From: Macrotrachela quadricornifera
Taxonomy: Eukaryota; Rotifera; Eurotatoria; Philodinida; Philodinidae
NCBI GenBank assembly: GCA_022393335.1
Contig: JAJEKB010020966.1
Coordinates: 1,045,147-1,109,146, forward strand
DNA: 64,000 nt
Reading direction: 5' to 3'
Shown: one piece after another, positions 1 through 64,000 of the stretch
How positions within the stretch are numbered: position 1 is the first letter of the stretch
Layout: each line of letters opens with the position of its first letter
Notes under the pieces: generated by a model
What the model saw: the letters and a program-made list of their open reading frames with translations, nothing else
Told to the model about the DNA's origin: nothing
Databases searched by the model: none
Translations under genes and position numbers: made by a program

Positions 1-133
1 TAGTTATCCTATGGGTAATGAAGTCATTACTTCTGGACAGACGTTATAAGTGGGTATTGGACTCAGTAGCTTAGTTTGCGATATCCTGACGTTTGGCTCT
101 GGATACCCGGCGTAATGGTATTATGACATCTAT

Positions 134-932
134 GCACTTACCATGCTCGATCTTCATTGGAATCGAATCAGTGGTCAAAAGATACAATATTTGATTAATA
201 GAATATACAATAATACAGTAAATTCCATTCTCTATACATTCTTCTCATTAATAAATCTACACATTTCCATACAGACACTCATAGAACTCAACCTCAGCGG
301 AAATGAAATTGGAAATCATGGAGTAGAAAATCTTCTTTGTGCTTTACAAAATAACAGAGTAAACTATATTTTCTAATGAGCTCTATCCATATCATTTGTA
401 CTTTCTCTTCTAGACATTTACAACACTCTGGCTTTGGCAAAATAAAATCGGACACCAAGGAGCTCAGCATCTCGCCGATCTTTTACGTAACAACACGGTA
501 AATTTCATTCTCTACCAGTCTCTCTCATTAGCATTTATATTTTCCTCTACAGACACCAAAAGAACTGTACCTTGGAAACAATTCAATTGGAGATCAAGGT
601 GTACAATATCTTGCTGATGCTTTAGAAAATAACAAAGTGAAATCGAGTTTTTTAATTATCACTCTAAATACAATTTTCATCTTATATATAGACAATTACT
701 ACACTTGGATTTGCATATAATCAAATCGGAAATCAAGATGCACAATATCTTATCAATGCTCTCAGAAGCAATGAGGTAGATCACACTTTCTACTCATTAT
801 TATTACGATTATTTTTATCTCTCTATATAGACACTCCAGCATTTATATCTCGGCGGGAATGATATTTCGGCGGAAACATGGCATCAGTTTCAAAAAAAAG
901 ACAATTCAAATATATGTAACAATTTTCTATGA
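134..932 (+). pseudogene. 5'-truncated leucine-rich-repeat (RNI-like) gene, C-terminal part
   Basis: Six LRR-coding modules run to a stop at 930-932: 134-217, 275-358, 414-497, 553-636, 692-775 and 831-932. Each internal exon is exactly 84 nt, one 28-residue ribonuclease-inhibitor-type LRR with a pattern like LxxLxLxxNxIGxxGAxxLAxAL. Exons are separated by 55-bp GT..AG introns, so the module period is 139 bp. The last exon ends with a non-LRR tail. The first module lacks a normal AG acceptor (TCTATGCACTT where sister modules have TATAGACACT), and bases 1-130 contain no LRR or F-box sequence. The 5' half of the gene therefore seems lost at a breakpoint near 110-133. A complete relative starts at 3857. 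LRRs are protein-binding solenoids and the partner is unknown. A start outside the window cannot be excluded, but the broken acceptor argues for a pseudogene. Confidence 0.75.
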
Positions 933-2289
933 ATGAATAAATGACATAGAAAACTTGAGGATATGGTATGGGTTAGATACATATATCCATTTACATTCAC
1001 TGTTTCAATAAAACGAGCTAGATTTTATCATATTCTAGAATACGTAACAATTGTTCTATACTTATAAAACTTAATCTTGTATTCTTATGTATAGTGTTGA
1101 CATTATCAATCAACAAACTATACTATATTTATTCAAATAAAAGAAATAAATTCTTCTTCTTTTCTACTTATGTCTTTTCATGTAAACATTAATGTAAAAA
1201 AAGAATTTTCAATAGAGTCAAATCCCAAAAAGACTTTCATTGTTCTTTTGCTATAATATTGACAATATAAAGACTAAAAACATGATTTCCTCTATAAATT
1301 CTTATAATGACATTCGTATCTCTAACTGAGTTGATCTCTTTGAAGAATTGAGAAGAAGGAACAATGACAAATACCAATTGTTCATTGACATTTCGGAGAA
1401 TTTTATCATCTTTCGATAGGCAAATATAAACTTGATATTCGTTGTCACTTTTGAATACTTTTATACAGTTAATAATCGAACCAACTTTTCGTTGAAGATG
1501 ACGATTTCTCTTAAAATAAAACAAACCATCTATTCATAAAAGACAATAAGTGTCTAAATTTTCATTTCTAATTAATCTCCTGAAGTAGCTAGAGATATTA
1601 TCAAAACATTAGTAAATGCCATTTCTTAATAGAAAAACAAATTCACTTACTCCTTTCTAATGATATTCTATCATTGTACTTACCTTGGAAAATTATCCAG
1701 TGACAAAAGTTATTTATGTAATCATAAGTTTCTTTTTATAAAATTGGAATATTCATGTTCATTATTATTCAAATGATTGTATGACAATTCCATTCGATTT
1801 AATTTCATCATATTAATATTAATAATCTTGATCTAATTGTTAATCAAGTTTTACAAAATTCAAATGAGCCTATTGATTAATAGACATGTATTTTTGGTAA
1901 GGAGATTAATTTTGAAGAATTTATACATGTTACTCGACAGAAAACTCAAATAAAAATAATAAGCGAAAAAGTTTTCTCAATGAATACATTATGTAAGAGA
2001 GATACAATCGATTCTCTAATGTTTAATAAAACCCAAAATGGCCAGATCTTCTGAGAGAAAGCTAAAGTTTCTGAAATTCGAATTTTCCTAGTTTTTTTCT
2101 GATGTATAACCAACTTCGAAACTTTTTGAGATAGTATAACTATGCTAATGAAGTTAAGAATAATTAGAATTTATCACTACCATAGAACAACATGATATCA
2201 TCATTTTTCTCTTCAAATAATTGGTAACTCCTGAATTATTTTATCCATTTCAAGGATCTTATCGTCTTGTAAATTTTAAAAATAAATAA
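933..2289. other. AT-rich intergenic stretch with one doubtful ORF
   Basis: No recognisable gene. A minus-strand ORF at 1237-1524 (95 codons) could be a terminal exon, because a T-rich run ending in AAG lies just upstream of its codon 6. Its residues resemble no family I know and no partner exon was found. Other frames are short. Confidence 0.4.
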
Positions 2290-3350
2290 TGAACTATCCG
2301 GTACGCGAGATAGATATGATTGGCGATGATGGTGAAGAAGAACAGAATGAAACAACATCACCATTATGAATACTGAAGAAAAAAAAGGAATTTTTCATAG
2401 TGATTGATTATTCATTAATGAATATTGATTGTGGTTACAAGAAGTAAATCATAATTCAACAAAAACTCGATGTAAAGCTTGTCCGAAAACATTCTTGGTT
2501 CATTCTGATGAAAAATGAGCTGTTCATAAACATATGGGTAGTACTTCACATTAAAAAATCTATAAAATCATTCGAGAGCAATGGCGCACTATAAATGCAA
2601 TTTATAACTCTAGAAGATGAATTAGATAAAAATTCAGTATGTGAATGTATGCTTGTTTTTCGTGGAGTTAAGCACGGGCATAATTATAGGTTTCAGGAAT
2701 GTATAGTTGATTTAATTCGAGCAGTGTTCCATTCATCATGATTAGCTAAAACAGTGTTATATGGTAAAACTAATGCACGAACAATTCTGTGCAATATATA
2801 TAGTTCTTTCTTTACAAGTAAAATTATTAATGGATCATCAAAAATGACATTTTATTCGTTATACGTTCATACTTAAAACAAAGGAAACTGCAAAACATTT
2901 CCGTTTCTAGTTCGATATTTTTCCGAAACAGATGTCAGTCAAGAAAATGATTTATTTTCATGTGAAATTTTAGTTTTTGTATTATATTTACGCAAGTTTT
3001 AATGTAGTACAAATTGTTCATGACAACCGACTAATTGATATTGAAACAATTCTATGTAAAGTGTATTCTTATTTCCTAAGATGAGAAAGTGAATTGAAAA
3101 GTTGAAAGATTTTCTTGAATTTGTACAAATTGATTTGAATGTACGTCATTTGGTCAAGAACTGTATTAAAAAAATGATTAGTGCTAATCTAAGCAGTAAA
3201 CTACACTAGAAATTATCCGATAAATATTATGGCAATAATGCACGATTAGTGTTAAGTCAGTTAGAAGAACTTGATAAATATATTGATTCATCTAGATCGA
3301 TCGACATTTTCGACTATTATTCTCAAAAAAAGAGGAAAAAGAGAAGGAGT
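2290..3350 (+). mobile_element. Decayed hAT-like transposase
   Basis: Broken plus-strand reading frames keep the order of a hAT-type transposase. Near 2470-2550 there is a zinc-finger-like stretch (CKACPKTF, then an HMGSTSH-type His motif). Near 2640-2860 follow KHGHNYRFQECIVDLIR and an FHSS..LAKTVLYGKTNAR-type segment, which matches the N-terminal region of hAT proteins that lies ahead of the catalytic core. Near 2880-2940 a FPFLVRYFSETD segment resembles the next block. Near 3080-3350 comes a diverged LKDFLEF...LEELDKYID region. Frames change and stops occur throughout, so this is a dead copy. No terminal repeats were found. Assignment is by remembered motif order only. Confidence 0.5.
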
Positions 3351-3856
3351 GGAAACCAGCTATTATTTATTTCGTATATTTACTTAAAGTATCAATTGAC
3401 ACATTTTAGATAATAATAATAATAGAAACTGCCTCCAAAAAAACTAGGAAAATGATAAAAATAAATAAATTGTTTCAATCAGTATTCTTACAAGATGGAT
3501 TTATTTTATTTTTTAATCAAAAAATTAACTTTATTTCTAATAAAAAAAAGAGAATGTAAAAGAATTTTATAAGACCAACTAGTTATTCAATCTCATTGAC
3601 ATACATTACATTACGTGTTGAAAATAAAATAGGGCGAATAAAAAGGTAAATTATAATTTTTTTGCTCATACTTTTATATTTTATTATTAGCATTATTCAT
3701 TTGCATTTCTTTACCCAAACAAGTAATTACACAACTATAAGAAACTAATGTTACAAAATAGATATAAACTCACTAAAACGAAAAGCAAAAATGCAATCAC
3801 TCATTTTATATAACCATAATAAATTTAAGCACAACACATTATAACAATTTATATCA
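3351..3856. other. AT-rich spacer upstream of the F-box/LRR gene
   Basis: Short A and T runs only. No ORF or repeat was recognised. It should contain the promoter of the gene starting at 3857, but I see no convincing core element. Confidence 0.4.
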
Positions 3857-6839
3857 ATGTCTGACAAAAGTGTCTCATGTTTTGTGGCAGTACCTATAGA
3901 AATTATTCATCGAATTCTGGATAATTTGGATGAACTAACTATTCTATTATCAATGCGCAATGTTTCAAAACGTATAAATGCAATTGTGGACATTTATTAT
4001 CCATATCAGGCACGCTTTTTTCTTTATCTTAATCATTGAATTTTTATCATTTTCAAAATATTCTTCACTGTCATTAACATATTATATCTTTGGGATATTT
4101 TCTTTTGCTGATCTCAAACTACGAGATAGAACAGGGTATATCTAAAGTTATGTTACAAATTATTTATATGCAAACTATTTCACATAAATCAAGATGGTTT
4201 ATCATTATCAAATATTTGAATGATATTGTTCTACATGAAACAAAGCAGAAATTGTGATTCCATGCTACAAAATTTAGAATTTTAAAAACTTTACTTTTTA
4301 TGAGACATAATTACAAACGAGTACACAACTATGAGAAACTATTGAAAAAGTCATCATCTCTTATATGAATATAACTATTATATTTTACTTTAGCTAAAAG
4401 TGAAGATAATTTTCGTCAGTTGTCTCAATAATTGTTCCCAATACGATACACTTATCCGTTTTTTTTCCATTTTAATATAATCACCATTTTTTTGACTACT
4501 GATACGATTTGAGTATTCAAAAGTTGAATTATGAAATTTATGTACAAGTTCGTTCATCATTTTAACTTTTTTTTTATTTCACATAGACACTCACAACATT
4601 GAATCTTCGATCGTGGAAAATCGGTACAAAAAAAGTACAACATCTTGCACGTGCTCTCAAAGAAACCAAAGTAATATTCCTTCTTCATTCTCTCATATTG
4701 TAATTCACGCATTATTTCACATAGATACTCACTACATTGGACTTAACGAACAATCAAATCAGTGATCAAGGAGTACACTATCTTGCCAATACTCTACAAG
4801 AAAACAAAGTAGCATCCTCCTCTCGCTTTCTTTTAGTATTATATATTCATTATTTCACATAGACACTCACTATATTGAACCTCACAAACAATCAAATCGG
4901 TGATCACGGAGCACAATATCTGGCTAATGCTTTACAAGAAAACAAAGTAACATTTTTCTGCCATATTTTAATTCTATTACTCACTCATTATTTCTTACAG
5001 ACGCTCACCACACTGAACCTCTACTACAATCAAATCCGTTCATACGGAGCACATCAACTTGCTGATGCTCTAAAAGAAAACAAAGTAACATTCTTCTCTG
5101 ACTTTCTTATTCTATCACTCACTCATATGACACATAGACAGTCACCTCACTGAATATCGGCTGTAATCAAATCGGTGATCATGGAGCACGATGTCTTGCC
5201 AATGCTCTAAAAGAAAACAAAGTAACATTCTGCTGTCATTTTCTTATTCTATTACTCACTCATTATTTCATATAGACACTCACTACACTAAACCTTTATA
5301 ACAATAAAATCGATTCACACGGAGCACAACATCTTGCCAATGCTTTACAAGAAAATAAAGTATTAATATTTCCACATTCTCTTCTCCGAGTAATCACACA
5401 TTATTTCACATAGACACTCTTCACACTGAGTCTCGGATCGAATCGAATCGAATCGGTCCGGAAGCAGTACAATACATTGCTAATGCTCTACAAGAGAACA
5501 AAGTAGGTGCTAGGACAATTCGTTGCAGACAATTCGTTGCAACGACATAATCCAATTATAATTTATCATTATTTTTTCGTTGGTGAAGGGACCTATTAAG
5601 TTAAGTTAAGAACACATAACTCAATAAGTGCAAAAAATGTAGAGGATATTTCTAATGACTAAAACTATACTTTTGCTCTCGAGTAATACAATAATCGTCT
5701 TGTGCACATTAAAAGTCAGAGTATTTGAATTATGTCAGCGATAAAAGTTTTTTGTAGAAGTAGAAATGTCACCGCAATAAAACAACGTTTGATCAAATTC
5801 TTTTATTAAATCATCCGCATTTGGCGTACAATTTTTGACAGTTTAAAGGTTGCTATCTCTTATTCTCTACATTTAAAAATGAACTAGCTCGAATTAATTT
5901 ATGACTTATAAAGTGCTACGACTAATTTTCATAATATCTCACGTCTGAAGTCTTTTCATCTCATCGATACTGCTCATGAAGCGAAAAACGAGTCCGGTTT
6001 TTGTCGAGCCAGAATTTCTTGTAACGACGCAAACCGAAATAAAAAACAGTCAAGTTTAGCCATTAGAAATATCCTCTACATTTTTTGCACTTATTGAGTT
6101 ATGTGTTCTTAACTTAACTTAATATGTCCCTTCACCAACGAAAAAATAATGATAAATTATAATTGGATTATGTCGTTGCAACGAATTGTCCATGCGACGA
6201 ATTGTCCGCAACGCATTGTCCACGACGAATTGTCCTGCAACGAATTGCCCGGTCACCAACAAAATAATATTTTCCCCGCCTTTCCTTATTCTATCACTCA
6301 CTTATTGTTTCACATAGACACTCACCACATTATCCCTCGAAGGGAATGAAATCGGTGATTACGGCGCACAATACCTAGCTAATGCTTTGCAAGAAAATAA
6401 AGTAACATTTTTGTCTCACTTTTCTAACCTATCACTTACTCATTATTTATTACAGACACTCATCATATTAAACCTCGGTAATAATCAAATCGGTTCAAAA
6501 GGAGCACAATATCTTGCCAATACTCTACAAGAAAACAAAGTAACATTCTTCTCTCATTTTCTTATCTGACTACTCAGTCACTCATTATTTCACATAGATA
6601 CTCACTACACTGAACCTTTACCATAATCAAATAGATAATGAAGGGGCACAATATCTGACTACGGCTCTGCAAAAAAACAGAGTAATATTGTTACCTCATT
6701 TTTTATATTACTACTCATCCATTAATTCGCATAGACACTTACAACACTGGATCTTAGACTCAATAGCATTAGTGTTGATGAAAAACGAAATGTCAAGGAT
6801 ACACTAAAAAATAATTCTCAACTAGAGATAATTATATAG
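3857..6839 (+). CDS. F-box / leucine-rich-repeat protein, modular exons, possibly disrupted
   Basis: Exon 1 (3857-4009, 51 codons) encodes an F-box-like segment (VPIEIIHRILDNLDEL, then LLSMRNVSKRIN). It is followed by eleven LRR exons at 4587-4670, 4725-4808, 4863-4946, 5001-5084, 5138-5221, 5276-5359, 5414-5502, 6318-6401, 6456-6539, 6598-6681 and 6735-6839 (stop 6837-6839). All are phase 0 and all but two are 84 nt, one 28-residue RNI-type LRR each. Exon 1 would have to use a GC donor (CAG|GCACGC) and a 577-bp intron. F-box/LRR proteins are usually substrate receptors of SCF ubiquitin ligases, which is inferred here from the family. Two oddities: the 5414-5502 exon is 89 nt because of a TCGAA-type slippage (frameshift unless skipped), and a 0.75-kb transposon sits in the next intron. 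Skipping any 84-nt module keeps frame, so function may survive. Confidence 0.7.
4587..5502 (+). repeat. Tandem exon+intron LRR modules, 138-bp period
   Basis: Exon starts at 4587, 4725, 4863, 5001, 5138, 5276 and 5414 are spaced 138, 138, 138, 137, 138 and 138 bp. The 84-nt exons are similar, and so are the introns: each begins GTAAC or GTAATATTC, carries TCTTATTCTATCACTCACTCATTATTTC-like pyrimidine-rich sequence and ends CATAG or ACAG. Three further modules at 6318, 6456 and 6598 continue the series after the transposon. The repeat unit is therefore the exon with its intron. Confidence 0.9.
5506..6256. mobile_element. Non-autonomous DNA transposon with long TIRs (family A, copy 1)
   Basis: About 150 bp at 5506-5660 is repeated inverted at 6045-6256, including GTGCAAAAAATGTAGAGGAT and its complement. 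The ends are GGTGCTAGGACAATTCG and its approximate complement CGAATTGCCCGGTCACC. Near each end a short motif of the type GCAACGAATTGTCC is repeated, about five times on the right and twice on the left. Flanks read AACAAAGTA and AACAAAATA, a probable 9-bp target duplication with one mismatch. The 390-bp interior has no transposase ORF. The insertion lies in an intron of the F-box/LRR gene and the duplicated target covers that intron's splice donor. Confidence 0.85.
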
Positions 6840-9716
6840 TTCTTACAAAAGCGAACGATTATGCATAACAATGACATTATGTATTGAGCGATGAACTGAT
6901 TAATATTATATATTTAATAAATGTATACTCAATTCATTGATATCAGTTATAATTCTCATGTATTTCCAGCATAGGCAACATATTTTGAAGTATTGTCTTA
7001 TTGTATGAATCTCTTTCAATTAAATAATGTCTTTACCTGTCAAATGTTTTTGATTAATTTGATTTTTCTCGTTTGCCATAATTTGAACATTTAGTTTGAA
7101 GTGATATTTTTGCTTTCAACCTATAATTTTCTAATAATAGCCAAAATATCCATATGGTTCGATTTTTTGCGTTGAATCACTCAATTAACATTGTACCACC
7201 GAATTTTTATTATATGATCATATTCAGTAAATTCATTTATTTCTACTTGTGTTTAAGATTGATGTTCATATCACATTGTGAGTTCCATTATTGTTGTATC
7301 TCTGCATATTACTTTATCTGTTGATGATAAAGTAATTAGTTATTAGGCTATGAAAGTTTTTAGTGAATCAGAATAAAAAAAACGGTAGAGTAGAAATAAG
7401 TGTCACATCTATTTTTCAGATAATAGTTTCATTTCAAATACTAAATGACAGCAGTGTCGTATGTAAATTATAAAAACTAAACATATTAGAAATTTTTTAA
7501 TACTCAGAATAAAAATTAACGTTTGACTGTTCGTGTGAATAGTTGCCCCATTAATTATGATTGATTGAACGCGAATCATATTTATTTATCAAAATTCATA
7601 CCTTTTGATTATGCCATTTGCTTGTGTACTGTCCCGATATTCTTGTTAGAAGACTGAATAATATTCTGAAAAAGAGAAAAATGACTTATGCTAAATGAAT
7701 ATTTCATCTTCTGAGGAATGAAGAAGAGATTCGAAGATATTAAGTATACGGCTATAGTTCAAATTGATGAAGTTTACTTTATCACAGCGAGGGGCTACTG
7801 GGACTTATTTTTTTGGGATTTATTTCTTCAGCAGGATTTATTGGGATTTATTTATTTACTAAAGATTTATTGACATTTATTAGGTGTATTAGTATTTCAC
7901 GGCACCCTAACTCTTGCCCTCTATCCTCCGCACTCGCCCTCTCTCTCACGAAGAGTTATGTGGAATTTATTCTAAGATGTATGGGGATTTTAATAAAAAA
8001 AACCGAATAAATTTCAAAAAAAGGTTCCCAGTAGCTGCTGTTGTTTTCTTATGGTTATTTATTTATATCTGTCAGTTTTTAAACAATCTAAACTAGAACT
8101 TATTTATATATTCAGAATTCAGCAAATTTTTCTTTTATTCAAATAAAATACTTCTGCTTCTTCTTATTACTAAATATACCATTCATTAATAAATCACGTA
8201 TACAACCATATATCGACGACAACATCTACAAATACTTAACAAATTCGTACTTCATATACAACTGTCTCCAATCGATAATTCTAATGTTCGACTTATCATT
8301 TCATATACCAAATTAATTTTATAATACATTTCACTATACTTCTACTTATTCTTATTCTGTAGAGCGGCTAAGACATTTCTGGACTTCGTAACAATAACGA
8401 TTCAATTGCATTATCTTTATTAGAATATTTCAAATGCATACAATGGATTCTTTAGTATTTCTTTGCGATTGCATATAGTCACGTAGGTATACATAGCTGG
8501 GAGTACAATTTTCCCGCTAAGATACGGCATGAAACTATGACATAACCACAAGTTCACAACACCAACGCTTCATTGATAACAGCTAAATGTAAATAAATGG
8601 GCATCCTCCGTCAAAATATTCATTTGGAATCTTTCCTTTCTTTCAAAATATATATCCTTTAATTCGTTTACTACACAATCCTTATTCCATCATTTTAAAT
8701 ACCCAAATCGAACAATATTTAACAACAAACATTTTCTATTCATCCGAAACTATCAATTCTGAATACAAGTCATCGTATGTACAGAATGTTAGTTAGCATT
8801 TATTTTCCAAATTGAACGCAAAAATCATTTATTCATCATATTCTTTAGTAAATAAAACGATACTATTATCATTTTTAATCAACCATATACTTTCAAAATC
8901 AATCAAAAACATCGACAACAAAAAAATTTCGTAGAACAAACCAAATCATTCAACTAAACATAGTAGAATACAGTATTGAATTCCTGCATAGTACTGGAAT
9001 AAGATTTGGTTTTGATTTTATATTGGATTAAATCATTGAAAATCGTCATAGCTGCCGTGAAATCTAGATATTGGCAGCTGTTCTCACACCTCACCCTTTC
9101 AAAAGTTCATTTATAATAAAGAAATTTTTGATCAAATTTATCTTGTTTTATAACACAATATTTCTCAAATCATTTGTCTTTTTAGAATATCTTACTCTCT
9201 GTTAATTTATATTTCCTTCTGATAAAAATATAACAAATATTTTAAACTGTGAGTGTATTTCACTTTAAGTCTCAAACTGTTGTGAGAAATATTTATCAAG
9301 ATATTAATAAAAGTTATTAAGAAATTCATATACAAGAAAAAAGTCATTGCATTGAATCGATAGTGCAATGACTCATCCAGTGAGAGATGCTTCAGAACGT
9401 TTTCTCGTGTTCTAGTCGCTTCGATGACGTGTAGAACAGAAATAAAAAAATGTTATTTTTTGCACTCAGTAGGACGAAAGGAACAGAAAAGAAAGAAGAA
9501 GAATGTGTATAACGTCATTCCATGACATTAAAGAACAAGAAGAAAAGATTTTACACCATATAAATAGACAGAAACGTTTTTGACTTTTTCTGTCATAAAG
9601 TGCAAGTGTAACTGAGAATTACTTTAAACGCCATCATTCTATCATACGGACGATTCTTATTCAAAACGACGATAATAAACAAGGTATCTTCTGTTTTTTC
9701 TTCACTATTAAAAACA
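6840..9716. other. Long intergenic region without recognisable genes
   Basis: AT-rich, with stops in every frame at short intervals. Overlapping ORFs at 7813-8096 have low-complexity, non-conserved translations. A slightly more GC-rich patch at 8460-8600 shows no motif. Around 9420-9560 there are TGACGT/ACGTCA-like half sites and purine-rich sequence that may belong to the promoter of the next gene. Confidence 0.4.
9559..9566 (+). promoter_or_regulatory. TATA-box candidate of the SGNH hydrolase gene
   Basis: TATAAATA lies about 150 bp upstream of the start codon at 9717, in a region lacking other ORFs. This is a plausible core promoter with a 5' leader of roughly 120 nt. Confidence 0.45.
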
Positions 9717-10370
9717 ATGGGTAATCAAATCATTTCGGAAACATTAAATAGTCAAAGAAAAATACCAGAAAAAGTATCTAAATATATATGTATGGGTGCA
9801 TCCGATGCTGTCGGTTTAGGAACATCCAATCCATCGAAAGATGGTTGGGTACCTAAATTTGCTAATTTAATTAATGCCGAAAAAACTATTAATCTCGGTC
9901 GTAGTGGTTCAACACTTTCTCAAGCTATGCATGAACAATTACCGAAAGTACTCGATCATAAACCTGATGTAGTTACTATTTGGTTAGCAGTCAATGATTT
10001 TAATCGACAAGTTTATGATCGATCACTTCTAACGAAATATACATCTGATCTACATGAATTATTATCACAATTACGAACTAAATTAGGTGAACAGACTCGA
10101 ATTCTTGTAGGAAATATTCCTGATCTATCTCAAGTAGCCATTTATACATCACTTGGTATACCAAAACTTCTATTAAATCTTCAAGTGAAACGATGGAATG
10201 ATGCTATTAACCAAGCAGTAAAAAAATATCAATGTGATCTTGTTGATCTTTATTCTCATTGGAAAGAATTAGCTGATCATCCTGAATATGTATCTTTCGA
10301 TGGTTTTCATCCATCAACAAATGGATACGATAGACTTGCACAAGTTTTTCATCAACAATATGTTCGATAG
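9717..10370 (+). CDS. SGNH/GDSL-family hydrolase, intronless
   Basis: 217-codon uninterrupted ORF. Four SGNH blocks are present in order: GASDAVG with the presumed nucleophile Ser29, GRSGST with oxyanion Gly61, AVND with Asn93, and DGFHPS with Asp195 and His198. Family members are serine esterases/lipases acting on acyl or acetyl esters, and the substrate here is unknown. Block I reads GASD rather than the usual GDS. There is no signal peptide, so the enzyme is probably cytosolic. Lack of introns, the compact bacterial-like length and a lone position next to transposons fit a horizontally acquired gene, as is common in bdelloids, but that needs a phylogeny. A TATA box upstream and AATAAA at 10401 suggest a eukaryotic transcription unit. 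The AATGG start context and in-frame block I support this start. Confidence 0.85.
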   Translation: MGNQIISETLNSQRKIPEKVSKYICMGASDAVGLGTSNPSKDGWVPKFANLINAEKTINLGRSGSTLSQAMHEQLPKVLDHKPDVVTIWLAVNDFNRQVYDRSLLTKYTSDLHELLSQLRTKLGEQTRILVGNIPDLSQVAIYTSLGIPKLLLNLQVKRWNDAINQAVKKYQCDLVDLYSHWKELADHPEYVSFDGFHPSTNGYDRLAQVFHQQYVR

Positions 10371-10400
10371 ATTTTGTACATACAATTAGATTTTGTTTAA

Positions 10401-10406
10401 AATAAA
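10401..10406 (+). terminator. Polyadenylation signal of the SGNH gene
   Basis: AATAAA lies 31 bp after the stop codon, in a normal position for a eukaryotic poly(A) signal. Confidence 0.5.
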
Positions 10407-10762
10407 GATTTTATCTAAATATGATCGAATCTGTGAATAAAGAACTCCTGTTCAAGGAATAATACGATATTATAGATAAGTATTAATAGAGTGTAGTGTG
10501 ATCCACTAGCTGAATGATTCTTGATCGATAAATATTCGATGTATGTAAATCAATTTTTATTTAAAGCTAAATTCTTCGTTTTTCTTAGTTTCATTACATT
10601 CATTGATTGCATAGACACATGTTTCATTTCTTTTTTTTTCTTAATGAAACGAGAAAATAAACAATTAATGAATCTATTGGATACTTACGGATTAGTTTTT
10701 GCTGGAAACTAATATTTATACATGTATTCATGTTAATTGAGATATCTCTACGTGATGTCGGA

Positions 10763-11816
10763 TCTACATAGGGCATTACAAAAGTTTTTTTTATCCGCTT
10801 CTTCTAAAGAGCTCAGTTTGATTTCAAGTATTCCGTAATCATGCTGAGGTATACTTGGGATTATATGTAGAATTTCAGACTTCTAAGTCTTGTACTTCTT
10901 TGTGAGCCGTCATTTCTTTAATTTGAGGTGCACACAATTTACTAACGAATGATCAGTATTGAATGAGAGAACTTCGTATTTTATTTTTCGACTCTAAATA
11001 TATTCCATTAAAAAAAAAACAAAATATACCAGGAGATGATGCGTGAAAAGCTCTACAATTTAGAAAGAACAGATCATTTCGTTGTGTATGTTTTATTTTT
11101 AACCCTTTCAATCCCGGATGTCATCTCGTAGATGACATGCAGAATAGAAAAGAAATATTTTGCGTTCTGTCGTCTTCTTAAACGATGATATCATATGATA
11201 TGTTTCAAATTCAATTTGTTCAACACACGTGGCTCTTCTTATAACAGCAAGTTCTTGTCTTTTTTATGTTTACCCTAATGAACCTATATTTCAAACGCAG
11301 CTGATTATGACGACAGAATGCAAGAGAGAGATTTAACGATTTTTTTTTTCGTGCCTGTATAGAACGAAAGAAAACTTCGGGATTGAAAGGGTTAAAACGA
11401 AACAAAATTATCTGAAGTACTTTTCGTAGCAGCGTCGAAACTTGGTTGTTTTGAATACTATGTATTTTGAAACAAACAGCATACAATTAAGAAAAGCTTT
11501 ACATCGTAGATTGTAGAGCTTTTCATACTGCATCTTCTGATATATTTTATTTCTTTTTAATGAAATGTTTATATAGATTACAATATGAAATGCAAAGTTC
11601 TCTCATTTATAATAAATCATCCGCTATGTAACGTATAGAAAACGACATGGCACTGGCAATGAAGAAATGATGGGCAAGAACAAAGGATAAGATTTATAAG
11701 TTTGAAATTTTGCCCATAATCCTAAATATGTCTAAGCATAATAACACAATACTTAAAACGAAACTGAGCCTTTTAGAAAAGGTGGGTAAAAACACTTTTG
11801 TAGTGCCCCATGTAGA
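10763..11816. mobile_element. Fold-back type element with arms of several hundred bp
   Basis: The left part (10763-11085) is repeated inverted in the right part (11500-11816). Ends are TCTACATAGGGCATTACAAAAG and its near-complement CTTTTGTAGTGCCCCATGTAGA. Further in, GAGAGAACTT near 10965 pairs with AAGTTCTCTC near 11600, and GAAAAGCTCTACAAT near 11046 pairs with ATTGTAGAGCTTTTC near 11510. No transposase ORF is present. The centre is occupied by a second, nested element (11103-11391). Confidence 0.85.
11103..11391. mobile_element. piggyBac-like MITE nested in the fold-back element
   Basis: The left end CCCTTTCAATCCCGG and right end CGGGATTGAAAGGG are inverted repeats, each directly bordered by TTAA (11099-11102 and 11392-11395), the hallmark target duplication of piggyBac-type elements. 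Subterminal sequence with GCGTTCTGTCGTC is also partly inverted (near 11162 and 11310). At 289 bp it is too short for a transposase. Confidence 0.85.
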
Positions 11817-12739
11817 AGACTTTTCTTGATTAGCAATGATTCATCAAAGACTTACATATTATAGTTACGTATTTAATTACTATGTAAGAAAAGTTCTAGT
11901 CGATTTTTTTTTGAGTATTTTCATGAAGATATTTATCGTTTTGGAGAAAATCACATATTTTTAAAGTAAAATATTAATAATAATAATACTTTCTTCGAAG
12001 AGAAATCACCATATTTCTTAGATTAGATATTATCTTAAGTCATATCAAAGGTTTCAACTCTGTTTATATGGAAAAATTTTTCTATCCAAGATCTCAATGT
12101 AATTTAATAAAAACGATGACAAAGATTTTCTAATTGAAAAATAAAATGGAAAATAATAATTCTTTATAAGTACAAAACAAATTCGATTAATTCTTTTAAA
12201 TTATTGCGTGAGAAGATGACAAATAGAAGTATCAAGAAATTTGTCAAAAACAATAGAACTAACAAGTATAGTTATTAATAAATAATATTCACATAATTAT
12301 TATTTTTAGAAATAAAAATATATTTCACTAATCTATCAAATTGAATTTGTCATCAGTTTGATAGTTTTATTGCACATAATTCATTAGTTCAAGTAAGGAG
12401 ACTTCTAATCAAACATTCTATGTTCTAATCTCGCTCATCACACCATCTGAATGTATGTATAAAAATCAAATAATTGTCCTATTCGATCCTTTGTAGAAAA
12501 ACATGATTATTATGTGAAGATGATGATGATGCAGGTAGAATCTGTGGAAATAGAATGATTAGTTTTTTCTGAAAAAATTTTCACATGTATATTATAGAAA
12601 TTAATTTCGCAGATATTATGCGTAAAGTATTTTTCAAAAAAAAATATCATTAACACAACATAAACTTGTCTTTATTGTTTGACAATTTAAACAACACAAA
12701 AAAATGAAACATAATAAACTAAAAAGACACAAACAAGAA
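11817..12739. other. AT-rich spacer downstream of the nuclear receptor gene
   Basis: No ORF or repeat was recognised. It should include the 3' UTR of the minus-strand gene ending at 12740. Confidence 0.4.
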
Positions 12740-14026
12740 CTAATTGTTAATAATAAGATTTTGTTCAGTTTTTTCAACAAGAGAATCATATGTTTCTACG
12801 ACCCATTCAGTTTCATAACCATGAATATAAACATCAAAACTAACAAAAAAACATCGAATAAGATCAGAAAATATGATAACAGCTTGTTGAAAAGTATATT
12901 TGTAGAGTAAATATCGCCATGTTAATTCAATATATTTATTTTGAATATCTAAAATTTGTTGATGATTTGATAAATTTATTGGAGAAATGTTTGAATAAGT
13001 TGTAGAATTAAATGTTGAGAAAGACATAATAGCTAAAAAAAGTTTCATTATAGTCATATCCATATCAAGTCGAGTTGTCATACGTTTGACATAAGGTATT
13101 ACACGTGGAGGTATAAAACTTTCAATTGCATCATAAAATGTTGATTGATTCAATAATCCAATTTTGGAAAGAATAAAATTTGATGAAAGATTTCCAATAT
13201 GTACCACTGTATTATGTAATATTATTGAACGATCTTCACTTGTTAATGATCGAAAATCTTGATTTTTTGTATATAATGATTGATCATCATCCAATAAAAC
13301 TTGATATAAATTAATGATTGATGCTGATTTAAAACGATATCTTAGAGGTAATTTATTTTGTTCAAATATATATTGTTCACTTTTAGATAAAACACTATGT
13401 TCATTAAAACAATTTAATATATTTGATATTAAATTCCATTGTTCAATAGTTAATGTTGATTGATCTAATTGTAAAAGATTTAAAGTTGGAAACTAAATAT
13501 ATAAACAAAAAAAAATTAATATGAATTATTTATTATTCTTAAAACTTTAATATCATTATCAACTTGACTGACCGGTTGAGATTCATTAGATCGAACTAAA
13601 ACTTTTGATATTCTTGTTTTTGATGGTGCCGGTGTAGAGTCAGCCACATTTTTTCTTTTTCGATTCTTACCACCTGTTTGTGGTAGAGAACATCGAAATA
13701 ATTCTACTTTCATTCCACTTGCAAAACATTTACGCAATCGACAATAGGAACATATATGACGATTTTTCATATTGATTTGACATTGACCATCAAAATAACA
13801 TTTTAATTTATCCTTTAGAAAGAGAAAAAAATATATCAATAGAATAAAGTTTTCAACAGACTTGTCCTCGTTCTGCATTTCGTTTGAAAAATGTTTTACA
13901 TGCTTTACATGATAGAGCACCAAAATTTACATATTCAGCTGGAGCTTCACAAATTTTACATTCTTGTAAGACTTTTTCTGCTAGTTGCTTTGTATGTGTT
14001 GAATTAGTAGTAGAAAAATTTTCCAT
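12740..14026 (-). CDS. Nuclear receptor (C4 zinc-finger DNA-binding domain plus diverged LBD)
   Basis: Three exons: 14026-13862, 13812-13546 and 13492-12740. The introns are 49 and 53 bp and the product is 394 residues. Residues 23-48 form the first zinc finger (CKIC, then CKACKTFFKRN) and exon 2 the second (CYFDGQ-C, CSYCRLRKCFASGMK). Together these are diagnostic of the nuclear-receptor DNA-binding domain. A basic hinge (GGKNRKRK) follows, then about 270 residues of mostly helical sequence consistent with a ligand-binding domain, although no standard AF-2 helix is obvious. The protein should act as a nuclear, DNA-binding transcription factor. The P-box region (CKACKTFF) differs from the common EGCKGFF, so I do not assign a subfamily. 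The start ATG opens the frame 22 residues before the first zinc-binding cysteine. Confidence 0.85.
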
Positions 14027-16769
14027 TATCAATATGTCTTTTTACTGATCTAAAACTAAACAATGTATAAATTATATTTGAATAATTAAGTTTTAACAAA
14101 TATTATTTAGAATAGATTCCATTGTATCTCGAGTAACAGCTAAGGATTATAACAAATAATGAAATAATTATCTAAAGAAATAGGCAAAGCACGATGAGAA
14201 AAAAGAGGAAAAAATACGCACGTGTTCATTATAAAATGAAGACGGCAAGAAACTTCTTTGCTTTCTGTGTAGAAAGAAATAATAAAAAAAAAGGCCTCAA
14301 TAACCTTTCGTATATATACATAGGGGTAAAAGAATGTACTTCTATAATATGAATTCTTTTCTAACTAGTTGAACATAGTAAGAGACACTTTATTTAATAA
14401 ACTTGATGCTCGATATTCAAAAATAACTCGAATAAATCTTCTATTTCTATTTTTGTTTGTATGAAATTTATCGAATTTTTTTATTTATCAAAATGATCAA
14501 CTCTATACAATGTTAAGAGACTATTAAAAATGAAAAATTGAAAAAATTGTTTATCTCACTGAACTTTGAAAATGATTAACATTTAATTAATTAGAAGTTA
14601 TAAGTAATTCAAGATTTTGTTCTAGATACAATTTACTATTATAGAAATAGATATTATTCTTCTAACTCTCAATCAATTTATTTTGAATAAAAGAAAATAT
14701 TTTTTCATAGATATTATAAGACATATATTTTTAAAAAATCTAAACATATCGATAATTGATTGTTAATTAGAAATACTAGTATTCATCATTCTATTTTATG
14801 TCAATAAGTTCTCGACGAGTTAAGTGTCAAAAAAAATTCATCTACACGAGTTTTTGGATAAGAAGAAGTAAATAAATGATCTCTATAACGATAAATCTAC
14901 TTCTTATTTTAATTAAAACAATTTATTGATTATAGTAACAATAAGTTTTAATTTCTAATCAAAATATTCAATTACAATAATAAACATATTTAAGCTAAAC
15001 AAATCTTTCAAAATTATTCACATTTTTCTCTTTAAACAATAACAATTATTTTTTATTATTTTTACTTTTTTAATTAAAATATTAATGATAAAAGATAGAG
15101 AGATAGAGCGAAACGATTAATTTAAATTATTTTCGATTAAAATGTCACTTTTTATTCATTGTATATTCATTTTAAAGCTTTTTAAGATAATAAATAATTG
15201 AATATAAGATTCGTCTATTTAAGATTATATATAATTAAAATATAATTAAATTCATGTTAAATGTCATTCATAATAAATAAAAATATTCAATTTTTTTTCG
15301 AATCGAAATATTCTGATTACCAATTTAATTATTATTGAAATGATACTAATAGAGAATATTATCACCATATTAATTAATATGTGTGTGCGCAAGTTTTTGT
15401 ATAAAAAATCATAGAGGATTTAAAAAAATAAATATATAAAGATAAAATCAGTTAATGGATTATCATACGAAATATTTCAATTATGAAAATATTAATAAAA
15501 TAATAAAAATAGATGAAAATGCATATTGTGATTAAGAAGATATATGATCTTGAAGCGTATCTTAGTCACTTTTTTTTTAAACTAAAAATTTATATTGATA
15601 CAAAAATCTTTTCTCTTTAATATTTATAGGAGAAGTTTTTTTTTTTCTAGGTTGAAAATGAAAAACTATAGAATTATTCTTATTCAAAGTAAAAAAAAAG
15701 TCGAAATTATTTTTGTCTATATATATTATCTAAAATAATCTATTCGAGTTAATTTTGTTTATCAATTTAGTTAAATTTCGTAATAAATCTCATATAAACT
15801 GTAACGATATAAACATTTCTTTATTTTGAGTCCGTTAGAATTCGATAAAATCAATCAATAATATTTATTTGACTACAAAAAAAACAATCACAAATTCAGG
15901 TTGAACCAGAATAAATAAGAAAAATCTTTTGAATATTATAAGGAGTTTCTCGATCTTATATTATATTCACATCAAAGTCATTTTATTATTTACAAAGAAA
16001 ATCTTAAAATAAATAAATAAATAATTTTTTATGCATAAGAAGAATATAGAATTGTACAAAAAACTATTACATTTAACAGATTTAAGAATTTTATTAATAT
16101 GAATAACAGATTATCATATTGACTAAATGAGAGAGAAATTTGTTTGATTTTTTATGAAACATTCAATAGGATTTTTCTATGTAATGTGCTTGAATGAGTT
16201 TAGAAGAATCAAATTATTTATTTACGGCCCCCCTCCCATCCTAATTTCTATTTTAGCTTCTGATCATTCTATCTTACCGAAATTTCAAGTTGAGTTGTAT
16301 CTCATGCTAGGTATCTCATAGTAAAAATTTCTGCTCAAAATATTGAGTCTACCCAGGTCTATATTGACAGTCCATAAACGACGGTAAACCGATACCAAAC
16401 GGTATCTTTACGGTGTCCAGATATTTTTCACTTACGAGTATCGGTTAATTACATATATAGGGATACATTACAGGCCGTTTAGCATACACCATTCACTACA
16501 CCGTAATGAAACATCGTTTAAGTGGCGTTTTAGCCGTTTTTAATGTATCTTATAAGATTCTTAGTATAAGATTTGAATAAAATTTGATGATCAGAATCTT
16601 GCAAAGTCATACCTAACCATGCGCAACTAAAGTTTTTCTTCGTCAACATAGCTCAATAAAGATAAACAGCCATATTGACATAGACTTAGTCTGCTATCTT
16701 ACTTTTCGTAAAGATAATTTCACATCATTGTCGATTGCAGTAAACAATTTATATGTATAATTTCTATTA
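14027..16769. other. Very AT-rich intergenic region
   Basis: 2.7 kb of short A/T runs with no ORF above background. At 16375-16560 a GC-richer patch contains repeated ACGGTA/TTTACGGTG words. Similar words recur at 17820-17860, which may mark an old repeat bracketing the minisatellite. Confidence 0.4.
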
Positions 16770-17510
16770 TCTTTAGATTCAGATATTTCAAAATTATCGT
16801 GAACAAGCGAAATATCAAGTTTACATGTTAAATTCTTTTTTTTTATTTAGATATTACAACGATATCGTCGAAAGCGTATGAATTATATATATAAACAATG
16901 TATACTCTTTTTATTTAGATAATTCAATAAAATCGTTGAATAGGCACGTATGAATTTTATATACAGATTACGTTTTTTTATTTCGATAGTTTCATTTTTA
17001 TTGTCAAGAGATAAATATGAAATTTATATATTAATATTGTTTTATTTCAAGATTCCAATCATGTCGTCTATATGGATAAATAAGAATTTTATTTATACAA
17101 TTCTTTTTTTTAAATAGATATTAAAATTATATTAGTGAAAATGTAGGAATTATATATATAAACTTTATATACTTATTTTTCATTTAGACATTTCAAGCAA
17201 ATTTTGAAATGAACACTTATGATTTTTATATATAGAGTTCTTATTTTCTTTTTTTTTTATTTAGATATTATAATAATATTCTCAAATAGATGAATAGAAC
17301 TTTATATACGAAGTTTGTTTTCTCTTTAGATATTTCAGTTTTACCGTCGAATAGACAACTATAAGTTTAACATATAAAATCTTTTTTTTTTATTTTTATT
17401 TAGATATTTTAATAATATCGTGGTATATGTAAGTATAAATTTTATATTTTAAATTTTTATTTAGATATGATTTTGCTAACATCGTCGTAAGGGTAAGTAT
17501 GAATCAGGTG
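16770..17510 (+). repeat. Degenerate minisatellite, about 60-80 bp units
   Basis: Roughly eleven diverged copies follow each other. Each has TTTTTATTTAGATAT, then about 8 bp, then ATATCGTCGAA, a TATGAATTTTATATA segment and a T-rich run. Conserved blocks start near 16780, 16855, 16915, 16980, 17050, 17115, 17185, 17260, 17325, 17398 and 17460. Unit length varies because the T tracts vary. There is no ORF. Confidence 0.75.
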
Positions 17511-18224
17511 CACAGGTGTGGTGGTGTTTGATAAAAAATTATGGAAAATCAAAGAAAGTTATGAACAACGGCTGATTAGAAAAGGGAAATATCACAGATT
17601 AGAACAGAGCGCTGAGATCGATGAAAAACTATATTTGAAGTTCCAATAAAATCTTGCATGGATTATAGAAGATCTGGCACAATTTCATAGTATGATCATA
17701 CTAGAATCCAACCTTAAAATTCCAATTTTATCCATACACGGAGAGAAAACGACTAAATACGATGTGTATTTTTGTGCCAGGAAATACGGGTTCAAACGGA
17801 CCGAAAATGGCCCGAATTGATCCGGTATACTACCGTAAAGATCCCGTTTTGATAGACCAGGGTAGCCAGTCAATCTCAATCTTACGTTTCATTCAGTAAT
17901 AAATATTTACTAATACTATTTTTTCTGCTTTTATAAATAAATAACTAATAAAAATTACAAAAAACATGGTTGAAAAAAGCTCTGGTAGCGCTGAAAACAT
18001 ATGTACAGATTGAACAAATAAAACTATAACAAAAAAAAAGAAAAAACAAAACGATTATTGATTCAAAAAGAAGCCGAATTAAAAGGATTAAAGACATTTA
18101 TAAAAGAAAACACACAATTATCATTATCAAATGATAAAGATTTATGCTCAACAATGAGCCATAGTGTTTTTTTGCAATATATTTGTAGAAAATGACTGTA
18201 AATTATTCAATATTAAATTTTTTA
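17511..18224. other. Intergenic, possible coding relic near 18060-18185
   Basis: A plus-strand frame at about 18058-18185 reads lysine-rich sequence with QKEAELKGLKTFIKENTQL before a stop, which looks like an exon relic. No family was recognised. The rest shows nothing. Confidence 0.25.
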
Positions 18225-19605
18225 TTAGTTGATAATGATAGATGCATTTTGCATCAATCTTTTGTGTCGCATTTCTGCTATTCTTTCCATTGATATTTTT
18301 GCTCTCTTCACGGCCTCTGCAACAGTCTTTACTGCAGTCAAAGCTTCTGCTGTATCTTCATTTGCTCTTTCTGTGACGATAATCAATTCATCCTTTTCTA
18401 TTGTTGAGCTATTCGGTGTTAATGTTAACAATACTGTTGATAAACACTCATCCGATTCGTCTGTAGGTAAGATCAAATAAGATATTTCCAAACCATTTGG
18501 CACATGGTCAAAATGGCATGAGTCTAAATGTTACAAAAAATGTAAGAGAAATATTCGTTTATTTTTCAATGTAAATGAAACATATCTTATTTCTCGTTTC
18601 TATTAAGTTGGTAAGAAAGTTTTTTCTCTTTTTTAAAAAATCATCATTTTAGTTTTTATCTTCATATATACATATAACTTTCAACAATATATGCTTCCAT
18701 TACTCCCTATGGCTTACCATCAACGCTCTGGAAGAGAAAGAGAATCGCACACTCGTTAAGATCCTGAGTTTTTTGGTGTGCAAATGGTTAGAAAGAGAAT
18801 GAGACAAACAGTAGTTCATCTAAGTTAAATAGTATATCATGATCATACGGATGATGACCAGCTCTCATATAAATAATTAGGTTGCTTGTAGCTCTACGAG
18901 AGCTATTGTTGAAGATAAAAGTTTATGAAGCGCTCTGTAGATATTTTGCTTTCTTAGCAAACATTCACATGGTTACATACCTATAACTGTTATAGAATAG
19001 GAAGAACCCGTTGGTGACGAAAAATTTTTTTGGATCAGTTGAATTTGTTTTTCTCTGTATTAGTGCAATTGAGGCAATTGCCTGAAATTTGTCAAGTCAT
19101 CTTTATAGAAATTAAAAAAAAAAATAGTATAAATATGCAGTATTTTTGAATAAAGAATAAAAATTTAGAAAATGCACTAACATTCGAAACCCTTCATATA
19201 TGCTGTTGATTACATCGTCGATATAACTTCCATAGCTTTCAAAGGATCTTGTTCAGCCAATTTCATGAACGTTGATGATATTGAGTCATCAACACCTTGA
19301 GGCTTTTAATGTTTAACTATCACAATACAAAATTTTCTTTGGATTTCGTACATAACTTATCATTCTTACGCGTAGGTTTAACGTTTTATTTATAAGGACA
19401 TTTCATGCAAACCGAATCCTTCTATTGAAAGTCATCACCTGCTTTTTGAGGCCCAAATTTACTAAATTCGACAAATTCTGGATCCAAGACAATCAATAAA
19501 GTTTCTTTTATAATGAAAGATTTCCTGGAGATGTGCAAGTTCATTTTTAAAGAATTAATTGAACCAACCTTTTTTGATATATGCATTCCATGCTCGTTCT
19601 GCCAT
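18225..19605 (-). CDS. Unrecognised multi-exon gene (tentative model)
   Basis: Coding-like exons on the minus strand can be joined in frame: 19605-19569 (MAERAWNAYIKK), 19512-19436 (contains IVLDPEFVEFSKFGPQKA) and about 19297-19229 (VDDSISSTFMKLAEQDPLKAME). They are followed by a last exon of about 280 nt ending at 18225 (contains VPNGLEISYLILPTDESDE and a C-terminal helical segment rich in Ala, Glu and Lys). The first two junctions have good GT..AG signals, with introns of about 56 and 138 bp. The link between the third exon and the last is not resolved and may involve a missing exon. I do not recognise the family. The C-terminal helix could be a coiled coil. Confidence 0.35.
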
Positions 19606-21129
19606 CGTCACTTTATATTTTCATGTCATATCTAGTAGAACAAAAAGTTAGAAGAAAGAAAACAAATTATAATACTCCCAGTTATCAGGATATTTCCGTA
19701 TTGGTTTCAAAAACGCTTACCAATGATTCTGTTCAGAAATGGATGAATCTTATTTATTAGTTTATTCAAAGTAATTTGCACAAACATTCGAGTCTTTCTT
19801 CTTCTTTATCTAGGATCGAAGCTACGCAGATATATTTTATATTTGTCTCTCCTCATGTCATGATAAACACACAATGGTCACAGAACTAATCAATATGAAG
19901 CAGTGAGATCGTTTTTTGTGTGAAGGAAGGAAGCAAAGAAAGTATGCATTCATCTTACTTGGTAAATCTCCTAAGGACGTGCTTGTCATGAATTGTGCAT
20001 TATTGTGACAATTATCTCCATCCTGGTATTTCATATTAGAGTTAAATCGACGGTAAATTGTGTCGGCATCTCAAATGATTTGTGTGAAGATGGACACAAA
20101 GATAGAACAACTGTATTGTTTGAATTAGAAATGTTCTTTTACCGATATAACCAAAATCAGCGTAAGGTAGGTAATGATGTTCAACCTTTTCTTCTGGTAC
20201 TATTATGGGTGGATATGGTAATAACCGTTGTTTTCGATCAAAACTTGTTGTAGACGATTCAGTCATTTCTTGATGAATGTTTAATTTCAATCTGTTGAAA
20301 TGCAATATAAGTGTGAGAAAACAAAAAATAGAGCGTGAACATTTCTATAAAAAATTATTATTCATTATATACTTACGTTCAGAAAAATTTTTGATTTATT
20401 GAAGTTTAATGATTGTTGGGAGAACACGTATATGTATGTGAAACGAAGCTTATATCTACAAGACAAGAGAGTTTATTAAAATTTTCCTCATTGTAGTGTG
20501 AAGAGGCAATTCTGTTTTTCGTTCAACGTAGAATATAACTACATCTGACTTCGAACCGTATCACTCTTCTAAAACGTGATAGTCATGCATTATTTTATTG
20601 ATTGTAAATTTGGATTTAACAAAGATAAAACCAAAACAACAGAAGAGACAACAAATAAAAGAGTCAACAAAAAAAGAATAACCAACAATAACATGACTTA
20701 ATTGTTCTTCATCAAATCAAAGTAACAATAATATTTATTGTATATTTTAAAAGAAAATTATTTGCTTCTTATATTTTCGACTACATATTATAAATCAATT
20801 GAGTTTGTTTCAAGGAAAAACTAATTTCATCAAATAGATTATTAAAGGAAAATCGTCCAACAACCCTCTTGCTGCATCATAAAATACACGTTAATTTTGA
20901 CAGTTTTGTAAAAGTAACCAGCATCTGTTGTATATGGAAAGTGTTTCTTCATAGAAGCTTGATAATCAAAACGTATAAAGTGATAATGATAGAATCGTAT
21001 TGAACTGTTGTGATTTTGTTTAAGTGAAACCGTTAGTCTGAAAATTGTCTGTAATATAAAAAGAATCAAAAATTGAGAAAGCTCAAGTTTTTTATTTTCA
21101 GTTAGATTGAGTGTTTGTCATGAGTTCCA
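19606..21129. other. Intergenic with two unassigned minus-strand coding-like ORFs
   Basis: At 20305-20042 (minus) a frame contains NIHQEMTESSTTSFDRKQ and PPIIVPEEKVEHHYLPYADF. At 21057-20842 (minus) another follows a good pyrimidine-rich acceptor and contains SIRFYHYHFIRFDYQ. Both look more protein-like than chance ORFs. I could not connect them to each other or to the model at 18225-19605, and recognised no domain. Remaining sequence shows nothing. Confidence 0.25.
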
Positions 21130-21380
21130 GTTGAACTGCCATAGATAACGTAACAAAATAATTAACTAGCGTGATAATCAGTTGATGGCCTACCAAGATA
21201 ATGAACTAACGAATTAATACCGTGATGAATTGATGAAGAGATAAAATAATCATTTAACAAAGTAGCAAAATGACGAACTAACACGGTGACAAACTAATTA
21301 ACTAACGCATCAATGTGATAATAATGTGACGAACTAACGATATGATGAGATAATGAATTAGCGAGTCGATGAAGTAAGAA
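21130..21380. repeat. Degenerate short-period repeat
   Basis: The words GATGAA or GACGAA, ACTAACG and TAATTAACTAAC recur about every 20-35 bp (for example near 21160, 21200, 21270, 21295 and 21335). This looks like an old, diverged minisatellite, and it ends about 100 bp before a MITE. Confidence 0.45.
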
Positions 21381-21473
21381 TCTGTATATATTATCGAAAT
21401 AGATTGAAATATTAGTACATATTGAAAGATTTATTGAAGTGTAGCTTCTTTTGATTTGTAGCAGTTGATAACA

Positions 21474-22054
21474 ACAATGGAGGGGCGTGTACTGTAAGTT
21501 AAATTGATTGACTATGTTCGAGTGAAATGAAAGTTCTCATCGCCAAATTAAAAGATTAAAATATGACGTGCCATAAGCGTGCCTAGAATAAGTTATTTAA
21601 ATTTGAAGGTATGTGAAATTTAGGTATAAAAATGAATCAGGAAAAATTTTCTTTACTATTGCATGGCCCGAACGATGTCATGCTTTATCCGTATAATAGT
21701 AGAGTGAATTCTTTTGATAGCTGATAAAAAATGCTGTTTCTTATGTGTTATAAGAAAAATTCACTCTACTATTATAAGAACGGAACATAGAATTATTTAG
21801 GCCATATGAAAGAGCATCCTTGATATCCCTCAGATTGGCTCAAACAACATCATGTTTTGCTCTTACAATAGTGCAGAAAATCTTTCATGATTCATTTTCA
21901 TACTTAAAATTTACATACCTTGAAATTTAAATAACTTGCTCTAGGTACGCTAAGGGCGTATAATATTTTAAATTTGTTAGTTTACCGATGAGAGCTTTCA
22001 TTTTATATGAGCATGATCAATCAATTTAACTTACATTACACGTCTCTCTATTGT
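21474..22054. mobile_element. Palindromic MITE, family B copy 1
   Basis: Terminal inverted repeats of about 70 bp: the left end starts ACAATGGAGGGGCGTG and the right end finishes CACGTCTCTCTATTGT. Inside both ends is GTAAGTTAAATTGATTGA or its complement, then AAAGYTCTCATCG. Further inverted segments continue inward (TTATTTAAATTTGAAGGTATGT with its complement, and an AGAGTGAATT hairpin near 21700-21770). No ORF. The same ends occur at 60422-60783. Confidence 0.85.
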
Positions 22055-23469
22055 AAGACGATTTTAATTTTAATTTTAATTTATTTTAATGCAAAAACTG
22101 AATAAAAATCTTAGACCTCATAAAACTGTACATGATTTTATGTACAAAGAAAGAGTGTTCACATATAAATAACAAATTCATTACAACGGAGCGATACTTT
22201 CACCCCCTCGCTACTTATAGAATGAATACTCTGTTTAAATCTTGATTCTACTCTGGCAGTGGAATAACCACTACAAGCAGTCACAGGAATCATACGCACA
22301 ACTATCCTATTCTATGTTCTAGTATGAGGATAATCGATGAACTTGTATTGTTCTAGATAACTCACAATGTAAAAAGGAGATAGAAAAGATATAATCGCTG
22401 ATATTTAGACAACATGTGTACCATCTAAACGACTGGAGAGCTCTTGGCCTCGAGTGCATCTGGTATGAATCAATCCAGCATGACATCGAATTATAATATT
22501 CAAGCGGAATTCTTGCAAGAATTGTTGTTCCGTAGCCAAATCTCCTACACTAGCCATCGCCTCGAGTAACCTAAGTAAGAAGTTACCTCTTCCAAAAGTA
22601 ACTGTTTCTGAATTTTATTCTTTTTTTTAATAAGATATTACAGACTAAGTTCTCTTTACATTTTACAAAACACAAAAGACAATTACTTTTGAAATCATTT
22701 GGTCATTCAACACTGATCCGTATACTCCAAAATATACACAAAATGTGAACAGATTATATCTGTATGTATCTATGTAAATAGGACTCAACTTCCGCATATC
22801 TACATAGACAAGGTGTATAATCATTCGAGTCGATCACAGCGATTACGAAGAAGAAAAGATTTATATACCCACCAAAATTTAGTATGTTTCATGAATCACG
22901 AACTTCGTGATTCTATATTTTTTAAATATCGAACCAATTTGGTTAGACATTTTTATCCATTGGTATTGTTTTGAGTTATTTGAGCTGATTTAATTTATGT
23001 AGTGATGAAGAAAGATGAGGCCATTAATTAGTTGATAATAACGGAATAACAATAGTAATAACTAATAATGATTAAATAGCTCTCTAACGATATAATGATA
23101 GAAGACGTGGAATACAATTGGATGCAATAACATCGATTATTTTGTGCGTAAGCAGACAAGAGACGACCATATTAGAACTGATGCAAATTTTTATTTACAT
23201 CTGTAGTAACACCTTTCTTTTATTGGAATTCAAAGCACATCGACGACAAAGATGAAGATTATTAAGATGTTCGACGTGTATGTGTATAGATACATGTAGT
23301 TCAAATATGATGACATGATCATTTTTTGTTCCACCACGTTTACCAATCATGTCATCCGGCAATACCGACCCCTTCCGTCAATGGTACGTGTAACGACAAT
23401 CATGAAACAATTCTTGAAAACTTTTCAATCATGATATAGTAACAATTTCTAGCTAGATATTCTCATATT
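22055..23469. other. Intergenic region
   Basis: Contains a GC-richer stretch (about 22420-22600) with no clear ORF or repeat. Nothing else was recognised. Confidence 0.35.
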
Positions 23470-23555
23470 TTAACCCCTTCACAGTAATTCGGTTTTTCAA
23501 AGAAAATAGTTTCGATATATCAATTTCCATGCGTGTCCAGGCTCGATAAATGCAT
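23470..23555 (+). repeat. Dispersed repeat, TTAA-bordered end, copy 1
   Basis: TTAA then CCCCTTCACAGTAATTCGG, followed by AAGAAAATAGTTTCGA and CCAGGCTCGATA. About 85 bp matches 27261-27345 in the same orientation. The TTAA plus CCC(C/T)TTCA end resembles piggyBac-type termini. No matching right end was found. Confidence 0.6.
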
Positions 23556-25269
23556 TCATTGATATTTTCAATATGTTCGAAATATTAATAATACATAATC
23601 AGGATTTTTCCACTATAATATACTGCGTTGGTCTTTTCCAATTATCTTTTCTTTTGTAGTATATGGGATTTCTCTATCATTCTAATCAGGATAGTGATAC
23701 TAACCTATATAGCTGTTCTCTGTGTCTAACAGCTGGCGGGTGTGTGATCGTATTGTGTGCGTGCGTTGTTTTCCCTATTCTCTTCTCTCTATTCTATATT
23801 GATCATCTAGCTCAATCTTTTTTTTTCTTTCATTCGAGTGTGAGAATTATTCAAATTCTTACATTCTCTCTTATCAACTGTTTTTCCTTTCTCCTCATGC
23901 AATCAGGAAGAAGGTACATGATGTTATCCTTTTTCTTTAATAGTAACCTAATTTCAAGAAGATGTATTCATTATTTTCCTTCTTGTCTTTGTTAAATTTC
24001 TTCATAAGCAGGAGGGAAGCATGAGCCGTTTACTTGCTTATCTTTCTTCTTTCCCAATGTCTTTGTTGCGCGATCTCCTATTTGAAAATACTATAAAAAA
24101 AGGGGACCTTTTGTTAAATAAAATAGACATGTCTTTTATTAGCAGAAAAAAAATTCATCTTCATCCAATCAATTTGTACAGAGAAGGCCCTCTGTAACAA
24201 TAATCTTCAAAAAGTGATTCAACTTTTAATCGATTATTGAATCATAGTCAATTTTAATCGAATTTTTCTAAAAAGTAGCAATCTTTTTACAAAAGTTGGG
24301 TTAATTTGACAATAATCGAAAATAGTCGTGATTTTTGATTAAATATTTTTCATTGAATTTTCTCATGAGCATGATGAATTTGGAACATTTCTGTTTGTTT
24401 TTCTTTCTGCTTTTTGATCTCTCGTCTCGTCACTATCTGATGTGTGCCTCTCTTCCTTAATATGTGCTTGCTCTATGCGACGCTATTAATTGAATTGTGT
24501 TGTATGTTTGAAACAAAAAGAACACAAAGGAAATAATTAGAAATTTATTATTCTTTTTAATCTCAATGACCTCAGACCAAACGACGTTTTCATCTCCAAA
24601 GTTTAAAGAATTGGGACAATCATGAATGACAAAAGAACATTCTTTCGTTTTGTTTGCTCCCATTAAACTCTGTCAAGAAAACTCTGCAACAGAATCTCAC
24701 TTGAATGACACTTTTCTGACCAATTTATTACTCTTTTGTCTTTTCCAAGTGATTTTTTTTATCTATTTTAATCGATTTCATCAGAACATCATATTGCAAA
24801 TAAGATTCGCCTTCTGGTTGTTATTCATTCAAATATTTTATCATCTTCAAAATCTTCCATTAACCAATATTATACAGACAATAGTAACTTTGCTAAAACT
24901 TACGATAAAAGTAGCTACCATAATTAAATTACACCTATCCAGCAATAAATTATTATATGTTGTATGAATCCACGTTTAGGTATATCTCTTATATAATAAT
25001 AGTAGCGTCCCGTAGGCCTGTTGTCTATTGGAGCCGGCTGCGGTTATTATTACTAGTTACCATATGCAGCCGGATTCTTTCGTCTTTTTCTTTTTACAGA
25101 CGGTGATATCTGCACTCACTTCCGTTCAACATACGGACTAAAGATGTAGTCGGCACGAATGGCTCATGTGGAATGAAACATTTGAGACAAGTTAGCCGTT
25201 AGAATGTCTATTGACAATTTCAATGATGATGAAAAATAAAATAACGTTAGTATCTGCAATGGTTGAGAG
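23556..25269. other. Intergenic region, no convincing gene
   Basis: ORFs at 23663-23995, 24457-24663 and 24626-24967 translate to hydrophobic, Phe/Leu-rich low-complexity sequence and overlap on both strands, so I treat them as chance. A GC-rich patch near 25010-25080 has no recognised function. Confidence 0.4.
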
Positions 25270-25745
25270 ATGTTGATGATTACCGGTTCAATTGATTACA
25301 ATAGTGTAAAATATAATATTTTAAAAGTTTTGATATATGGTAAGCCATTGTCATTCATCAAAGGTAAATTCAATAATGATGAATTCGATGATCTTGCCCT
25401 TATTTCTCCTCATTCTGATACTTTACAAATTCTACTTGCCTATCGAAATGGAAAATTCATTTCATAAATCTATTCAACATCTATTGTTCACATCAATTTT
25501 AGCAATGATCTTATCGATGATTTGGTTGTATTAAAGTGCAATGGAATGACAACTGTATTTTTTGAATGAAAAAATGATTTATTCAATAGAAATTATTTAT
25601 CTTTTGAAGGTAGAGAATAGACAAATGGAAAACGCCCTAAGTCATTACACGTTACTGATTTAAATAAAGGCGAAAAAGATGATATTGCTTATCTTAATGC
25701 AGACATATCTAACATTAAAGTTTTGTTGAACACAAGATGCAATGA
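25270..25745 (+). pseudogene. FG-GAP/VCBS-repeat protein relic
   Basis: Plus-strand frames carry two to three FG-GAP-like repeats. They read FIKGKFNNDEFDDLALISP followed by LQILLAYRNGKF, then NDLIDDLVVLKCNGMTTVFF after a stop, then HVTDLNKGEKDDIAYLN followed by VLLNT. The Asp-rich loops (NxDxxDDL) are the calcium-binding motif of integrin-type beta-propellers. At least two in-frame stops (after codon 65 and near 25567) and frame changes show decay. The ATG at 25270 is not trusted, because upstream repeats are probably missing. Confidence 0.7.
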
Positions 25746-26265
25746 AGAAAACAAAATCTTCTTCAATTTATTTTATTGTCCGACATATCTTAACAAAAAC
25801 CAATGAACAAACAGTGTCGAATTATGAAAGACTTTTTTCTCTTTTCATCAATTAGAAATGCGTAACAAAAACGTATTCTTTTGACAATATCTCTCAAAAC
25901 ATTTGTATTTATCTAGAAATCTTCTCTAGAAAGTGATATATTTCCAGCAGTATCCAGCATTCGGAAAATGGAAATATAATAGAATTCTATAGAATTTCAT
26001 TACTATTAGCTAACAGTATAAAATTTCACTTGCTGTTGAATTCAACTGCTAGTAATGATGGGTATATCTTAAGCATTGTATGAGGAAAAGTTTCTCAAGT
26101 GCAACGTATCGAACTATTTTGAAGGCAAAAAGTAAGGTCTTGTTATATAATACTTAATCACATTTATTATATTTAAGTTTGATGAAAAAAAAAGCAATAA
26201 AAATAAGCTGGTTTTTCTCTTATGGCTAAAATAAATATATTTTAATAAGATAATAAAATAACAGG
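25746..26265. other. Intergenic region
   Basis: AT-rich, no ORF. Should include the 3' flank of the minus-strand PARP-like fragment. Confidence 0.35.
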
Positions 26266-26517
26266 TTATTTAGTGGATGGTTCTAAATGAATAATATAAA
26301 CTGGTAATATTCTTTCCACATGAAATAAAACAATTTCATTCAAACATCGTGATATATGTGAGTCAAAATTACTCGTTCGAGTAGGTCCTAAACAACCATC
26401 AACTGTGCGCATTTTTCCACAAATCGTACGACATAATAAAATTTGATTAGAATTTTGCCCAGCTGAATAAGCATGAGCATATTGAGCGTGATTTGTAAAA
26501 TAACAATCATAACCATA
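26266..26517 (-). pseudogene. PARP-like catalytic-domain C-terminal fragment, 5' end cut by a transposon
   Basis: About 84 codons of uninterrupted frame ending at 26266. Features fitting the end of a poly(ADP-ribose)-polymerase-type fold are GYDCYFTNHAQYAHAYS, QILLCRTICGK and a terminal HVERILPVYIIHL strand. The match is from memory of the family pattern and is weaker than for the other domains here. Upstream on the minus strand the frame runs directly into the end of the transposon at 26518-27214. Beyond that lies an unrelated dispersed repeat, so the N-terminal half of the catalytic domain is missing. It could be a surviving last exon if the element is intronic, but no acceptor is visible. 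Confidence 0.5.
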
Positions 26518-27214
26518 GGGCACTAGGTCAATTCGTCGCCGATCAATTCGTTGTATAGTCAATTAGTCGCATATATATGATAGTAAGAGAGACACGTATA
26601 GAGAAAATCAACAGTTGAATTACACGATTTAAACAAACTTGTTACTTACCAAATTATTGATTTCAAAAGTTTCGTATGAAGCTTTTGAGCTATACTGTGC
26701 TTAAACGAAATTATTATTAGTTTGATGAAAAGTGTCCAAAGCATCAAACTTTCATTTTAAAACACAGGAAAAGCTTTGATAACGCGTTTGTCACCGTCGA
26801 ATAACTGAATTGATTTAAGTGAACTGCCTCTTAGTTGATGCTGAGAAAGAATATTAAAAGTTTTAAGAATAACAATGGAAGCAAGCCTTGCTCTCATTGT
26901 ATGTTTAAGTTTTTCTGAATCATTTATTTTTAATTGCGTACCACATCTTAGTTATCTTTATCAAGAAAGTTAAATTAAATTTTATGCTTCATTCCAATAG
27001 TTTTCCAAAGCTTGTTTCAAATTTTTCTTTAGATTTTATTGCATTCAGTCAAGTATAACTGGTAGATCTACTTAAGAACACTTTGGTGAGCAGTATAGTC
27101 AATTACAACTTAGTTTAAATCGTGTAATTCAATTATTGATTCTCTCTATACGTGTCTCTCTTACTATCATATATATGCGACTAATTGACTATACGACGAA
27201 TTGACCGGTCACCC
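26518..27214. mobile_element. Non-autonomous DNA transposon with long TIRs (family A, copy 2)
   Basis: About 115-bp inverted repeats (26518-26645 and 27100-27214) share ATATATATGATAGTAAGAGA and its complement. Ends are GGGCACTAGGTCAATTCG and CGAATTGACCGGTCACCC, the same pattern as the element at 5506-6256, including repeated subterminal CAATTCGT words. The internal and outer-arm sequences differ from copy 1. No transposase ORF and no clear target duplication. Confidence 0.8.
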
Positions 27215-27260
27215 TTTTAAATTTCGAAATCGTAAAAGTTTAAAGGTAGATACTCGTATT

Positions 27261-27345
27261 TTAACCCTTTCACAGAAATTCGCTTTTTCGAAGAAAATAG
27301 CTTCGACATATCAATTTTCATATGTAGTCAGGCTCGATATATATA
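27261..27345 (+). repeat. Dispersed repeat, TTAA-bordered end, copy 2
   Basis: TTAACCCTTTCACAGAAATTCG, then AAGAAAATAGCTTCGA and CAGGCTCGATA. It aligns along about 85 bp with 23470-23555. Confidence 0.6.
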
Positions 27346-27625
27346 ATGCAGCAGATGTGTCGATTTTTTGGAAAATGTTTCGGCTATAGTTTTTTACTGA
27401 TGCAATCATAGTTGCTAGTTTTTCTATACTGAGGATAGATATAATTCACTTAACAAACTCACATAGATTTCATTGAAAGTCCTGAAACACAACTATGATC
27501 TTTCCTTGTAATATTTATTTTAGTTTATTGATATATGTTATAAATAAATACAAATTCTCGCAATAAATGCTGATAAAGATTTATATTTAAAAAAAAAAAC
27601 TTGGCTTAGTTTGTTTGTGCAATTC

Positions 27626-28044
27626 TGTTATCTGCAGTCGTTTTATAGTTAGAAAACATTCTTCTGCTATTTTCTCTTATCTGATTCTTTTTTTTTTATA
27701 TTTCAAAGAATGAAAAAAGAGAAAAATAGAAAATGTAAAAGTATGTTAACTACCTATTCTTATCGTCTTCTTCCTAACAATAAATACATTAATAAGAATA
27801 AAAAGAAAATAGTATGCATAGTAAAGAGTAAATCTCTATGTAATAAACATGAAAAATTTACCATGAATAATTATATATTTTTTCTTTTTATTTATATCTT
27901 TATTGTTAGTAAGCGTATGATAAGAATAGGTGGGCAGCATACTTTTACGTTTTCTATTTTTCTCTTTAAGATATAAAGAAAAAAAATCGGATAAGAGAAA
28001 AAAATAGAAAAGCATTTTTGACTATAAAACGGCAACAAATAACA
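27626..28044. mobile_element. Inverted-repeat (MITE-like) element just upstream of the protease-inhibitor gene
   Basis: Left arm 27626-27775 and right arm 27900-28044 are inverted copies. The ends are GTTATCTGCAGTCGTTTTATAG and CTATAAAACGGCAACAAATAAC, and the inner parts are AGAAAAATAGAAAATGTAAA / TTTACGTTTTCTATTTTTCT and CCTATTCTTATC / GATAAGAATAGG. An ORF at 27710-27976 only reads through the arms and is not a gene. The right end lies 88 bp before the inhibitor start codon. Confidence 0.8.
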
Positions 28045-28131
28045 ACGTTATATAAGCAAGTTACAAGAAGCTATTTGTTAACAGTATACAACTTTATCAA
28101 CACTCTTTCAAAGAATTTATATTCTAAAATA

Positions 28132-28406
28132 ATGTCCGACACCAAACAATGGCCAGAATTGGTAGGAAAAACATTCGAAGAAGCATCTAAAGCAATATTA
28201 GCACATGATAGCAGTAAGAATCATTTCTTGTTCTAATGAAACTATATATGTATTTATGTTTCTATTTATTTTTTCTTACAGACCTAAATCCTTATAATGC
28301 AAGAGGTGGTGCACAAGATAGAATGTACGATCCACAACGTGTAGTATGCGTTACAGATGATAATGATGTGGTAACTGAAGTACCACAATATACCTGTCAA
28401 AGTTAA
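28132..28406 (+). CDS. Potato inhibitor I (eglin-like) serine protease inhibitor
   Basis: Two exons, 28132-28213 and 28282-28406, with a 68-bp intron. The product is 68 residues. The N-terminus WPELVGKTFEEA matches the conserved start of inhibitor family I13 (eglin c, CI-2), and DPQRVVCVTDDNDVVTEVPQ matches its inhibitory-loop-adjacent strand and C-terminus. Aligning QRV with NRV of eglin places Arg at P1 and Met at P1', which would suggest a preference for trypsin-like proteases (inference). Two cysteines near the end (VVCV, YTC) could form a disulphide, unlike eglin. There is no signal peptide, so it is either cytosolic or released by another route. The ATG at 28132 fits the family's start. 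An upstream frame from 28018 is not needed. Confidence 0.8.
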
Positions 28407-31400
28407 ATGAAATTATTGTTTTATTTTATTTCATGGTATCTTAAATCAACTAACTAAATAAGAAAAATCTAAAGAACTTTATATATTTAGAAAAAAAGTT
28501 GCTTTTTTATTTATTTCAAATATTTATGTTCACCTTCTTCTACTAGATTACATTCATTATAAGAAATAATAATAAGTATTACTCTTAATGATGAATTTGT
28601 GTTTTTTTACAATATAGCTTTACTCAGTTTGCTTTTTATGATTATCTAATAATTGACAATGCTTTAATAAAACAAACTCTTATTTTATCTAATTTTAATG
28701 GCAATACAGGCAGAAGTATTTCCTATAAAATTAAACTATTACTGTGACTTTTGTTCAAAGAGGTAGTGGTGTGTAAAAAATATGGCTGTTAGTATTTGAT
28801 AAAATTATCTAACTAAACACAATGGATATCAAAATTTTGCTTTTTATATATAAGTTACACGTACAGTAGAATATCTAAATATAATAATCGATACGCCTAT
28901 GTACATGGAATAGATTCTAGTCTAAAAGGCGTGTTTTGAAGAAAAATGAGAGAAGTTATGAATCTCATTATTGATCAAGATTTTATAGCCGAACTTTTGG
29001 GCTCAATACGCTACCTCCTCGATTTTTGAGAGAGAAAACGGTTTCGATACTATTTTTTCAACTTGTGACCACTATTTGATCCTGAAAATTACTCGCTTAG
29101 AACAAAATTTCAAATCAATCAGACAAGCCATTTTTGAGATAATATAAAAGTTAAGTGGGACCACCATTTGTGCTGAAAGTCTGACAGATCATGATGTGCC
29201 ATTTATTTCTAATATGTTTTATCGTTAAAGCTTATTTGCATTTCGTTCGATACTATTGGCAGAAATCTTCTCTATAAAGACGATTTTCATAGCTAGACAA
29301 TTGTTCTAGTTTCGGTAGTGTAAAATGATCATTCGATATCGTAGAAAAGGAATGCACATTTAAATCACAATGTCTGTTGATCTATGAAGTCATACTTTTG
29401 GAAAAGTCTTGCTCTCACTATAATCTATGATATCTTCTTAATTATCGATGGAAGTTTTAGTAGAATCTATTTATGTACTTCACAAATATGGTTTGACAAA
29501 ATACTTATGTATATTGGCAACTTTTTTACATTCCATTGTATTTGATTAATAGGACAATAATTATCCCTTACAAAAACATACTAATTCATTTCATAAATAG
29601 TCTACGATGAATTCTGTTGATTTTCTATTAATAGATATTCTCAGAACACGTCTGATACGAACAGATTATATCAATCAAATTTGATCGTTTTTCACTTTAT
29701 AAATTTGACTAGAAATCCATGAATGTAGTGTATAGATTTCAATTTGAAATAGTGTGAATAGCCGAAACACATTCCAGAAAGTACCTGATCGAATTCAGTG
29801 ATCATATATTACCAGAATTTTAGCTCGTTCGACAAAATTCGATATCCTACGTCTAAACCAGACAATGTATCATGAATCAAGGAATATTTTCTTGATAACT
29901 ATTTTTTAAAACTGTTAAAAATCGGAAGCTTAGTATCGATATGTTTCGAATAATGAGGAACATCTTTTGCTCCAGATGAGAGGGAATAGACTGACTTCTT
30001 GATTTCTAGTGATTTTTACCAGAGAAATCAGTTTGTTCTCCTTTGGTTTCAGAACTATATCACATTTTTTAAGTTAGATGATTTTTACATCATTTAATGC
30101 AGCCGGAACTATAAAAATGAAATTATTAACATCTCTAAAAAAAACTTTTCTAAAAATAAAAATTTATTCATAGTTTAACAAGGTTATTTTTTATATATCA
30201 CATATTATGATTGAAATTACACAAATCAATTTGAATAGTATTTTGCATTTAAACCTGTCATGAATATTAATAGAATAATTGTGTCTATACTAATGGATGG
30301 AAAAGTCAATATGAGTAAGAGTTCATCAACTATAACATCACGTACAATCGATATTTTAAACTAAAAGTGTATTTAAATAATTAATCTTTTTTAGATATTT
30401 TAAAATATTGTTGATTGACGAAGGTATATTGTTTTTCATCATTGAGTGTTGATACATATATTAATATTAATACAATCAATGGAAAACATAAATGATGTTT
30501 ATTTTTTTTATCTTGATCAGATGACATTTGTTGATAGTGTGTCTAAACATAGAAAGACAAAAATAGATTATAATATTTGTTCTATTATGAAAAATACGTC
30601 AAAAATTCTGGAACATTCTCTAAGTTATAGAATACAAATCAGTCTATGATTGATTATTTGAAATTATTTTCTATTTTCGACTGCTATATATAATTTAAGT
30701 TATTTTTCTGATAGTTTCTCTAAGTATATAATACAATTTAAATTCATTTCTTTAAAACAAAAATCTACTCTTGTCATGATATATGCAGTAGGATAATACA
30801 ATTGCTATCATTCTTGTCTTTTTCGTTAAGTGGTAATTGTATAATATAAACACATTTGATAATATATACATTCGAAATGTTGATAGTATTATCATATTCA
30901 CTTGCAACATATCTACTAGGCATATGTACAAGCGCACAGTGACAATCATATTTGTAGACCCATCAATCAGTAGTACAATGATCGCTTCACTAACTCAGTT
31001 ATTATTCCAATAGATATTACTAATAGTTGAACAAGTTGATCGTATTAGTCAAATATCTGTACAAAAATAAATTTACAATCGGCAATCACAAACAAGTAAT
31101 AATTTAAATTATTTTATTAGATAATTTTTTTAAAATATTAATATGAATTGCAGCAATTTAACTGATATACCGTATTCAAAATCGAAAGGGTTACGAATAA
31201 ACTCGTACATCTCTATTAAAGTATTTGTACTCGAAGCATTGATAAATAACGAAATACACTAATAATAGACAACCATAAATTTTTTATTCCAGTTTAATAT
31301 GTAATCATGCATATTCAAATGCTATGAATCAGACTTTTTGAAGTTCTAATATCATCAAAAAATCAACATTCCAAAAGTTGTTGAAATGTAATTTTTCAAT

Positions 31401-32488
31401 ATTTTCTCCATAGAAAAAAATGTTATATTCTATTGTGATATAAATTCGATTGAAGATGAAGAATGACACTAGAGAACCTTCTCTCAACGACACATGTATA
31501 TGTTACCAGGAGCCAAAAGATTAATAATATTACACCTTGTATTCTTTGATTCATCAAGATATGAATAAATTCGCCTTACCTCATAAAGTTAGTTGACATA
31601 TTTAATTATACAAATAGATCTTGAATGCGAACGTATTACAACTCTTGTTTCCTATACCTTTTCATAGCATAATTACATTGATTAACAATTTATTGTATAT
31701 TTAATTAATTGTATTCTCTCTGAAATAGTAAAAATTGTAGATCATTATTTAATTTTCACCTCAAGCTATCTATAATATTATAAAATCTATTGTTGAGTTC
31801 AATTAGCATAAAAATTCAACTAAATAATAATGAAGTGATAAATGATAATTGATTGAATTATTATTCAACATCAATATCTGTCAGTATCAATTTCAATGAT
31901 GAGAAAATAATGATATCTCATGAGAATAATTAAATCCATTCGGATTTCTTTCTTTCTTTGTTCATAAAAAGAAAGAAAAAAAAAAGAGCCATATTGTTTC
32001 ATCATGAAAACTAATCTTTCATTGATCTTAGAATATTTGATGACATTGTCAAAGACGAAAAAAACATCCCTTCATTTTGTATTAGAACAAGAACGGATGT
32101 TGATTGACGGCATATGTTTTCTGCTTTACGATGATTGACATGCGGCTACGAAAAGAAAAAAAAAACTCATTTTCTCTAATACAATAGATATAGGGTTTCT
32201 TGTCATTTGCCATGAAAATGCATACATGTCAGACTTTTCTTTCTTCTTCTTCTTGTTGTTGCTTAATGCAAATACATAACATTCTTCTTCTACTACTACT
32301 AATTCCTTGGATAAAAACAAAAAAAAAAAAACAAAAACGTATTCTGTAAGATAAAAATTATTGATGAAATAATTCAATATAATTGTCTTCTGTGTTAATA
32401 TGACAAAAAAGAAAAAAGAGAAAAAAGAAAAAGAGAAAAAAATGAAATGAAATTCTATTCTACAGTTACATGAATCACTGTTCAATGT
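28407..32488. other. 4-kb gene-poor region
   Basis: No ORF with recognisable protein content. ORFs at 30446-30649 and 30752-30949 look random. The stretch 32126-32485, T-rich on the minus strand, is probably the 3' UTR/flank of the adenylyl cyclase gene. No inverted or tandem repeat was noticed. Confidence 0.4.
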
Positions 32489-35400
32489 TTATTTTGGTTT
32501 AAGAAAATATGTTGTCATACGACTTTTTCCTTTAACGTCAATTTCTCCTCTTAATTCAAATTTATATTTATCTTTTAAAGCTTCGGCAACATGTTCGGGA
32601 ACTTGTATTTCGCCTTTTTCACCAGTTGAATCCATTCTTGAAGCAACATTAACTGTATCACCCCATATATCATAAAACAATTTCGTTGTACCAATAACAC
32701 CAGCTGTAACCGGTCCAAAATTAAAACCCATACGAAGTTCAAAAGCAAAATTTAAAAGTGCTTCATTAAATCTATGCATTATTTCTTGAAATGCTAAAGC
32801 AAATTCAACAAGATCATAAACTGCAACTAAAAAAAAAAGAAATTTTTTATTTTTAAAAAAAAAAAAAAAATGTTTTTTTTTTACCTAATGAAACATCATC
32901 CTCTGAACATATTTGTAAACCTGATGCAGCCATATATGTTGCTCCAATAGTTTTTATTTTTTCAATTTTAGAAAATCTTGGTTCAAGAAATAATTCTTCA
33001 ATATCTCCATAAAATTCATTTAATATTCTTGCATAAAATTTTCCACCTTCATATTGTTCTTCATACATAACATGATAATTAATTAATGATGCAAATAAAA
33101 CACCAACACATGGATGATTTTGTGAATATGATCGTTGAACACGTAATGGTTCAATAACATGTTCCGGTAATATATTTCTTAAAAGCCAATCAGCACGTTC
33201 ACGTTCTTTTTCCATTTCTTTTTGTTGTTCCGATGATTTATGAACAACATGATATTGTGAACGACGAGCTACTTCTACTTGACGACTTATTCCATATAAA
33301 ACTATTAATGAAATTAATATACAAACACTTATATCCACAACTATTGATTCTAAAAAAAGAAAAAAAAATTAATTTTATTTTTATTTAATTTCAAATAAAA
33401 AAAATTTTTTTTTTTAATTTAAACAAACTTGAAATTTGTTGTTTAAAAATAATCAAAGGAAGATAAATTGAAATCGATAAAATGGCAATAAGAATTTTGA
33501 TCAAATGAGATAAAGATGCACCTAAGGTAAGATATGTTGAAATAAAAAGAATAAAAACTGGTAAACTTGTAGGATAATAATCAGGATATTGAATTAAAAT
33601 AATAATCAAAGGAGATAAAAGATAAAAAGAAGCTATAAAATGTCTTAAAATCCACCAATGAAGAATCATATGATAAAAACGTATTAAAATAATTGTTAAA
33701 ATAAATTTTATACTTATTATTATTCCCATTATAATTGATGTACGTATATTAGTTGGAATAAAATAAATATAAATAAATAATAATGATAAAAATGATAAAA
33801 TAACTTCAACAATTAATAATGAATGTGGACCAATATGATTTAAAAAATTTTTTTCTAAACGATTATCTTTATATTTTAATGTTAAGATATTAAATGCCAT
33901 AACTAATTCTTTTTCTTCATTTTCAAATGTTTCTTTATTTATATTATCAACATTTTCAATATTTTCAGAATCTTTTGGTACTTCTTCTTCTGATACAGTT
34001 GCACGTCGAGCTTGTACAACTTCTTCTAATAATGGACTTGTAACAATCTTAATAAAAAAACAAAAATTTTTTTTTTTTTAATAAATATAAACTTGAATTT
34101 ACTGTTGTTTCAGATTGATTTGGAATATTATTTGGTTCATTTAAAGGTACTGAAAGTGGAACACCTGATGCAACAGCAACAGCTGCAGCAGTTGCTAATG
34201 TCATATGTGGTGGTCTTTGTGTTATTCGATGACTTAAATGTCTTTTTCGAATAAAATATGTAATAATTCGATCTAAAAAAAAAAATCAATACGTTAAATA
34301 ATATTAAAAAAGAAAATAATTAACTAACCTTTGTTTGGTAATATATATAGTGGACCTTCTTCAAATTGAAATTCATCTGTTCGAAGTAATAAATGAGTAT
34401 CTTCTGTTATATGAACAAAACCTAAAATAATTAAATATTATAAAACAAACAAATAAATATTCTAGCTGAGCGAGCAAAGAGCATATTTATACATTTTAAT
34501 TAAAAAAAAGAAACCTTTTAAGAATAAATAAATAAATAAATAAATAAAAAGATATTTTTAGATTTATTTACCAGGTTTTCCAGTTGATTCCATTTTATTA
34601 GCTAATGTAACATCATTTGAAAAAATATCAAATTTAAATTTTCTTGTACCAACAATTCCACAATTAACTGAACCTGAATGAACACCAACTCTCATATCAA
34701 CTTGTTCATTATTATCTTGATCAAATTCTTCAATTGCACTTATCATAGCTAAACCCATTAAAACACAAGATTTAGCATGATCTTTACGTGGTTCAGGACA
34801 ACCACTAACACAATAATAACAATCACCTAATGTTGCTATTTTTTCACATGACATTTGCACACATAAATCATCAAAACGTCCATATAAATCAGATAATAAT
34901 GATACTAATTGTGATGCTGTTTTATTTGATGACATATGAGTAAACCCTACAATATCAGCAAATAAAATCGATACATTTTTCATTCTTTCAATATGTAATG
35001 GACGAAAAACAGTCATTTGTATATCATCATCAATTTGTCTTGATGTATTTACATTTTGTACACGTTCACGAAATACATCAAAATCTTTCATTATAACATT
35101 AGAATATTTACGTGGCATTAATGAATCAATCATTTTTGATAATAATGTATGTTCGGTTAATAATGTATCACGAACATTTGCATCTATTAATAAAGAAAAA
35201 AAAAATTTCTTTTTTTTTTTAATTGATATATAGAAAAACTTACTTTTACATAATTGATTGTATGATGAACGCATTGTTATATCCAAAAGACGATTTAAAT
35301 AAATTCCAATAATATTTATTATTAATAATAATAATAAACGTATTCGTATTTTTAATGTTAAAAATGTAATAATTATTGTAATTAAAATTGATAATAAAAT

Positions 35401-35859
35401 TGATATAACTAAAGTAAAATTTGCTAATGTATATATTAATATAATTAACAAATATATGTGACATTCTAATGGATATAAACAACTTAAAATAGCTAATGGA
35501 CATAAACATATAAATGATATTATATTTGATAAAATACGATTTTGTAAACGATTTATTATAATTAATGATAAAATATTTAAACAAATACTGATTGCTAATA
35601 AAATTAAATGTATTAATTTCGATTGTTTTGTTATTGAATTAAATAATAATATTTCAATTGAATTAATTAATGCATGACTAATTAAAATGATGACCAGTAA
35701 ACGATGACTTGATGGATAAATTTTTTTTAAATAATTTAATATATATTTTGTTTCTATTGTAGATGAATCAAATTGTGGATAGAATAAAGATTTTATAGAC
35801 CATTTTTCACGGGGAACAACATTTGTCGACAAACGACGAGTTCCCATTGCACCAACCAT
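32489..35859 (-). CDS. ADCY9: Membrane adenylyl cyclase, AC9-type
   Basis: Seven exons: 35859-35244, 35183-34572, 34421-34329, 34272-34103, 34047-33429, 33349-32885 and 32826-32489. They give a 970-residue protein with all junctions in frame. The layout is classical: a hydrophobic M1 domain (about residues 50-200), the C1 catalytic domain (from about 260) with both metal-binding aspartates (FADIVGF, LGDCYYC), a linker, a second hydrophobic domain (about 560-700) and the C2 domain. C2 has EKIKTIGATYMAASG (adenine-binding Lys), YDIWGDTVNVASRMDSTG (catalytic Asn and Arg) and GVLFASLINY. The last, with the YEEQYEGGKFY stretch, is closest to vertebrate AC9 among the classes I remember. It makes cAMP from ATP at the membrane under G-protein control. 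It is shorter than human AC9 (about 1350), mainly by N-terminal, linker and tail loss. Confidence 0.93.
34523..34547. repeat. AAAT microsatellite in an adenylyl cyclase intron
   Basis: About six AATA units lie in the intron between the second and third exons (34422-34571). At 150 bp this is the longest intron of that gene. Confidence 0.7.
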
Positions 35860-36185
35860 TGACTAGAACGACAAACTCTATACCATCTATAATAAGTCAT
35901 AAACACATACGACAGAACAGAAGAAAAAAAAAAAAAAAAAAGAAAATGAATGGTATCTTTATAGCAGAAAGAAACGGAAGAAAAGAAAGAAAAAAAAAAA
36001 GAAAAAAGAAAAAAGAAGTAATTTGGTTTTATAATAAGATTTTATGTCTATTCGTAAGTCACCTGCAGTGGAAGTTAGACTTTCATCATCTCATTTGAAT
36101 TCTCATCAATGAAAAAAGAAAAAAAAAAGAAGTGTATATGTTATTCTGAAGAAACAAATAAACAAGAAGAAAAGATTTTATTCTT
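35860..36185. other. Spacer between adenylyl cyclase 5' end and the NOL11-like 3' end
   Basis: Purine-rich on the plus strand (long A and AAG runs), no gene. An ORF at 35823-36098 is a low-complexity Lys run. Confidence 0.5.
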
Positions 36186-36821
36186 TTATTTAAAATGAAT
36201 CCTCTGAAGAGTATATAGATTATCAAGAGTTTTTTTATTTGTTGTTGTTGATGTTGTTTTTTTTATTGTATTAAGACCTTGAAGTAGATCATATGTATTT
36301 AAACGATCTTGAACAAATTTTTCAACTAAATGAATTTTATTCCATTTAGCAAGAACAAATGATGAAAAATGTGCATCAATTAATGCACAAAGCCAATCAA
36401 TAATTGTTGATATTGGTTGTTGAAAATGAATAAGATATGAAACAAGTTGTTCACCTAATTCAACTGATTTTGATGAATTTAAATATAATTTAAATGCATT
36501 TGTTAATGACCAATAATCATAACGTTTTGATAATATTAATAATAAATAATCAAATGTTAAATTTAATGATTGTATTAATTGTTTTTCACTTATATCATCA
36601 ACATATTGAAGATATTTTTCAATAATATTTATTTGTCCTTTTTTATAAATCATTTCATAAAATTCTTCTAAATTTATTCCACTTAAATATTTTCCACATT
36701 GATTAAGAATTTTTTCATGATTTATTGTTTCATCTGTATTTAATAAATAAGTTAAACGTCCTATAGAATTATTATCTGGACGTTTTTCAATAGTTAAACA
36801 AAGATTTTCTATATCAGACAT
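36186..36821 (-). CDS. NOL11-like C-terminal domain protein (short form)
   Basis: Single-exon ORF of 211 codons. The C-terminal half contains TIIDWLCALIDAHFSSFVLA (about residues 139-158). It is followed by a helical stretch and an ending LDNLYTLQRI, which resembles the end of human nucleolar protein 11 (WMSLLLDAHF pattern and a closing GLYSIEVL-type segment). NOL11 is a UTP-A/t-UTP component needed for rRNA transcription and early 18S processing in the nucleolus. Human NOL11 is about 720 residues with an N-terminal beta-propeller, which is absent here: 195 bp upstream the divergent HAT1 gene starts. Either the propeller was lost or split off, or this is a separate helical paralogue. The call rests on one motif region remembered from the family. 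Confidence 0.55.
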   Translation of the reverse strand: MSDIENLCLTIEKRPDNNSIGRLTYLLNTDETINHEKILNQCGKYLSGINLEEFYEMIYKKGQINIIEKYLQYVDDISEKQLIQSLNLTFDYLLLILSKRYDYWSLTNAFKLYLNSSKSVELGEQLVSYLIHFQQPISTIIDWLCALIDAHFSSFVLAKWNKIHLVEKFVQDRLNTYDLLQGLNTIKKTTSTTTNKKTLDNLYTLQRIHFK

Positions 36822-37016
36822 AATATTCGTTTTCTATTTTCTTATTCAAAACAAAATTAATTGAATATTAATGAAAGAAAAAGAATATATATGGTTCAAA
36901 AAATTAAACCAATAAGATTTATTCTTTAAATGCATTAATGTGTTACAATTTTTCTTTTCATTTCTATTCTTTATTTCTTTTTTTTTTTTTTATTTTTATT
37001 CAGATAATAATATCAA
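36822..37016. promoter_or_regulatory. Shared divergent promoter region, NOL11-like / HAT1
   Basis: Only 195 bp separate the two start codons, which are transcribed away from each other, so the promoters must overlap. No clear TATA box was seen. The sequence is T-rich toward HAT1. Confidence 0.5.
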
Positions 37017-38706
37017 ATGGATCTAACTGAACAAAGTATATATAGATATTTTAATAATAATAGAAAATCGAATTTTTCTTTTTTTTTAAGGTGTTCTTCT
37101 TCCTGCTCCATTACGAGCATATGATTGTTCTGCTAATGAAGTTATTTCATTTAAATTAAGTTAGTTTATTAAAACAAAAGAAATTAATTGTTTTGTATTT
37201 ATTTTAGTTCGATCGGAAAAAGATATAAATAATGATGAAATTGAATTTGCACCAGAATTTACACATCAAATTTTTGGAGAAAAGTAAATTAAATACAAAA
37301 AAAAAAAAATATCAAATCGATTATTTTTTTTTTGTTTTAGTGAAAGAATATTTGGATATAAAAATTTACATATTAATATATATTGTTTATCATCATCACT
37401 TCATTTTTATTTAAGTATTGATTGTGATGAAAAAATTAATCCAAAAAAATATCAACAATTTAAAGTAATGAAAGTTTCACATATTTTTTTTTTTTAAATT
37501 TATATAATTTTATTTTTTAAGGCTGATGATATTGTTGAATCATTAAATAAATGGTTACCAACAACAACAACAATAAATTTAGATTTATTTTTATCTAAAT
37601 TAAAAAATGAATATGAATATATAACATTTGGTGAACAAATTTTAACATATGAATTAAAAGAAGATAAATTAACAACATATTTTATTAATCGTATAAATCA
37701 AAATTTTTGTGATGATAAAAAATTTCTTGAATGGTATTCACGTCTTGAAACATTTCTGGTTTTTTTTATTGATGCTGCATCAACAATTGATAAAGATGAT
37801 TCAAATTGGATTATATATATTTTATATGAACAATATCAAAATGATAATGGACAATTATGTTATACACCTATTGGTTTTATAACTGTTTATCTTTATTATG
37901 CTTATCCAGATAAAAAACGACCAAGAGTTAGGTGAGAATAAAAAAACATTAGTTTTTTTAAAATCTTTTCTTCTTTCTAGTCAAGTATTAATTTTACCAC
38001 CATATCAACGAAAAGGTCATGGACGACGTCTTTTAACAGCTGTTTATAATGATTTACGAAAAGATTCTCGTGTTCAAGATATAACAGGTATTATATATAT
38101 ATATATGAATAAATTTAATTAATATTAGTTTTTTTAGCTGAAGATCCATCAGATGAATTTGTTGCATTACGTGATCTTGTTTCATTTGAATTATGTTATA
38201 AATATTTACCTGATTTATTTTCGAAAGAATCAATAATTAAAAGTGAACGATTAACAAAAGAAATGATTGAACAAGCACATGATATATGTAAATTAACTAA
38301 AGTAATATTTTATTTTTTTGAAATTTTATAGAATTAATCAAATGTTTTTTGTTTTTATTAGCAAGAAACAAGACGTGTTTATGAATTATGTCTTCTTAAA
38401 TATATTAATAAGAATGATGATAAACAAATGAAACGTTTTCGTTTGGCTGTTAAACGACGTCTTTATGAACCATTACAAGTATATTTATTTATTTATTTAG
38501 AAAAATAAATAAACTTTTTTGATTTTTTTTTAAAATAGTTTGATAAACGTCGTCGTCTTCAATTATCTGATCCAGCACTTGAAGCATTAGCAACTGATCC
38601 TGATAAACGAAAAAAATATTTAACTACTCAATATGAATATGTACTTGAACATTATCAAAATATTCTTCAAGCATTTGACAAATATCAAGATAGATTATAT
38701 AAATAA
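37017..38706 (+). CDS. HAT1: Histone acetyltransferase type B catalytic subunit (HAT1)
   Basis: Nine exons: 37017-37035, 37091-37159, 37208-37283, 37341-37464, 37522-37931, 37981-38087, 38138-38301, 38362-38478 and 38539-38706. The introns are 48-60 bp and the product is 417 residues, against 419 in human. Recognised stretches are NDEIEFAPEFTHQIFGE and GYKNLHI at the N-terminus, TPIGFITVYLYYAYPDKKRPR, and QVLILPPYQRKGHGRRLL, which is the acetyl-CoA-binding motif of the GNAT fold (QxxGxG). DITAEDPSDEFVALRD follows, with Glu270 matching the catalytic base. HAT1 acetylates Lys5 and Lys12 of newly made histone H4 before nuclear import, together with RbAp46/48. A 19-nt first exon supplies the start (MDLTEQ). 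All junctions preserve frame. Confidence 0.95.
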
Positions 38707-41700
38707 AATTTATTTTCTTTCAATATATAAAACATTATTGCAAATACATTTATTTTTTCTTCTCTTACTTTATGGAATGAATGTTAAAATTAAATAAATA
38801 GATTTGACAATGTGTCAATCTCTGAATAAATAAAAAACAATTCATATCTAGAAATCTCAATAAAACTAGTTCAAAGGATTGAGAGCTTGTAAATCAGATG
38901 AAAAATTGCAATTGAAATGGCTATACATAAAAGATTATTGGCATTTATATCGTATAAAAAGTGAATCAGCAAAATAAAAATTGAAGTTATATGAGTCTTA
39001 TACTGTATATTTTCGTAAAGATAAAGTAATAAATTTTTTTTCAACGATTAAAAAAATATAATCGATTTTATATTTGATATGTTTATTTTATCTTATTTAT
39101 TTGGATTAAAATTATTTCATTTGATAGAATTATTTTAAATTAAAAAAGAACGATAATGAGAGTGCACAAGAGGTCAAGATGGTGATACGCACATTTCGTA
39201 AATTGTACCGATCGACATGTGATGATAGTTATGCATTGTTTTACCATCTACTTTGTGTATTTATGTCTGCTTGTTTTCTACGGAATTCTCTGAAACTAGT
39301 TAACTAATGATGATTCTATCAAGAAATGAAGAATAACTGACTGTTGAAAAAAATATACATAAAAATAAAAGAAATGGTATGGGAATAATTTGTTAATAGA
39401 AATCTGCATTGCTGCAAGAGAAAATGATAATAATTATATCGGAACAATAAACGGATAATCACGATTATTCATCAATTTTTTATGATTTTGTTTACATAGA
39501 TTATTAACTATGTACAAGAGTGATTTCAGGACAATTAGTTAAAAAGCAAGCTTCATGAATGACAGAAAAATTCGAAGATTTAATTTGCACTTTTATCATA
39601 TTAAGTAGAATAATGTTTGAGTACTTATCTATCAGCCATTGTCTGTCTGTCTTTTTACATCGTTCGGATGCGATTGATCATAAGTGACAGCATTATAATA
39701 TAGTATACGAATTTGGTCACGTACGACAACAGCCATCTGTAATGTAATATCATGAGATACATATGATGCATAATAAACATGTCGATCTTTCACATTGACT
39801 TAACGAAATATGCTGTTTGACTCAGCTGAGACAATTCTTTATTTTTTAATTTGGATTTACTTTCGGTGAATTTAATCTATCTTTCTATTTATAGATGTGA
39901 TGAGATAACTGGAATGATCAACAGAACACTAGATTCTCTCGTTGCTGAGTTTCACTCAAAATTTAAGAGTATATCTTGTCATCATAAAAACGAAAACTGA
40001 TGAATTAATTTTTTAGAGATCTGACTTCGATCTTAAAAATGCATTCACTCAAACGTTACTTATTCAATGAGCCACGAAACAGCGATAGTCTTGTTTTCTA
40101 GTAAAGTAACACCTTATGTGGCATTCTGAGTGCATAAATGTGCTTCAATTCTGACTGGGCCCGATTCGACCTATATATTTCGACTACTTTTCCTATTTTA
40201 CCTATATTATATGAAAAAAATGATGAGATGTCTAGGAACGGCCCGCAAGGGTCGAAGCAGGCACTTAATCCAAAATATCGACTCATATTCAGGAAAAAAA
40301 ACAACATAAAAAATATTCATCTGTCTTACTCATCATGACATGTATGAAATAGCACGATTGATTGATTCAAGTAAACAAACATTACTTACAAAAAAAACCA
40401 ACTAACTTCATTGAATATAAATACGTAACATAACTTGCTTCTAAGATACATAAAAACAACTTGAATATATTTCAATATTAATTGTCATCGTAAGTACGTC
40501 TGATTATTTGTATATTGATTTTTCTATGTAATTCAATACTTCAGATATAAGGTAAGAAAATATATTTCATCATTCAGAAGTTCGTTTCTCTATATCTTTA
40601 AAATATATACACTAAGCATTAGTTATAGCTTTGTTCATTACAATATGTTTCATCGTACTTTGAAACTATTTATATATTTTAATATGATCCTCTGACCTCC
40701 GTTCTCAAATGTTATTTCAACTATTCTGTATAATCTTTCTGTGGGAAACAGAAGAAATTTTTTTCCTTTTATATACATGAAGTTATTCTCAAAGTAGTAT
40801 TTCTTCAGGATCGCTATAATAGCGTTATGAAAAGATTATATTTTAAATCTCAATAATCCATTTATAAAATATCAATAAAAACTAGTAAACAATAATTGAA
40901 TTTTAATAACGATTCAAATGCGGTATCCTTTTCTCAAAAATATTGCATGTTGAGCGGGATAAATGTGAGGTCATTGTAAAAATTTTGTCTTTAGCATAAT
41001 TTTTGTTTATATAGTAGAGCAATAATTAAGATAATACGAGCATGAGATAAGTAACTGACATATTGTTGATGGAAAAACTAAACTTGGGTAAAATTTACGT
41101 TCGGTAAAATGTCTTTTTTGTTCAAAGTGTAGCTCCAAGTTGAGATTAAAATCGTCCATTCCTAGGAGCAACATCCACGGCTTCGAAATGGATTTTCTTC
41201 GCGACCATACAACGACAGATATTCCTTCTTTCAGAAAAGGACCAGCATTTCCCACTACCTATATGCAATCAAAATTCTAAGCTAACAACTTGAAATATCG
41301 ATAGACCTTAGAATAGTGAGGAACTGTTGGCCATCAGTGTATGTCAAAGCAAAATCTAGCTGTTGAAGTTAACTCTATCAAACGAATATTTCCAGTTGCA
41401 AGTTTACATAGGTAGAATTTTGAGAAGAAAACATACATACCTATATTTTTCCTATTTTTATAAAGGATCCTTTCTTTTTAACAAACTCAATCCTAGAAGA
41501 ATTCCTATTTTTTGAAGAATTCGTAATCGCAGGCCAGGCTAAAACATTTAATCGTTAAGCATCTATTGTGCAAGTAGTCGTAGTAGTAAATAGCCCTTGT
41601 AATTACTAATTCCAGATAAGAGAACATTGGCGTATTGAATTGCTCATCAATAGTTGGTAATACACTTTGTTGCCGATCAATGCTTCATCTGTGAATGTTA

Positions 41701-43004
41701 ATTCTTATGTATATATATGAACTTGAATGAGATGTCCTAATCTAATTGAGTAAAGACTAATTAATCAAGTATTTGACTTCTTTTAAATACAATACAAATA
41801 AGTTTAATTAGATCGTGCTTCATCCAAAATAAGAAGAATCTGTAGTAAACGATATAGTCTTCGCTTATATACAATCAAAGACAGTATGATTTAATCCTTT
41901 TTTAAGAGTAATTCTTTCTAATCTGTTACTTCAAATTCTTGTTTATATGCTATCTTCCTTATCATATTATTTAGTATTTAACGTGATTGAATATGTCAAA
42001 AGAAAATGGGTTATTATTCTTGAAAATCGATTTTTTTTCTCAATAGCATTTTTGACAAAAAATTTTTCGATGAATAATATTAAAGAAGAGAAATGTAGTA
42101 ATAGTCAATGTATAATTAATTTTTTATTCGTATTTTAAGTGAATCTGCATAATTTTCGATCAGCTTTCAGTTGGGGGTACTATTATTGACGATTACTTAA
42201 GAATAAGAAAAAAAAATACATTGACTATTACTGCATTTCTCTTCTTTTATTTATATAAAATTAATTTCAACGTATTGATTGTATTCATATGGTTGCAATT
42301 CGACAGACGGATAGAACGACGAAAAAAAAAATTGTTTCTCTTTCGTTCTCACACATACATGTTGCCGTTTTTATTATGCTTGAATAACTTTATAAAATGG
42401 ATGTAACAACACAGGTAATGCTTGAATATATATATTAGTATCTGTTTCGTTCATGCAACATAAAACGAGTGATGAAAAGCTTACTGAATTTTAGATTTAT
42501 TAAAGACAACGACAATTGTAATACAAAACCAATTTAAATAGTGTTGTAAAATGAATTGGATATGATTATTGAGTGACATATCTACTTCTGTTGCCTTTCT
42601 TATGATTTAAAGAAATAAAAGGACCCAAGTTACCTTACTCGACGACCACCTTATTGCCAGTGTATAATGTGTCAATCGCAACACTAATGAACTTAACAGG
42701 AAATATTCAAATTAATGGATACAATTGTGTTGACTTGTAACACTATTGCCAACGATCAAGTAATGAAAGATTCTTTCGAAGTTTCACTCGGTTGCTCCAT
42801 CTATTTTGAGTAGTATATACAGCAAACAAGACTGGTTGAATCTAGTACTGTCCAATAGAAATGTTTCTCATGAGTAGCGTACTGTCAACGTATGTCAGTG
42901 ACTTCTATTTTTGAAAAAGTACATGAATTATGAAAAATAATTATGTCATCGGATAATCTTATATATACAGACAGTTTCGATGTTGACTTTTCAGCATAGG
43001 AGCA
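38707..43004. other. 4.3-kb gene-poor region
   Basis: No recognisable gene. Overlapping ORFs at 40098-40338 on both strands are probably chance. A minus ORF at 41255-41007 includes PWMLLLGMDDF, faintly like the end of a retroviral-type protease, but nothing around it supports a retroelement. No inverted-repeat element was seen. Confidence 0.4.
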
Positions 43005-43139
43005 ATGAAAGTATCTGAAACTTTCGCAACAAACAGTTTTTATAAAGATCTATCTCTATGCAAAATCTCAAATAGAAATTCGAAAATCAATCTTTCGGAT
43101 ATTCCCGAGAGAAACTACGACATTTTGTTAAAAATACAA
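43005..43139 (+). pseudogene. Unrecognised coding fragment interrupted by a fold-back element
   Basis: 45 codons from an ATG at 43005 read protein-like sequence (contains KISNRNSKINLSDIPERNYD) and run straight into the left end of the element at 43140. Sequence after the element (44105 on) does not clearly continue the frame. No family assignment. Confidence 0.3.
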
Positions 43140-44104
43140 GGTATTAGTAAAGGATGCTCTAACCACACTAGGCGCCGTTTAAATTGAAGATGTTATTAAT
43201 GGATAGATCTCTAAATTCTCCACTGAGGAGACACCATTCTAAGCCATTTTCATCTAGATCTCGGCGAGAAGAATAATTTTCGACAGATATAAATTCCCGA
43301 AGTCATTCTTATATATATCAACTTATTTAACTTAATATTATGTCCTTTCTACTATTCAATGAATTATTTATTCACTTGTCTTGGTCTATCATTACATATA
43401 TATGATTAGTCAACTGGATATTGTACCTGAGCTGCACAATATATCATGTTTCTTCTTCTATTCGTTTCTTTTTCTGTTTGTTTTTATTGTATTCTCTATT
43501 TTCTTGCACATGAAAAGTGTCTTGGTAATACAAGAATACGGAAAAAATATATTTTTTTGCATGTTAATGTGCGAATGTTATTACTTGATGAACTACTGCA
43601 TTTTAACATCCTTTCCTGTTCAATACGAACATGATCAAGACATTAAAATTTTCTTTAGAACTGCATATTTATTGTGTCCTGCTCAAACATACATATAAAG
43701 TAAAATATTTTTTCCGTATTCTTGTATTACCAAGTCACTTTTCATGTGCAAGAGAATAGAAAATACAATAAAAAGAAACGAATAGAAGAAGAAACATGAT
43801 TCATTGTGCAGCTCAGGTACAATATCCAGTTTACTATTCATTTATATGTAATGATAGTTCATGGCAAGTGAATGAATAATTCATTGAATAGGAGAAAGGA
43901 TATAATGTTAAGTTATATAAGTTGATACATCGAACAGTAACTATGGGAATTTATATCTATCGAACATTATTCTTCTCGTTGAGATCTGGATGAAAATGGA
44001 TTAGAATGGGATCTCCTGAGTAGAAAATTTAAAGGTTTATCTATCAATAACATATTCGAATTAAACGGCGCTTAGAATGGATTAGAGCATCTTTTACTAA
44101 TACC
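43140..44104. mobile_element. Fold-back element with about 410-bp inverted arms
   Basis: The left arm (43140 to about 43552) and right arm (about 43695 to 44104) are near-complete inverted copies around a 140-bp centre. Ends are GGTATTAGTAAAGGATGCTC and GAGCATCTTTTACTAATACC. Inner landmarks are ATGTTTCTTCTTCTATTCGT / ACGAATAGAAGAAGAAACAT and TACGGAAAAAATAT / ATATTTTTTCCGTA. The ORFs at 43381-43698 and 43446-43634 lie across the arms and centre and are not conserved genes. Flanks TAAAAATACAA and TAAACATACAG may be an old imperfect target duplication, offset by a base or two. Confidence 0.88.
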
Positions 44105-44767
44105 CTAAACATACAGCATCTCGGCACTAATAAGCATAAAGATCCTAATCCTTTTCAGAGTATTCAGGAACCATTAGAGACTACATGATGCACATAATCG
44201 CGACTCAAAAGCAATTAATCACTTGGGCATTTTTCCTCATTAATGTTATATGTATTTTCATTAAAATATAACATTCAGCCAAACGGTATATTGCTAAGAG
44301 TTATGTTGTTTTCACAGCGATCTAATAAATTCTGTATATTAGAAAAAGCTATTCTACACTTGTTGATGTTTTGTAAGTGATAATGCTTTTGTTTTGTATT
44401 ATTTTATTAATAATGTTAGTATGCGCTGTTAAGAGTATTAAAAAAAAATAATTTAATAACAAATTTTTAAAAAACAACTTATGACATTCTTGTTGCCATC
44501 AATTATTAAGATGCAAGATGAATGAGGATTTTTATAACTTTTTTTTTATTAATTTTTCTTCTTAAACGTTCCTCTTGTCAGTATTAGGAGCACACTATCA
44601 GAAGAGGATAACATCTCATTTTCTTATCTTTGTTTAGAAATAATAATATATTTGGTGTATAATTATTTTTTATAATTAAATAAATTTGAAACATTTTTAC
44701 CCACTATTTCAGATTCATAATTATCGTATTTTTATTAACTTTTTATACGATATAAAATACTTATACG
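44105..44767. other. Upstream region of the ADP-ribosyltransferase gene
   Basis: AT-rich, no ORF. A TTTATACGATATAAAATACTT stretch about 20-40 bp before the start codon may include core promoter sequence. Confidence 0.35.
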
Positions 44768-45541
44768 ATGAATCGCTTTGGTGATATTGATGTTCCATCT
44801 AAACGACTTCCACCTATTTATGGTTATCGCAGTGCAAAACTTGTTTCGATTGAAAAAGCACTTGAACCTATCGAATCTCAAATTGATGAATTACCATATT
44901 ACATAAAGATAGCTAAAAAACATTGCCGCTTTCCATCAGAACATGGACTGTCAAAAGACGAATCAGCTGCTATTTATATTTATACAATGGAATGGGGTGA
45001 TACTACTTTATATCGTGTATTAAATAAAGCATTACGATCAGAAGATAGACAAGCATTAAAAATATGGTTTCCATACTTAAAATTATTTGACACAGCATTA
45101 AATAAACTACCTACTGTTAAGGAAGTTATATGGCGAGGCATTCCTCTGAATATTGGCAAAAATTATACTAAAAATCAGCATGTGATATGGTGGAGTGTTA
45201 ATTCATGTTCATCATCAGTTGATGTTATCAAAAATTTTCTCGGTGATAATGCAGCTTCAACTCTTTTCTTAATTGAAGCTATGAATGGAAAAAAAGTTTC
45301 TGGTTATACAGAATATGAAAATGAAGATGAAATTATTCTACGAATGGGAACGGAATTTCGTGTCAAAAGTAATGCTTTAGAACAGTCTAATGGTTCACAT
45401 GTTGTACATTTGATTGAAATCGATGATGATAATGATAATGAAATATTGCCATCAGTTGTGAATGCAATGTCTGCTACTTTAAAACTATCAAATCAAAATA
45501 CTTCAAGTAAGTTAATTATACTTATTGTCAAAGTAATTTGA
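44768..45541 (+). CDS. Arginine mono-ADP-ribosyltransferase (ART, R-S-E class)
   Basis: The ORF opens at 44768 and codes for an ART domain of about 240 residues. R-S-E signature parts are VIWRGI (Arg123, NAD binding), VIWWSVNSCSS (Ser143 region) and ENEDEIIL (Glu186 and Glu188, the ExE of arginine-specific enzymes), then RMGTEFRV. The enzyme moves ADP-ribose from NAD+ to arginine side chains of proteins. The target is unknown. There is no signal peptide or GPI signal, so it looks intracellular, unlike vertebrate ecto-ARTs. The last 11 codons probably read into an intron: TCAA|GTAAGT at 45507 is a strong donor in phase 1. The best downstream acceptor is at 46155, which would fuse it to the NHL repeats. 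Otherwise it ends at 45541 with 257 residues. Confidence 0.85.
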   Translation: MNRFGDIDVPSKRLPPIYGYRSAKLVSIEKALEPIESQIDELPYYIKIAKKHCRFPSEHGLSKDESAAIYIYTMEWGDTTLYRVLNKALRSEDRQALKIWFPYLKLFDTALNKLPTVKEVIWRGIPLNIGKNYTKNQHVIWWSVNSCSSSVDVIKNFLGDNAASTLFLIEAMNGKKVSGYTEYENEDEIILRMGTEFRVKSNALEQSNGSHVVHLIEIDDDNDNEILPSVVNAMSATLKLSNQNTSSKLIILIVKVI

Positions 45542-46127
45542 ACCCGTGATAACAGTGAATAATAATGACTAAGATCAATTTATAGACAATCAATAGTAGG
45601 ATTTCGATTACATGAATATATTTTTATCGATTTTTTAAATTCTATTCTAAAAAAAAAAGTTACTGTCACTAAACTCTACAAAACGAAGAAATAAAATAGT
45701 ATTAAATAAAATATATGCAACTGAAACTAATTTTGTTTAATATTTAACATAATTCTCAAGCTAGATGAAACATGTTTTAAATTTTCTAAAATTTTCTATA
45801 TTTTTCTATAATTATTTCAATACGTGATACTTGACAATATTCTATATATGCCCTCTAAGGACTTTACAAGACAACTTGCATGAAGAAAAAGTTCCTTCCC
45901 AATTGATTTTCAGTTATAGTGAAATAGATATTTTTTTGTTTTTGTGAGAAATGATCGATTTAGACATTAGTAAAGCATGTTATAACAGTACACTTCCTCA
46001 CACTAACTAAACATTCTCTCTAATATTTTCTCAATAATATCAAACAGGATAAGAAAACAACATCATGAAAATTTCTTTTTTGCATTCATATCCTTTTATA
46101 ATAATTCAAAGAAAATAAAGGTTCATT

Positions 46128-47084
46128 TTGATGATGATGCTTTTCTTTATTTTAGTACCATTCCGTGCGAGTTTAATAGATATTCCTCCAAATGCGAAAT
46201 GGAACCAGAATGGTCAGATAGTAGCAGGACAAAATCCGGCACTTTCTAAACCCTGGGGTTTATGTGTGGATGATGATCAAACCGTTTATGTTGCTGATTG
46301 TGATAATCACCGTATTGTGGCATGGAAATTAGGTGAACCAAATGGACAAATAGTAGCGGGTGGACATGGACAAGGATATAGTTCTCAACAATTGTGTGGC
46401 CCACAAGATGTAGTTATAGATAAACAGGGAGATAACCTCATTATTGCTGATTGGGGAAATCAAAGAATAGTCCGATGGCCTCGTCAAAATGGAAAAAGTG
46501 GGGAAACCATTATCTCGAATGTCGGTTGCGAGGGTTTGACAATGGGTGAAAATGGTTATCTCTATATCGCTGAAAAGAAGAACTCTGAAGTAAGACGATA
46601 TCAATTAGGCGAATCACAAGGAACAGTTGTGGCAGGTGGAAATGGCGAAGGAAATCGCTTCGATCAATTCAATGGTCCTACTTACATATTCGTTGATCAT
46701 GAGCATTCCGTATTTGTGTCTGATTATGATAATCATCGTGTGATGAAATGGATAGAAGGTGCAAAAGAAGGTATCGTTGTCGCTGGTGGACAAGGAGAAG
46801 GAAACAATCTGACACAATTATATTATCCCCATGGAGTAGTAGGTGATCAATTGGGTACTGTTTATGTAGCTGATTCACTGAATCATCGAATTGTACGTTG
46901 GGCTAAAGGAGCAAAACAAGGAGATGTGATCGTTGGTGGAAATGGTGAAGGAACACAAGCAAATCAAATCAATTATCCCATGGGATTGTCTTTTGATCGA
47001 TATGGTAATCTCTATGTTGCTGAGTATGGTAATGATCGAGTGCAACGATTCACAATTGAAATCCCATCAAATGAATGGATTTAA
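46128..47084 (+). CDS. Six-repeat NHL beta-propeller protein (or second exon of the ART gene)
   Basis: Six NHL repeats of 45-50 residues follow one another, each with a VAGGxGxG turn, a GPxxVxVDxxGxVYVADxxNHRIVRW-type core and an acidic or lysine-rich link. Six blades would make a closed propeller, normally a protein, RNA or ligand binding platform. From the ATG at 46128 the protein would be 318 residues with a short hydrophobic start (LFFILV), too brief for a convincing signal peptide. An AG acceptor (TTTTAG|TACC) at 46155 sits inside that start. Reading from 46156 gives phase 2/1 continuity with the ART exon ending at 45506, for a 555-residue joint product. The stop is at 47082-47084. Repeat 3 (EGLTMGENGYLYIAEKKN) is the most diverged. 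Confidence 0.85.
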   Translation: MMMMLFFILVPFRASLIDIPPNAKWNQNGQIVAGQNPALSKPWGLCVDDDQTVYVADCDNHRIVAWKLGEPNGQIVAGGHGQGYSSQQLCGPQDVVIDKQGDNLIIADWGNQRIVRWPRQNGKSGETIISNVGCEGLTMGENGYLYIAEKKNSEVRRYQLGESQGTVVAGGNGEGNRFDQFNGPTYIFVDHEHSVFVSDYDNHRVMKWIEGAKEGIVVAGGQGEGNNLTQLYYPHGVVGDQLGTVYVADSLNHRIVRWAKGAKQGDVIVGGNGEGTQANQINYPMGLSFDRYGNLYVAEYGNDRVQRFTIEIPSNEWI

Positions 47085-49483
47085 CTGATGAATAAGCCAT
47101 ATATATTTCAGCTATTGATTTTTTGTTGATTAATTCACGATTTCATCTGAGAGAAATAAAAGAATGAATATAGATGGATATTTATATGTACGTGTGCGCG
47201 ACGAAAGGAACTCTGAGTTTTGAAGGTGCGAAAACGAATAGTAATAAGACAATGTAAGTATATAAGTAGGTACATAGAGATCTTTACACTGGTTTTTTTC
47301 CAACAAAAAAGTCTGTTTAACTCGAATTCGTGCGAACTACATGCATCAATTTAACACTAAATAAAGTTAAAGAATAAAAAGCATTTATTCTCACATCTTC
47401 CAAAAAAATATACTACTTTTGTTATTAATTGTTAATTAAACAACTATGATATATGAAATAGAAAGAGTCATTTAATTAGTAATCAATCACAATTTAAACT
47501 GGAATGAGAAGTATTTAATTGAAGATGATAAAAAAAAGAATTTTGGAATTCCTATGCTACTTCTAACTGGAGCCCATAAATAAGAGAATGGCTTCTCCTA
47601 TTTAATTGAGTGATATTTGAATGATGAATATTGATTCCTTATATAACATTGACTATTTATTGATCAAGCGACCGGCTTCGTTGTTCATATTTGTCTGTAT
47701 TTTCATTCATATGTCTGTCATGTAAAACAATGAACGAAAAAGTGTTTATATTAGAGGTCTGTGACTCAGCTGAAAAGTTACTTCGTCATCGTCGTATCCC
47801 GTCCTGCCTTCCTAAGAACTCAACATAAAAAGAGATTCTTGGTATATATCTTTTCAACTACATGTAACAATCAGTATTTGCTTGATTTAGAAATATGAAA
47901 TCAAATGCATTTGATACATGTTCATAGTTACAAAAAGCAGAATTTAGAAATATATAATAAGACTATTACTTGGATTTTGCCATCATGATTTCGACTTGTT
48001 CACATAACGCTCCACTTCGTTCATAAATTAAAATAAACGTGTGTGCTATGTTGTAGAGTATAACAGTAATTGCCGTTTTTTTAGTCACGAATCTTTCTGT
48101 TTCACTCTGAATTACTTTGAAAGTAAAGATACACTTTAATATCTAGATTTGTACCCTTACTAATAAATATTTTGTTAACTACCAAGTAAGATCTTTCTTT
48201 TAGCCAAAGAATAACTTTTCTCCTTTTCTCTACATTGAGATATTGTCAAACTACAACTTGATCGATGTTGCTATAACAACGTTATACAATACAAAAACCT
48301 TTCTCAAAATTCAAGAGTTCCACGTAGAAACTTCGTTTTCATACAAAAGATAAAACACTGGGTTGCATTGAATAGCGTTCGAACGGACTTTCTAAGTGTC
48401 AGAACTTTCGAAATAATTGATGAAAAAAGTGTGTCAAAAACACAACACAATTACGTTTGAATAAGCTGGTTAACATTTTGGAAATATTTGTAAGAAGCCT
48501 GATAGATGTTGTTAGAGATTTGACATATATTCTGCAAAATTTGAATCGTAACGAAATGGGACGAATAGTCAAAACTTCGCACCACTCTTGGCGAAATGAG
48601 GTAGTATAAGTTGGTGATTTGCGAATTTTTGATCTAAATCACAGATTGAGTCTCATCGATTCACTACACAATCAGAAACTAGTAGATATCAAACGCCTTT
48701 AATACTAGTCAGGATTAGTCTGAATTTTCATCTACATGTGTCATGACTAGTTCTTTTTGAAAGAGTGTGCCATCCATCCTAGTCCAAAAACCGTCAAGAC
48801 CACAATTCCTTTGAACGAAATCGTGTTACTGATGCATTCAAATTGATTAATAATAAAAAACAAAAGAAATAAAATATAAAAAGAAAAATTTTCCAGTATC
48901 TGCATCATTTATGAAAAGTAATCAATGAATATCAGATGCATTTAGATTATGCACTAATGAGTAGAATAACAATCAAATTATTGAATGTCTTCTATTGAAA
49001 TCTTTATAGATGGTTTATTAAACACGATCTGTTCTAATATAATTAGTCTTATTATATTTTGTATTTTTATATGTTGAAAGTGTATGAGTATATTGATGCT
49101 TAAAGGGAGTAGAAGTACAAAAATAAACAACATTCATCTCCTAACGACAAATATTAATTTATATATTTTATAAAAAAAGAATCTTTAAACTTTTTATGCT
49201 ATATCATAGTTTAGTGTTATTTTACTTAGAATTATCCAAAAGTAGTGGCCTCCCCGCATCTTAATTTCATATAAAAATCTTAAGAAAAATTTCTTTTTCT
49301 ATGAACAGATAGAGCATCATTTACTCTATTTTTCTATGCTATTTGATCATGCTATTTAACTGTTGTAATAGTAATAAAATTTTCATGATACTGTCTTTTT
49401 TGTAAGTCTGAAATAATATTAATCTAGGGAGATTATGGTCATTATTTCAAATAGAAGTCATAATAAATTTTATATAAAATGAA
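47085..49483. other. 2.4-kb gene-poor region
   Basis: No ORF, domain or repeat recognised. Confidence 0.4.
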
Positions 49484-49704
49484 AGCTCGTCAAAAATGGA
49501 GTTTATCTGTATTAGACAATAATAGATTCTCATGACATTTTATGCAAAATGTTGAGAGTTTTCAGAATTTTATGAACTATAGGCTCATATGCAGATTATG
49601 TGCCCTAATGTTCATAAAATTCTAGAAATTTCGAACATTCCACATAGAAAGTCTTCGGAACCTCTTATTGTCTAATATAGATAAAGTCTATTTTTGATGA
49701 GTTT
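49484..49704. mobile_element. Small palindromic MITE
   Basis: The left half starts AAGCTCGTCAAAAATGGAGT and the right half ends ACTTTATCTATATTAGACAA in complement, followed by TTTTTGATGAGTTT. Inner CAGAATTTTATGAACT pairs with TGTTCATAAAATTCTA. The halves are about 95 bp each with a short centre. No ORF. Confidence 0.75.
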
Positions 49705-50089
49705 ATAGTACACTATTGCTACGAGATGAATTTACAAAAAGAATAGTATTATCGAAATATTATTGTTATTCTGTCCGCTAAATAGTAAATCTTCTCTCAT
49801 TTTATGTAATATGTCAATCTCTTAATAAAACATTTATCTAATAATAAAATCAGTTGAAAATTCAAACATAAATTTGTTCTTTATTGTATTGAAATTATTA
49901 ATGAAGTTAATTACTATTTCATAAAATCTATTTTATAATTGGAAGAATTTCTTCAGTTGATGCTATAAATATATTTGTTGATTTTTTTTCGAAGAATTTC
50001 TCTCAAATAAAAACTAAAATATTATTATTGTTTGATTCAACTTGTCGTAAAAAACCTTGATTTCCTATTTCATTGTGCATTCTATTCTT

Positions 50090-50235
50090 TTTAACCTTTA
50101 TCGGTAAAAACGGAAGTAATATAATTTAGTATGAATAAAACGATTGAATTGTATTTATTACTCGGGAAAGAAAAAGGAAACAGGTCCGATTATAGAATGA
50201 AAACATTTATTAGATTTATTAAACAATATTTATTT
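50090..50235 (+). repeat. Direct repeat shared with 54010-54170
   Basis: TTTAACC, then AAAACGGAAGT, ATATAATTTAGTATGAATAA, AACGATTGAA and CATTTATTAGAT occur in the same order and orientation in both places, roughly 75-80% alike by eye. Copy 1 lies upstream of the ORF at 50574 and copy 2 just beyond the 3' end of the RFX gene. A short related word (TGATATGATCTCTT-AATTAAAGAGAA type) recurs at about 50265, 51117 and 54207. Confidence 0.65.
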
Positions 50236-50573
50236 TTTTTTTTAAATCTAATGTTTTGTCATTAATAAAGTGATGTGATCAAGAAAATTTAATTAAAATA
50301 ATAAATCTTTATTTAATCTTCTTCTAAAAAATAATAATTTAATATAATAAATCTTATTATATTATTAGAATTAATCTTATAAATAAAAAATAAATCCGAG
50401 ATTTTATTAAATGAAAAAGTCAATATAATAATTACTTTCTAGATAAAAATATTTTCACTCTCTCTCTTTCTCTTCTTTTCTCTTTCTTCCCACAATTATC
50501 GATGAATGTTTAAAAGAAGAAGAAAAAAAAGAAACTAACTGTCATATAAAAAATAAACACATACTGTCGATCA

Positions 50574-51107
50574 ATGTCATCTTTATCGTTAATATTTATT
50601 TGGTTAGATAAACGTATTGGAAATTTACCAGGTGGAAATAAAATATTAAAAGAAAAATTTCGAAAAATACTTACACCAATTCGACAATTTGATAAACCAA
50701 CATCTTGTCAAGATTTTATTGAACAATCATTAAAAGATAAACATATTCTATTTATAACATCAAATACATATGCAGATGAAATATTTCTTAAAAAAATTGC
50801 TTCATTATCAAATATATATCGTATGTATGTTTATAATCAAGAAGGAAATGATTATCAAATAAATGATGGAAATCTTGTTAAAAAATTGGGTTTAGAAAGA
50901 ATTATACAATTTGATGAACGTCTTTATGAAAAAATAATTTTAGATTTAGTTGATATTTATTCACATGAAGCTAATCGATTGGGAAAAGGAAAAGAAGCTA
51001 AAGAATTATTTGAATATGCTATTAAATTACTTGATACAATTGATGATAAAGATCAAGATATACAACAATTAGAAAACAATTTAATATCTCGTATAAATCA
51101 TTTTTGA
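50574..51107 (+). CDS. Single-exon protein resembling the N-terminal domain of bdelloid TPR/ART proteins
   Basis: 177 codons, no intron. The N-terminus has FIWLDKRIGNLPGGNK, then DFIEQSLKDKHILFITSN and IYRMYVYNQEG. This alternating pattern I associate, from memory only, with the N-terminal module of bdelloid proteins that carry TPR (kinesin-light-chain-like) or ADP-ribosyltransferase domains. Residues 130-160 (SHEANRLGKGKEAKELFEYAIKLL) look like a single TPR-like helix pair, and then the protein stops. It may therefore be a truncated member or a stand-alone module. No signal peptide or membrane segment. An ART gene lies 3.5 kb upstream but is unconnected. Biochemical role unknown. Confidence 0.6.
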   Translation: MSSLSLIFIWLDKRIGNLPGGNKILKEKFRKILTPIRQFDKPTSCQDFIEQSLKDKHILFITSNTYADEIFLKKIASLSNIYRMYVYNQEGNDYQINDGNLVKKLGLERIIQFDERLYEKIILDLVDIYSHEANRLGKGKEAKELFEYAIKLLDTIDDKDQDIQQLENNLISRINHF

Positions 51108-51479
51108 TTTTCTTGAATAAATAATGTGATGTTCTCTTAATTAAAGAGAATGAGTCTTCTTTTGTTTTGCGAATACAAAAGAAGAGAAATATAATTTTTA
51201 ATGGAAGAATTTGAATCTTCAGTTTTAATCAAAAGATAGCCTCTGAAATTCTTTATAAAATCATATATGACTCAATCCGAAAACTCGTTTAGATATATTT
51301 AAAAAAAAATGGAAAGTAAAGACTTACAAAAATTTGTCATGATTTAGGTAGGGATGGTTTCAAAGCGAACAATAAATTTATGGATTAAGATGATAAAAAA
51401 CACCGGCTCCATCAATCTCCTGTTTGTCCAAGTATAGCTCGTTTAAATATTAATATCTTGAAGGCAAAACATCGACTAA
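51108..51479. other. Spacer
   Basis: No gene. From about 51350 the plus strand already shows traces of the transposase relic described next. Confidence 0.35.
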
Positions 51480-51950
51480 ATCAAAAGAAGCGATCAGGTT
51501 GAGTGTCTGTGGTGAAGCATTAACAGGACCTGTGATTTTCGAAGATGGAAGAATGGATGCAAAAAGGTAGATTGATGAAGTTCTTTCAATAGTTTTAAAA
51601 TTTGACAACAAAATGTTGGGAAACAACTGAACATATCAGCAAGACGATGCAAAACCTCACATGCATTACCTGAGTAAAAAATGATGTGCTGATCATTTTC
51701 CTGCATTCATCCCGAAGGATCGATGGCCACCTAATTCACCGAATTTATGTCCATTAGATTACAGATTATAGAATGAGTTAGGTGAATCTATGGACTGGAA
51801 CCACGTGACAACAAAGAAAGCATTGATGAACGAAATAAAACGTTCTGTCAAAAAGATTGGAAAAGAAAAAATTTTACGTTCTATACTGGATTTTACCGTA
51901 GGAATTCGTCTAATTCAGAAAAATGGAGGAGACTATATTTGTTAAGTAAA
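51480..51950 (+). mobile_element. Decayed Tc1/mariner-type transposase (C-terminal half)
   Basis: Plus-strand frame with stops. LTGPVIFEDGRMDAKR is followed by IDEVLSIVLKF, then YQQDDAKPHMHYLS, where the second catalytic aspartate region of DDE transposases lies. Next come FPAFIPKDRWPPNSPNLCPLDY (the third acidic region, PPNSPDLNPLDY type) and NHVTTKKALMNEIKRSVKKI. At least four stop codons occur, so it is dead. The N-terminal helix-turn-helix part and terminal repeats were not found. Confidence 0.75.
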
Positions 51951-54331
51951 ATATATCATTTTGTGCAAAATTTCAAGGGCTATCTTTTGGTAAAAAGTTA
52001 TGTTTTAATCGGCGAGAAAATAGAGGAGAAATGTTTTTTTAAATCAACTATAGAATGCGTAAACCATATGCATGCCGTTTGATTGTTCGTGTGCTGCTTG
52101 TACAAGAACAATATGACCTAGTATGGTATAGTATCTGTGGATAAAACTTTCATGTTAAAGAATATTGTGCACAAGAAGCAAATTTCGAATTAATATCAAC
52201 CATCTTAGTACAATCTTCAACCAGTTAATGTTCATAAATTTTCATATAGTCAATTAAACTGATAAAATAACATTTTCATTGTTGCATACTATAACAGTCT
52301 ATCAGAATAGATTGCATGTTACATAGTGTATACTTTATTAAGTATTTTGTGATCATTAATATGCTACATTCACAACAAAAGAAAGTAATGAAAGAAAAAA
52401 TAATCTGGCTTAGAACGAGAATATGAGAGGCAGTTCTTTTGATTTATCGATTTGTTAATAGTGACTATATTTCTATGATAATTCTATTGATGCTTTACTT
52501 CTTCTATTTCATTGATGGGTTCATTAAGGTCGACGTAAACTTGTTTAGTTTTTAATAGTAGATCAATAGTCTTGTTAAAACTCTAATCATAACAATTACC
52601 GGATTAGGTGAAGGTAAAATGAGAGAATGCAGCAATGAATATCAATTACATTAATTTTATAAATGCGATAACCAAATTCAAGATAGCTAAAAGTAGATCT
52701 TATGTTGTACAAACAGGCCGAAAGCTAACGGTTCACTAATGATTCATTTTCTAGTTGTGATGAAGAGAACCATTCTCATAGTAAATGACGTGTATATGAC
52801 TGTCATTTATCGTCGGATACAAACCGGATGAAAACTAGCGGTATACCGCCAGTTTTTTCCCGATAACCAGGGTTGATCGGTGCTCATATGTACAGCTATT
52901 CAGTACCCGTTTGCCTCTTTTTTTAGTATGTCTTTATAGCAAAATTGAATAGATATTTTTAAATTCATACGATTTTTATTTCGACCGAAATAAAAATAAT
53001 AAGAAGTAAATTTTACAAAAAAAATTAGTATAAAAATTAATAAAACCAATAAAAAAAATAAATCTAAAACTAATAAATAAAAAGACTAAATATTTAAAAG
53101 TTAAATATAAAAGAAATGAATGCTTACTTGAACTTTGTCGTCGTTAAGATGTATTCGTGTCTTTCAGCAAGTAAAGAAACGAAATAAATAAAGCGGCACA
53201 TGTACATATACATATATCTTTTTTTCCGTTCTGTATAGCCATTCGCTTTCTACTATATAAAGTTCATCCGAAGATTATTGATGAATCGTGGCTTACCGTT
53301 AAAACTGATCCGGTATTCGTGACATGGGAAGTATTTCGTGAATAAAAACAGATGATTTTCTTCACATCCATCAAAGATAGCAGAGGAATTGATTATCGCT
53401 GATTTTCCAATTTACACTTCATCATTATAATTAGAAGGAAAAAGACAATATATAATGTTCATCGATTTCAGGATCTAGTTCTTGTTTTTCATCTTCTAAT
53501 TATCAAATTCTAAAGTAATAAATGAACTATGATATTTCCATGTCGTTCAAACTAGTACAAATCTCTTGGCTGTCCACAGTTTACCCATAGAGAAGAAATC
53601 TTAAAAGTAGTAAGAGCGCAATTGTATATGACTCATTTACTATTTTATTTAATCATGGGACATATTCGACTTTGTGCTAAATTAACAAGATTAAAATATT
53701 AGCGGTTGCTAGTTTACCTAAATGAAGATATGAAAACTTTACTGTATATACAGAGTATATAGGATGTCCACAATTTAAAATTTCATCAAAATATATTTTT
53801 TGCTGATAGTTGAATAGAATTCATCGAGTTGTATTACAAAAAGTATGCTTGAAATTTAAAAACATTTTTACGATCAATCGAATATTTTCGAGACATATTG
53901 AAAAATTTTTCTTAAATAAAATATTATTCATGCTTGATTTAACTCATCTTAATTAAACTATTGTATCTAATCGAGTTGATTTCTTATTTGATTGTGTAAC
54001 GTGTATGCCTTTTTTAACCTCGATCGATGAAAACGGAAGTCATATAATTTAGTATGAATAAAACGATTGAAGAATATCTATTACTCAACAACTTTATTGC
54101 TTTGGTAAAAAAAAGGAAATATTTCCGATTTGAAAATAAAGACATTTATTAGATCAATTAAATAAAAAATAATTTTGTATCTTAAATAAATTATTTTTCT
54201 TTTCGTGAGTAAATGATATGATCTCTTCTGAATTAAAGAGAACGGTTATTTATTTGAAGACACCAAAAAAAAAAAAAAGAAAAAGAAAAAGGAACAAAAT
54301 CTAATACAGAACAAATAAATTTACAGAAAAA
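51951..54331. other. Intergenic region with a fragment of MITE family B
   Basis: At about 53672-53725 AATTAACAAGATTAAAATAT followed by TAGCGGTTGCTAGTTT matches the arm of the family B MITEs (21474, 60422), so a half copy is present. Near 52845 a short palindrome AACTAGCGGTATACCGCCAGTT occurs. 54010-54170 repeats 50090-50235. No gene. Confidence 0.45.
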
Positions 54332-56973
54332 CTAGACAGCAACAGGTTCATCAATTGTTTTAAGTCTTTTAACTGATGAATCCGAATCTTTTTCATTTTG
54401 TTGTGTTGAATTCGTTGTTGTTGTTGTTGTTGTCGTTGTTGTTGGTTGTTGACTTGTTAATTTTGCAGCTGATACTAATTTATTTATTATTGGTAATTGA
54501 ACAGTCGAACCGGACAATGTTACTATTTGTGCCTAATTTAAAAAAAAAAGGAATTATTTTTTTCAAATGTGTTTTGTTTTTGTTACCGGTGAAAGTGTAT
54601 CTTTTTTAACAACCAATGAAATTTTTGGTTGAATATTTCGACGTTCAATTGAAATACTTGATGCTATTCCATTTGATGAATTAACACCATCATATATCGA
54701 TAATTTATTTTGAAGAGTTAACTTAAACAAAAAAAAAAAAAAAAGATCATTTAATTTTTTTTTTCTATAATTACTTCAGCCATAACAGCAATAGGTGTTT
54801 TCTGTGTATGTAATGCTATTTTATGTTCAATTAAATAAAATAAATATTCATCATAAAGAAGACGAATTAAATGAAATGAACCAAATGATGCTGCACTACG
54901 TAATGTTAAATCTCTTATAACCATTGAACAATAATAAGACCAATTTAAAAGTATTTGTTTAGCTTGTTTTGTATATTTTTCTGGTGATAAATTTGAATAT
55001 GGTTTAAGTAAATCATTTAATAATAAATCAAGCCATTGTGACCAATCTTCTAATGTTGATTGTGATGATAAATGATTTTTAAATTCTCTTTCAATACGAA
55101 ATACTAAATTATCATCACATTCACATATCCACCAAGCTTGTTCCTAACAAATATAAAAGAAAACCAAATTTTTATTTTATATAAAAAAAAAAAGAAGAGA
55201 TTAAAACAAACTTGAACATTATGAAAATCAACTTTATTTAAATCAGCTAACATTTGATTAACTTGTGTTGAATTAAGAAGTACAGCACGTGCTGCTTGTG
55301 CTAAATGATTTAATGATGTATAACGTCTTAATGTCATTGCAAATGCATTTATTATTGTTAATTTTATTGTTTTTAATCTTTCAGGAAGATGACCTAAAGC
55401 TCCACGAAGCCAACCATCAACACTTTTACCAAATGTTCGAATTGATTGAGTTGCACTTGCTGAATTAAAAAGACTATATTAAAAAAAAATTTATTATTAG
55501 ATAATACTAACTTGGCATAGGTGATAAAATATCTACAATTAATCTTTCAACTAATTGTTGATATAATTGATAATCAGAATTTTTAATAAATTCTTGAACA
55601 TTATTTAATGAACATATTGAATGAAATAATGTCAATGGAATAGTTTCATCACGTCCTGTTTGTGACCAAAAATTATACCATATTTGTTCAACAGAACCAA
55701 AATCTAATGTTGTTATAACATCAAATAATTTCTAAAATAAAAATTAAAAATAAATATTTAGTTTTTGTGTTTTTTTTAAAAATATTTTATTTACAAGACA
55801 ATGATCTTTATAAATATTTTCAAAACGTTTTATATCATCTTGTATAATTCCTTCAGGTAATTGTATATTTGAATCAATTTGTATTATTTCATTTATAATA
55901 AATGAATTATTTTCATGTATAAATTGTTTTGTATCTGTTTGTGATAATGTTGATTCTGATTGTGATGAATATGATTGATCATTTATATTTGGTTTATTTT
56001 CAGGTGATGAACCATCATTTGATGTTGACCAACGACGATTTTTAAAATTAGCAAATGCATTATTACCACGAAATGTTAAACCACCATGTTCATCCGAAAA
56101 AGCATTTAATGATGAATTTTGTTTAACACGTATACCATAATAATGATATTTTGAATTACCTCGTGTACCTAAACGACGTGTACGAAGACCAAGAAAAACC
56201 GAACGTATTAATTTTCCAAATGATGCAGGATTAACAGCTTCTAATTTTTGTTCAGAACAATGTTGTAAATAAAATGAATATAATGTTGAACGACGAAGTG
56301 AACAACCTTCAGCTGGTTCAAAATTATCAACTAACCATTGAACCTAAATATATATATATATATATTAATTCAATAGTGTAAATATTTTTTTGTTTGTTAC
56401 TGTTGCTGGTGATGCTCGTGTTGTATGTGTTAATGGTTGTGAACCACTTTCTAATGATGGAACAAAATATCCACCTGTACAGGATAATATATGATGAGAA
56501 AATCCATCCGATGATGCACTCTTAAAAAATAAAAATATTTATAATAAAAAGAAAAAAAATTTCGATCTTTTTTTTTTATTTACTGATGATTGTGGTTGAA
56601 AGAAAGAATTTGTTCCTGTATAAAGTGTTCCATCACTTGAATTGAATTGAAATTGACTTAAAAATAAATAGAAAAAGTTAAAAAAAAAGGAAAATATATT
56701 AATTTAATACATACACAGGACCAGATATATTATTTGAATTTTGATTTATTTGAGAATTTTGATTTGGTGGATGTGCTTTAGCAATAATAACTCTTCCTGT
56801 TGTTTGATTTCCATTTGTTTCTCCACTTGTTGGATTTGTTGTTGCAACTAAATATTGTCCTGCTTGACCATTTAAACGTGATTCATTCTTAATAGAAAAA
56901 AAGTATTTTCCAAAAAAATAAAAAAAATTTTTTTAATTTTTACTCGTATTGGAAGTGTTGTTGATGATGACAT
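54332..56973 (-). CDS. RFX: RFX-family transcription factor (RFX1/2/3 type)
   Basis: Ten exons: 56973-56944, 56887-56715, 56656-56584, 56520-56401, 56343-55795, 55731-55512, 55459-55212, 55143-54775, 54721-54587 and 54532-54332. The introns are 52-68 bp and the product is 705 residues. Residues 133-208 are the winged-helix RFX DNA-binding domain: VQWLVDNFEPAEGCSLRRST, SFGKLIRSVFLGLRTRRLGT and RGNSKYHYYGIRVK. Downstream, the extended B/C and dimerisation domains are recognisable (TLRRYTSLNHLAQAARAVLL, RDLTLRSAASFGSFHLIRLL, YDEYLFYLIEHKIA). The N-terminus is Gln/Asn-rich and the tail has a poly-Thr run. RFX1-3 proteins bind X-box motifs and drive ciliary genes, which suits a ciliated animal. 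Exon 7 needs the acceptor TTCAG|CAAG rather than one 14 bases earlier. Confidence 0.95.
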
Positions 56974-57413
56974 TGTTAAAACTTAAAAGATAAATATATA
57001 ATCGAATATCCATATTTAATAGATAATTTTAATTTTTTTGATCTTTTGTTTTAAATTTTTTTTTTTTTTTTTATTTTTTTATTATAAGAAATGTCAAAAA
57101 TATAAAACTTTGTTTTCTTTAAGAAAAGTTTCGTTATGGTAACCCGTTTTTTTTCTTTATTTTTTACTGACCTGACGACGGTTACTTGACAAGAATACGA
57201 AAGATCTCGATGACTACCGTTACTTTAGTCAAAAGCAATAAGAGAAAAAAGAATGACACCAAGCAACGGTCGTCCAAGCATTCTGTTACCTAGGGGTCAC
57301 ATTCATATCATAGACAAACATACATTACTATGGTGCATTATTTTATATTATTTATGCATTTACATTTATTTATTATAGATGTCGCTATTTTATTATAAAA
57401 AAAATAAAATAAT
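56974..57413. other. Spacer between RFX 5' end and the oxidase 3' end
   Basis: 440 bp, T-rich, no gene. The RFX promoter should lie here. Confidence 0.5.
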
Positions 57414-58845
57414 TTATGAAAATACATTTTCAAGATAATCATTTATAAAAAGATCATTCGGATCAAATTCTCGACGTTTTTGATGAAATAAAGTCCAATT
57501 TGAATAAAGTTTTGAAAAATCTTCACCTTTTAATGGATGTTCTTTAGCCCAATGTGGTCTACCATGATATTTATAACATATTGATTCAAATAAATCAAAA
57601 AATGCTCGATGTTCAGTATGTGTTCTTCCATATGGACGATAAGCAACAGTATTTATCCAACATGTTTTACGTTTATATGCAGGTGATAAATATGATAAAT
57701 CTTCTTCTTTACTAAAACGTATTTCAATTGGAAAATGTACATTTTGATGATTATTTTCCATTATATTTTCTAATTCATAAAGACATGATACAGCTTCATC
57801 TAATGGTATTGCCCATTCACTTGCATATTGATAAAATAAACAATCAAAATTAAATAATTTATCACAACGATCTATTATATGATATGATCGTCCATCTAAT
57901 TTAGCATATATATTATTTATAGTTCGAACTAAATTTGGTATATATAATGAAATATAAAATAAAAATTCTAAAAGATGGTGACCTAAAAAATAAAAGGTAA
58001 AAATATTATTTTTCTTTTGTCTCGGTAAATTATACCAATTAATGAATATCTAAACCAAGAAAAAATTTTTGATAAAAATGATTTTTTATTATTTATTTCT
58101 CTTGGTTGAATACGAGTTAAATTAAAAGCAATACCAAAATTTGTATGTGGATACCACATATAACGAAAATGATCTGATGATGAATAATGTATAGGTAATG
58201 TATTTAAAAATGTATGAAATTCTAATAAATTTTGATTTAATTCCAAATAAAATAATGGACATACTTGTAAACGTACACTAATTATAATACCAAATGTACC
58301 TAAACAACATGTTAAACAACGAAATAAATCTTCATCATCTTCTAAACGATATTCTTTTAATTCTCCATTTAATTTCATTAAAGTTATTGATCGAACATAT
58401 GATGATAATGAACCATATTTAATTCCTAATTTTAGATAGAAAAATATTAATTATTTTTTTTTTTTAAATATAAACCTGATCCATGAGTAGCTGTAGATAT
58501 AATACCAGCTATAGTTAATGCACTAACAGAACCTTGAACAGGTAATGAAAGATTATGTTGTGGAAGAATATCATTAAGAGTACTTAAAAGTACTCCACTT
58601 TGACAATGAATTTCAAAATTTTTTTCATTAATTTCAATAATTTTATTAAAATTTTTCATTGATATTAAAACATGATTTGACATTGAAAGTGCCGATGGAG
58701 AATGTGCACAACCAATAACACGAATTTTTAAATTTTTTGTATTTATTTCATTTAAGATTGATTGAAGTGAATCAATTGATGTTGGTTCAAAATATAAACG
58801 AGGACGACAATGAAATGTTCTAGCCCAATTCCAAAATTCATTCAT
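57414..58845 (-). CDS. L-gulonolactone oxidase / aldonolactone oxidase, FAD-linked
   Basis: Three exons: 58845-58476, 58425-58036 and 57982-57414, with introns of 51 and 53 bp. The product is 442 residues, against 440 in rat GULO. The FAD-binding domain carries VIGCAHSPSALS, where His48 corresponds to the histidine that binds FAD covalently, and GSVSALTIAGIISTATHGSG. The C-terminus has the family's HWAK motif (residues 397-400) and FDPNDLFINDYL. Enzymes of this group oxidise L-gulono- or D-arabinono-1,4-lactone with O2 as the last step of ascorbate or erythroascorbate synthesis. The exact substrate cannot be read from sequence. The frame is intact and all motifs are present, so the gene should be active. 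It lies head-to-tail with RFX and the next gene on the same strand. Confidence 0.92.
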
Positions 58846-59155
58846 TTTTCTTTCTATTTTTAATTTTTATTTTAAAACCATAAATCAGACAATATCATTC
58901 GTTGATTTTATAATTTAAAAAAAAAAAAAAAAAAAATTTTTTTGTCTAATTTTACAATCTATTTTTCTTATCATATCATATCATATCATATATCCTATTT
59001 AATTTTATAGATAAAATAAACCAATCCATTTTATTTTTCTTTAAAAAAAAATTTTTTTATTAAAAAAACGAAAATTTTTCTTTTTTCTCACATCTTTAAA
59101 TTTTTATTGAACAAAAATCAATAAATAGAATAACATATATATATATATGTAGATG
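58846..59155. other. Spacer with A/T runs and a small ATATC microsatellite
   Basis: Long A and T tracts. At about 58970-58990 the pentamer ATATC or TCATA is repeated four times. No gene. Confidence 0.5.
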
Positions 59156-59861
59156 TCAGTGAATATTATTATGTTTACATTTTAAACAAATATTCATTGA
59201 AAGACATTCTAATCGTTTATCTAAATCTTCAAGTGTTTTATTTAATTTTGATAAATCATCTCGACTGTCTAATAATTTTGACCATATACATGAATTTATT
59301 TCATAATCTAAAATTTATTTTTAATAGATTTATTTAAAAAGAAAAGAAAAGAAAAGAAATTTAACTATTTGATATTGATGAATAACAACTTTTTATTGAT
59401 TTATCATCTTTCTAAAAAATAAAAAAAAAAAACTAAAAGAAAATTTCAAATTTAATTCAAATAAAAACAAACTAAATATTCATGTGCAGGTATTGGTGGA
59501 TATTTTTCAATTAATTCAGCTAAACATTTATTAAAACGATGTTGATATTTTCGACGATGATTTTTATGACGAATATTAATATTTGTTTTGGAATTTTTAG
59601 CTAATAAAACTCAACAAAAACAAAGAAATATAATTCAAAATATTTATATTTTATACCATTATTATTAATATTAATTGGTAATGTTTGTGTTGATGCTTGT
59701 GTTACATTAATTGTATTAAGAATAATTGGTATTCGTATATGTGAATTATATGAAAGATAACTAGTTTTAGTTTTATTTCTATTTGAACTTAAACTACGAA
59801 TATGATTTCCAAGTATATTTAAAATATTATCTTTCTTTCTTGATAAATCCATTTGAGACAT
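59156..59861 (-). CDS. Unrecognised four-exon gene
   Basis: Exons 59861-59657, 59609-59473, 59411-59366 and 59307-59156 join in frame (introns 47, 61 and 58 bp) to 179 residues. The N-terminal 70 residues are polar and low in complexity. The middle contains a basic helix (RHKNHRRKYQHRFNKCLAEL) followed by EKYPPIPAHEYL. The C-terminal 50 residues (WSKLLDSRDDLSKLNKTLED, then LDKRLECLSMNICLKCKHN) predict a coiled coil ending in a CxxC pair. No signal peptide or membrane segment. I do not recognise the family. The C-terminal coiled coil suggests a protein-binding role, but this is only inference. The good splice signals and preserved frame support a real gene. Confidence 0.65.
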
Positions 59862-60421
59862 TAATTAAAAATGCGCTCTTTTCTTTCTTTTTTGTTCTAT
59901 TCAAATAAACATTGAGTTAAATATTAAATCAAAATTTTAAACTTTTGTTCTTCTTAAGAAAACGTTCGTAGTAATAAGTTTTTTTTTTCTTACGTTTTGT
60001 TTAATATACCAACAGATTGAACGACATTGGAAGTTATAAATCTTGCATCACTTTTTTATTTTGATATGTGTATGTAGATAACACAATCTTAATAAAATAT
60101 GATTATATATCGTTGTAGCACATACCAAAAAGAAATCTGTCACACTGATGTGTCGTATATAAATTTGTTTCGTTCTATCTGGTGGCGATTCTTTCACCTT
60201 CGTGTTTTCGACATATAGCTATATATAAACAACGTGATTGAACATATATAGAATTTGGATATTTTCGTTTTCATTATTTTTTTTCACAGTTATTTGTCGA
60301 AAATGATCGATAAAGGACTAGTCTAACGGAGATTGAAGCACTTCGGCTATAGGCAGATCTTAAGATAATTAAAAACGTGCCGCGTGGGAGATTCGAACCA
60401 TGCTTTCAGAATGTGTCTTTT
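59862..60421. other. Promoter-side spacer of the four-exon gene
   Basis: No ORF. Near 60385 a GAGATTCGAACC word resembles the T-arm of a tRNA on the minus strand, but no tRNA cloverleaf can be built. Confidence 0.4.
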
Positions 60422-60783
60422 ACAATAGAGGTGTTTGCGTTGTAAGTTAAATCAACTTGATGTATTCGAGTCAGATGAAAGCTCTCATCGGCAAACTAAC
60501 AAGGTTAAAATATTAGCTGCTCGTGACTTGTCTAGAAGGAGATATTGGAATTTTATAAGGACAAAACATAGTGTTATTCACGAATAACACTATGTTTTGT
60601 CCTTATAATAGTGGAGAAAACCTTTCCTGATTCATTTTATATCTAAATTTAAAATTTGAATATGTCCCTCTAGGTAACCTAAGGGCAGCTAATATTTTAA
60701 CCTTGTTAGTTTGCCGATGAGAGCTTTAATTTGACCCAAATACATTTATTCGTTATAACATACAACACAAACACCGCCATTGT
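60422..60783. mobile_element. Palindromic MITE, family B copy 2
   Basis: Ends are ACAATAGAGGTGTTTGCGTT and AACACAAACACCGCCATTGT. Both arms carry GAAAGCTCTCATCGGCAAAC or its complement and AACAAGGTTAAAATATTAGC or its complement, as in the copy at 21474. The centre is a long perfect hairpin, AGGACAAAACATAGTGTTAT and its complement around an AC dinucleotide. The ORFs at 60731-60998 start inside the element and look like chance. Confidence 0.85.
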
Positions 60784-61091
60784 TAGTACGCAGGGTTCAG
60801 GTACTAGCTGTATACATTTATTTTATACAAAAAAAATTACAAATGATATTGCTGTTACATGTACAATCAATTTTTTCCTGGGCATCTACATTGTTCGAAA
60901 GATGTATCGTGAAAAGTACAACATCAACTATAGAAATAAATTTCCATTCATCCATATTGATGATTTGTTTCGCACTCGAAATAAAAAAACATACATAATA
61001 GTGCTACGTTTCGCCTAATAAAAATGCTTGAAAGACTCATCTTTTGCATATATCTCGATTTGTGGAAGTGATAGCACCTTGATTTTTCTTT
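60784..61091. other. Spacer between two transposable elements
   Basis: No recognised gene. ORFs here overlap in several frames and show no domain. Confidence 0.35.
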
Positions 61092-61952
61092 TATAGAAGC
61101 CGTTTTATAAGTCTTGGGACGCAACAAAACTCGTTTATATAGATACACAAAACAATATCTAAACATTATGTTTCTATATCAGTTTTTAGTACTCGCGACG
61201 ACCTTTCAAATAATATATAATTGAATAAAAACTTCTCTTATAATAATAATAATAATGCAAAGATGAATTTTTTCAAAATCGACTTATGTGATTTTTTTAG
61301 AAGATTTTCTAATAAAGTACTGAACATATTTACATAAGGAATAAAATAAGTATAATTAATAACTAGTTCTCTTGATTGTTTATTCGATGCTCATTGAGAG
61401 CTACTGGTTACATGTGAAGTTAAGCTTATATGCTCTAAATGGTTTGACATGAATAAAATATATGAACATAAGCTATTGATGAATTATTTAATGATCGAAT
61501 TTCACCTCAACAAAATCATTCAACATTTGTTAATGTATGGCCCCATGAAAAATGTTTGAGAAATATTGATGGACAAAATATGAGGAGAACACTTTTTCAA
61601 GTTTTCCATAGCTAAAAATTAGATTGAACAAAGCATGGAATAACAAATTTGTGATGATTGTAAAAAGATGATTGAGAAAATTCGTAAAAGAATTAATAAA
61701 GTGACAAAAAGTGGTGAAGAACAAATACATGAGTGTTAAATAAGATTGTTGTCTGATTAGATTATTTTATATATTTAAAATCTAGAGTGCATTTCTTGTT
61801 TGAATAGAAGATCTTATTTTATTATATATGATTTGAAAGTTTGTCATAAATACTAAAAACTGATATAGAAACATAATGACCAGACATCGTTTAGTGTATC
61901 CATATAAACAAATTTTGTCGCGTCTCAAGGCTTATGAAACACCCTGTAGATA
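61092..61952. mobile_element. Mariner-type non-autonomous element with about 90-bp TIRs
   Basis: Left TATAGAAGCCGTTTTATAAG and right CTTATGAAACACCCTGTAGATA are inverted. The arms continue with GCAACAAAACTCGTTTATAT and ATATAAACAAATTTTGTCGC, and with CATTATGTTTCTATATCAG and CTGATATAGAAACATAATG. The CTACAGGGTGTTTCATAAG form of the end and the TA-rich flank fit Tc1/mariner TIRs. The interior (61180-61860) has no transposase frame. Confidence 0.75.
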
Positions 61953-61989
61953 GCGTAAAAATCCTCAATTATAGGAATGGCATGATCAA

Positions 61990-62148
61990 CATAATATTAA
62001 ATTATGTGAATGGCCATATTATAGCCTTGATTCTAATGCTGTGGAGCTGGTCTGAAATATCATCAAACAGAAAATCAAAATCACAACGTGAACTAGAGAA
62101 TGTGATCGATGAAGCTATAAATGATATATCATTAAATGTTGTTCGGTG
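61990..62148 (+). mobile_element. Tc1-like transposase C-terminal relic
   Basis: A plus-strand frame with one stop reads CEWPYYSLDSNAVELV, then NIIKQKIK. It corresponds to the EWPxxSPDLNPIExVWxxxK signature around the last catalytic acidic residue of Tc1 transposases. A second frame continues RELENVIDEAINDIS. Frames shift between the parts. It is cut off by the element at 62149. Confidence 0.65.
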
Positions 62149-62306
62149 CTTGTTTGTTATCGTCCCGTAATAATTGAGGGTGAAGGCGAGTGCAGCCTCA
62201 GATCCCCAACTGGGGGTGGGATTAAGCGCATCCTCACACTCGCAGCTGAGGGTGTGAGGCTACGTTTATCCTCACTCTCAATTATTGCGTGGCGATAACA
62301 AACAAG
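62149..62306. mobile_element. 158-bp hairpin MITE
   Basis: CTTGTTTGTTATCG at the left and CGATAACAAACAAG at the right are perfect inverted ends. AATAATTGAGGGTGA pairs with TCACTCTCAATTATT further in, and CGAGTGCAGCCTCAGA with its complement-like CGCAGCTGAGGGTGTGAGG. It is GC-richer than its surroundings. Confidence 0.75.
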
Positions 62307-62848
62307 TATCGTTTTGTCGTTGGTAGTATGCTCACTTTGACATAGAAAACTGGCGATGATTTCAAAATGACTGAATGAAGTGTATGTTTTGATTTCGAAT
62401 CAACTTTAAGCCATCCTGCATAAACCTACCAAGACTTTTAGAAAACCGATATCGTCATCGTGTTCAGAATCATAAAAAGTTGTGATTGTAAACTTTCAAA
62501 CTTTCGGCTCAATAGGTAAATCAAGAGAATAATTACTTGTATTCTCTATTTGCACGATGGAAGAGAACGTACCAATGGTTTTTTTCTCTCCAAAATTTGA
62601 ATACATTTTCAACTGATGGAATGTCGAATGTACTAAATATTAAATACTGCTTGATGACACAAAAGCTGATTCATTCAATTTAACTGGTATCTCGTATCCA
62701 AGGGACGACACATGTTTTATTTGTGACTCAAGAAAAGAACAGCAACTATCTTTGCTTAGATAAGCAGTATGAATCATAGAATTATTTGTTATCATTATCT
62801 TTTACAATATATACAATAAAAGCTACCTGCTCTAACTTCAGTCAGAAA
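62307..62848. other. Upstream region of the cysteine-rich protein gene
   Basis: No ORF. A TTTACAATATATACAATAAAAG stretch about 35 bp before the start codon may hold the core promoter. Confidence 0.35.
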
Positions 62849-63355
62849 ATGAAGTTTCTTACTATTCTTCTGCTGTTCATTTTTGCTATCATCTGTTTTG
62901 CTGATATCACAGTCTATCGTGGTACAGTATGCGGTTGGGCGGATACAAGTAGTAACACTCAAATTTTATGCAATGGATCTAATCCGCGGCATGCATGTCC
63001 TTCAGGTTATTCGCAACAACTATTCAAAGATGGCGGTGCTTATTGTTACAAAACCAATACAACTACTCAGAGACAAGGTGCTATAAATGGCACACTGTGT
63101 GGTGGTCTAGCACGTGCTTTGTGTGGTGGATTCAGTCCTAATGAAAAGTGTCCGCCAGGCTACACTCAATCTGATCGATGGATATGTTATAAAAGTGATC
63201 CAAACGTAGAGGATGTGTCGGGAACAGTTTGCGGCGTGATTAGTGATTTTGTGGGTCAAACATGTAATGGGTTACCAGAGAGAGTATGTCCAGATGGTTA
63301 TTATCCGGTCGATTTCGAGAAAGAGTGGGATTGGCACGCTTGTTTTAAAAAATAG
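62849..63355 (+). CDS. Secreted cysteine-rich protein with three tandem repeats
   Basis: 168 codons, intronless. Residues 1-18 (MKFLTILLLFIFAIICFA) are a clear signal peptide, which is why I prefer the ATG at 62849 to the upstream in-frame ATG at 62786. The mature part holds three repeats of about 45-50 residues with the pattern G-T-(V/L)-C-G ... C-x-G-x(2,4)-(R/N)-x-x-CPxGY ... CxK. Spacing of the cysteines is conserved, which suggests two disulphides per repeat. The protein is probably exported. I know no family with this exact pattern. Base composition is a little GC-richer than the surroundings. A role in the body surface, gut or defence would be speculation. Confidence 0.7.
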   Translation: MKFLTILLLFIFAIICFADITVYRGTVCGWADTSSNTQILCNGSNPRHACPSGYSQQLFKDGGAYCYKTNTTTQRQGAINGTLCGGLARALCGGFSPNEKCPPGYTQSDRWICYKSDPNVEDVSGTVCGVISDFVGQTCNGLPERVCPDGYYPVDFEKEWDWHACFKK

Positions 63356-64000
63356 ATGATCTATTTTTGCTTCTTTTTTTGAATCACGAATAAAATGTGA
63401 CAACCACAATGGTTCCACCACGTAGAATCTAAAAGTTACAGACATCACCTCAAAACAGCTGGCAAAAATTGTACGGATTAGTCGCGGATAGATCACTCAA
63501 AGTTATCGAGATCACATTTAGATAATGTAAAAAGTGATTGTTAGTAAAATTTTGGATCCGATATATCCGTGAAAAAATCTATCTCAACTTTGACTTTTTT
63601 TGAAGCTGATTATTTTAACACCAAACACGTTGTTAAAGTGTCAAATATAAATATAACGATATGATTTAAACCCCCTCACAGAATAAAAGCCCACTGAGCT
63701 TCTAGTTTGTTGTGAAAATTATAAGTTTGGACATGGGCTTTTATTGCGATAAACTTTTTTCATACTGCAGCTAAGATTCAATTGACTTACACGCACAAAA
63801 GCTCGTAAAAGTTTACAAACCGAAATTATCAAATTGTTTGACAACTTTCAAAATATCTGTAATAGTTTCTTAGGAACTAAGACCTGATTCCTAATTCTTT
63901 CTCGATTTGACATTATCAAATCGATAAAGTAGTACGCTATTTACATGATGTTTTACATTGACATACTCATTTACTCTCAGCATTTCATAATCTTGCTATG
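63356..64000. other. 3' flank with a TTAA/CCC-type repeat end
   Basis: At 63666 TTAAACCCCCTCACAGAATA resembles the start of the dispersed repeats at 23470 and 27261. An ATAAAAGCCCA / TGGGCTTTTAT inverted pair lies 63684-63744. No gene. An ORF at 63496-63272 (minus) is a shadow of the preceding gene. Confidence 0.4.

Follow-up and report, generated by a model that had tools for sequence, protein, structure and literature searches.

Do the exons and introns of a repeat gene multiply together as DNA modules, and does a gene built in this way act as a generator of diversity? The question is raised by an LRR gene of the bdelloid rotifer Macrotrachela quadricornifera, located in a 64,000-nucleotide stretch of contig JAJEKB010020966.1 (hereafter the window), whose repeat exons follow each other at a nearly constant distance. 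The reading favored here, with a probability of roughly 0.7 for the full joint account, is that this gene belongs to a large bdelloid family of F-box plus ribonuclease-inhibitor-type (RI-type) LRR genes, and that its modules change in number by exchange.

Gene structure and protein family

The gene at 3857-6839 is composed of an F-box first exon followed by 11 LRR exons, mostly of 84 nt and in phase 0 (Table 1). The original prediction had described 84-nt exons repeated every 137-138 bp, and all seven starts from 4587 to 5414 obey this rule, with gaps of 138, 138, 138, 137, 138 and 138 bp; the exon at 5414 departs from it in being 89 nt long and frame-shifted. The gene had been placed at 4587-6839, a location that was right for the LRR exons and missed the F-box exon, the frameshift and the insert described below. 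Tandem Repeats Finder detects a period of 138 at 4637-5429 with a score of 701, the top of its 27 rows in the window. An 84-nt phase-0 exon with a GT donor is found in 9 of the 11 cases, the exceptions being the exons at 5414 and 6735 (terminal). Nine introns are short (53-58 bp), whereas the one after exon 5414 reaches 815 bp because the inverted-repeat insert lies inside it. A neighboring locus with a 139-bp period had also been announced and is indeed there, with one further module at 134. In the window copy the module at 134, the first of the neighbor gene, lacks the AG acceptor, which is present in the homologous haplotype.

Table 1. Features of the LRR gene and of the neighboring array, in window coordinates
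Feature	Positions	Strand	Basis
Neighboring LRR array, 6 modules (134, 275, 414, 553, 692, 831), period 139-141 bp	134..932	+	
Exon 1, F-box, 51 codons, phase 0, then GC donor	3857..4009	+	Pfam; copies
Intron 1 (GC-AG), 577 bp	4010..4586	+	alignment of four copies
LRR exon 1, 84 nt	4587..4670	+	
LRR exon 2, 84 nt	4725..4808	+	
LRR exon 3, 84 nt; copies B one module fewer here	4863..4946	+	
LRR exon 4, 84 nt	5001..5084	+	
LRR exon 5, 84 nt	5138..5221	+	
LRR exon 6, 84 nt	5276..5359	+	
LRR exon 7, 89 nt, out of frame, 5 extra bases in short tandem repeat	5414..5502	+	
761-bp insertion in intron 7, inverted-repeat arms	5506..6266	.	outer limits by eye
LRR exon 8, 84 nt	6318..6401	+	
LRR exon 9, 84 nt	6456..6539	+	
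LRR exon 10, 84 nt	6598..6681	+	
LRR exon 11, terminal, with stop codon	6735..6839	+	

At the domain level, exon 1 matches PF00646 (E 1.7e-5, 25 bits against a Pfam cut-off of 20.5) and reaches 20 bits for PF12937 (F-box-like), under its cut-off of 24.3. In the same Pfam run, which covered exon 1 and the first six LRRs, LRR_6 was above cut-off in the LRR part and no NACHT or NB-ARC domain was detected. A 51-codon F-box exon lies 5' of 13 of the 16 arrays L013-L028; upstream of L018, L019 and L027 it was not found, nor by a looser search. The donor of this exon is GT in 12 of the 15 copies compared and GC in the window and in the copies L009 and L011. A position profile of the LRR exon and its splice sites recovers the units of the gene and scored nothing over 5 bits in shuffled sequence (20 shuffles, 20 kb). 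Across the arrays compared, homologous copies included, 539 units were collected with a profile that contains splice sites. Within this set 485 of 492 introns are GT-AG, intron length is 54.4 +/- 4.0 bp, and six units carry an in-frame stop. Of two profiles used, the first counted 15 modules in L022 and overlooked the final one, which the second picked up (16); conversely, the 81-nt module 7 of L009 was seen by the first and overlooked by the second.

The homologous haplotype (L009) and two more distant copies, L011 and L012 (copies B), help to interpret exon 7 of the window, whose counterparts measure 81 nt, in frame, in L009 and 84 nt in L011 and L012. When exon 7 is kept in the window copy an early stop follows, and when it is left out the frame is open to the normal stop. 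The sole frame-shifted module adjoins the hairpin-forming inverted-repeat insert, which is missing from the other haplotype and whose arms, of about 150 bp each (5513-5663 and 6055-6207), are 97% alike. Models running from the F-box to the terminal stop are all open in L009, L011 and L012 under predicted splicing. An F-box above cut-off followed by LRRs in one open frame in these three copies would make the gene an F-box/LRR gene, and domain content suggests that the encoded protein could serve as adaptor of an SCF-type ubiquitin ligase, with the LRR arc as its target-binding part.

Adineta and Rotaria possess relatives that combine an F-box with RI-type repeats; the animals named among the matches listed for the window genes (two listings of 120 rows each) are Rotaria, Adineta and Didymodactylos. 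For an Adineta ricciae relative (P0009), the predicted fold consists of three N-terminal helices followed by a strand-helix LRR arc (12-row alignment, mean pLDDT 82), and the first-ranked PDB matches of the model are NLRP3 and ribonuclease inhibitor. In this gene family each 28-residue LRR corresponds to one 84-nt phase-0 exon with one short intron. Nothing in a phage collection matched the window, in keeping with its eukaryotic origin.

Common descent of exons and introns

It had been proposed that the units multiply as DNA repeats and that their 54-bp introns are themselves conserved. In the 3857-6839 gene, mean pairwise identity is 69% for the nine short introns and 67% for the 11 exons; in the ten exons of 84 nt, four-fold sites reach 62%. 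Once the splice signals had been removed, the intron cores were compared with 100 shuffles and exceeded them (p<=0.05) in 23 of 36 pairs, and not in the other 13. Over L013-L028, 16 arrays that include homologous copies, the means lie between 72 and 88% for introns and between 72 and 87% for exons. These values support the multiplication of exon and intron as one module. Between alleles, intron K is 0.047, dS 0.063 and dN 0.030 (six pairs pooled, a set that omits window module 7 and the neighbor modules without a one-to-one partner); the window and L009 against the more distant L011 give an intron K of 0.13-0.16 and a dS of 0.25-0.27. As allelic intron divergence is near the synonymous rate, the introns show no special constraint, and the idea that the constant period is a sign of such constraint was rejected. 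The predicted conservation applies to the likeness of the nine short introns, which equals that of the exons, but not to any particular constraint between alleles. Taken as a whole, these comparisons argue that the introns are shared by descent, having been duplicated with their modules, and that they diverge at about the synonymous rate or a little more slowly. The correlation between exon and intron identity over module pairs, used as a co-duplication test, is weak (mean r 0.11 for the following and 0.16 for the preceding intron, 21 arrays), which tells against the favored reading; the age of the modules and the position of the exchange points within exons are perhaps the cause.

Homologous copies and module number

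The genome searched comprises 450 Mb in 5695 contigs. The homologous haplotype, on contig C4361, is collinear with the window and 93-96% alike over 135-10176 apart from indels, and it is again 96% alike, in the same orientation, at 44700-47100. No C4361 match was found for window 55700-58100 among 10 of 10 candidates scored, nor for window 12000-14400 among 40 of 160 candidates scored. Identity between the two copies B is 93%; with the window it is mostly 83-88%, over about 3184-7788 only of the 10-kb stretches compared; given this limit they look like a dispersed duplicate, and an origin as whole-genome duplicates is thought unlikely. A 786-bp stretch of the window (7003-7788), in good part also present in copies B, is missing from L009.

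Module counts range from 6 to 20 across arrays. The 3857-6839 gene has 11 modules in both haplotypes and 10 in each of the copies B, and the neighboring gene has 6 in the window and 9 in L009. Among 12 homologous groups at 92-97% identity, two differ in module number, namely the neighboring gene and L024/L030 (9/8). The counts are equal in the 3857-6839 gene, copies B, L016/L017 (16/16), L020/L023/L027 (16/16/16), L021/L022 (16/16), L033/L034 (20/20), L037/L038 (18/18, a partial stretch compared by eye), L041/L042 (19/19), L043/L044 (15/15) and L045/L046 (12/12), the groups within L041-L046 having been picked for look-alike match coordinates, a choice that favors equal counts. Differences in module number between homologous copies, which the original prediction proposed to look for, are seen in two groups and not in ten, among them the 3857-6839 gene itself. 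Outside this count are the near-identical L018/L019 (99.97%, 20/20) and L031/L032 (99.75%, 9/9), the distant L026/L028 (12/11), L035/L036 (13/15) and L039/L040 (12/12), and four arrays whose partner was not retrieved (L013, L014, L015 and L025); for L013 no close second copy was found among 40 of 630 candidates scored. L018 and L019 lie on contigs of about 233 kb (C44 and C43) and their 99.97% identity refers to 10-kb stretches, so they are perhaps assembly duplicates. Homologous arrays also occur in opposite orientation on the same contig (C4891:285580 and C4891:1757386; C4568:834523 and C4568:1130787), which could reflect either a palindromic organization or an artifact of assembly.

Hybrid modules and the mechanism of number change

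In three cases the shorter copy carries a hybrid module formed by the 5' part of one module and the 3' part and intron of a later one, the switch point being located inside the exon. At the neighboring locus, the module at 553 (window module 4) is a hybrid of L009 modules 4 and 7, with 48 of 51 informative sites fitting one switch at nt 64-73 (permutation p 5e-5). In module 2 of copies B, which are relatives of the 3857-6839 gene, the 5' part resembles window-type module 2, and the 3' part together with the intron resembles module 3; a single switch at exon nt 50-60 fits 28 of 32 informative sites (permutation p 0.0005). Elsewhere, module 7 of L030 joins modules 7 and 8 of L024 (45 of 46 sites, p 5e-5). 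The best fit places this switch at nt 44-47, although it could lie as far along as nt 69 should one of the sites be a private change. The three p-values are conditional, since the parents were chosen after viewing identity tables. A control set of 54 triples of orthologous modules showed no more than one wrong-parent site in the best-fit 3' block, and no more than seven scattered over any triple. In a tree of whole modules the hybrid B.2 groups with A.2 (support 0.36) and not with A.3, a position that may fit the behavior of a mixed module.

Regarding the direction of these events, the extra L009 neighbor modules 5 and 6 have a best match of at most 76% in the window copy, and the stretch private to L024 matches L030 at no more than 82% (exon 8) and 85% (intron 7). 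As the stretches found only in the longer copy have no allele-like match, both differences are read as deletions of whole-module length. The longer copy L024 carries broken splice sites and a stop, and it may therefore be decaying. For copies B the direction is less certain. Exon 3 of the window pair shares 87-89% identity with B modules 2 and 3, a level also seen between orthologous exons, and the difference could be a loss in B or a gain in the window pair.

The hybrid modules, together with the count differences, indicate that module number changes at the DNA level without frame cost, just as had been anticipated for an exchange between offset modules. The changes fit either unequal exchange or annealing between repeats. 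Neighboring modules (379 pairs) have identities of 0.74, 0.59, 0.66, 0.67, 0.75, 0.77 and 0.72 in successive 12-nt bins and are most alike at exon nt 49-72, beyond most of the highly variable codons; all three switches lie in the 3' half of the exon, but from three events a preferred exchange site is only a suggestion. The proposed course is that modules of exon plus intron would arise by tandem duplication, that offset modules would undergo homology-driven exchange or annealing leading to an altered module number, and that a switch located within the exon, 3' of most of the variable codons encoding the face, would drop whole faces and leave frame and splice sites intact.

Stability of the arrays

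The most serious alternative, which we regard as unlikely, is that of a static and ancient design in which protein structure keeps the exons at 84 nt, introns would have the minimum length usual in bdelloid genomes and the period is just 84 plus about 54, so that the rare number changes reflect ordinary decay. The equal counts of the 3857-6839 gene (11/11 and 10/10) and the closeness of intron K to dS between alleles would be expected from it, and exonic LRR modularity has been described for human NLRs in the account given by PMC6642158. In addition, in all eight position groups with A and B members the orthologous modules from the four copies cluster as one clade (support 0.90-1.00), in a tree built without the terminal modules and window module 7; nothing here points to homogenisation after the four copies separated. 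Against it stand the recognizable homology of introns from different modules, the three hybrid modules, and arrays of younger appearance. In L039 the period pattern recurs every four modules and two pairs of modules four apart within the gene are 98-99% alike; the best match of a module lies within the array itself, and not in the paralogue compared, for 10 of 11 modules in L026 and for 8 of 11 in L039; and mean intron identity in L026 and L028 is 88%. Homogenisation among modules, which the original prediction proposed to look for by alignment, has left no sign in the 3857-6839 gene since its four copies split, and some other arrays (L026, L028 and L039) look young or homogenised. The picture that emerges is probably one of slow birth and death with occasional bursts.

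A second alternative takes up the claim of a ready-made diversity generator, in which turnover and exon skipping would be favored by selection to vary a recognition surface, for instance in immunity. The most variable repeat positions among 243 distinct modules are 6, 8, 9, 11 and 14 (3.0-3.8 bits, with peaks at position 8, 3.8 bits, and position 9, 3.5 bits), which by LRR geometry we take to belong mostly to the strand and loop of the concave side. At predicted surface positions, dN/dS is 1.0-1.4 in the trio L020/L023/L027, a value given without significance test, and the spread of module counts would also suit such a device. However, dN/dS pooled over six pairs is 0.49 at predicted surface positions and 0.45 elsewhere, and positions 25 and 26, off that face, vary (2.5 bits) about as position 4 does (2.4 bits). 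With number differing in only two of 12 groups, module order kept and no pooled excess of change at surface positions, a selected generator appears improbable, and turnover would be slow birth and death instead of a special device. Assembly error as the source of the number differences is very hard to sustain: tandem arrays are difficult to assemble and runs of N lie just 5' of the window (L029 634-2000) and after one haplotype (L010), but the parental modules of the neighbor hybrid are 67% alike and too different to collapse, both copies B carry the same hybrid, and the junctions lie in N-free sequence.

A bolder extension of the favored reading, rather unlikely in our estimation, is a bdelloid germline system of module exchange, in which recombination confined to the 3' halves of exons would re-cut the LRR arcs of F-box proteins, handing out or discarding intact recognition faces as units, and frame-neutral skipping would rescue damaged modules, a rescue that exon 7 of the window would need. 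Bdelloid rotifers are held to be long asexual, and germline module exchange would, if real, offer such a group a route to new recognition repertoires.

Relation to known systems

Arrays of this general kind have been described in other lineages. The LRR genes of Tetrahymena with 90-bp exons form tandem arrays of constant-length exon plus intron with variable unit number, for which unequal crossing over between exons has been proposed and waves of young arrays described (PMC6564038). Both systems change unit number by exchange, here through hybrid modules, and they are alike in their working but different in family: the exons reported in that source are 90 bp in phase 2, and the introns of the young group of T. 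thermophila are of about 257 bp, often beside a LINE-like element, whereas the rotifer exons are 84 nt in phase 0, preceded by an F-box exon, with introns of about 54 bp and in an animal. In brown-algal ROCO genes, 72-bp exons with one LRR each are arranged in tandem, and their shuffling has been proposed to produce immune diversity (PMC11378527). These exons are in phase 2 and encode a 23-residue LRR linked to a ROC-COR GTPase, in contrast to the phase-0, 28-residue, F-box-linked rotifer repeat, and the same source reports alternative splicing and diversifying selection, unlike the pooled surface positions of the rotifer genes. Vertebrate NLR and ribonuclease-inhibitor genes possess RI-type LRRs with fixed exon borders that preserve the frame and can be skipped (PMC6642158). 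RI-type LRR exons are common to them and to the rotifer gene, in line with the fold ranking of P0009; the NLRP3 exons described there are 171 bp with two LRRs, while the rotifer gene has short similar introns and an F-box in place of NACHT. Bdelloid expansions are stated to include LRR-containing families (PMC3846280), a work that deals, in the portion concerned, with movement with Penelope elements and not with exon modules as here.

According to these descriptions, one-LRR-per-exon arrays that vary by exchange (Tetrahymena, brown algae) and frame-neutral LRR exons (human NLRs) are already known. A search by title and abstract, in which subscription papers were mostly beyond reach, found no report of rotifer LRR exon modules. 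What is new is an animal, F-box-linked, 84-nt phase-0 version in which number changes are resolved at the base level between homologous copies of one genome, with the frame intact. The rate of these changes becomes measurable, at two in 12 homologous groups with a dS of about 0.06 pooled over six pairs, and the same arrays could be scored across clones to learn how lineages held to lack ordinary sex renew repeat-based recognition genes.

Other features of the window

Two further regions of the window were noted. At 9612-10370 an SGNH hydrolase ORF has its closest named relatives in bdelloids and further ones that include Chloroflexota, as if it had been acquired from bacteria. At 44756-47084 there are ADP-ribosyltransferase-like and NHL-repeat ORFs, named by eye, and the second half of this region has more than 30 matching places in the genome at 76-82% identity.
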